IMG/VR virus record: IMGVR_UViG_3300021957_000113
Location: 1 to 38,412 of that record
Length of the DNA stretch: 38,412 bases
From: a virus
Reading direction: 5' to 3' (one strand)
The notes under the pieces are model-generated. The model was given only the letters and a program-made list of their open reading frames with translations, was not told where the DNA came from and made no database searches. Shown piece by piece: positions 1 through 38,412 of this stretch (position 1 is the first letter of the stretch; the number at the start of each line of letters is the position of its first letter). A program made the position numbers and the translations under genes.

Positions 1-1
1 A

Positions 2-727
2 GGAGATCCAAATGCAGGGAGTACCCCTCCCCCAGCTTTTGATCTGATGTCAGACTCTCTTCCAGGAGGATCAACAGAAGATGATACTCCTAAAGAGGAA
101 GGCGGAAAAGAAAAAGGCGGTTTGGTAGAGTCTATTAAAAAACTTGATACCGCAACTCTTGCCTCTGCTTCCGCAGTTACTGGTTTATTGTCCGGGGTAC
201 TAAAGAATACAAAAGCAGGAGAATTTTTAGCAAAAGTGACACAAACTTTACAGCTCGCTACAGTTTTACAGACTCTTTGGGACAAAACATTTGGTGTCAA
301 AAAGGTTGTTACAGATACTGCAAATACTGCAGCTATCGTGGCTAATACCGCGGCACTAACAGTGAGTTCAGTAACTGGACGTAATGGCGGCATATTTTCA
401 AATGGGTCAGTAGTTCAAGGATATTCAATGGGCGGGGTTGCTAGAGGATCCACTTCAGGCTATCCAGCTACGCTTCACGGAACAGAAGCTGTAGTTCCCT
501 TACCAAACGGAAAATCAATACCTGTAGAGATGGGTAAAGGTATGGGGGATACTAATAATGTTCAAGTAGGGGTTACTATTAATAATGACGGCTCATCTAA
601 TACTAGCACAGAACAAGATAGCAAGCAAGGTTCAGACTTAGGGAAACGAATTGCGATTGCAATTCAATCAGAACTTCAGAACCAAAAAAGACCAGGAGGG
701 ATTCTTAGCCCATTCGGAGGAGGGTAA
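2..727 (+). CDS. H: Tail tape measure protein, C-terminal part (5' end outside window)
   Basis: The reading frame is open from base 2 with no stop before the first ATG at 47, so this is the 3' end of a longer gene and not a 226-aa protein. The visible part has a Pro/Gly/Lys/Glu-rich linker, then a hydrophobic Ala/Thr-rich helical stretch (around LASASAVTGLLSGVL and ANTAAIVANTAALTV). It ends in the Gly-rich tail common in lambda-gpH-type tape measures, with GGIFSNGSVVQGYSMGGVA followed by HGTEAVVPLPNGKSIPVEM. Family knowledge: the protein sets tail length and is ejected during DNA entry. Position directly before gpM-like genes fits lambda order. The stop overlaps the next ATG (TAATG at 725-729), suggesting translational coupling. 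Confidence 0.88.
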   Translation, partial: GDPNAGSTPPPAFDLMSDSLPGGSTEDDTPKEEGGKEKGGLVESIKKLDTATLASASAVTGLLSGVLKNTKAGEFLAKVTQTLQLATVLQTLWDKTFGVKKVVTDTANTAAIVANTAALTVSSVTGRNGGIFSNGSVVQGYSMGGVARGSTSGYPATLHGTEAVVPLPNGKSIPVEMGKGMGDTNNVQVGVTINNDGSSNTSTEQDSKQGSDLGKRIAIAIQSELQNQKRPGGILSPFGGG

Positions 728-2481
728 TGGCTCTAGGATTTTTAGACTTACTTAGTACTCGTGTAGTACCCGATAAAAACTTTAAAAAGTCAGTAGAACC
801 TATTTACTCTTTAGTGTCTCATGGAGAGGGGTATGAAAGTAGGATCTCTGTAGGAACAAATAGTTTTAAAGAAACCTATCAACTAACTTTTACTAATAGA
901 TCTATAGGTGAGATAGAAAGAATTACAGGGTTTATTAATGAGAGGGAGAAGTATAAAAACTTTGTTTTTACAGTCCCCGACAGTAACGAAATATCAGGCG
1001 AAAAAGATTTAATAGTATACTGTGAAGGATACTCTAGAACATATGTAACAGATACTATAGGCTCGCTATCCTGCACCTTTATAAGAGTTTTCGAAGAGGA
1101 CAGCGCTTTATCCTCCGCCACTATATTAAACAGCAGTATCATTTTAGATGAAGGAGTTTCTGAAGTAATAAATGTCTCTACGTCTCAAAGAGGGGCAGAG
1201 ACTTTATATTGGACTTTAGACGGGGCTACAACCGCAGATTTTACTGCAGTAAGTGGTTCATTTTCAACAGGGGGCTCAATATCTACTGCTTCAGGTTCCT
1301 TTAGTATAGAAACTTTAAATGATACTACAACAGAAGGCGGAGAAGCATACACACTTAGTATCAGAACTGGCTCAACTGGAGGGCCAGTAATAGCAAGTAA
1401 ACAAGTACAGGTAATCGATACATCTAGAACTCCTCCCGCGTTTAATTGGACGAATAATAATGGGATTCCTATTACAGAAGTAACAACTCTTAAACAGTCT
1501 ACTGTTGAGATTGCTGCTAAGACTACTAACTTCGATAATAGTGAGCTTTTATATTGGAACTTTGATACGTCCTCTGGTAGTTACTTTCCTAGCTTAGGAT
1601 CACTAAAACTAGTGGGAACTTTCGCAGAGAGTTTGGCAAATCTTAGTCTTACCTCCACTGTTATAACAGAGCCAAAAACGGATATTATAACATTACGAAG
1701 AAATAGTATTTCAGGGCCAGTATTAGATACTATAACTATTTTAACTTTTCCTTTTATAGGAAGAAGGTTAGTAGACTCAAACGGTATAGAGCAACTATTT
1801 TTTAGGCTGTCCGACTTATCTAGCCCTGAGTATGTTCTTGATATGTATTGTACAGGAGTGGGAGTACCTGTAGAGCTTTTATATTGGACTATAGAAGGCG
1901 CAAGTCAAGGAGTAGACTTTGATTTTGTAGCCGGAAGTTTTACTCCTACGGGCACTTCTTCTATAAATACAGGGACTTTCCAACTAGTAGGAGTAGCCAC
2001 TGAAGATGCAAAGTCTTTTACTATAAACATTAGAACAGACAGTGTTTCTGGGCCTATAGTAGCCTCCTCTCTTATTTTTATTGCAAACAGTGAGATTGGC
2101 ATATTTGCAAAGAGTGATACTACTACTAATCAGTCAATAAGTCAATTTGAGTCAACCTCTCTACTAAGTGGCTCTACAAGGTTGAGTCCTATAATAGCGG
2201 GGCCCTTTTCTGACGAGAATATTACAAATCAATCAATAGGGATATCCGAGGCTGCGTCATTATTATCAGGAGATATACAAAGACAAACTGTACTTATATT
2301 TAGTGGAGGGCTGGATACTACTACTAATCAGTCAATAAGTCAATTTGAGTCAACCTCTCTACTAAGCGGCTATATAAGGTTGCGTCCTATAATAGCGGGG
2401 CCCTTTTCTGACGAGAATATTACAAATCAATCAATAGGCATACAAGAATCGCTATCTGTATCAATTATAACTAGGAATTAA
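727..2481 (+). CDS. gpM-like minor tail protein fused to Calx-beta-like arms (copy 1)
   Basis: Residues 1 to about 125 match the lambda minor tail protein M family (Phage_min_tail): GFLDL start, SHGEGYESRIS, TYQLTFTNRS, VFTVPDSNE and CTFIRVFE. Lambda gpM is only about 109 aa; here some 460 residues follow. They form at least three Calx-beta-like repeats, each with LYW near its start and RTGS..GPV near its end (about 138-235, 250-340, 350-455). The C-terminal 120 residues hold a 66-residue repeat with SISQFESTSLLSG and SDENITNQSIG. The N-terminus is closely related to the 576-aa protein and more distantly to the short gpM at 13146. Inference: the gpM domain docks at the tail tip and the extension carries the giant protein encoded next. 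The start overlaps the tape-measure stop by one base. Confidence 0.8.
   Translation: MALGFLDLLSTRVVPDKNFKKSVEPIYSLVSHGEGYESRISVGTNSFKETYQLTFTNRSIGEIERITGFINEREKYKNFVFTVPDSNEISGEKDLIVYCEGYSRTYVTDTIGSLSCTFIRVFEEDSALSSATILNSSIILDEGVSEVINVSTSQRGAETLYWTLDGATTADFTAVSGSFSTGGSISTASGSFSIETLNDTTTEGGEAYTLSIRTGSTGGPVIASKQVQVIDTSRTPPAFNWTNNNGIPITEVTTLKQSTVEIAAKTTNFDNSELLYWNFDTSSGSYFPSLGSLKLVGTFAESLANLSLTSTVITEPKTDIITLRRNSISGPVLDTITILTFPFIGRRLVDSNGIEQLFFRLSDLSSPEYVLDMYCTGVGVPVELLYWTIEGASQGVDFDFVAGSFTPTGTSSINTGTFQLVGVATEDAKSFTINIRTDSVSGPIVASSLIFIANSEIGIFAKSDTTTNQSISQFESTSLLSGSTRLSPIIAGPFSDENITNQSIGISEAASLLSGDIQRQTVLIFSGGLDTTTNQSISQFESTSLLSGYIRLRPIIAGPFSDENITNQSIGIQESLSVSIITRN
2116..2240 (+). repeat. 125-bp direct repeat, unit 1
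   Basis: This unit and the one at 2314-2438 are 125 bp each and differ at four positions by eye. They are offset by 198 bp, exactly 66 codons, so the frame is kept. They encode the DTTTNQSISQFESTSLLSG...SDENITNQSIG motif of the 584-aa protein. Confidence 0.92.
2314..2438 (+). repeat. 125-bp direct repeat, unit 2
   Basis: Near-identical partner of 2116-2240 and in the same frame. The 73 bp between them encode a more degenerate spacer (ISEAASLLSGDIQ...) that itself echoes the repeat, which suggests an older internal duplication. Confidence 0.92.
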
Positions 2482-2484
2482 TTA

Positions 2485-5400
2485 ATGAATATAAAAGGTT
2501 ACGTGGATATTTCTCTCTACAATGTAGAAACTGGCGAGCTAGAGCACGAGGAAAAAACTTGGCATAATGCTGTGCTGAACTCAAATCTTTTCATGCAGTC
2601 CCCTTTTTATTGGGGTAGCATAGGCGGATTGTCATATACTTCTAAAAAGTTCGTGTATAATATAGTATGTGGTGATTCTTATATCTCAAGTATTGATAAA
2701 AACTCTTTTGCCTACCCTGGTAGGTGGTATTTTACGGTGAATTTGGTCGGTGCGACTGCCCTTACTCAAGACGCAGACTATAATTCCGTAACTATGAGAA
2801 TTGTTAAAAAGCTGGATCCACCGACTCAGGCCGCGATTAGGAATATTCATAGTGTTGGTCTTAGCTATGATTCGGTCTCTACTACTGCGTTTCTACCGTT
2901 TATAACCGTAGCCAGTAACCCTACTCCTGTTGTACAGTCCTCCAGTCAATTCGCTATAATTCAATATACAGTTGTAATTCAATTAGGCCAAAGAAATGAC
3001 TGGGCAACAGAGTGGCTGAGTGCTATACAGACGTCCTCAACATACAATATGACTATTACGAATACCGGAAATAACCATCTCAATGTCCCTGGAGGCTTCA
3101 ATTATAGTACTTCAGTATCTGGTGGCTATCCAGTATCACTTTGGGCCGGCAGAACAGGTGCTTATAGAAACTGGGAAACGTGGTCCGGAGGTCATTTTTA
3201 CCCTAGAAGAAACCAGCCAATACTTTCCTGGACTGGTACTGACATTGCTAATAAACCAAACTCATTTGGATTTGTAACCTTTCAAAACGACCAGGAATTT
3301 TCTGGACAAGATAACGAGAACTACCGAGCGTGGGACCAACTAGGTTTTCATAAACTCGAACTTCCAATTGGATATGGAGGAGCTAGTTATGAGGGCCATA
3401 TAACTGGTTTTGTAGCGGGCGAAACTAGTCCAGGAGGTATAGTACATAATCCAGCAAGACTATTATCCGTAGGAGAAAACAAGACTCAAAATTATTATGG
3501 AAAAGTCAATAGCCCTACTGTACCTTTTTTCCTGGTAACCGAGTTGCCCTCTACTTCGGCGACTATTACCTTGGATACCTCTTTATATGACCCTAAGTAC
3601 CATGAGTTTTGGAAAATAGACTTTGGGGGCTCTACTGGCGGAGTGGGTACCGCTGAGTACTCTTTTATGAAACGCTACATTTCTAGCTTTGATGGAAATA
3701 CCTTCACCCCTAAGCTAATGAGCCACAATATAAAAAGCATAAATGGCGCGAACGGCAGTACTGAAAAATCCGCAGCAACCCAGCATAATGAAGTGACAAT
3801 CAACGGTACCAACATCCTTAAGTGGAGAGGTCCGCTTAGTCGTTTGGATGGCTATGAAGATTATGACACTAGCAACTCCAATAAGATTGGGTTATCGGGC
3901 CTCAGCACTGATTTCTTGATAAATAAAAATTGGGAAGGTAATATGCCTATAAGAATGTTTCCAGGGGATGATAGATATACTTATAATGTAACCCAAAAAG
4001 AAATAGTATTGTTAAGCTGGTTGAATGAGGAAATTATTAGAATTAATGTAATTAACTACCCCTCGTTCTCTCCTTCTAATATTTCAGGGTATGACTACGA
4101 TGAAGTATCTGATACTTTTTGGATTTCTTGCACAGACACGGGAATCTGGTCTGTATCGACTCCTTTAGGGTCTCCTAGTATAACTAACCATAACGTAGCA
4201 GGTCTTTCGAATGTTACCACCACCACTGAAAATAAAGCGTATACTTTAGATCTGGGAATAAATTTAGGCTCTTTTAGAACTGTTTGGGCTATGATCGAAG
4301 GTGCTTTAGTTAAGTCTACTGATAATGGGAGTACGTGGTCAGCTTACGATAGCACGAGTACAGGAGGCGTGTCCTTTACACAGACCAATATAGAAGCTCA
4401 ATGGAGCGTTACTATTGGTCTAAAAGCAGATAAAAATACAGACGGTAGACTATTGATATTTTATGCGGATGACCCTACAGGAACAGCGGCCAACTTATAT
4501 AGTATCAATTTTCCGAACAAGACTAGGCTAGTTACAACGGGAGCCACTTGGTGGAGCAGTCTTAATGATTGTACTAATTTATCCCCAACTAGTTCTAGTT
4601 TTAATTTATTTTATGAGAAAGCAAGCCCCGGCGCTAGTTCTACATTTTATAGTTTTGCTATACGTTATGAGTACACTACGTTTAATGATGCACTCGCAGA
4701 TACTCATGATATGAGCCTGATGAGAAGACTTTTTAGGTTTACTTACGGAGTGGGTAAGGCCCAGTCTACTTGGTGGATAGTAAGTTACGCTGAAGACGGC
4801 ACTCAGTCGGTTCCTGCGGGCTATGTGCCTCGGCAACTTTTTTTTGAAAGACAGCTCGGAGCTTCCCCAAGTGTTTTTGGTCAGTTTTCAAATCCAGAAA
4901 TAAAATATGTATCATCGGGCAGATCTGGCGGGCAATCGGCTTATGGAACGTTAAGAACAAGTGCTTTTAACTGGTTTCCTACACAGAGCCCAGCTCTTAA
5001 AACTGACCCTTGGTCGGTACCTTATGAGACTGTAGATGACGATAATAATGATGTACTACTAGTAGGTACCTCTTACAACGAGACTGTAACCGGTGCGGCC
5101 CCGGCTGCACCAGCCCGAGGGTTCTGGTTATTTAGATTTTCTACCGGATTAATTGCTCAACTCTCTGAAGAACTCTACTACTACCATTGGTATATTGGAA
5201 AAGGGTTGAGGTTTAATGGCGACGAGTATTCTCAGGTAGGGGATCAATATTATGGGTGGGATCCAGCCAATAGCATGATCAGTGAGATTTATGAAAGATA
5301 CGTATGGACAGGGTCAATCTGGAGACTAAGAACTAGTGACGCAGACCCTCTAACTTTAAAACCTACTCACTCTGGGACTGAACCTCTAATTGACGGGGCC

Positions 5401-6948
5401 ACTATTTCTTTTGATGACGATCTTGGGTCCTCCTCTTATACTTCAGGAGAGAGTATATCTGCCGTCGTATGCGATGGGATTATGAATGACCTTGCCGTAG
5501 GACTTACTACATACTACAGTGGTAAGAGTACTTACCCAAATGAATTTGTTAAAGAAGTAACAGGAGGAGTAATAGCTCAAAATAATCCTGGAAAGTTGGT
5601 TCCTTGGTGTTACCCCGCGGAGAGTTATAATGAAGAGCAGCACAACGTTAATAACCCCACACCCACTGCAGGCACCTTTAATACAGGTAGTTTTTTTAAT
5701 AATCGTTTTCTTGGTACTTATGGTATCAGTTCAGATTCTGTGGGGGGAGTACCAATCAATACTGGCTTCCTTTATAATCAGGGAGGTTTTCAGTCTTCAT
5801 CGTACCCGTACTACACTAAATTTAGGCTCAACACCAGTCAAACTGGGGTATCGTATAATGGGCCTGTTTCCGGAAGATATCTTTCAAATAGAATGTTAAC
5901 TACTGATGCCTTTTCGGGGGATTTTCTTCTAACTTCTTCTATTCTTGAGCCAAAGGCTGCAAATACCACTGTTCAGCCGTCGGACTTCTTGTTTTTTAAT
6001 ACTACTAACCCTTCAGTATCTCCCCCTACTACAGGATATAATATTGAATACGCTTATGGTTTAGCAGACGCAACTACATTTACAGACGGTCTTAGCCCCT
6101 CTACTTCAAACACTAACTGCTCAAGCTTTTCAGATATAAACTATGGGTTTAAGTTTAGAATGGCTGATAACTACGCGACTTTATTAGGTAAAGCTGGAGA
6201 ACCTACTACCTTCAGTTTTCAAACTACGGGAGATACGGGAGACACTTTGTATTACTCCCTTAGTAGTTGCCCTATAGTTATAGAAATTATTGAAGCAGGG
6301 GTTGTTAAACATACTATATCGGGAGAGACTGTAGGAAGTGTCTCACAACAAGCGGCTTCCGGTAATTTTGGCACAATTAGAGATCATGAACTTAATACAG
6401 GCACTGTCGGCTCTTCGATGTTCAAAAGTGGTGTGCTTACTCAAATGCAGTTTGGTAGAACGTTTCCTTTATTAACTCCTTGTGGTCTCAAAATAAAAAG
6501 AGTTGGTACCACTCTTTCTTACGAGTTCAGGGGACAGACAGTTTATACTTCTCTCGTCTCTAGCACTGAATCCTTAGTGCTTGTTGACTTTAGGTTTCAA
6601 AGGTTTTATAGTGGTATTGGTGAATTAAAAGATCGATATTCTTCTAGTTCGACCATACATGACATACAAATAGATGCGGGTAATGATTACTGGGTACAAG
6701 TGGGCACTTCTGGATCAGGCAACGGAATTTTTAACCCTGATTTTCTTTTTCTTCAAGTAGCCAATAGACAAGCTTTCTCAATAAAACTCGATGGTGTAGA
6801 GGCGGATGTAGTAGAATTAGATGACGCACAGACTCTAGTCGCGGGACAAGTATCCGTTTACCCTAGATCAGGCCTTATTCGCTGCGCAGCAGCAGACGCG
6901 GGTAAAACAGTTACTGTAAATATTCCCTGCGCGTACTTAGAGCAATAA
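2485..6948 (+). CDS. Giant putative tail fibre/receptor-binding protein (copy 1)
   Basis: A 1487-aa protein. The N-terminal 35 residues (MNIKGYVDISLYNVETGEL...) have the short beta segment often seen at the start of phage fibre proteins. Around residues 535-620 are propeller-like features: YDYDEVSDTFWISCTDTGIWSV and an Asp-box, STDNGSTW, at 611-618. The C-terminal part has RVGTTLSYEFRGQTVYTS (about 1334-1352), typical of concanavalin-like lectin folds in phage fibres. It ends in a conserved beta module (GLIRCAAADAGKTVTVNIPC). It aligns throughout with the 1486-aa protein. A shadow of AGGA precedes the ATG, three bases after the previous stop. Role is inferred: binding of surface glycan. No enzymatic residue set was recognised, so hydrolase activity is not claimed. 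Confidence 0.72.
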   Translation: MNIKGYVDISLYNVETGELEHEEKTWHNAVLNSNLFMQSPFYWGSIGGLSYTSKKFVYNIVCGDSYISSIDKNSFAYPGRWYFTVNLVGATALTQDADYNSVTMRIVKKLDPPTQAAIRNIHSVGLSYDSVSTTAFLPFITVASNPTPVVQSSSQFAIIQYTVVIQLGQRNDWATEWLSAIQTSSTYNMTITNTGNNHLNVPGGFNYSTSVSGGYPVSLWAGRTGAYRNWETWSGGHFYPRRNQPILSWTGTDIANKPNSFGFVTFQNDQEFSGQDNENYRAWDQLGFHKLELPIGYGGASYEGHITGFVAGETSPGGIVHNPARLLSVGENKTQNYYGKVNSPTVPFFLVTELPSTSATITLDTSLYDPKYHEFWKIDFGGSTGGVGTAEYSFMKRYISSFDGNTFTPKLMSHNIKSINGANGSTEKSAATQHNEVTINGTNILKWRGPLSRLDGYEDYDTSNSNKIGLSGLSTDFLINKNWEGNMPIRMFPGDDRYTYNVTQKEIVLLSWLNEEIIRINVINYPSFSPSNISGYDYDEVSDTFWISCTDTGIWSVSTPLGSPSITNHNVAGLSNVTTTTENKAYTLDLGINLGSFRTVWAMIEGALVKSTDNGSTWSAYDSTSTGGVSFTQTNIEAQWSVTIGLKADKNTDGRLLIFYADDPTGTAANLYSINFPNKTRLVTTGATWWSSLNDCTNLSPTSSSFNLFYEKASPGASSTFYSFAIRYEYTTFNDALADTHDMSLMRRLFRFTYGVGKAQSTWWIVSYAEDGTQSVPAGYVPRQLFFERQLGASPSVFGQFSNPEIKYVSSGRSGGQSAYGTLRTSAFNWFPTQSPALKTDPWSVPYETVDDDNNDVLLVGTSYNETVTGAAPAAPARGFWLFRFSTGLIAQLSEELYYYHWYIGKGLRFNGDEYSQVGDQYYGWDPANSMISEIYERYVWTGSIWRLRTSDADPLTLKPTHSGTEPLIDGATISFDDDLGSSSYTSGESISAVVCDGIMNDLAVGLTTYYSGKSTYPNEFVKEVTGGVIAQNNPGKLVPWCYPAESYNEEQHNVNNPTPTAGTFNTGSFFNNRFLGTYGISSDSVGGVPINTGFLYNQGGFQSSSYPYYTKFRLNTSQTGVSYNGPVSGRYLSNRMLTTDAFSGDFLLTSSILEPKAANTTVQPSDFLFFNTTNPSVSPPTTGYNIEYAYGLADATTFTDGLSPSTSNTNCSSFSDINYGFKFRMADNYATLLGKAGEPTTFSFQTTGDTGDTLYYSLSSCPIVIEIIEAGVVKHTISGETVGSVSQQAASGNFGTIRDHELNTGTVGSSMFKSGVLTQMQFGRTFPLLTPCGLKIKRVGTTLSYEFRGQTVYTSLVSSTESLVLVDFRFQRFYSGIGELKDRYSSSSTIHDIQIDAGNDYWVQVGTSGSGNGIFNPDFLFLQVANRQAFSIKLDGVEADVVELDDAQTLVAGQVSVYPRSGLIRCAAADAGKTVTVNIPCAYLEQ

Positions 6949-6949
6949 C

Positions 6950-8680
6950 ATGACAGTAGGATTTCTAGACTTAACTTCGACCCTTGTGGTGCCGGACAGA
7001 AACATAAAAAAGAATATAAAACCTTTATATTCTGTTATGTCTTTTGGTGACGGCTACGAAAACAGATTATCTCTAGGAACAGATGGTAGAGAGGAAACTT
7101 ATAATTTAACTTTTAATAATAGACCTATTGAAGAAATTACTGCGATAACCGGGTTTTTTGCTGATAGGTCTAAGTATAGAACTTTCGATTTCACTATTCC
7201 AGACAGTAATGAAATATCAGGTGAGAAAACTATTGTAGTATATTGCGATAACTATACTACTACGTATTTCAACGCAGATGTCGGTTCGGTAACTGCCCAG
7301 TTCGTAAGAGTATTTGAGTTAGTATCGGGAACTTCCGGAGTTAATATAAATAACCCTAACTTCTCTATGAATGAGGGCCAGACGAAAGTAGTAAATATAA
7401 GTAGCTTGGAGAGAGGACCAGAAATATTGTATTGGACTCTCGATGACGGAGCGTCCTTAGCAGACTTTGTAGAAGTGTCAGGGTCTTTTACTACTTCGGG
7501 AACCTTAACTCTGGCCTCAGGCAGTTTTCAGATAAGTACTTTGGCTGACGTAACAACAGAAGCGACCGAGCAATTTACATTACGAGTTAGATCGGGTTCT
7601 ATTGGTGGGCCGACATTAGACCAAATACTAGTAACGGTACAAGACACCTCCAGAGGTCCAGAGACGTTTAGCTTAGTAGATAATGTTGGCGCGGATTTGA
7701 CCGACGTGTTTATTCTAAAAAATACTTCAACAACTATATATGTCGAAGTATTAAATTATGAGCCCGTCAATGACTTGTATTGGTCTTTAGAAAACGGAAA
7801 TGGAGTAGTCACTCCTTCTACTGGAGTTATTAACTTAACAGGGAATTTCGCGTCTAGTACGGGTAATTTTTCTGTAAATGGTGCTGATATACTTTCGGAT
7901 CAAGTTCGTGTTTTACAACTAAGAAAAGATAGTGTAGCTGGCCCTATAGTTGATACTTTGAATCTTACTGTTCTTCTAGCCGCCGGGGGACAACTGACAA
8001 ACAGCCTATATCAACCAGTAGCTTCTTACTCAATAGGACCAAACAGTAGCCCAGAATTTATAATTACTGCTTACTTTAAGGGTACTTTTCTTCCTATTGA
8101 ACAAATTTATTGGACTATAGAGGGAGCTACGGCAGGGGTAGACTTTGTACTTGTACAGGGAACCTTCTTACCAGTAGGAAATGATATTAGCTCTACAGGA
8201 AGCTTTCAACTTGAAAAAGCTGTTCCTTCTCCGGAGTCTATTGAATACTGGGTATTAAACATTCGTACGACAGGCTATACGGGGCCTATTTTAGACACGG
8301 TAGACTTAGTTGTAGAGACATCAGGAACGCTGCTTCCGAGTATACTACCAGAAAGCATTACTCTGAGGGCCGATACAGACTTTACAGCCAGGATCAATGA
8401 TGCAATTCGTCTTCGATCTGTACCTGTTGCAGCTAACGAGTCCCTAATTATTTTTGGTACTGTTGATCAAAAGGCTCTAACTGAAACAGACATTACAAGA
8501 AACGAGCCCAAGCTCCTTAAACAGACCGAATCCTTAACTCTATCAGGAACTAACTTGGTAGAAGCAGAAATAAACAATGTTGTACGATTAGATACTATCG
8601 CTACAGCTCAAACAGAAACAGTGCAATTACAAGGTAAAACTACCTTTTCCGCGCAAATTAATAATATAACTAGGACATAA
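6950..8680 (+). CDS. gpM-like minor tail protein fused to Calx-beta-like arms (copy 2)
   Basis: Paralogue of the 584-aa protein at 727. Residues 1 to about 125 are again gpM-like (GFLDLTSTLVVPDRN, SFGDGYENRLSLG, TYNLTFNNRP, FTIPDSNEISGEK, FVRVFE). They are roughly 60% identical to copy 1 by eye. Calx-beta-like units follow, with LYWTLDDGASLADF, DLYWSLENGNG and IYWTIEGATAGVDF, each closing with a R.GS..GP element. The C-terminal 110 residues carry a short repeat of the form ESLxLxG...AxINxxxRL. It differs in sequence from the 66-residue repeat of copy 1, which may give each arm its own fibre partner (inference). There is one base between the previous stop and this ATG, and the Shine-Dalgarno is weak (GAGC). 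Confidence 0.8.
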   Translation: MTVGFLDLTSTLVVPDRNIKKNIKPLYSVMSFGDGYENRLSLGTDGREETYNLTFNNRPIEEITAITGFFADRSKYRTFDFTIPDSNEISGEKTIVVYCDNYTTTYFNADVGSVTAQFVRVFELVSGTSGVNINNPNFSMNEGQTKVVNISSLERGPEILYWTLDDGASLADFVEVSGSFTTSGTLTLASGSFQISTLADVTTEATEQFTLRVRSGSIGGPTLDQILVTVQDTSRGPETFSLVDNVGADLTDVFILKNTSTTIYVEVLNYEPVNDLYWSLENGNGVVTPSTGVINLTGNFASSTGNFSVNGADILSDQVRVLQLRKDSVAGPIVDTLNLTVLLAAGGQLTNSLYQPVASYSIGPNSSPEFIITAYFKGTFLPIEQIYWTIEGATAGVDFVLVQGTFLPVGNDISSTGSFQLEKAVPSPESIEYWVLNIRTTGYTGPILDTVDLVVETSGTLLPSILPESITLRADTDFTARINDAIRLRSVPVAANESLIIFGTVDQKALTETDITRNEPKLLKQTESLTLSGTNLVEAEINNVVRLDTIATAQTETVQLQGKTTFSAQINNITRT

Positions 8681-8683
8681 TCT

Positions 8684-11600
8684 ATGAAAATGAAAGGCTT
8701 TGTGAAAGTAACAAAAAAAGACGCTAATACGGGCGAAGAACTGTATGAGTCTGACTGGATAGAGAATATAATTTACGACGCTAACTTCACTAGCGCTATT
8801 AGCGCCATGTCTCTCAGTATACAAACTGTTCGCACTGGCGCGGCCGCAACAGCTGAATCAACCCAGGACCCCTATATAGCTTATTACCAATCTGCTGGAG
8901 CCAGTTATTTTACTCATTATATGTATGCTAATGATCACTATGAAGCTGCCCCTAGTAGTACTGTAAGATCTCAGCCGGGTAAGTTTTGGCAGTTTCAGAA
9001 AATTCAAGGAACCCCCTTTGCAGTAGTGGAAGGAAATGGTCAGACTACTACACCTACTCTTAAGCTCACTCAACAACTTCTTCCCCCCGTGTCAGGAACT
9101 CGTGATATTCATACTATAGGTTGGACACAATCGAGACCTACATATAAAGCCGGCTCCAAGAACAATATCGCAAGTAGACCAAAACCAAGAACGGCTGCTT
9201 CTTTTACACCAGCTATCACGCAATCTACTACAGAAATTCTTGTTGTGGTCTATAAAATAGAATTCACTTTCCCCACCTCATCAACTACTTTATCATATGA
9301 CCAAATGTCTGCTCTTACTTGGTTAATGTCGGGGGTACCTAACCCCACACCAGTACAATCTCTTGCTTATTACACAGGCAGCAGCAGCGCAAATATGAGT
9401 AACACTAGCATCTATACAAATGATACTAAGTATTCTCCTTTTAAAGTACCTCTTGCTAGTCGTAGGCCCAATACTACTTATGTCGCGGGTAAGCCCAATA
9501 CTGGTGGCCACCCAAGTATACAATACTGGGGTCAGTTGGAGACCAACGCTAATTTTTCTGGGCACCGTTGGGATGGTATTGTTTTCCTAAACTCCGCCGA
9601 GGTACAAACCACTGATACTAATGTAGGAGACTTCGTTAGCTCTATATCTGTCGTAGGAAGTGGTCAGTTCGATGCAGCCTGGGTAACTCGTATGATTGGT
9701 TCTAATACTAATAAGACTCAACAATATTATGGGAAAGTGTCTGGTGCTACCGTTCCCTTCTTCAGTGCTGGAGAAATACCGAATACGGATGCAACACTTA
9801 CTTTAGACACCACCCCATACTCTACTACTGTTTTTCCTGAACTATGGTCCATAGATATAGGTGGAGTAACTGGAGGGGTAGGAACGGCCGAATACTCGTT
9901 GAGAAAAAGATATGTAACTGGGTATGTAAATAATACCTTGGTACCAAGAATACAAGTTCTTCATAGCATTGCGGAGGCTAATGTACAAACTGTAAAAACT
10001 TATTCTGACTGGGGAGACCATACGGGCGACCTTGCGACTTCTGGGCGAGCCATTCTTAAGCAAGGAAGCGGCGCCATGGAAAACTACGGAAGGTGGGTAG
10101 TTCCAGGTAGTCCTCTAAAGCTCTATGATATGATCGAAGACAATGTACATTTCTATAATTTAGAGACCGGAGAGAATAGTGCTGTTAACATTCTACAGTA
10201 TCCTGCTTTTACCGCTACTAATATAGGGGGCCACGCGTATGATGAAATCTCTGATACTCTTTGGCTCGCTTGTCAGGATACCGGACTATGGAAAATAGCC
10301 AGTCCTTATTCAGCATCTCCAACTGTTAGTAACTTAGACTTGTCTTCTATATCAGATGTAGCGGCTACGGTAGCTAACAATGCTTATGTAGTCTGTTTAG
10401 GTCTCGCTGTAGGCGGGACTCATAGAACTGCTTGGGCTATGATGAACGGAGCTCTTGCAAAATCGACAGATAATGGAGCAACCTGGGTCGGTTATGATAG
10501 TACTAGTACTGGAGGGGTTACATTTACTCAAGCAACTATTGAAGGAAAATGGGCCGCAGTACTGTCTATGGTCGCTGATAAAAATACTGATAATAAATTA
10601 CTAGTGCTTTACGAAACTAACCCTAATTCTATTATGCTCTACACTGGCATATATCATTATGCTACAGTGAGCGGTGTATGGTGGGACAGTACTAGCGACA
10701 CTACACAATTAATGCAGGACTCAGGAGCTATTCCAATCTTATGGGCAGGTAGCTCTGGGGGTACTTCGAATAGAATCGGGTATGCTTTCTCCGACGGCAA
10801 CCAAGTACCTACACGTGTTACGATGGATGACTTCCTAATTCCCTGGGTTAGAAGAAACTGGGTGAATATGGTAGGTTGTACCAGAACTCAGAGCCATTGG
10901 TATATTGCTCATTTAAACACTAATCAGAGTAATTACCTTTCAGGGGGGACTAATAGAAATGCTCCTGTATTACTAACACATGGGACTCAAATTGGGCCCG
11001 CAGGTGCAGGCTATACTGAATTATTGACAGGCGATACTTTTCCTGAAAACTTTAGCGTCGGCTACCTCGCTCAATACTTCGGCCCTTATGGCCCGGCTAT
11101 TTTCACCCCTGCTGGCAGCCTTCGAAACAGTTTTCGGGAGTGGAATGTTCAATTTAACTACTCATATTGGCTGGGACATACAGAGCATGTCGATGATGAC
11201 GGTAATGACTGTATTATAAAAACTGGTTCAGATAGCGGTGGTACTTTTAGTTCACCAACCAATGTGTATAAATTTACGTTCACTACAAACAGGCTTGACA
11301 ACATGGCTATTAATGTCTGGACTGCGGAAAACGGTCACCAGACTCAGTATATTGGTAGAGGACTATTAATTACTTGTGGCAGTGACAAGTTTTATGTATT
11401 TCCCATATCTGATGGGACTATTGAAGGCGTATCTGCTGCTTCTAAGATGGCGGGCGACGTTTGGCAGAGATATGTATGGACCGGCTCTATCTGGAGACTT
11501 AGAACTAGTGACGCAGACCCTCTTACTTTGAAGTCTACTCATGGCACGACGGATGCTTTAATTGGGGGGGCTACTATTTCTTTTGATGATGCAGGCAGTA

Positions 11601-13144
11601 CTCAATCTTTTGTTTCAGGAGAGGCCATTTCCACTCATGTAGTAGATGGAATCGTAGCAGACTCGGCAACGTCTGTTAGGTCTTATAGCCCTACTCTCTC
11701 TATGTGGGATAATGAGATAGTTACGGAGGTTACAAACGGTACTATTGCTTCCTCAACTCCTTCAGAGCTTCTTCCCGTTACTTATTATGACAATGTTGAA
11801 TCTTCCGGAATTAGTCCAATCAACAACAGTGATGTTAGCGCCTCCGCTTGGGGATCCGCATTTGTAATTGAAGATACACGTTCCACAACTGCTTATTATA
11901 ATAAGCAAGGTTCCGGCGGCAAGATTGATTCAAGGAGAATGAATTCAGGTTGGAGCCATGGAGAGTATCCTGAATTTCGCTCACGCCTAGGGTTCACTGT
12001 GAGCAGCACGATGTCTAGTGCACCAATAGTTCATGTTAGTGCTAGGTATAATTCTTCAGAAGCTACAACAGGTGATTTTAATTTAGAGACTCATCTTTTA
12101 AATCCTGAAGGGCAATATGTGACGTCCTCTAGTGGTACTCCTTATGCCAGAGAATGGGGCTTGCTTGACCACAGAAATCAAGACGATGGTAATAACAACT
12201 GGAAAATAGAAACCGCTTTCGGGTTAGTAAACGCTGCTAGTTACACTGATGGTGCTTCACCAGCTCAGGGAGTGCTAGAGGAAGCGGAGATACTTTATGG
12301 ATTCAAAGTGATCCCTGGAAAACTTTTTGATAGTTTAATAACAAATTATTCTAGTTCTACCACTATTAACATGCAATCTGCGGTTGTTGAGGGAACTAAT
12401 ACATACTCTTATCAATCTGCAAATATTTCTGATATGATGAATGAAGGCGCACAATCTACCCCCATGACTATTCAGATAATAGAATCTGGAAGTGTAGTAT
12501 TCACTCAACCGGCAGGTGACCGGTACTATAGTGTAATATCTCTGTTTAATCCCCGAAGCAATAACAACCTACCCCTTGTTAATACGAGCTTAACCAGCGT
12601 GCTTCTCAGCAACACGAATTCAACGGACACAATCTTGGGTAACAGGGACGTTATAAATGATAGGTATTGTCCTTTTAATATAGAAAGAGTTGGTACCACT
12701 GTTAAGTATTATCTTCGTGATAAACTAATATATACCTCTTTAGCGAGTAGCAGCGAGAATCTAATGCCGGCTGTATTTACCAGTTTTGCAACCGCGGTAA
12801 GTATTGTTAATACGAGCGCTGCAACTCACGGGAACGGCAATTGGGGTCATATGCACGGACAAGTATTTAAAAAATCGCAAACGGATTTCTTTGTAAAGGT
12901 AGGAACTAGTGGATCTTCCAACGGGGCTTTTAACTCCAACTTCTTATACTTGCAAACCTCTGTAAGAGAGGGTTTTAGTATTAAAATTGATGGTGTAGAG
13001 GCTACTGTAGTGGGGCTCGAAGATAATGGGACGCTTAATGCAGGAGAAGTCTCCGTGTTCCCAAGACAAGGCCTAATTAGATGCTCTTCTGCTGATGCAG
13101 GAAAAACTGTAACCGTATCTATACCCTGCGCTTATAGGAGTTAA
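8684..13144 (+). CDS. Giant putative tail fibre/receptor-binding protein (copy 2)
   Basis: A 1486-aa paralogue of the protein at 2485. Shared landmarks: N-terminal MKMKGFVKVTKKDANTGEEL; KTQQYYGKVSGATVPFF and GVTGGVGTAEYSLRKRY near 345-410; the propeller-like YDEISDTLWLACQDTGLWKI; the Asp-box STDNGATW at 594-601; a 22-residue block starting at R929 identical to copy 1; lectin-like ERVGTTVKYYLRDKLIYTS; and the same C-terminal module (GLIRCSSADAGKTVTVSIPC). Segments outside these landmarks are strongly diverged in sequence and loop length, as expected for receptor-binding surfaces. It starts three bases after its partner's stop, with AGGA upstream. The function is inferred from architecture and context. 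Confidence 0.72.
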   Translation: MKMKGFVKVTKKDANTGEELYESDWIENIIYDANFTSAISAMSLSIQTVRTGAAATAESTQDPYIAYYQSAGASYFTHYMYANDHYEAAPSSTVRSQPGKFWQFQKIQGTPFAVVEGNGQTTTPTLKLTQQLLPPVSGTRDIHTIGWTQSRPTYKAGSKNNIASRPKPRTAASFTPAITQSTTEILVVVYKIEFTFPTSSTTLSYDQMSALTWLMSGVPNPTPVQSLAYYTGSSSANMSNTSIYTNDTKYSPFKVPLASRRPNTTYVAGKPNTGGHPSIQYWGQLETNANFSGHRWDGIVFLNSAEVQTTDTNVGDFVSSISVVGSGQFDAAWVTRMIGSNTNKTQQYYGKVSGATVPFFSAGEIPNTDATLTLDTTPYSTTVFPELWSIDIGGVTGGVGTAEYSLRKRYVTGYVNNTLVPRIQVLHSIAEANVQTVKTYSDWGDHTGDLATSGRAILKQGSGAMENYGRWVVPGSPLKLYDMIEDNVHFYNLETGENSAVNILQYPAFTATNIGGHAYDEISDTLWLACQDTGLWKIASPYSASPTVSNLDLSSISDVAATVANNAYVVCLGLAVGGTHRTAWAMMNGALAKSTDNGATWVGYDSTSTGGVTFTQATIEGKWAAVLSMVADKNTDNKLLVLYETNPNSIMLYTGIYHYATVSGVWWDSTSDTTQLMQDSGAIPILWAGSSGGTSNRIGYAFSDGNQVPTRVTMDDFLIPWVRRNWVNMVGCTRTQSHWYIAHLNTNQSNYLSGGTNRNAPVLLTHGTQIGPAGAGYTELLTGDTFPENFSVGYLAQYFGPYGPAIFTPAGSLRNSFREWNVQFNYSYWLGHTEHVDDDGNDCIIKTGSDSGGTFSSPTNVYKFTFTTNRLDNMAINVWTAENGHQTQYIGRGLLITCGSDKFYVFPISDGTIEGVSAASKMAGDVWQRYVWTGSIWRLRTSDADPLTLKSTHGTTDALIGGATISFDDAGSTQSFVSGEAISTHVVDGIVADSATSVRSYSPTLSMWDNEIVTEVTNGTIASSTPSELLPVTYYDNVESSGISPINNSDVSASAWGSAFVIEDTRSTTAYYNKQGSGGKIDSRRMNSGWSHGEYPEFRSRLGFTVSSTMSSAPIVHVSARYNSSEATTGDFNLETHLLNPEGQYVTSSSGTPYAREWGLLDHRNQDDGNNNWKIETAFGLVNAASYTDGASPAQGVLEEAEILYGFKVIPGKLFDSLITNYSSSTTINMQSAVVEGTNTYSYQSANISDMMNEGAQSTPMTIQIIESGSVVFTQPAGDRYYSVISLFNPRSNNNLPLVNTSLTSVLLSNTNSTDTILGNRDVINDRYCPFNIERVGTTVKYYLRDKLIYTSLASSSENLMPAVFTSFATAVSIVNTSAATHGNGNWGHMHGQVFKKSQTDFFVKVGTSGSSNGAFNSNFLYLQTSVREGFSIKIDGVEATVVGLEDNGTLNAGEVSVFPRQGLIRCSSADAGKTVTVSIPCAYRS

Positions 13145-13145
13145 T

Positions 13146-13541
13146 ATGACTTTAGGAGTACACTTAGACACGTCACCTGTAACTTATGTTAATCCTGATA
13201 GAAACATATCTAGAAAGGCTAATATTATGGCTCGACAGGTAAAAATACAGAACTATGAGCAGCGGGCGAGAGCAGGCATTAATCCTATAAAGGAAATGTT
13301 TAGTGTTAATTTTAAGAATAGAAGTAAAGAAACTATTGACACTTTAACTGCTTTTTTCCAAGCAAGAGAAGGCACTATTGCCTTCTCCTTTACTGTACCT
13401 TCTTCAGGAGGGGGAGAAGAAACTATTCAGGTAGTCTGTGAGAAATTCACTCAAACTTACTTTACAGAACAGTACGGATACTCTTGTTCTGCGACTTTTA
13501 GAAAAGTAAATGTACCGACATTTAATGGAGTAATACCATGA
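13146..13541 (+). CDS. M: Minor tail protein gpM (unfused)
   Basis: A 131-aa protein of ordinary length for the lambda gpM family, with the same landmarks as the fused copies: VNPDRNISRKANI, MFSVNFKNRSKETIDTLTAFF, IAFSFTVPSS and SCSATFRKV. Lambda gpM belongs to the tail-tip complex between the tape measure and gpL. Its place immediately before gpL makes this the likely canonical gpM, with the two fusions as derived copies. AGGAG stands just upstream of the ATG. The stop overlaps the gpL start by four bases (ATGA). Confidence 0.88.
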   Translation: MTLGVHLDTSPVTYVNPDRNISRKANIMARQVKIQNYEQRARAGINPIKEMFSVNFKNRSKETIDTLTAFFQAREGTIAFSFTVPSSGGGEETIQVVCEKFTQTYFTEQYGYSCSATFRKVNVPTFNGVIP

Positions 13542-14731
13542 CAGATATTATAAAAACAGCGCAGCTACAAGACCCAGGATCCTCAGTTATAGTATTGTAT
13601 GAATTAGAGTATGCAGAAGGATCATTCGCATATTTTTACGCTGGTAAAGCCGAGTTCGACGGGTCCACTCTAGAGAACGTCAGGTTTAGAGAGTGGCGGT
13701 CGGAATATGTAATTGGAGCAGAAATAGAGTATACAGCTATACCTATAGAAGCGGAAGGATTCGATATTAAAGCAGACGGTGCCATTACTAGACCGACACT
13801 ATCTATAGCTAATGTAGGAACTGCTCTTTCAGACTCTATTGGGGGATTAAATCTGCAGGATTTAGTAGGCTCAAAACTTACTAAACGAGTTACTCTAGAA
13901 AAGTACTTAGTGGGTAACTCCGGAGATGTAGGTGCGGGACTATCTCCCGTAGAGTACCCTAGAACTGTTTATTTCGTAGACAGAATAAAGTCTAAAAATG
14001 TTCTGAATGTAACTTTCGAGTTAGCAGCCCCTTTTGACTTACAGGGAGTTAGGCTTCCTCGAAGAGTTATAGTCGGGGGTGCTTGTCCCTTCAAATATAA
14101 AGGAGCGACCACAGACCTACCAGAAAATGTAAGATCAGGGGGCTGTGACTGGAACTCTAGATTCTTGAAAGATGGCTATGGCTCTAGACTTTTCTTAAAT
14201 GAGTTTGATGAGTATATAATTGGTATAGGATATGGAGGAGGCTTTACGCCTTGGACGGCAAGTTCAACTGCTGCTTCGTTATATACCACTGCTCAGGATT
14301 TAGATAGGTATAGTACTGACGGACTTACTGTAAGTACTGTTTCTAGCTTAAACTACTGGCAAGCTCTTACTTCTAGCTCTTCTCCTCCTTCTGATACAGA
14401 CAAAGTAAATTGGAGAAGAATCCGTACGTGGGCTCCCTTTTCTCCCGGCACAACTTATTATGGATATAAAAATACTAAGTTCAATGACTATGTACTTAAA
14501 GACGGAGTACTCTGGAAGATCAGACTTCTTAGTACTGATACTAGCGTTATAACAGAAGTTAAGGAAGGCGCCTACTGGACCGCTGGTGATGTTTGTGGAA
14601 AGAAAATTAAATCCTGCAGTTTACGTTACGGGGCTCAGGAAATATCTAACTCCTCCGTCCCTGCTCAGGCTATAGCAGCAACTCAATATTTAAGATTTGG
14701 AGGCTTTCCTGGTGTACAACAAAAGCGATAA
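13538..14731 (+). CDS. L: Minor tail protein gpL, iron-sulfur type, with long internal insert
   Basis: A 397-aa protein. The N-terminal 175 residues follow the lambda gpL pattern (LYELEYAEG, IEAEGFDIKADGAITRPTLSIANV, LPRRVIVGGACPFKYKG). Four cysteines fit the family's Fe-S set: C183, C203, C353 and C360. The last two keep the spacing seen in gpL (CGKKIKSC). C203 and C353 are separated by about 150 residues, much more than in lambda gpL. The insert holds SLNYWQALTSSSSPPSD and FSPGTTYYGYKNTKFNDYVLKDGVLWKI, which look like a CBM5/12-type carbohydrate-binding repeat. Lambda gpL is part of the tail tip. GGAG lies eight bases before the ATG. Confidence 0.87.
   Translation: MTDIIKTAQLQDPGSSVIVLYELEYAEGSFAYFYAGKAEFDGSTLENVRFREWRSEYVIGAEIEYTAIPIEAEGFDIKADGAITRPTLSIANVGTALSDSIGGLNLQDLVGSKLTKRVTLEKYLVGNSGDVGAGLSPVEYPRTVYFVDRIKSKNVLNVTFELAAPFDLQGVRLPRRVIVGGACPFKYKGATTDLPENVRSGGCDWNSRFLKDGYGSRLFLNEFDEYIIGIGYGGGFTPWTASSTAASLYTTAQDLDRYSTDGLTVSTVSSLNYWQALTSSSSPPSDTDKVNWRRIRTWAPFSPGTTYYGYKNTKFNDYVLKDGVLWKIRLLSTDTSVITEVKEGAYWTAGDVCGKKIKSCSLRYGAQEISNSSVPAQAIAATQYLRFGGFPGVQQKR
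14699..14714 (+). promoter_or_regulatory. Shine-Dalgarno deciding a GTG start for gpK
   Basis: GGAGG at 14699-14703 stands eight bases before GTG at 14712. It is the best ribosome-binding site near this gene. The alternative TTG at 14697 has no such site, and the GGAGG itself would be inside its coding sequence. The site lies inside the gpL reading frame. Confidence 0.75.
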
Positions 14732-15416
14732 AGAAATTTTAGAGCACTTAGTAAGTTGCTATCCGGAAGAAGGTTGTGGGATTATATTAAATAAGAGAGG
14801 TAAGTTAAAATGGATACCTTGCAAAAACGACGCTGAGGATCCTTTAAACTATTTTAAAATACCCGCAGAAGAATACATAAAAGCTTCTATGATGGGAGAT
14901 ATTTATGCAATTGTACACAGTCACCCAGACGATGAAAACGGTCTAAGCGAGAAAGATATAGCGGTAAGTAATTTTTTAGGGATACCTTACATTGCTTATT
15001 CAGTGCCAGGTTTTACAAAATTCATTCATACTCCGGAAAAGAAGGATACTCCCTTACTAGGAAGAGAGTATGATTTTGGTACAAACGATTGTTACTCTCT
15101 AGTTAGAGACTATTACAGAATTAAACTAAACACTATAATTCCAGCAATAGAATTTGAGGATAACTGGTGGTTAAAAGGGTTAAATTATTTTGATGATTTA
15201 TATGACTCCTTTGGCTTTATAGAGGTAGAAGAACCAAAAGAACATGATGTCATAATTTTTAGTGTGCTTTCAAAGGTACCTAACCATTGTGGTATTTATT
15301 TAGGTGAGGGTATTTTCATGCACCACGCAGAAAATAGACTCTCATGCAGAGAATCGCTATATTCCGGATGGAATAAGAACATAACGAGGTATATGAGATG
15401 CAAAAAGTTCATTTAA
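14712..15416 (+). CDS. K: Tail assembly protein gpK: JAMM peptidase plus NlpC/P60 domain
   Basis: A 234-aa protein read from GTG 14712. The N-terminal half is a JAB/MPN+ domain with the full metal motif H69-S-H71, S79 and D82 (HxHx7Sx2D), and an upstream Glu in CYPEEGCG. The C-terminal half is NlpC/P60-like, with the candidate nucleophile C127 in GTNDCYSLVRDYYR and a His in PNHCGIYLGEG. This two-domain layout is diagnostic of lambda gpK, which acts in tail-tip assembly and is thought to cleave protein and/or peptidoglycan. Both catalytic sets look intact. The gene overlaps gpL by 20 bases at its start and gpI by 19 at its end, so all three are probably translationally coupled. Confidence 0.9.
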   Translation: MYNKSDKEILEHLVSCYPEEGCGIILNKRGKLKWIPCKNDAEDPLNYFKIPAEEYIKASMMGDIYAIVHSHPDDENGLSEKDIAVSNFLGIPYIAYSVPGFTKFIHTPEKKDTPLLGREYDFGTNDCYSLVRDYYRIKLNTIIPAIEFEDNWWLKGLNYFDDLYDSFGFIEVEEPKEHDVIIFSVLSKVPNHCGIYLGEGIFMHHAENRLSCRESLYSGWNKNITRYMRCKKFI

Positions 15417-16114
15417 TAGGAGAAATTTCTAAATTCGGCAAAGTCTGGGACACTGACTGCGCTACAGTAGCGGATATTTTTAAGTTAATAGGGTGTCAAA
15501 CCCCTGGGTTCAGAAAGTATTTATTAGATAGTAAAGATTCAGATATTGCATTTGAGATACGAAAAGGTAAGGACATTTTAATGAATCCCGAAGACCTATA
15601 CCTGTCTACTGTAGCTGATGAGGATATTATCATAACAGAAGTACCTGATGGCGCTAAAGCCGGTTTAAAGATAGTTTTAGGGATTATTCTTGTTGTAGCC
15701 GGTTTCTTTGCTGGCCCGGCTGGTCCTTTTCTCTGGTCTACGGGGGCCTCTTTAATTGTGGGAGGACTCGTAGAGTTACTAGCTCCTGGCCCTGAGACTG
15801 AAGACGCGGACGACCCTTCTTACTTATTTGGTGGCCCCGTAGATAACGTAGCTCAGGGACTGGCAGTTCCAGTACTGTATGGCGAGCTAATTATAGGAGG
15901 AGGCGCTATATCTGCATACTATTCAAACTACCCAGTAAGAATTAATAATGGAATAGTAGAAGGGAACGGAACTTCTGGGTCAGGCCAGTCTTCTATTAAT
16001 TTTAATGGCGGAGAGGGGGGCGGTCCTGCTATTAATACCTCTACCAGCTTTTCTTTTGGACTGGCCGACGAGCTTATTACTCCAGACTTCAGTAAATTTG
16101 TCTTAGACGCATAA
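15398..16114 (+). CDS. I: Tail assembly protein gpI
   Basis: A 238-aa protein, close to lambda gpI in length (about 223 aa). The N-terminal 85 residues form a ubiquitin-like beta-rich region (VHLIGEISKFGKVWDTDCATVADIFKLIGCQTPGF...DLYLSTVADEDIIITEV). A hydrophobic Gly/Ala-rich segment follows (KIVLGIILVVAGFFAGPAGPF, then SLIVGGLVELL), and then the family signature YLFGGPVDNVAQGLAVPVLYGELIIGGGAISAYY. Lambda gpI is needed for tail-tip assembly but is not found in the mature tail. The hydrophobic stretch may cross or perturb a membrane (inference). Its position between K and J is the standard order. Confidence 0.9.
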   Translation: MQKVHLIGEISKFGKVWDTDCATVADIFKLIGCQTPGFRKYLLDSKDSDIAFEIRKGKDILMNPEDLYLSTVADEDIIITEVPDGAKAGLKIVLGIILVVAGFFAGPAGPFLWSTGASLIVGGLVELLAPGPETEDADDPSYLFGGPVDNVAQGLAVPVLYGELIIGGGAISAYYSNYPVRINNGIVEGNGTSGSGQSSINFNGGEGGGPAINTSTSFSFGLADELITPDFSKFVLDA

Positions 16115-16128
16115 CAAGGAACAAATAA

Positions 16129-19100
16129 ATGACTATTATAGAAAAACAATATGGGTATATCGTGGATCTTCTTTCTGCAGGAGAGATAGAAGGCTTAGTA
16201 GGTGGACTATCCGGTATATATCTTAATCAAACTTCTTTACTCTCCAATAGTAAATACACCTCGCTCAAAGGATCCTCTGGAAAGTGCTCTGTCTCAGGCA
16301 CTTCTGTTACAGACGCTAACGGATTATTTGCTAATATAGATTTTTCCGATGGGGACAGATATCTACAGATACTAAATGCTGGGCCTTCAGACACTTTAAC
16401 AAATAGTATGAAACCAGGTTTTAGTTATATAACTTTTTCCTCTGCCTCTACTCTTGACGATAAGTACTTCCTAAACTTTACAGGCACAGAAGAAACGGAT
16501 ATTACAGACTGGTGTAAGTATATTATTAGAATAGCCGGAGCGGGGCAAGACGGCTCTGAGTATGCAGGTATACTTGTAAGTCGTGTAGGAACAGATCAAG
16601 CCGTAATATATCCCCCTATTAATACTGCTATTAGCTCTGGAGCAGCCGTTAAAATAGACGCACTAGTTAAGATCGATAGCACCAGCATAACAGATAACAC
16701 TTGTACTCTTGTAGAGCCAGTAACCACTAACGCTAATCAAACCCCTTGTAGACTTTCAGCCGCCGTGCAGTATGCCTCTTCTTCTACCCCTACAATGACC
16801 TATGATCAGACATATGGATTTGTCAAAAATGGGACCAGGTATCAACTACCTATAAGTAGTTTTTCCGGTAGAGGTATAGGTGCTCCTTCCGCTTCTGTTA
16901 TTATAGGAAATGGATCAGAACTTTTTAGGTCAAACGCGGCAGGGGGCAGCGCTGGACCCGTCGTTGTACAAGGCAACTCACTTAATTTCTCACAGTTTAC
17001 TTTAGAGGAGATAGACGCAGTTAGAGTCGCTGTTGAGTTCCCTGGAGGTCTTAGACATAATGGTAGAGAGGGAGAGGCAAGAACTGCTTATGCTGAATTT
17101 CAAATAGTCTTGGAATATACTGCTGATACCGGCGGTTCTCCTGTGACTAAAAAAACTCTTATATATGGTAAAGATTATGGCGGTGCTGACTTTGTTTCAA
17201 CTGTTCCTGCATGGCCTGCTGGTGGTAGCAAGTCCGCAGATAGCACTCAAATTAACTACGCTAACAATGTGTATGGAAACGGAGGATCAAGAAGATCTTC
17301 GGGAGTTGTCCAGAAAAAAGGAGCTAACAGTCCTTTTATAAAAGAGTTTACTATAAACTTAGATAAATACAAGCCTTTTGTTGATTGGAATATACAGATA
17401 CGCAGGCTGAGTCCTGAAGCTTTGGGGGAGTATTGCCCTGATGATAATACTTTTATTGCTGTAGCTAAAGTTAAAAATGTTCAAGCTTACATATATGATA
17501 AATTTAACTACCCTTTAACTGCTTATGGTGCAGTAAGTTTTTCTGCTGAAGATTTCGATAGCCCTCCGTCCAGAGCCTATCATCTAAGAGGTAAAAAAAT
17601 TGCTGTACCTTCTAATTACTTTCCTAGGGATGAGATAGGTAGTGCTAACGCTCAATATACTCGTGTTAAGGGTACCGGCTTAGATGCTGCTGTTTATCAA
17701 ACATGGGACGGCTCTTTTAGAGGAGACGAAACCCTTAGTAGAGATGATATAAACTTCCCTAAAGTTTATTGTAATAATCCTGCGTGGGTATATTACGACA
17801 TTCTAACTAATAGAGATTACGGTTTAGGGGACTTTATCAGCCCTAATGAAATTGATAAATATGCTCTATACCAAATAGCCAGATATTGTGATGAACTCGT
17901 AGACAATGGAAAAGGAGGTCAAGAGCCTAGATTTGCCTGTAATACTTATTTAACTAAACGCACAGAAGCATATAAAGTACTTAAAGACTTGGCTAGTGTT
18001 TTTAGGGGCATGTCTTATTGGATAGATGGACAAATTACACCTATTCAAGATAGACCAAAAGAGCCCGTATATACTTTTAGTTCTGCCAATGTATCTGAGG
18101 GCATTTTTGACTATACGTACACAGGTAGCAAGTCTAGAGTTAATCAGGTGAACGTTAGCTGGAATAACCCTCAAGAATTTTATAAAAGAACTATCTTAAC
18201 TGTAGAAGAAACAGGAGAGATTGCTAAGCAAGGCAAAATAGTTAGTAAAGATATTGTAGCTTTTGGTGCAACTTCTGAGTCACAGGCTAGAAGAGTTGCA
18301 AAGTGGCAAATGGCCACACTATTAAACGAAACTGAAGTAGTAAGCTTTACTACTTCTATCAATGGGGCTTTTTTACTGCCCGGCGATATTATTAATATAC
18401 AAGATAAAGATGACATAGGAATTGAGTCTAGTGGAAGAACAGCACCAAGTTCAACAACTAATGTTATTAATTTGGACCGAAGCATATCTTATCCAGGCGG
18501 TGACCCCGCGAACTGTATATTATACTTAATTTACCCAGAACCAGGTATTTTTCTAGCACAGGATTCTGTTACTTTAAATAGCCAGGCTTACACTAGAGGG
18601 GCGCTTCTGTTGGAGGACAATGCTGGTAATCCTATTTCAACTCTTGAAGACTCAGTAAATTTAGTTGACGGAGCAGGTAACCCAGTCATAACAACTTACT
18701 CCAAAAATACAAGAGTTGAGGTAAAAGATATAAATGGTCCTCTGAGCGCCTCTAACCAAGTTACAGTAATTGGAGCTTTCAGTTCCGTTCCCAATATTGA
18801 TGTTATATGGGCTGTAGGTAGAAAGCAAGATACAACTACACAGGAAATTAAAGAGTATAGAATAATAAGTATCGAAGAAGATGATAATAAGTACTCTATA
18901 GTAGCTTCTAATTATTATCCTACAAAATTTGACGAGATAGACGTAGACCCTCCTGTATACACTACTGACTACATTCCTATTTCAGGAAGACTAGACGATG
19001 TTCCTTCTCCGACAAACATATCTATAGAGATGTTCCCAGAAGCTAGAAATGCCGAATTTGGAAGTGCGACGGGTCAAAAAGTAGAAGTTTCTTGGACTAG

Positions 19101-21834
19101 TCCTATAGAAAGTTTTACGGACAGCACTGGGGTTACTACACAGATACCCTATAGGTTCTTATCTATGTATGAGATCCAACACGACTTCCAAGAGGCGTCA
19201 GGACTTAGCGACTTTAAAACAGAAAAAGTTTCTGGGGCTTCTAATTCTTTGTCGATATCAGGGGTTTCTGAAGGTATCTATACTGTAAGAGCTAGAACTA
19301 TAAATGACATAGGAGTAAAATCTCCTTGGACTATCGTAAGAAGATTCGTATCCTTAAGCGCCGCGGGCAATAGAAGAATTAATTCCATAGCCGTTGGCGG
19401 AGTTCTTTCAGGGGATAGTTTTTCTACTAGTTCTATAGATCCTGGTGACTCTATAGTTAGACTAGCCGGAAACGCCTATACTTTCTCTACTCCAGCAGGG
19501 ACGAGTTTCTCGTTCCCAGACACTGCCGGAACGGAAGCTACCCAAGAAGATTTTAGTGGTTTGGGTCTTGATGAAGAAGCTTATTTGTATTTTGACTCAT
19601 CTGGTGCGGACGAAGTTACTCCTCACCCTTGGAAAGCTATTCAAATTTATACTGATAGTGTTGTAAGGGGAACTAATAATATATTATTAAATAGATCCTA
19701 TATAGTCCCTCTAGGGTACACGAATAATGGGTTAGTAGCTACTTCCGGTTCTGTTTCTACTGTAGAAGGAAGTTTTATAGCTACAGGGGTTGGCACCGTA
19801 TTTACCTCTGAGTTTAAAATAGGAGATTTAATAAAAATTTCGTCTGACCCAAGTGCAGGCACTGAAGTACAAACCTCAGAATACCGTACTATTGTATCTA
19901 TTGAAAGTGATACTCAACTACAAGTCAATACTGCCTTTTTGAGGACTCAAACGGGTGTATTTGCTTTCTCTCAAGAGTTTAAGCCAGATATTGAAGAAGA
20001 TGCTATTATAGGAAAAGTCAATGCCTCTAGTACCTCCCCTAAGACTTATACTTTACAACTGTATATAAACGGGAAGGGCCCTGCTGGAGACAAAGGACAA
20101 AATGTAGGCATCATAGCTACGGATTATTCTATTGTGTATAATGGCGAAGGACTGAGCCCGCAGTACACCGCGAGTTCGGCAGACTCCTCATCTATAGAAG
20201 TAGAGACCCGGTCTAGTACTATATTGGCTCCGGAGTACAACTATAAGCTAAATGGAGTTGATGTGACTACTCCTGCCTATACTACTAATCCCTTTTATCT
20301 ATATCCGGTACCGACTACTTGGAGCCAGGGAGGGGATGTTGTTGAAGTGAATGTTAGAAATATAGGGGAGACTAATATCATCTTAACAGACTCTCTGGCT
20401 ATTATTAGAGTCAAGCAAGGTTCGGGCAATATAGGAGCTATTATAACAAATCCAGGCCAAACTATTAATACTGACTTTGGTGGTAGAGTTTTTGAAACCA
20501 ACTTCCCGAATGCTTCAGGAGAATGGGAATTATTCTTTAGTGGTGCCGACGTTACTAATTCAGGGGTTTACTCAGTTGTTGGGGGTACCTCAGCAGGTGG
20601 CCTAAGTACGAAGACACAAAACGGTTTGACGCTTAAAATAGACGAGTCAACTGGAGAGTACGACCTATTTCAGTTGAATCAACCCACTCTTCACAATATT
20701 TCAGCCACTGTAGCAGGGGCCTCTAGTACCTACTCAGTGACTCCTTCTTCTACTAGTATTAAGGAAGGGGATACAGTGAATTTCGCAGTCAGTGGTCCTA
20801 CTAGCGGTACAGTATATCTAGAGTGGTCCCACGTCACTACCAACGATGCTGATTTTAGTCCCACACCTCCAAATGGCAGTTCTAGAGAAACAATTGTACT
20901 AAATGGATCAGGGCAAGGCACTAGTGCTACTTATACGGCAGGAGTAGATTTTGAAAGTTCTAATGAAACTTTTTCCGTGAAAATTTATGACGCTGCTACA
21001 TTAGGAAGTGTTGTAGCTACTAGCCCTACAGTTACTGTAACCGGACAAACATATAACTTTACTATTAGTAGCAGTACTCCTGCAGAGGGCGATACTCTTA
21101 CTATACACCTAGAAACCAATAATACTAATGTTAATACTATGTACTTATCTTTTGATTCTCCCGTAGGAATTACTACAGCGGACTTCACAAACCCTAGTGT
21201 TGGCTCCGTAGCGCCAATTTCTGCTAGACAAGCTGTTACATTAGTGGGAGGCTCAGCTGACTACACTATTGATATAGTCTCTGATGGAGCGGATTCTGGA
21301 GAAAGTTTTGTTCCTGCTGTGTATGCGGCTTCAACAGGGGGTTCCCCTATACATGGCTTTGGTACTGTAGCAATAGCGGACACTTCGGCGCCTTCCGGCA
21401 CCGCCCAACTAAGTTTTACTAGTCTTCTATGGAGCACTCCTGCAGAGACTACCCCGAAAGCTGCAGGGGGTACTCTTAACTTTTTAAACTCAGGCTTGTG
21501 TTATGCGGGTACAGGTTTTAGTGGGTGTACTGCCCCTACAAATGTGGGCTCAGACGACTGGCTTCCTGTGGGGGATAGAGCACTTAATGTAGGGCTCGGC
21601 TATGAGATCTGGTGGGAGAAGGTTAGTGGTGACGTTGACCCTGCGGCCAATTGGTCAGAATCAACTTGGGCAACAATAACCACTACTAGAGCTATTTCGG
21701 CTTACACAGTACTTGGTACTGTCTATGAGCCTGAGTTTGAAACTTTTCAAGTTAGAATAAAAATCAGAAAGGTAGGCTCTGTCACAGACGATGTAAATGT
21801 AGTAGTAACGTTTACTTCAACAGTAGCAGCATAA
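16129..21834 (+). CDS. J: Tail tip/central fibre protein gpJ, enlarged
   Basis: A 1901-aa protein, against about 1130 for lambda gpJ. The N-terminus is canonical (YIVDLLSAGEIEGLVGGLSGIYLNQTSL), and the core holds GLRHNGREGEARTAYAEFQI, NPAWVYYDILTNRDYGLGDFI and IDGQITPIQDRP. An early insert interrupts the region after residue 40. A fibronectin-III-like domain follows near 955-1065 (KVEVSWTSPIE...). A short collagen-like bit (GKGPAGDKGQ) lies near 1313. Two Calx-beta-like domains (IKEGDTVNFAVSGPTSGTVYLEW; PAEGDTLTIHLETNN...TMYLSFD) cover about 1530-1780. In lambda the C-terminus of J binds the receptor. AAGGA precedes the ATG at good spacing. The distal part has no clear lambda counterpart. Confidence 0.9.
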   Translation: MTIIEKQYGYIVDLLSAGEIEGLVGGLSGIYLNQTSLLSNSKYTSLKGSSGKCSVSGTSVTDANGLFANIDFSDGDRYLQILNAGPSDTLTNSMKPGFSYITFSSASTLDDKYFLNFTGTEETDITDWCKYIIRIAGAGQDGSEYAGILVSRVGTDQAVIYPPINTAISSGAAVKIDALVKIDSTSITDNTCTLVEPVTTNANQTPCRLSAAVQYASSSTPTMTYDQTYGFVKNGTRYQLPISSFSGRGIGAPSASVIIGNGSELFRSNAAGGSAGPVVVQGNSLNFSQFTLEEIDAVRVAVEFPGGLRHNGREGEARTAYAEFQIVLEYTADTGGSPVTKKTLIYGKDYGGADFVSTVPAWPAGGSKSADSTQINYANNVYGNGGSRRSSGVVQKKGANSPFIKEFTINLDKYKPFVDWNIQIRRLSPEALGEYCPDDNTFIAVAKVKNVQAYIYDKFNYPLTAYGAVSFSAEDFDSPPSRAYHLRGKKIAVPSNYFPRDEIGSANAQYTRVKGTGLDAAVYQTWDGSFRGDETLSRDDINFPKVYCNNPAWVYYDILTNRDYGLGDFISPNEIDKYALYQIARYCDELVDNGKGGQEPRFACNTYLTKRTEAYKVLKDLASVFRGMSYWIDGQITPIQDRPKEPVYTFSSANVSEGIFDYTYTGSKSRVNQVNVSWNNPQEFYKRTILTVEETGEIAKQGKIVSKDIVAFGATSESQARRVAKWQMATLLNETEVVSFTTSINGAFLLPGDIINIQDKDDIGIESSGRTAPSSTTNVINLDRSISYPGGDPANCILYLIYPEPGIFLAQDSVTLNSQAYTRGALLLEDNAGNPISTLEDSVNLVDGAGNPVITTYSKNTRVEVKDINGPLSASNQVTVIGAFSSVPNIDVIWAVGRKQDTTTQEIKEYRIISIEEDDNKYSIVASNYYPTKFDEIDVDPPVYTTDYIPISGRLDDVPSPTNISIEMFPEARNAEFGSATGQKVEVSWTSPIESFTDSTGVTTQIPYRFLSMYEIQHDFQEASGLSDFKTEKVSGASNSLSISGVSEGIYTVRARTINDIGVKSPWTIVRRFVSLSAAGNRRINSIAVGGVLSGDSFSTSSIDPGDSIVRLAGNAYTFSTPAGTSFSFPDTAGTEATQEDFSGLGLDEEAYLYFDSSGADEVTPHPWKAIQIYTDSVVRGTNNILLNRSYIVPLGYTNNGLVATSGSVSTVEGSFIATGVGTVFTSEFKIGDLIKISSDPSAGTEVQTSEYRTIVSIESDTQLQVNTAFLRTQTGVFAFSQEFKPDIEEDAIIGKVNASSTSPKTYTLQLYINGKGPAGDKGQNVGIIATDYSIVYNGEGLSPQYTASSADSSSIEVETRSSTILAPEYNYKLNGVDVTTPAYTTNPFYLYPVPTTWSQGGDVVEVNVRNIGETNIILTDSLAIIRVKQGSGNIGAIITNPGQTINTDFGGRVFETNFPNASGEWELFFSGADVTNSGVYSVVGGTSAGGLSTKTQNGLTLKIDESTGEYDLFQLNQPTLHNISATVAGASSTYSVTPSSTSIKEGDTVNFAVSGPTSGTVYLEWSHVTTNDADFSPTPPNGSSRETIVLNGSGQGTSATYTAGVDFESSNETFSVKIYDAATLGSVVATSPTVTVTGQTYNFTISSSTPAEGDTLTIHLETNNTNVNTMYLSFDSPVGITTADFTNPSVGSVAPISARQAVTLVGGSADYTIDIVSDGADSGESFVPAVYAASTGGSPIHGFGTVAIADTSAPSGTAQLSFTSLLWSTPAETTPKAAGGTLNFLNSGLCYAGTGFSGCTAPTNVGSDDWLPVGDRALNVGLGYEIWWEKVSGDVDPAANWSESTWATITTTRAISAYTVLGTVYEPEFETFQVRIKIRKVGSVTDDVNVVVTFTSTVAA

Positions 21835-21845
21835 AGGAAAAAAAT

Positions 21846-23561
21846 ATGACAACAGTAAATAAAAATGTAGAAGCTTCAGATAGGATAGACATATTAGTCA
21901 CTGCGGGGTCTGGTAGTACTGTGACTCCTGGAGCCACAACCAACTGCAGTATAACTCCAAATGTTTCCAGGCCTAGTCCTTTTACTTACTCTATAGCGGG
22001 TTTTAGTGGGTCTTCATACACGGCTAGCTTCACAGACGAAGCTGCAGGAGCACTGGATATTACAGGCTCTGTATCTCCTTCTTCTGCTTGGGCTTCTGAT
22101 AAAGAACAGTTTACAATGAGAGGTGTATATGGAAGTAAAAGTATAGACCTAAAGTACTCAGCAATTAAATCCAAAGATGGTCAACTAGGTGGGGACGGGT
22201 CAGATGGTATTATAGGAGGTTCAGTAAACCTAGTGTTTTACAGAGGGCCAAGTAACCCCGGTGCACCTATCAGTACTACAGCCATTCCAGACGATACTGG
22301 TTTATCCCCCGCTGGAGTTCTATGGGCCGATGATCCTCCCGCCACTGGAGGAATTTTATGGGTAAGTAGGGGTAATTTAACTCCACCTAGTGCCGATTGG
22401 ACCTGGGGAGTACCCTATCAAGCAGACGGAGAAGTCTTTGCGGAAGTAACAATCTACCGAAAAGGTAGTAATACGTTAAATGTAAACGACGGCACGTGGG
22501 ATTTTACTACTAACTCATTGACCCTAGCTGACTGGTCCACTACGTTACCTTCTGTTACTGGGAATGGTGATATTATTTATGCCTCTGTAGGTTTATTTGC
22601 CGGTAGACCCACAGATACTGCAGTAAGTCCAGAGTCGCCTGGATGGACTATTCCTGTTAAATATGCTGAAAGAGTTGATGGAGATGAAGGTTTAAAGAGT
22701 CTTACTGGTCTAGTATACTTAACTACCCCAAGTGCTGGCAGTCCAGGCACGCCTACAGCTACTAATTATGTTTTTAGCACTGTATCTTTCTCAAGCTTAA
22801 CGGCTAATTGGAGCTTAGAGAGACCCACTATAACCGCAGGTAATGCTAATAACTATTGGGAGTCTACATTCAATGCCAAGGAAAATACCTCCGCTAGTGA
22901 TGTAAGTTCCGGAGCCAATTTAACCTTTTCTATTCCGGTTAGAGTGCAAAACGGCTTTGGAGACTCTGTTACCGAAAGTGTTACAGATATTAATGCTGCC
23001 GCTACCAAATGGACGGGTGTAGACCTTGTCACTTTTTCACAAGACTCCACGAATGATCCTCACCCAAGATCTAGTACCGAGTACAAATATACTTATAACG
23101 CAACTACGGGAAATTTAGAATACGCAGTGGGCGCTTCCAATACAGATAAAGCCTGGACTACTACGACACATACTTTTCTAGCCGGTAGCACGGAGGTGGC
23201 GAGGATAAAAATCAGGCACATAGCAGAACCCTTTGAGTTTTCAGGAATCCAACAAACCTCGAAAGTAAAAAGTATATATTACGAGTTTGAAGTAATAGGC
23301 ACTCCAGGAGCAACTTACTCTACAGAAAGCAACTATACAATAACTTTTGCTACCACCAGCTTTACACAGTCTTGGGTAGGGGGAGGAAGTCCTGTTGCAA
23401 ATGGATATGATCAAATTCAAAACTATGATAACGTTGCAGATTCAGGATACCTTGTATCTATAGCACACACACCATCAAATGCACTTAAAACTATGTTTGT
23501 ATCCTTTTCGGGTATTGCAGATAGTATCATAATAATAGACGGGAGTTCAGGAGGAAAATAA
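21846..23561 (+). CDS. Fibre-like protein downstream of gpJ
   Basis: A 571-aa Ser/Thr/Gly-rich beta protein with no catalytic motif that I recognise. It has a Gly-rich hinge (SKDGQLGGDGSDG near 115) followed by LVFYRGPSNPGAPIS. Modules of the kind found in the distal parts of siphophage central fibres come next (VSRGNLTPPSADWTWGVP; LTGLVYLTTPSAGSPGTP). A strong AAAGGA lies before the ATG, 11 bases after the gpJ stop. The placement suggests a separate polypeptide attached to the end of gpJ, perhaps derived from a longer J by splitting (inference). The stop overlaps the next start by one base. Confidence 0.65.
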   Translation: MTTVNKNVEASDRIDILVTAGSGSTVTPGATTNCSITPNVSRPSPFTYSIAGFSGSSYTASFTDEAAGALDITGSVSPSSAWASDKEQFTMRGVYGSKSIDLKYSAIKSKDGQLGGDGSDGIIGGSVNLVFYRGPSNPGAPISTTAIPDDTGLSPAGVLWADDPPATGGILWVSRGNLTPPSADWTWGVPYQADGEVFAEVTIYRKGSNTLNVNDGTWDFTTNSLTLADWSTTLPSVTGNGDIIYASVGLFAGRPTDTAVSPESPGWTIPVKYAERVDGDEGLKSLTGLVYLTTPSAGSPGTPTATNYVFSTVSFSSLTANWSLERPTITAGNANNYWESTFNAKENTSASDVSSGANLTFSIPVRVQNGFGDSVTESVTDINAAATKWTGVDLVTFSQDSTNDPHPRSSTEYKYTYNATTGNLEYAVGASNTDKAWTTTTHTFLAGSTEVARIKIRHIAEPFEFSGIQQTSKVKSIYYEFEVIGTPGATYSTESNYTITFATTSFTQSWVGGGSPVANGYDQIQNYDNVADSGYLVSIAHTPSNALKTMFVSFSGIADSIIIIDGSSGGK

Positions 23562-24208
23562 TGAAAATATTAAATTCAAATAGCGGCTGTTACCTAACCG
23601 AAGTAAAAGAAACTTTTTCAGATGCGGAAACCTTAAACAGTATTTTTAAAGATTATTTATTCCCCAGGAATTTAAACTCTTGCTTGTCTATGTGTAGTAT
23701 ATCAGAGCAAACTCTAAATGATGCTAGAATAGTACTTAGTCCTCCCCCTAGAATTAGCTCTGGGGTGTTCTTCTTGTGTAATTCTTCTGACGAAAAAGTG
23801 GGGGCAATTAATTTTACGTTTAGCGATCATGGAAGTACTAATACTACTTACTTAACTAAAGTTAAAGCGGTAATTAAAGGGACTGAAAGAGGGAGGGGGT
23901 ACTTTACAGAGATGTTTTTTCTTATCTCTTGGTTTTCAAATCAGTTCCTACAGTGCGACAAGGCTCAAGTAGGGGTAGTAGACTCTGCACCTCAAGTAGC
24001 AAAAAAATTAGACGAAAGAGCTATAACTAATTACGAAACTACCGATACTTCTAGTAACAATATCGCTCCCTATGACTCCGTAGTACAAAAAAGCATTAAT
24101 ATTACTGATTATGCGGGATCTTTTTCTGAAGCAGATTGGGCTCCTTTCTCTTTAACAGTAGGGGGTACACCTGTACCTATTCCTACTAAGGGTGTAGCAG
24201 GATTCTAA
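23561..24208 (+). CDS. GNAT-like acetyltransferase-fold protein
   Basis: A 215-aa protein. The middle has the order of a GNAT fold: a strand VGAINFTF, then VKAVIKGTERGRGYFTEMFFLI, in which R110-G-R-G-Y-F resembles the acetyl-CoA pyrophosphate loop (Q/RxxGxG/A). A later strand KAQVGVVDS and helix APQVAKKLDERAITNY sit where the GNAT N..A..LY.K.GF motif would. The last 60 residues look like a separate beta tail (FSLTVGGTPVPIPTKGVAGF). The substrate is unknown; modification of a tail protein or self-attachment to the fibre are both conceivable. GGAGG precedes the ATG. It is the last gene before the only clear internal promoter. Confidence 0.45.
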   Translation: MKILNSNSGCYLTEVKETFSDAETLNSIFKDYLFPRNLNSCLSMCSISEQTLNDARIVLSPPPRISSGVFFLCNSSDEKVGAINFTFSDHGSTNTTYLTKVKAVIKGTERGRGYFTEMFFLISWFSNQFLQCDKAQVGVVDSAPQVAKKLDERAITNYETTDTSSNNIAPYDSVVQKSINITDYAGSFSEADWAPFSLTVGGTPVPIPTKGVAGF

Positions 24209-24254
24209 CTATTAAGGCTCTAAAAATAAAAATTAAGCAGCCAAAAAATAATTC

Positions 24255-24283
24255 TTGACATTAATCTATTAGGTTGTTATAAT
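24255..24283 (+). promoter_or_regulatory. Consensus sigma70 promoter
   Basis: TTGACA at 24255-24260, exactly 17 bp of spacer, then TATAAT at 24278-24283. Both hexamers match consensus at every base. The promoter lies in the 131-bp gap between 24208 and 24340, the longest non-coding stretch in the window. Expected initiation is near 24290, which leaves a leader of about 50 nt before the 24340 start. The upstream A/T-rich DNA (24220-24250) could act as an UP element (inference). Confidence 0.85.
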
Positions 24284-24339
24284 TTTCATATTCTTAAAGT
24301 TTCGTTCCAGAAACAAGTCTTATCCGGAAACAAATTTCT

Positions 24340-24708
24340 ATGTCATATACAGCACGAGACCTATCTAACTTAGTTCGGGGGGACGACTGGACAATTAAGC
24401 TTGTAGTCAAAAGTTCAGGCACAGCTTTGAACATTACAGGGTATACATATTGGTTTACTTTGAAAAGTAATGTTGATGATGTAGACCCAGGAGATTTACA
24501 GGTTTCTGTTACTCCCGATGTTTCTACTAGCCCTACGGAGGCTTCGCAAGGCATAATCTATATTAGAGCTAGCAAGACCCTTACCAACACTTTAACTCCA
24601 GGAACTTTTAACTATGATGTTCAACAGGTTGATGGGGCGGGCAATGTTCAGACTCTTTTAATTGGAAAAGTAAAGGTAGTAAAAGACATCACCCGTAGTA
24701 TAGCATAA
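24340..24708 (+). CDS. Small BppU/Ig-like virion protein
   Basis: A 122-aa all-beta protein. The pattern RGDDWTIKLVVKSSGTALNITGYTYWFTLKS...GIIYIRASKTLTNTLTPGTFNYDVQQVDGAGNVQTLLIGKVKVV is the form seen in the N-terminal domain of phage receptor-binding/baseplate proteins such as BppU and many small tail-associated proteins. It is the first gene after the sigma70 promoter. Only a weak GGAAAC precedes the start. Role: likely an adaptor or decoration protein for the appendages encoded downstream (inference). Confidence 0.55.
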   Translation: MSYTARDLSNLVRGDDWTIKLVVKSSGTALNITGYTYWFTLKSNVDDVDPGDLQVSVTPDVSTSPTEASQGIIYIRASKTLTNTLTPGTFNYDVQQVDGAGNVQTLLIGKVKVVKDITRSIA

Positions 24709-25157
24709 TGACAGGCATTGTTTTTTATTATGAAGACTCTGATACAGACGTTTGGTCTGGTAAGAAGAACGATGCTTGGAATTACTCTCTAGTAGCTTCC
24801 GGCGGCTTTACAGATGTTATAATTATTAATTTATCTGAGTCTACCCCCGAAGGTATTAATAGAGCTTTTTCCCGCACTGTAGTAACGAGCCTTACGGCAG
24901 CTACGGACTTGATGACTGGCTCAATTGCTCAGATTGTTTGTCCTTGGGATTACCCTGACGACTCTAAAACAAGTGTTTGGGATTATAACCATACCGCAGA
25001 CTGGTACATCTTTGGTCCTGCGGGGGGATGGCATACTACACAAATTCCTGGTTCCACTAAAGTTTACATTCCGCAAGCGGGTTCTGGGGCTTTACATTCT
25101 ATTCATGCAGCGACGACTATACTTGCACACAGGTATAAAGTACTACAGGGGTTATAA
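24708..25157 (+). CDS. Small protein with SPOUT/TrmL-like motifs, probably catalytically inactive
   Basis: A 149-aa protein, the length of single-domain SPOUT methyltransferases such as TrmL. It starts with a strand (GIVFYYEDSD). A helix/strand pair (AWNYSLVASGGFTDVIIINLSES) takes the place of the TrmL NTGNIIR..A.TGF....I.P region. D98-WYIFGPAGGW108 resembles motif 2 (LMFGPE..GL), and VYIPQAGSGALHSIHAATTILAHR (119-142) resembles motif 3 (IRIPM....SMNLSNAVSVVVYE). The motif-1 arginine and the motif-2 glutamate are not evident, so activity is doubtful. The start is coupled to the previous gene (TAATG). Alternatively it is an unrelated small structural protein; structure prediction would decide. 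Confidence 0.45.
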   Translation: MTGIVFYYEDSDTDVWSGKKNDAWNYSLVASGGFTDVIIINLSESTPEGINRAFSRTVVTSLTAATDLMTGSIAQIVCPWDYPDDSKTSVWDYNHTADWYIFGPAGGWHTTQIPGSTKVYIPQAGSGALHSIHAATTILAHRYKVLQGL

Positions 25158-26798
25158 ATGGCTATCACACTTGTAGGTACAGTTGAAACTACAGCCGATA
25201 CTGCAGGAGATTTTACCACTGTAAATGGCGGTGCGAACATCAGTACTGACGATGATTTTGTGCAGGGTACGGGTGCTATCGGCGACAAAATGTCTAATAC
25301 TACTGAAATTTTAGCTTCTAATAATTTAACGAGTACTACTTTAGCGTTTCAGGTTGGAGGCACGAACGAGGGAGAGCACATAATTGGGTGGATAAATACT
25401 CGAACTCCTATTAATGCCACTTCAGGTATTACATACTATCTAGGTGATGGTACTAACTCTGGAACTTATAATGTGATGCCCGCCAGTTTTTATAAAGGTG
25501 GCTTCACCACTAGAGTTATTGATCCTGCTAGAAATATGGACACTGCTTCAGGCTGGACTACAACAGGTAATCCCGCTCAACTTACTGCAGTTTCTGAGCT
25601 TGGTTTTCAGTTTACTACCATTACTGCTATTATGGGTAACTTTAACAACTGCCAGATAGACCAAGTAACTGTCGGATTAGGTGTTAGAGCTGATGCAGGT
25701 ACAGTAGGCTCTCCTAACACTTGGGAGAGTATAAGATCTACAGACGAAGATACTAATTTCTGGGGTTGGTGGAGTTCTAGTAACGGTGCTTTCGTAGGAA
25801 AAGGAAAAGCTTTCATTGGCCCCGCTACTGGTACAGCTACTTCTGTATTTACTGATACCGCTTTTTCTATTAACTGGGCTGATGAAAAAGTAGCTGTAGG
25901 ATTTTACGAAATCGTAGTCAGAGGAACAAATACAACTTGTGACTGGTCCCTAGCTAACATTCAAGCTGCTAATCCTACTACAGGAAGATGGTCTATCACT
26001 ATAGACAGTACTACAGGAAGTTTTGTAGACGATGTAGGAACTTATGTAGGGAGTGATGTTATAACTCTCAATGCTAATTCTATCCTAGGAGGCACTACTT
26101 TTATTAATGGGAATTCTATATTACAGAATTCGGCAACTTTATCAAGCATAAGTGTAGTTAGTCCTAATACTACTAGCGGAGTGGCCTATATAACTTCTAA
26201 TAATCCGGGCCTCATTTCTGGGGGCAGTTTTGATAATACAAATGGCGTCGGACACGCTATAGAAATAACAGCTGCAGGTACTTATTCTTTCGCGAGTAAT
26301 GTTTTTACAGGCTATGGAGCTAACGATACTAATGACGCTGCTATATATAATAACTCTGGAGGCTTAGTTACTCTTAATGTAACCGGAGTTAGCTCGGGAA
26401 TAACCGTACGAAACGGTGCTGGCGCTACTACTTCTGTTGTACAAACAGTGGAGCTTACAGTCTCCAACATCATTCCGGATACAGAGATAAGATTTATTGA
26501 TGCCGCTGTTAGCCCCCCTGTTTCTTTGGGCGGGATAGAAAATGTATTGGCAGCTGGAGAAACAGCTCCGGACTCAACCGCAGGGTATACTGTATCAGCC
26601 TCTCAAGCAGATCCTAATAATCCCGGCAATAGAACTGTGACTTTAAGTTATAGCTATTCTGTTGATAAACCCATTTTTGTAGTTTGTCATAATCTCGAAT
26701 ACGAGTTTTTTAGGCAAAACGTAACTTTGGGGTCAACAAATAATACCTTTCAGATCGCGCAAACTTTTGATAGGCAATATGATTCTGGCTCTATCTAA
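25158..26798 (+). CDS. Beta-helix-like virion protein
   Basis: A 546-aa protein rich in Thr, Ser, Gly and Asn. Residues about 15-290 look like a jelly-roll type region with Trp-rich parts (FWGWWSSSNGAFVGKGKAFIGP). Residues about 298-430 have short imperfect repeats with regular small hydrophobics (SDVITLNANSILGGTTFINGNSIL, LSSISVVSPN, GAYSFASNVF-type turns), as in right-handed beta-helices of phage spikes and fibres. A C-terminal beta domain follows. No active-site residues are recognised. It starts next to the previous stop. A small stem-loop follows the gene at 26802. Function: probable tail or capsid appendage (inference). Confidence 0.5.
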   Translation: MAITLVGTVETTADTAGDFTTVNGGANISTDDDFVQGTGAIGDKMSNTTEILASNNLTSTTLAFQVGGTNEGEHIIGWINTRTPINATSGITYYLGDGTNSGTYNVMPASFYKGGFTTRVIDPARNMDTASGWTTTGNPAQLTAVSELGFQFTTITAIMGNFNNCQIDQVTVGLGVRADAGTVGSPNTWESIRSTDEDTNFWGWWSSSNGAFVGKGKAFIGPATGTATSVFTDTAFSINWADEKVAVGFYEIVVRGTNTTCDWSLANIQAANPTTGRWSITIDSTTGSFVDDVGTYVGSDVITLNANSILGGTTFINGNSILQNSATLSSISVVSPNTTSGVAYITSNNPGLISGGSFDNTNGVGHAIEITAAGTYSFASNVFTGYGANDTNDAAIYNNSGGLVTLNVTGVSSGITVRNGAGATTSVVQTVELTVSNIIPDTEIRFIDAAVSPPVSLGGIENVLAAGETAPDSTAGYTVSASQADPNNPGNRTVTLSYSYSVDKPIFVVCHNLEYEFFRQNVTLGSTNNTFQIAQTFDRQYDSGSI

Positions 26799-26801
26799 TT
26801 A

Positions 26802-26813
26802 GCCCTTTTGGGC
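26802..26813 (+). other. Short stem-loop in a 39-bp gene gap
   Basis: GCCC TTTT GGGC forms a 4-bp GC stem just after the stop at 26798 and before AAAGGA and the ATG at 26838. It lacks a following T run, so it is not a good intrinsic terminator. A role in mRNA punctuation is possible. Confidence 0.35.
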
Positions 26814-26837
26814 AAGGCTTATTAAAGGAAATTAATA

Positions 26838-28793
26838 ATGGCCACAAACTATACAGAAAACCCCATTGTCGACCCCGACCAAATGTCGTTTCAAAAAACT
26901 ACTAATATTGCTACGGCTTGGGCGGCCGTTCCCACAGAAGAAATCGTAATTGACTACGTAAATAAACTTATCGGTCTTTACGTTGGTTCTTCCGCCTCTC
27001 CTAGTAACTTAACTAATGATGGGGTAACTATTAAAGCAGTATACTCCAAATTAAAAGATATTTGGAAAGACGATGTAGATTTAATTAAGTTTCCCTTCCC
27101 TATGGGTCCTATTACGGACGAGCAGTTCGAGATGATCAACGGCTGGAACTGGGATAGAGGACAATCTGTTTCTCCCGCAAGAACTTCTGGAACAGAAGGT
27201 ATTGCTGCTGATACTGTGGAGCTATTACGTACTGGAGGCTGGCAGGTCGTTAATACTGGGGGTACTACTACGGAAGAGTGGGCGGGAATCATTTCTCTTG
27301 GCTCTTTGGCGGCCACTGACCAAGTTTATTACCAGCAAGCAGATGACGAAACCACTGATAATACTACTAACTTTATTCTTAAAGGAAAGGTTAACCAGGC
27401 GGTTCAAATTTTCGATGCCGCTCCTTCTCCGGACACTAGCTTGAAAACTTACTTCAAGATGTTTGTACGAGAGTGGAAAAAGACTTATGGAGTTGCAGCT
27501 TTTACCGATATTGGTGTTACTACTGCTACTTTCCAAGCATATCGATTCCCACTTACTAATGCGACCGATTTGAATGTAACTCACGCAGAAGAAGTAATTA
27601 ACAATACTGCTGGCTTTATTACATCCATCTCTGGTACGGGTACGGTACAGACTTATACTACTAGTTTACCACACGGGTTAGTCACGGATGATATTGTTAC
27701 AATTAGTGGATCAACTACTGCTGGATATAATGGAACTTCCTTAGTAGTGACAGGCGCTCCTACTACGACTTCGTTTACTGTAGCAGGCAGCGAGTCAGGC
27801 GCTACTAGTACTGCTGCTGTACAATTAGACCTTTATGGTGCTATGAGTATCACTTATTCTAGAGACAGCGGAGATGCTCGTGTTACTTTAACAGATATTA
27901 AAGGAGTTTGGTCTAGCGGACAGGCTTATATTATTGGTGATGTTGTTCAAGACACTAATACTCCGGCTCGATGGTTTATTGTTACTACAGGAGGAACTTC
28001 CTCTGGTGATGCTACAAACTTAGCGGGAGGCTCTGATACTGGCGTAAGTTATTCTTCGTATACTTTTGAAAGAGAGATAAATACAGATAACTGGTATGCT
28101 TTCAACGTAGCTATTGATGCCGATACAGGCACTGCAAATGCTAATGATGGTGACGCCAGTACTTTTTACACTTATGAGTTCGTACAGGCACAACTAAGAA
28201 AAGCCTCTGATATTGACGCAGCAAACCCAGGAACTGTAATCGGAAAAACAGCAGATAAGCTTTTAACTTTCGTTGGTCCTACTCTTGTAACCTCAGCAGG
28301 AGTATACATTGATTCTTTTGCTAGTGGGGATACCAACTCGATTCAGTTTACTGACTATTCTGGAACAGTACGAGAATTTAACTTCGTTGCATTGTTTACA
28401 ATTAACTTTGGCGATAACTTGAAGCAAGATCCTTACTCTAAGTACTATGTATTCTTTACTACTTCTGGTGGTACGGACGAAAACTATGGAGAAATCAACG
28501 CAGTTCTAGTGGATCACGTTGATCCTGTTCCAGGAGATATGACTGGACTGGTTAATCCTACTAACACTCCAAATGAGAGAAACTTCGTTGCACACCAGTA
28601 TGACTACGATACTAACGTTCAGCGCGGGGTTGGTACAGATAAGACTGATGCTCCTGTAACGGTTATTGGTATTGGTCTAGAAAAGAGTCAGTGGGTACTT
28701 GCTACTGGAACTATTAAGAGAGATAAGACCTCATCAGTAACACTAACGTCGGCATTGGAAAGAAACTACAGCCAAGGCTCAAGTTTCCCATAA
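26838..28793 (+). CDS. Modular structural protein with FCCH-like and carbohydrate-binding-like inserts
   Basis: A 651-aa protein. The N-terminal region includes FPFPMGPITDEQFEMINGWNWDR. Residues about 260-330 (GTVQTYTTSLPHGLVTDDIVTISGSTTAGYNG...) match the repeat often annotated as E1-FCCH-like in phage fibres. Residues about 353-385 (VWSSGQAYIIGDVVQDTNTPARWFIVTTGG) look like a CBM5/12 repeat. The C-terminal 170 residues are regular beta (FTDYSGTVREFNFVALFTINF). AAAGGA lies nine bases before the ATG. Gene length, composition and place indicate a virion appendage, perhaps a main component, since it is bracketed by stem-loops on both sides. No enzyme motif is seen. Confidence 0.55.
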   Translation: MATNYTENPIVDPDQMSFQKTTNIATAWAAVPTEEIVIDYVNKLIGLYVGSSASPSNLTNDGVTIKAVYSKLKDIWKDDVDLIKFPFPMGPITDEQFEMINGWNWDRGQSVSPARTSGTEGIAADTVELLRTGGWQVVNTGGTTTEEWAGIISLGSLAATDQVYYQQADDETTDNTTNFILKGKVNQAVQIFDAAPSPDTSLKTYFKMFVREWKKTYGVAAFTDIGVTTATFQAYRFPLTNATDLNVTHAEEVINNTAGFITSISGTGTVQTYTTSLPHGLVTDDIVTISGSTTAGYNGTSLVVTGAPTTTSFTVAGSESGATSTAAVQLDLYGAMSITYSRDSGDARVTLTDIKGVWSSGQAYIIGDVVQDTNTPARWFIVTTGGTSSGDATNLAGGSDTGVSYSSYTFEREINTDNWYAFNVAIDADTGTANANDGDASTFYTYEFVQAQLRKASDIDAANPGTVIGKTADKLLTFVGPTLVTSAGVYIDSFASGDTNSIQFTDYSGTVREFNFVALFTINFGDNLKQDPYSKYYVFFTTSGGTDENYGEINAVLVDHVDPVPGDMTGLVNPTNTPNERNFVAHQYDYDTNVQRGVGTDKTDAPVTVIGIGLEKSQWVLATGTIKRDKTSSVTLTSALERNYSQGSSFP

Positions 28794-28807
28794 ACCTTAA
28801 CTAATTA

Positions 28808-28825
28808 GGCGGGGGCAACCCCGCC
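28808..28825 (+). other. GC-rich stem-loop with GCAA tetraloop
   Basis: GGCGGGG (28808-28814), loop GCAA, CCCCGCC (28819-28825): seven perfect GC pairs closed by a GNRA-class loop. It lies 15 bases after the stop at 28793 and just before AAGGA and the ATG at 28838. No T run follows, so termination would be weak. It could protect the upstream mRNA 3' end or mark a processing site. Confidence 0.6.
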
Positions 28826-28837
28826 GATAAGGATAAT

Positions 28838-29413
28838 ATGTTTAACAGATCAAATATAAGATACGCTTGCTATAGAAGGCAGAAAAATACACAAGCAGAA
28901 AGCCATCTTGCGTTTATAGAAGAAGTTGAAAAAGTACTCCTTCCCACGGATACGTGGGAGGGATTTTCAAATACTTGGGACGTGTTTGTGTCTCGGGATA
29001 AAATTACAAGAATAGTTCCTGAAATAGATAGTGATTATATACACACTACCTGTACAGAGATTAAAGTTAAGACTAATATGGGCATCTCTGAAGAAGAAAT
29101 ATATAAAGAATTGAATAATCGGCAAAAAAATATTTATGATGTAGTTTTACTTAACTCAATAGAACCTAATTTTTCGGAATATGGAGAAACTTGGAAAGTA
29201 ACAGTAGATCCGGGATCCAAAAGAATGGAAGTTAGAAGTTCAAAAACTAAAAGAAATAAAATCCAGTTTACAGAGCCACCTAAGGTTGTTCCTTTGAAGC
29301 AGGCTGTGCATAACGAAACTATAGACCTAAGCAAAGGTAAAGACATATCCGAGGATTCCGAACTAATAAGGAAACTCAAAGACCTACTAAGTAAGGAAGG
29401 AATCAAATTATGA
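28838..29413 (+). CDS. Hypothetical charged protein between virion genes
   Basis: A 191-aa protein that I do not recognise. It is rich in Lys and Glu and less beta-like than its neighbours: AFIEEVEKVLLPTDTWEGFSNTWDVF, ISEEEIYKELNNRQKNIYDVVLLNSI, and a Lys-rich C-terminus ending in SELIRKLKDLLSKEG, which should be helical. There is no signal peptide or membrane segment. AAGGA precedes the ATG. The stop overlaps the next start by four bases (ATGA), which ties its expression to the large fibre gene. A chaperone or assembly helper for that fibre would fit the place and composition, but nothing in the sequence proves it. Confidence 0.6.
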   Translation: MFNRSNIRYACYRRQKNTQAESHLAFIEEVEKVLLPTDTWEGFSNTWDVFVSRDKITRIVPEIDSDYIHTTCTEIKVKTNMGISEEEIYKELNNRQKNIYDVVLLNSIEPNFSEYGETWKVTVDPGSKRMEVRSSKTKRNKIQFTEPPKVVPLKQAVHNETIDLSKGKDISEDSELIRKLKDLLSKEGIKL

Positions 29414-32151
29414 GTGGAGAAAAGAGATACACTAGAATACCCCCGGAGAGTACTGGCGACCGTGTGTACATGATACATACTGCGGAAATTGAATACAAAA
29501 CTTTCAACTCGATTGCTGGTGGATCTACAGACCATGTTTGGAAAATCGGCGATAGGTATGATATTGCTGGTTTTGGTGGCGACGGCAAGGTTCATGTTCA
29601 TGGTGTATTCGATAGGGGTAATGGGACTGGTATCCTTGCAGTTCATTATAATAAGACTGCTAAGTTTGAAAATTTCGAACCAACACAAAACGCTGTAATC
29701 TCATATGATTCTCAAGATGTTGCTCAAGTCGATGTATTTTATGATGTGTATATCCCAGCACAAAACATTATGGGATACGACAATCCCGAATATGGTTGGG
29801 ATATCGACCGATTTGGATCGGGGCAAGTAACTTTTTCGGAAGGCAACCCGCAAATCACTGGTATGGGTAGTCTTAAGATAAATGATGCCAGATTGCTTGC
29901 GTCTTACGACTTTTCAAAATCCAATCTTCCGAATGAGTTTGTAAACTCAAGAGAAGGTGGTAACGCAGTATCTAACGCTTGGGATCCATTAACACGAGGA
30001 GTTAAACTTTCTGTAGGAACAACCGCAGGAGAACGAGTAACCCATACGTCAAATCTTTTTCATTCTTATGAAGAAGGTACTTCAATGTTATTTGTTCTGG
30101 CGGCTCGTGCTGATGTAGAAACCGGAACAGAAAATAACACAAAACTTTGGGGGGCATTTGACGCCACTGACGGGTTTTTCTTTCAAATAAAAGGATCCGA
30201 CTCAAGCCCAGGCGGAAGAGCAACCCCGACAGGTGCAATTGGCACAGGACCAGGCTCCGCACTTCGAGTAGTACATCGTTTTACTTTTAATAATCAAGCA
30301 ACAAAAAATCACGAAATTGTACAAAAAGAGTGGAACAAAGATACATTATTAGGCACCGGTGGTGCGAACAATCCATCGGGTATTAAAATTGATGTTTCTA
30401 AGATTAACACTTACTGGATTGACTTTCAATTCATGGGTGGTGGTCGTACTCGTTGGGGTGTATTTTTTGAAGGACAACGTATTGTGTGCCACGAAATGTA
30501 CCATCACAATGGTATTGGTATCGGCACACAAAACAATAACCCGATAGGAAATCCAAATCGTCCAGTTTGTTGGGCTCAAGCAAATTATGGTACTACAGGA
30601 AGTTCCTCAGAATTTTATGCATATGGTGCTGGTGTCTTTATCGAGGCGGTTACAGATCCACTTCGGGCGTCACAACAGATCAGTAAAGCGTGGGATACAA
30701 AACATTTCGGCCGACCAGACTTAGAACCTTATTGGAGAACTAAACAAACTAGAAATGGTTCCACCGATTTTCCAGCAACGCTGAAGTCAGGTACGTTCAG
30801 TAATAGTGCAAGCACACAGTATCACGGGTCATTATCACCAATCCAGTTCTTATCAAACGGTGACGAGAATCACTCGATATATCAACCACTATCTTTCGAA
30901 GTGTCTTCATACGACATCAGAACGGGGAATGCAGTACCAGTAGAAATCAGATTATTTTATGGTTGTATTAATCGGGGGTTTGATTTTGGTAATCCATCCG
31001 TATCTTGTCCTACTGTGATAGTTGATGAAGATGCAGACCATTTGTCGCACCTTCAAGAGATTGGACAATTTGTTGTTCAGGGTGATGGTCTGTTCAGGTT
31101 TGATCTTTTGTCTGACAACTTTCAATACGGTACAGTAAGAAATCTTTCTGACCAAAACCTTTCTCGGTCTCTGCAACCCATTGTAAGTTGGAAGAGTGTC
31201 GAAGATAAGTATACGACAGGGCATTCTACAGTTCTTATTGATATCGGCCCCGACCCAGTACTTGGTGAATCCAAACATTATTTTGCGGACACTCAGCCAG
31301 TTGTAATTCGTGAAACAGATGGTGACCAAGATGTTGCAACTGTTCTTGGTACAACTTTTACGGGTAAGACGGCCGGTGGTTCAGGTTATGCTAGTGCAGA
31401 CCAAGTAGATGCTCCGAATGATTGGTATTATTTGTCGTATGTGACAAGAAACCAGGCTTGGTTGTATAATTCTCAAGCAGACATTGCGGATGATCGTCTT
31501 GTTAGAACTCTTGCTGTAGATGATTGCACAAGTTTGGACATTGGACAGAAATTAACTGTCACCACAGGAAGTCATACTGCTTTTATTATGAAGATTGATG
31601 TTGATAAAGGTCTGCTAAATGCTAATGTAATTGCGGCGTCAGCAGCATCAAATGGTGTTGAATATCAAATCGTCACTGTTGGTGGTACTGATTATACAAC
31701 CGCTGCTGGTGCATCCCGAAATGTTCCAGGCGAAATCTTTACTGCGACTGCAACAGCCCCATCGGGCGGAACAGGAACTATTGTTGCAACATCTAATGGT
31801 GGTACGGTTGCTATCTGTGGCAGAAGTGCTGCTGAAGCGTCCTACAGCGGAGCATTTACAACAGATGGTGGTGGTAGTGGTACTATAGCATCTACTGCAA
31901 CTGCTGCCAGTTTGGCGAACGATTATTGGACATCATTAAAAGCATTAACTTACACCGATTTAGGTATGGGTGCAGACGTAGACATTACGACTGGTCTTGC
32001 GTTATACGCTAGCCCCCCACCACGATCGGTGTGGACGTTTATGGCTAAACACCTTGATGAAACTGAAGAAGATGGTGATGGTGATGCTGGACCGGATTGG
32101 AACAACGTTAGGTTAAACTGGTCTATCTATTGGCGAGAGCGCACTCAGTAA
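29410..32151 (+). CDS. Large tail fibre/neck-type structural protein, probably imported
   Basis: A 913-aa protein. The N-terminal 130 residues form a compact beta domain (RVYMIHTAEIEYKTFNSIAGG...YDVYIPAQNIMGYD). A long central region follows (TRWGVFFEGQRIVCHEMYHHNG; DADHLSHLQEIGQFVVQGDG), with a jelly-roll look. Near 746-790 is the module GVEYQIVTVGGTDYTTAAGASRNVPGEIFTATATAPSGGTGT, known from structural proteins of T4-like marine phages. By hand count about half of its arginines use CGN codons (21 CGN, 17 AGA/AGG), whereas the tail genes to the left mostly use AGA. That suggests a separate origin. AAGGAAGGA stands before the ATG. Confidence 0.6.
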   Translation: MSGEKRYTRIPPESTGDRVYMIHTAEIEYKTFNSIAGGSTDHVWKIGDRYDIAGFGGDGKVHVHGVFDRGNGTGILAVHYNKTAKFENFEPTQNAVISYDSQDVAQVDVFYDVYIPAQNIMGYDNPEYGWDIDRFGSGQVTFSEGNPQITGMGSLKINDARLLASYDFSKSNLPNEFVNSREGGNAVSNAWDPLTRGVKLSVGTTAGERVTHTSNLFHSYEEGTSMLFVLAARADVETGTENNTKLWGAFDATDGFFFQIKGSDSSPGGRATPTGAIGTGPGSALRVVHRFTFNNQATKNHEIVQKEWNKDTLLGTGGANNPSGIKIDVSKINTYWIDFQFMGGGRTRWGVFFEGQRIVCHEMYHHNGIGIGTQNNNPIGNPNRPVCWAQANYGTTGSSSEFYAYGAGVFIEAVTDPLRASQQISKAWDTKHFGRPDLEPYWRTKQTRNGSTDFPATLKSGTFSNSASTQYHGSLSPIQFLSNGDENHSIYQPLSFEVSSYDIRTGNAVPVEIRLFYGCINRGFDFGNPSVSCPTVIVDEDADHLSHLQEIGQFVVQGDGLFRFDLLSDNFQYGTVRNLSDQNLSRSLQPIVSWKSVEDKYTTGHSTVLIDIGPDPVLGESKHYFADTQPVVIRETDGDQDVATVLGTTFTGKTAGGSGYASADQVDAPNDWYYLSYVTRNQAWLYNSQADIADDRLVRTLAVDDCTSLDIGQKLTVTTGSHTAFIMKIDVDKGLLNANVIAASAASNGVEYQIVTVGGTDYTTAAGASRNVPGEIFTATATAPSGGTGTIVATSNGGTVAICGRSAAEASYSGAFTTDGGGSGTIASTATAASLANDYWTSLKALTYTDLGMGADVDITTGLALYASPPPRSVWTFMAKHLDETEEDGDGDAGPDWNNVRLNWSIYWRERTQ

Positions 32152-32753
32152 TGCCTAGTTTAATATTCAATTACGGAGAATGGACTTACTGGGAGCCTAG
32201 CAATCCCCCGGTATACTCTGGCCCAATGAAAGTTACTTTCGACGGGCCTAATAAACTCATTTTAGTAAATGAAGGCGTAACAACTATTGATGTTCAGGAA
32301 GATTTATATTCTAATTGGAAAGAGTGGTCTACTCATAGAGATAATGCAAAGTACTTTCCAGCGTTCTCTACGTTAGGGGGCGATAATATTACCGACAGTA
32401 CCTTTATTGGAGACTCTTACTTCCTAGAGAATGGTTGGAGGGTGCAGCCTTGGATAAGCGGGGCGGGGTATATTTTAGATGTAATCGGTAACTTATATAC
32501 TCGTGAGCCTGGGGAAAATCCTGTGAATCCTACAGCTAATACTTCTATACTTCTCACTAGATCCAATATCTCTGATACCAGTATTGCTGGTGGTGCAGAT
32601 ACCGAGAATAGGCTTCTAGAGATCTGGAGAATATTAGGTTTGGATTCTGTAAACCCGCAGCAAATAAGGGATACTTCTATAACTGTTGGGGACATAACTT
32701 TAAATATTGTAAATTCAGAACAGAACGCGCTTACTACTATATCGAGAGCATAA
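32151..32753 (+). CDS. Tail-associated structural protein
   Basis: A 200-aa protein from ATG 32151, which overlaps the previous stop by one base; a TTG at 32130 would add seven residues but has no better ribosome site. VTFDGPNKLILVNEGVTTIDVQEDLYSNWKEWSTHRDNAKYFPAFSTLGGD is a recurring motif in unassigned tail-region proteins of siphophages and of other tailed phages. The middle has YFLENGWRVQPW. The C-terminus is ILGLDSVNPQQIRDTSITVGDITLNI. The product is probably a virion component that pairs with the neighbouring fibre, on context only. No catalytic residues are recognised. Confidence 0.55.
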   Translation: MPSLIFNYGEWTYWEPSNPPVYSGPMKVTFDGPNKLILVNEGVTTIDVQEDLYSNWKEWSTHRDNAKYFPAFSTLGGDNITDSTFIGDSYFLENGWRVQPWISGAGYILDVIGNLYTREPGENPVNPTANTSILLTRSNISDTSIAGGADTENRLLEIWRILGLDSVNPQQIRDTSITVGDITLNIVNSEQNALTTISRA

Positions 32754-33016
32754 TGAGTTTTGCAAGAAGATTATCTATAGGTACTCGTGGATTTAGAGGG
32801 GGTTCTTCAGACAAAACATACATTAACGAAGAGTTTACTATTCAGGAGGTATTTGAAACAGTGGATATTATTAACGCGTTACCCACGGTAGATGTGGTAG
32901 ATATCGATATATTAGTTGCTTCAGTAGAAGAGATAGGAGTAAACATAGAAGTGAGCTCGGATACTATTACTATAATGGACGTACCTGAAACAACAACTGT
33001 TGATTCTTGTGAATAA
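32753..33016 (+). CDS. Small acidic hypothetical protein
   Basis: An 87-aa protein that I do not recognise. The first 20 residues are basic and Gly-rich (RRLSIGTRGFRGG), and the rest is acidic with alternating Val/Ile and Asp/Glu (IQEVFETVDIINALPTVDVVDIDILVASVEEIGVNIEV), likely beta-rich. The start overlaps the previous stop by one base. It is the last + strand gene before the terminator, and its one-base coupling to an upstream gene supports that it is real. Confidence 0.5.
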   Translation: MSFARRLSIGTRGFRGGSSDKTYINEEFTIQEVFETVDIINALPTVDVVDIDILVASVEEIGVNIEVSSDTITIMDVPETTTVDSCE

Positions 33017-33018
33017 AA

Positions 33019-33038
33019 AAAGGGGCGTAAGCCCCTTT
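33019..33038. terminator. Bidirectional intrinsic terminator between convergent operons
   Basis: AAAGGGGC GTAA GCCCCTTT forms an 8-bp stem with a four-base loop. It sits three bases after the + strand stop at 33016 and three bases beyond the - strand stop at 33042. On the - strand the stem is followed by a long T run, a classic rho-independent form. On the + strand the tail is TTTGTGTT, which is weaker. Confidence 0.85.
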
Positions 33039-33041
33039 GTG

Positions 33042-33296
33042 TTAATGTACTTCTGTTACTTCGTCTTCAGTAGAAGGTTCTTCCGAAGATTCCTTCTTCT
33101 CATACTCAATAACGTCGGCTAATTGCATTTGTAGACCCCTCATAGAAGCATCAATACAAGTTATTTTTTTAATTAGCTTGGTCCTTTTCTCTTGAGTCTC
33201 GTCTAGTAATTCTACTATTGACTTTACGATTGGAGACTGCTCCTCGTACTTATATTCTACATCGTCCAAGTAGAATATTCTTTCTTGATTTTCCAT
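33042..33296 (-). CDS. Small acidic coiled-coil-like protein downstream of nrdB
   Basis: An 84-aa protein. It starts as a short beta hairpin (ERIFYLDDVEYKY). A helical stretch follows, with heptad-like hydrophobics (IVKSIVELLDETQEKRTKLIKKITCIDASMRGLQMQLADVIEYE), and then a disordered acidic tail (ESSEEPSTEDEVTEVH). The layout resembles small phage proteins of the DUF6447 type, but I am not certain. AAGGA lies just before the ATG, eight bases after the nrdB stop. It is the last gene of the - strand operon, ending at the shared terminator. Function unknown. Confidence 0.6.
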   Translation of the reverse strand: MENQERIFYLDDVEYKYEEQSPIVKSIVELLDETQEKRTKLIKKITCIDASMRGLQMQLADVIEYEKKESSEEPSTEDEVTEVH

Positions 33297-33304
33297 TTTA
33301 TTCC

Positions 33305-34258
33305 TTATTTAAAAATGTCTTGCCAGTTACCAGTAGTACTGGCTCTAGCATATTCTGTAGAACGATTTTCGAAAAAGTTCGTATGTTCTACTGCGTTTAT
33401 CATATAGTCTAACCAAGGAAGTGGATTGCTTTCAGAATTGAAAATCTTTTTCATTCCTAGGCCCATGAGTCTTTTGTCCGCGATATACCGAATGTATGCT
33501 TTTACTTCGGGAGCTGTTAAGTCTTTTACTTCAGCACTCCCAAAAGCAACATCAATAAACGCATCTTCTAACTCTACCACTCTCTCTGCGGCACAGTAAA
33601 TTTCATATTTTAATTCATCGTTCCATATTTCAGGATTCTCTTGAATATAAGTTCTGAAAAGTTTTGACATTCCTTCAACGTGTAAACTCTCATCTCGAAT
33701 TGACCAAGTAACAATCTGGCCCATATTCTTCATAAGATTGTGACGTGGAAAGTTCAATAGAATAGCAAAACTACTAAACAATTGTACTCCTTCCGTAAAG
33801 CCACTATATACTGCCAGTGTTTTAGCAATATCTTTTTTAGTGTTCATATTAAAGTTAGTCAAGTATTCATGTTTATCGGACATCTCTTGGACTTCCATAA
33901 ACATTTGATATTCTTCTTCAGGAAACCCAAGAGTCTCTAGAAGAGTGGAGTATGCGTCCTGATGAACGGCTTCCATTGCTGCAAATGCAGACAACATCAT
34001 TCGTACTTCAGGAGCTTTAAACGTAGGCAGATAATGCTTCGCATATCCACAGCAAACGTCTACATCACTTTGCGTGAAAAAACGAAAGATATGTCCAAGT
34101 AAACGCTTACTACTATCATCCAAAGAACGATAATCTTTAAGATCGTCTGCCATGGGGACTTCTTCTGGCATCCAATGGAGATGCTGTTGCGTTTTGTACG
34201 CCTCATACGCCCAGTTATACTGAAACGGTTTGTAATAATTTCTTTCATCTGTAACCAT
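33305..34258 (-). CDS. nrdB: Class I ribonucleotide reductase, small (radical-generating) subunit
   Basis: A 317-aa protein. The metal and radical residues match E. coli NrdB in exact spacing: D65, E96, H99, Y103 (the candidate tyrosyl radical in MEAVHQDAYSTL), E156, E190 and H193 (WSIRDESLHVEG). It should hold the diiron centre and pass the radical to NrdA for reduction of ribonucleoside diphosphates to deoxy forms. The C-terminus ends GNWQDIFK, the place where NrdB tails bind NrdA. GAAGGG inside the end of nrdA serves as ribosome site, three bases separating the genes. It is somewhat shorter than cellular NrdB, as usual in phages. Confidence 0.95.
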   Translation of the reverse strand: MVTDERNYYKPFQYNWAYEAYKTQQHLHWMPEEVPMADDLKDYRSLDDSSKRLLGHIFRFFTQSDVDVCCGYAKHYLPTFKAPEVRMMLSAFAAMEAVHQDAYSTLLETLGFPEEEYQMFMEVQEMSDKHEYLTNFNMNTKKDIAKTLAVYSGFTEGVQLFSSFAILLNFPRHNLMKNMGQIVTWSIRDESLHVEGMSKLFRTYIQENPEIWNDELKYEIYCAAERVVELEDAFIDVAFGSAEVKDLTAPEVKAYIRYIADKRLMGLGMKKIFNSESNPLPWLDYMINAVEHTNFFENRSTEYARASTTGNWQDIFK

Positions 34259-34261
34259 AAA

Positions 34262-36025
34262 TCACCCTTCACAAGCTAGACACGAATCTTCGTCGTCAAA
34301 TATAAAATCTCTTAGTTTTTCGTCAGAAACAACTTCTGCACGTTTGTATGCTTCACTTCTTGCATAGTACAATGTTTTCATACCACGTTTCCAAGCAAGC
34401 ATATGAACATTGTGTAGTTCCTGCTTACTTACATCCGCCGGGAAGAATAAGTTTACAGATTGTGACTGGCAAATATGCTGCTGTCGGTCTGCTGCAAACT
34501 CCACAACCCAACGCTGGTCGAGTTCAACTGCTGTTTTGAATACATCTTTTGTCCAAGTATCAAGAAAATCAAGATGCTGAACGCTACCTCCGTGTGTCAT
34601 AATATCTTTCCACACTTCGTCTGTATTCATATCAATTTCATCCAAAGCATGCTCCAAATATTCATTTTTCAGAAGGCTTGTACCAGACTTTGTTTTCTGA
34701 GTGAAAGCATTGGCACGATAAGGCTCGATGCTCGGACTCGTATTTCCACAAATAATACTACTACTAGCATTTGGGGCGATAGCAAGAAGATGAGCGTTAC
34801 GAACTCGACCGCTTTCATCATCGGGGCAAGGGCCCCTTTCCTTTGCGAGCTGTTCGGTAGCCGCTACAGCTTCCGTCTTGATTTGAGAAAACATTCTCAT
34901 ATTAGCACTCTTTGCCATAGCACTTTCAAAAGCAATATTGTGTCGCTGAAGATAGGCATGAAAACCCATCGCTCCAAGACCAATTGAACGCTCTCTCATC
35001 GCACTAAACTTCGCTTTTTCAAGAGAAGAAGGTGCGTGCTGAATGAAGAATTCTAGTACATTATCTAGCATACGAACTAAGTCGGGAATGAACTCGGGAA
35101 TATTCTTCCAGCTTTCATACTCTTCCAAATTTACGCTAGAAAGACAACATACTGCGGTTCTCTCTTCGTTTGTGGGCAGAGTAATCTCTGAACACAGGTT
35201 AGAATGGTGAACACGCAAGCCTAAGTTTCTTTGAAACTCGGGCAAGTCATTATTTACTGCGTCTTCAAACATAATGTAAGGTTCGCCAGTTTCTACACGG
35301 TTCTGGATGAGCTTCACCCATAGTGCTTTTGCAGCAACAGTATTCGTTACTTCTCCACTATGAGGGTCAACCAAATCCCAGCTATCATCAAATCCGGGCT
35401 CTTGTGTCGCTTGCGCGATTAGCTTCATAAAGCTATCAGGAATGACCACAGCATGATGAAGATTGGTAGACTTTCTATTGATATCGCCGCCAGTAGGCTT
35501 GCGTACATCGAGAAACTCCTCAATCTCGGGATGAGAAATGTGTAAATAAGCTGCATATGAACCTCTCCTAGTTACTCCTTGTGAGAAAGCCAGCATCTCT
35601 GCGTCAACCACTTTCATAAAAGGGATAACACCGGTGCTTTCGCTTCCGTTGCTTGTACGTGAACCTACAGAGCGAATCTTACTCCAGCTTCCGCCAACTC
35701 CACCACCTACGGAAGACAAGAATGCGTTCTCCGTATAGTGACCTGTTAGCCCTTCTCTGCTATCTTCAACGTAGTTGAGAAAACAAGAAATAGGCAGTCC
35801 ACGAGTAGTCCCTCCATTCGAAAGAATTGGAGTAGAGAACATAAACCACAGATTGCTTGCGTAATCATACAATCGCTGTGCGTGAGCTTCATCATCTGCA
35901 AAGGCTCTCGCCGCACGTGCGAAAGCGTCTTGAGGCGACGATTCACCTTCAATAAAATATCTATCTTCTAGCGTTTGAATACCAAACTTAGATAGAAGAC
36001 GATCTCTTCCATAATCAATTAACAT
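34262..36025 (-). CDS. nrdA: Class I ribonucleotide reductase, large (catalytic) subunit lacking an ATP cone
   Basis: A 587-aa protein. The catalytic set is complete: C81 (PISCF), N276, C278 and E280 in NLCSEITLPT, C293 (AVCCLSS), Y553-Y554 (MKTLYY) and the shuttle pair C582/C585 at the C-terminus. Cellular NrdA is about 760 aa; here the N-terminal ATP-cone domain is absent, so dATP shut-off of activity is not expected. Cysteine placement implies thioredoxin- or glutaredoxin-dependent turnover, with the reductant supplied from outside this window. The ATG overlaps the upstream exonuclease gene by 11 bases with AAAGGA correctly spaced. The gene is transcribed with nrdB. Confidence 0.95.
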   Translation of the reverse strand: MLIDYGRDRLLSKFGIQTLEDRYFIEGESSPQDAFARAARAFADDEAHAQRLYDYASNLWFMFSTPILSNGGTTRGLPISCFLNYVEDSREGLTGHYTENAFLSSVGGGVGGSWSKIRSVGSRTSNGSESTGVIPFMKVVDAEMLAFSQGVTRRGSYAAYLHISHPEIEEFLDVRKPTGGDINRKSTNLHHAVVIPDSFMKLIAQATQEPGFDDSWDLVDPHSGEVTNTVAAKALWVKLIQNRVETGEPYIMFEDAVNNDLPEFQRNLGLRVHHSNLCSEITLPTNEERTAVCCLSSVNLEEYESWKNIPEFIPDLVRMLDNVLEFFIQHAPSSLEKAKFSAMRERSIGLGAMGFHAYLQRHNIAFESAMAKSANMRMFSQIKTEAVAATEQLAKERGPCPDDESGRVRNAHLLAIAPNASSSIICGNTSPSIEPYRANAFTQKTKSGTSLLKNEYLEHALDEIDMNTDEVWKDIMTHGGSVQHLDFLDTWTKDVFKTAVELDQRWVVEFAADRQQHICQSQSVNLFFPADVSKQELHNVHMLAWKRGMKTLYYARSEAYKRAEVVSDEKLRDFIFDDEDSCLACEG

Positions 36026-36842
36026 TTATATATTCCTTTACTCGTTCGTCTATTTCTAGTAGACTATGCCCAGGATGTTCTATAGCCTCAGCACAATAGC
36101 TGACTAAATCCATCATCCTATAATTTTTTAGTATTAGATCCTTGCTCGCATTAAGAGACTGAATATATTTATACCTACTGTCTATCGGTATAGCATCATA
36201 AATATCAAATGCTGTACCATACTGTTGAAGAAGTTCAGTAGCTCTTTTAGGGCCAATCCCTGCAACTCCATCAATATTATCCCCTTTATCACCTGTTAAG
36301 ACTTTAAAAGAGATATAATCCTCTTGAGGAAAGTCAAAAAACTCATCCCAGTTAAATACTGTAGTCTCTTTCCGGGTCACAGTAGAGAACCTAGACACAT
36401 TTTCATTCACTAGTAAATCCCAATCTCGGTCACTAGAGATCATCCAAATATCCTCTATACCCATTTGCTCTCGTTTAGAGACTATATATGCTACTAAATC
36501 ATCTGCTTCTACGTTAGGGTACCTTATTAAAAGAAACTGCTCGTCTAAAGCTTCTAAAGTTCTCTCAAACTCTTCGAAAAATAACTTAATATCTTCTTTT
36601 TCTTGCTCTGTTTGATCCTTGTACTTTTCTGCTCTGTTGGCTTTATACTGAGGGTCTATAAATTTTCTATATGCACTAGACCCTTGGTCGCCTGCAATTA
36701 TAATCTTACTACAATCATAAGATTGAGCAAGACTTTTTACAGTATTAATATAGTCCTGTTTAAAATCTAGTTTTCCTTGGTGTTTCCAACGAAATGCTAA
36801 GTTCATAGCGTCTACAATTAGAGCATTCTTATTTGGTTCCAT
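36015..36842 (-). CDS. 5'-3' exonuclease/flap endonuclease (T5 D15/T4 RNase H type)
   Basis: A 275-aa protein from ATG 36842; a GTG at 36866 would add eight residues but would overlap the previous gene without a better site. It is a PIN-like nuclease with the acidic metal ligands in order: D11 (LIVDAMN), D52 (AGDQGS), E112-A-D-D115, D138/D140/D142 (SSDRDWD) and D185/D188 (TGDKGDN). The helix-hairpin-helix follows (GVAGIGPKRATELLQQYG). Such enzymes remove RNA primers and 5' flaps in phage replication and recombination. It lies between a resolvase-like nuclease and nrdA in one operon. Confidence 0.92.
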   Translation of the reverse strand: MEPNKNALIVDAMNLAFRWKHQGKLDFKQDYINTVKSLAQSYDCSKIIIAGDQGSSAYRKFIDPQYKANRAEKYKDQTEQEKEDIKLFFEEFERTLEALDEQFLLIRYPNVEADDLVAYIVSKREQMGIEDIWMISSDRDWDLLVNENVSRFSTVTRKETTVFNWDEFFDFPQEDYISFKVLTGDKGDNIDGVAGIGPKRATELLQQYGTAFDIYDAIPIDSRYKYIQSLNASKDLILKNYRMMDLVSYCAEAIEHPGHSLLEIDERVKEYINVN

Positions 36843-36852
36843 TATTCTTTCT

Positions 36853-37296
36853 TTAAAATTCGCCACGAGTCCACTCCATAGTTTCCTTCTCTAACCACTC
36901 TTCAGCTAAACATATATAACACTCTAGCCAGGACATATACATATACTTAGTATTTTCAGGCTTTATCGCCGTCACTACAAATACTTTTGAGCGTGAGTAC
37001 TTAAAGAATAACAATGGTTGTTGTAGTTTAAGTTCCGCTTGTTTTACTATCTTCTCCCACCAAAGCAAAAGGTAGTTAGTTTTATTTGTAAACACCTTAT
37101 CGCTTAATGGAGACTTCTCATAATTTTTTACTTCTATACAAAACGCATTATTAGCGTCTGGTATATATAAATCGCCTTTCAAGTAAGCGAGAGCCCCCGA
37201 ACTGGGGACTCTCTCAAACTGTAGGCCAGAGGCATCACGAAGCATATCTCTTACAAGATACTCTCCTCGCTGTCCTTTCGCTCTTGAATCTACCAT
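36853..37296 (-). CDS. PD-(D/E)xK nuclease, Holliday-junction-resolvase-like
   Basis: A 147-aa protein. It has the catalytic pattern of Hjc-like resolvases: E12 in RAKGQRGEYLVRDML, a GSGA-type turn (VPSSGALAYLKGD) with D42, and E55-V-K57 (CIEVKNYE). A hydrophobic/aromatic C-terminal half (NYLLLWWEKIVKQAEL, VFVVTAIK) completes the fold. Role: cleavage of branched DNA before packaging, or end trimming; the exact substrate cannot be told from sequence. The start overlaps the Rad50-like gene's stop by one base (TAATG). Confidence 0.8.
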   Translation of the reverse strand: MVDSRAKGQRGEYLVRDMLRDASGLQFERVPSSGALAYLKGDLYIPDANNAFCIEVKNYEKSPLSDKVFTNKTNYLLLWWEKIVKQAELKLQQPLLFFKYSRSKVFVVTAIKPENTKYMYMSWLECYICLAEEWLEKETMEWTRGEF

Positions 37297-38412
37297 TATG
37301 CTACCAACCTACTTATATTGCTTGGGTCTTTTATTACCTCTACTTTTTCTAGTAGAGGGTGGGACCACCCATGATTTACTAGATAAGTATTTAGGTTTTC
37401 TTCTAGTAGAACTTCTACTAGCTTCTCCTTTCCCACTTCATCTAGCACTGTCATAACTTCATCTAAAAACAGAACATTGATCTGACTAGAGGATAAGCTA
37501 TTCATCAACTTACGAATTGCAAGAAGAGTCGCAGTGTTTACTCTAGCTAATTCTCCACTTGAGAGTGCGAGAATATCAATAATTTTTCCGTTATCAGTTA
37601 CTTCTACGTTAAGTTTATCATTATTCACAGCAAAGTTTAGGGTAAATCTACCATCAGACAGTTCTGCGAGATACTCGCTAGTTAATTCTTCTAGTTCTTT
37701 TACAAGATTCTCTATCTTATACGCTATGAGTCCGTTTGTACTAAACGCTTTTTTGAGAATTTCAAGATTACCCTTCTTAGAACCTAGAATCTTATACCGA
37801 GATACTACTTCTTCGAGCTGTTTTTCAAACTCAGCCGTTTGTTCAGTTATAACTTCTATTTTAGCATTATAAGCTGAACGAGCTTCATTTTCTCGCTGCA
37901 ACACATCTATCTCATTTTTCTGTGTCGCAATAGTATTTCTAATATTGGTAATACGAACTTTAAGTACTTCTTCATCCACTAAAATAGTGGGGAGAGTATT
38001 ATCGACAGAGCGATATAGTTCCTCCCACTCTTTTTGTTTCTTAGTTTTTACTGAGAAGTCCTCATTGTTCTTTTGAATTTCTTTAATTTTCTTCTGGATA
38101 TCTGTGTGCTTGTTTTGTCCGATTTCAACCTTCTCCTGTTCTTCAGAGATGTGTTTGTTCTTGAAATCTTCTGTAATTGGTTGTTCACAGGTAGGACATA
38201 CATTTTCCAAGTTCTCCATCTTTTTGATTGCTTTCTGTCCTGAACTGATAGACCCCGCTATAGCGCCTAGCTGTGACTGCAACTCATCGTATGAAATATG
38301 CTCGGAAGCTTCAATTGCTTGAATTTCCTGTATATTAATTTCTTTCAACATACTTTTATATTGATTATTTTGAGAAATTTGACGATTTGTTGATGAAATA
38401 TTTTTAATTTCA
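37296..38412 (-). CDS. Rad50/SbcC-like recombination nuclease subunit, C-terminal part (5' end outside window)
   Basis: The frame stays open past the ATG at 38351 to the window edge, so this is a fragment of a larger gene (as T4 gp46 or T5 D13). Numbered from that internal ATG, a zinc hook C52-P-T-C55 lies near the left end of the coiled coil. Heptad-rich helices follow (QKEWEELYRSV...; EITEQTAEFEKQLEEV). Then come the ATPase second half: the signature LSSGELARVNTATLLAIR, Walker B NVLFLDEV, the D-loop and the H-loop VNHGW. The Walker A half must lie beyond the window. The partner, a Mre11-like nuclease, is expected upstream but is not seen here. Confidence 0.93.
   Translation of the reverse strand, partial: EIKNISSTNRQISQNNQYKSMLKEINIQEIQAIEASEHISYDELQSQLGAIAGSISSGQKAIKKMENLENVCPTCEQPITEDFKNKHISEEQEKVEIGQNKHTDIQKKIKEIQKNNEDFSVKTKKQKEWEELYRSVDNTLPTILVDEEVLKVRITNIRNTIATQKNEIDVLQRENEARSAYNAKIEVITEQTAEFEKQLEEVVSRYKILGSKKGNLEILKKAFSTNGLIAYKIENLVKELEELTSEYLAELSDGRFTLNFAVNNDKLNVEVTDNGKIIDILALSSGELARVNTATLLAIRKLMNSLSSSQINVLFLDEVMTVLDEVGKEKLVEVLLEENLNTYLVNHGWSHPLLEKVEVIKDPSNISRLVA

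Follow-up and report, generated by a model that had tools for sequence, protein, structure and literature searches.

In phage lambda, the side-fibre genes (stf/tfa) are located after J, and the anchoring of side fibres in lambda-type tails is an unsettled question. The lambda tail structure, which came from a fibreless strain, has shown that gpM forms a hexameric ring between the tube and gpL/gpJ, with a beta-sandwich oriented toward the tube and an E-loop oriented toward the gpL/gpJ hub (PMC10721106). The six copies of this ring adopt two alternating conformers and meet a trimeric hub (PMC10721106).

In other tails, the distal ring has been shown to serve as a platform for adhesins. In the lactococcal phages p2 and TP901-1 and in the staphylococcal phage 80alpha, the Dit ring holds the receptor-binding proteins (PMC7291167). 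These phages infect Gram-positive hosts and possess a single Dit gene which, in p2 and TP901-1, encodes a galectin-type C-terminal domain and a short arm at most. Similarly, "evolved Dit" proteins are distal-tail proteins enlarged by surface-directed carbohydrate-binding modules, these extensions being held to bind sugars themselves. To our knowledge, no "evolved Dit" is both duplicated and paired with a fibre gene. In phage T5, an extra ring of the tail tip, p140, derives from a duplicated tube-fold protein, while a separate Ig-fold collar protein, p132, holds the single set of L-shaped fibres (LTF); its authors considered that anchoring in lambdoid phages would be different (PMC10038345). 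Finally, a gpM homologue with a decoration domain, gp24, has been reported in Alishewanella phage LSH1; in the accessible part of that report it is present as one copy, its decoration is N-terminal and galactose-binding-like, and a paired fibre gene is not described (PMC13243795). Collectively, Dit rings, LSH1 and T5 make the distal-tail ring as a fibre platform an already known concept.

Here, we analysed a contig of an uncultured siphophage (38.4 kb, 41% GC), referred to as the window over its full length of 38,412 nucleotides. Positions 2-21834 contain a lambda-type tail-tip operon in the order TMP–[Marm1–fibre1]–[Marm2–fibre2]–M–L–K–I–J, in which five open reading frames lie end-to-end between the 3' end of the tape-measure gene (2-727) and L (13538-14731). 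This arrangement had been proposed for positions 727-13541 in an earlier note made from the sequence alone, and the order and the coordinates proved right, as did the presence of K, I and J (PHROGs/Pfam). The features are as follows.

2..727, + strand: tape-measure protein, C-terminal end, truncated 5' at the edge of the contig (best PHROG tape-measure profile 9e-12)
727..2481, + strand: Marm1, 584 aa, gpM domain, three Ig-like domains and four-repeat tail (PF05939 5e-12 over aa 15-122, PHROG_14, repeats; the domain reading leans on the AF2 model of its paralogue Marm2)
727..1092, + strand: Marm1 gpM domain, aa 1-122
2092..2478, + strand: Marm1 C-terminal tail, four repeats, period 33 (66 superperiod)
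2485..6948, + strand: fibre-like protein 1, 1487 aa (matched in part by Alteromonas phage vB_AmeP-R22Y and by Xanthomonas phage XacN1)
6950..8680, + strand: Marm2, 576 aa, gpM domain, three Ig-like domains and four-repeat tail (PF05939 1.1e-11; AF2 model m26490396d219)
6950..7315, + strand: Marm2 gpM domain, aa 1-122 (direct match to 8iyk_M, E 0.0035)
8324..8677, + strand: Marm2 C-terminal tail, four repeats, period 29, pLDDT < 32
8684..13144, + strand: fibre-like protein 2, 1486 aa, sharing 30% identity with fibre 1
13146..13541, + strand: short gpM, 131 aa, without arm and without the putative E-loop tip (FGDG) (PF05939 2.1e-14; per-column comparison)
13538..14731, + strand: gpL homologue, 397 aa (PF05100 8.8e-25, phrog_18)
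14697..15416, + strand: gpK homologue, JAB + NlpC/P60 (PF00877, PF14464, phrog_30)
15398..16114, + strand: gpI homologue (phrog_32 6e-39)
16129..21834, + strand: gpJ homologue, 1901 aa, central hub/fibre (phrog_31 4.7e-131, PF13550)

The gpM domain of this locus is that of lambda (PF05939; 8iyk_M), and, as in lambda, the gpM-type genes are located between those for the tape measure and gpL, according to tape-measure profiles and PF05100. While lambda encodes one 109-aa gpM without arm, the window encodes three copies, two of which carry an arm and are followed by a fibre gene of their own. All three exceed the curated cut-off of 39 bits for PF05939 (Phage_min_tail, i.e., gpM), with 53.9 bits for the short M; for the two fused N-termini, whose match to gpM was a vulnerable point of the earlier note, the scores were 49.9 bits (Marm1) and 49.3 bits (Marm2). 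The solved lambda gpM was also retrieved with the gpM-family profile (E 1.1e-9), and single-chain AF2 modelling predicted for Marm2 aa 1-122 a beta-rich gpM-like domain with one helix. Profile scores vary within this group: single-gpM relatives reach 74-89 bits, whereas the three copies of phages bearing the cassette score 32-55 bits, the short M of some relatives (33-34 bits) being under the cut-off.

The arms, announced as about 450 residues long, are indeed of that length, and they resolve into three Ig-like domains spanning ~335 aa and a repeat tail of ~120 aa. Over aa 1-448, Marm1 and Marm2 share 44.6% identity. In the AF2 model of Marm2, computed with 22 related rows, the gpM fold (aa 1-122) is followed by Ig-like domains at 130-232, 239-342 and 346-456 with pLDDT mostly 75-95, and by a tail (459-576) without resolved structure. 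The three Ig-like domains are mutually alignable and thus form one repeat family. By eye, each tail contains four ~28–33-residue repeats with a terminal conserved I-T-R-T-like motif; autocorrelation gave a period of 32-33 (superperiod 64-66) in all four Marm1 tails and of 28-30 in Marm2 copies, and this periodicity was above that of shuffled sequence in nine of ten tails, the exception being the L006 Marm2 tail. In terms of the Dit comparison, the model thus predicts a gpM-type distal-tail protein bearing an outward extension made of Ig-like domains and tail. Unlike Dit, this array combines three Ig-like domains with repeats, two paralogues and a lambda-type tip, and unlike in T5, with which it shares a putative extra paralogous ring component and a possible Ig-like anchoring of side fibres, the Ig-like domains are fused to the gpM domain instead of forming a separate collar protein. 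Foldseek with the Marm model returned mainly generic multi-Ig proteins, the top viral match being D6PIG8 (564 aa). No relatives were found when genome contigs were scanned with the Marm alignment, and tblastn of Marm1 and Marm2 against 50,697 phage records gave matches confined to the gpM domain, the arm being unmatched in cultured records.

Each arm gene is followed, as had been claimed, by a gene for a large protein of about 1490 aa (1487 and 1486 aa). Over their full length these two proteins share 30% identity, and both have a common N-terminal motif, a propeller-like region with a single Asp-box (STDNGSTW in fibre 1) and an 85-aa C-terminal domain. Related C-termini are also found at the end of large proteins from Alteromonas phage vB_AmeP-R22Y and from the Xanthomonas jumbo phage XacN1. 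In the same 50,697 phage records, fibre 1 gave two weak tblastn matches and fibre 2 none; Pfam searches of both proteins returned no family above cut-off, and a profile search against solved structures found no relative. For fibre 2 aa 1-1200, the AF2 model had a mean pLDDT of 42 and was poor outside ~470-680; its Foldseek matches to GH74, DPP4 and sortilin hint at a beta-propeller in this region. Since no Pfam family, solved relative or well-predicted model is at hand, "large tail adhesin" is a safer designation than "fibre", a label suggested by size, position, variability and the propeller-like patch; a globular or propeller-type adhesin would be an alternative to a true fibre. The share of nonsynonymous changes is far higher in the fibres than in core genes, as expected for proteins that would contact the host, although such an excess can also be raised by recombination and by a recent divergence.

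Among related contigs, all known from metagenomes (IMG/VR), both cassettes are complete in L004 (near-identical), L005 (~88%) and L007/L008 (Marm 46-59%), as well as in L014/L031, where fibre 2 is replaced by a divergent 1859-aa protein; in L006, L027 and L033, the array is visible in part, as far as the contigs reach. The search for the same array in related phages advocated by the earlier note was thus successful. In a gpM-domain tree, the arm copies fall into a single clade (100/100), and a second clade (100/100) gathers the short M proteins of phages with the cassette. Copies of Marm1 cluster (80/86), as do most Marm2 copies, the L014 copy being unplaced. In full-length trees, copy 1 groups with copy 1 for both Marm (99/99) and fibre (100/99). 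Because the copy-1 and copy-2 clades run across lineages, the duplication must be older than the split of these lineages: the tandem duplication put forward in the note is real, and it is old rather than recent. An artefact of metagenome assembly creating a false tandem duplication, for which one might invoke the uncultured origin of the contig, was ruled out as vanishingly improbable, given that the copies are 30-45% identical and that the array occurs, with old copy-specific divergence, in diverged contigs from several metagenomes.

By comparison, a single short gpM is found elsewhere, as the note had assumed. In the relatives closest in L (43-50%), tape measure and L are separated by nothing but one M of 120-125 aa. 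Each of another 79 IMG/VR loci bearing a gpM of this type has exactly one such gene (122-143 aa), and in 15 genomes with related tails, as in 369 genomes of one class, the gpM frames recovered are all single, one in each tail region, and span 111-178 residues. The cultured-phage matches that were inspected are also single short M genes. Although these surveys are bounded by their search patterns and non-exhaustive, each of the other neighbourhoods surveyed has one gpM of ~110–180 aa. A literature search for duplicated gpM or Dit returned nothing useful, and, across the literature and the phage records searched, the array stands without a described equivalent. New, as far as these searches reach, are the presence of three gpM copies in a lambda-type tip, the fusion of gpM to an Ig-like arm with a repeat tail, the one-to-one pairing of Marm and fibre genes, and the evidence for modular exchange.

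Per-column comparison revealed that the gpM copies have lost ancestral residues in a complementary manner. The arm copies retain P25, G33, E62, I66, R120 and E123, which the short M lacks, while the short M retains D64, G75, V98, Q104, C114 and R119, which the arm copies lack. Likewise, the FGDG segment is in substance retained by Marm1 and Marm2 and lost by the short M; from AF2 strand order and alignment to lambda gpM, we read it as the probable tip of the E-loop. These complementary losses make it probable that the copies are non-interchangeable and occupy different places. They also speak against one common position, such as would exist if the three gpM-type proteins competed for one ring and fibre sets differed among virions of one phage. 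The presence of three paralogues within one operon might evoke such interchangeable tips, which we nevertheless regard as very improbable, all the more since the short M is without a fibre.

Residue retention shows that the copies are not equivalent; it does not give the order of the rings. Gene order suggests tube-Marm1-Marm2-M-hub, but, judged by their retained putative E-loop tip, Marm1 and Marm2 would sit nearer to the hub, and stacking in the order of the genes is not easily reconciled with a short M devoid of this tip, which is hub-facing in lambda. Alternatively, Marm1 and Marm2, or Marm and M, may alternate in one hexamer so that each fibre set would be three-fold above the trimeric hub. 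Such a mixed ring has a precedent in the two alternating conformers that the lambda gpM hexamer already adopts on its trimeric hub (PMC10721106), and it agrees with the finding that Marm1 and Marm2 retain one set of ancestral positions, the putative E-loop tip among them, at which the short M differs. Against this arrangement, the copies have diverged at many conserved positions, and the losses in Marm and in the short M differ in a way that suits different neighbours. Hence, while we consider a mixed ring unlikely, if not markedly so, separate stacked rings are tentatively favoured. The complete form of this stacked model, namely three successive gpM-type rings, two of them acting as fibre sockets with independently exchangeable modules and giving two side-fibre sets per virion, is put forward tentatively, as its chances appear to us slightly below even.

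Evidence for a connection between arm and fibre comes from natural exchange. L006 and L007, which originate from different metagenomes, are 98% identical across the tail-tip genes save for one diverged block. Their DNA is 98.4% identical to the end of fibre 1, the portion of fibre 1 present in L006 being almost the same as in L007, and through Marm2 aa 1-456, where Ig-like domain 3 ends. The diverged block comprises the Marm2 tail and fibre 2 aa 1-1383, and identity resumes (97.8%) from the final 85 residues of fibre 2 into J. The Ig-like domains have therefore remained constant while the Marm2 tail changed along with fibre 2. A second pattern was observed between the window and L005, whose synonymous difference is 0.66 in M, L, K and I. 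In Marm1, it drops from 0.56 (aa 1-250) to 0.02 (aa 251-584) and is 0.06 in fibre 1; a drop at the same position is seen in Marm2 (0.60 before it, 0.11 after it), and fibre 2, at 0.18, is mosaic. Therefore, in both cassettes, distal arm and fibre have a younger history than the gpM domain, the short M and the hub genes. On these comparisons, the unit exchanged is the distal arm together with the fibre.

In addition, tail class and fibre class are paired across lineages, copy-1 with copy-1 and copy-2 with copy-2, which provides a second line of support for docking, partly independent of exchange. If the tail, and perhaps also the outer Ig-like domains, holds the fibre, the distal arm would be expected to move with the fibre and the gpM domain to stay with the hub; the sequences support this expectation without proving it, as adjacent genes may hitch-hike without contact between their products and breakpoints fall where homology exists. 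The proposal that gpM domains were recruited as adaptors for side fibres is thus reinforced by two exchange patterns and a lineage-wide class pairing, from which we infer fibre docking. Joint exchange and class pairing are also the observations that may indicate the other trait of Dit platforms, an extension holding the receptor-binding protein.

Another possibility is that Marm, like an "evolved" distal-tail protein, binds the cell surface itself and that the large proteins attach elsewhere. Ig-like decorations of tail proteins are thought to be weak binders of surface sugars (PMC10721106), distal-tail decorations without fibre are known from the accessible part of the LSH1 gp24 report (PMC13243795), and variability is common to tail and fibre. 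We nonetheless consider independent adhesins quite unlikely, since tail and fibre of the same class are paired across lineages and exchanged as one block, and since the tail changes with the fibre in L006/L007 while the Ig-like domains are constant.

We thus return to gpM as a socket. We propose that gpM, the distal-tail ring protein of the lambda-type tail, has been copied and that two of the copies, Marm1 and Marm2, have become sockets for fibre-like adhesins. The gpM domain of each Marm would join the ring system of the tail tip, its three Ig-like domains would project outward, and its four-repeat C-terminal tail would hold the ~1490-aa fibre-like adhesin encoded by the next gene, while the unarmed gpM would keep its own position within the ring system. 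Each pair of distal arm and fibre would constitute a recombination module, so that the phage could change one fibre set with the rest of the tip kept. The sequences themselves show the domain makeup, the age of the duplication, the conserved gene order, the joint exchange and the complementary residue losses, and from them we deduce ring assembly, docking of the fibre on the tail and an adhesin role. Overall, we regard this reading, sockets and recombination modules included, as fairly probable.

For lambda-type tails, this array provides a sequence-supported candidate for side-fibre anchoring in which gpM itself would be the socket. The natural swap boundaries, which run from the end of Ig-like domain 3, or from the Ig1/Ig2 region, to the end of the fibre, distinguish the constant parts from those that travel together, and they make the anchor open to experiment. 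These data suggest that duplicated tail rings act as swappable sockets for two side-fibre sets; if so, one virion would carry two sets of side fibres, either of which could be changed without rebuilding the tip.

A stretch of about 122 bp is similar in both fibre genes, the large fibre-like genes that each directly follow an arm-bearing gpM gene (Marm1 or Marm2), and in the related contig L005. DNA comparison placed it at:

5296-5417, window, fibre 1
11468-11589, window, fibre 2
8350-8471, L005, fibre 1

Across this stretch (RLRTSDADPLTLK..THGTTDALIGGATISFDD), window fibre 2 is 94% identical to its L005 fibre 1 counterpart; between fibre 1 and fibre 2 of the window, the identity is 82%. The pattern looks like gene conversion between the fibre 1 and fibre 2 genes. 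In L031 (16130-21709), a divergent version of 1859 residues, with a large N-terminal insertion, takes the place of fibre 2, and the same replacement is found in L033 and L042. In all three contigs, a divergent Marm2 arm accompanies the replaced fibre 2.

Within the Marm1 tail, two repeats of 129 nt each (window 2116-2244 and 2314-2442) are 96% identical, and comparable internal homogenization occurs in L007, yet tails vary from phage to phage. Because repeats are alike inside one tail while tails are unlike between phages, they seem to be homogenized within each gene. The top structural match to the Marm2 model (window 6950-8680) is BFVD entry D6PIG8, a 564-residue unnamed viral protein (E 1e-15, 431 columns), which may be another arm-bearing gpM. 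By eye, the C-terminal third of the tail-tip protein J (window 16129-21834) contains beta-rich Ig/Calx-beta-like repeats similar to the Ig-like domains of the arms; a profile search did not confirm them.

Downstream of J (window 21846-32753), nearly all of the approximately ten genes lack database matches; one matches phrog_1645, a virion structural family, and another phrog_1084, of unknown function. Further genes are located within window 33305-38351:

minus strand, ribonucleotide reductase (RNR) small chain, by profile
minus strand, SbcC-like subunit, by profile
minus strand, RNR large subunit, by eye
minus strand, flap endonuclease, 44-45% identity to phage homologues

As the latter homologues belong to large Vibrio and enterobacterial phages (114-128 kb), the flap endonuclease, together with the RNR and SbcC-like subunits, suggests that the contig is probably a piece of a larger lytic genome.

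Among relatives, M and L overlap by 4 bp; in L017, about 275 bp separate them (1343-1619), an insertion. The L041 contig begins at gpM (25-393), so that the region upstream lies beyond its edge; this gpM clusters with the short, armless M of phages carrying the Marm-fibre cassette, despite an L of just ~52-55% identity. The cassette may therefore reach a more distant lineage, represented by L041.
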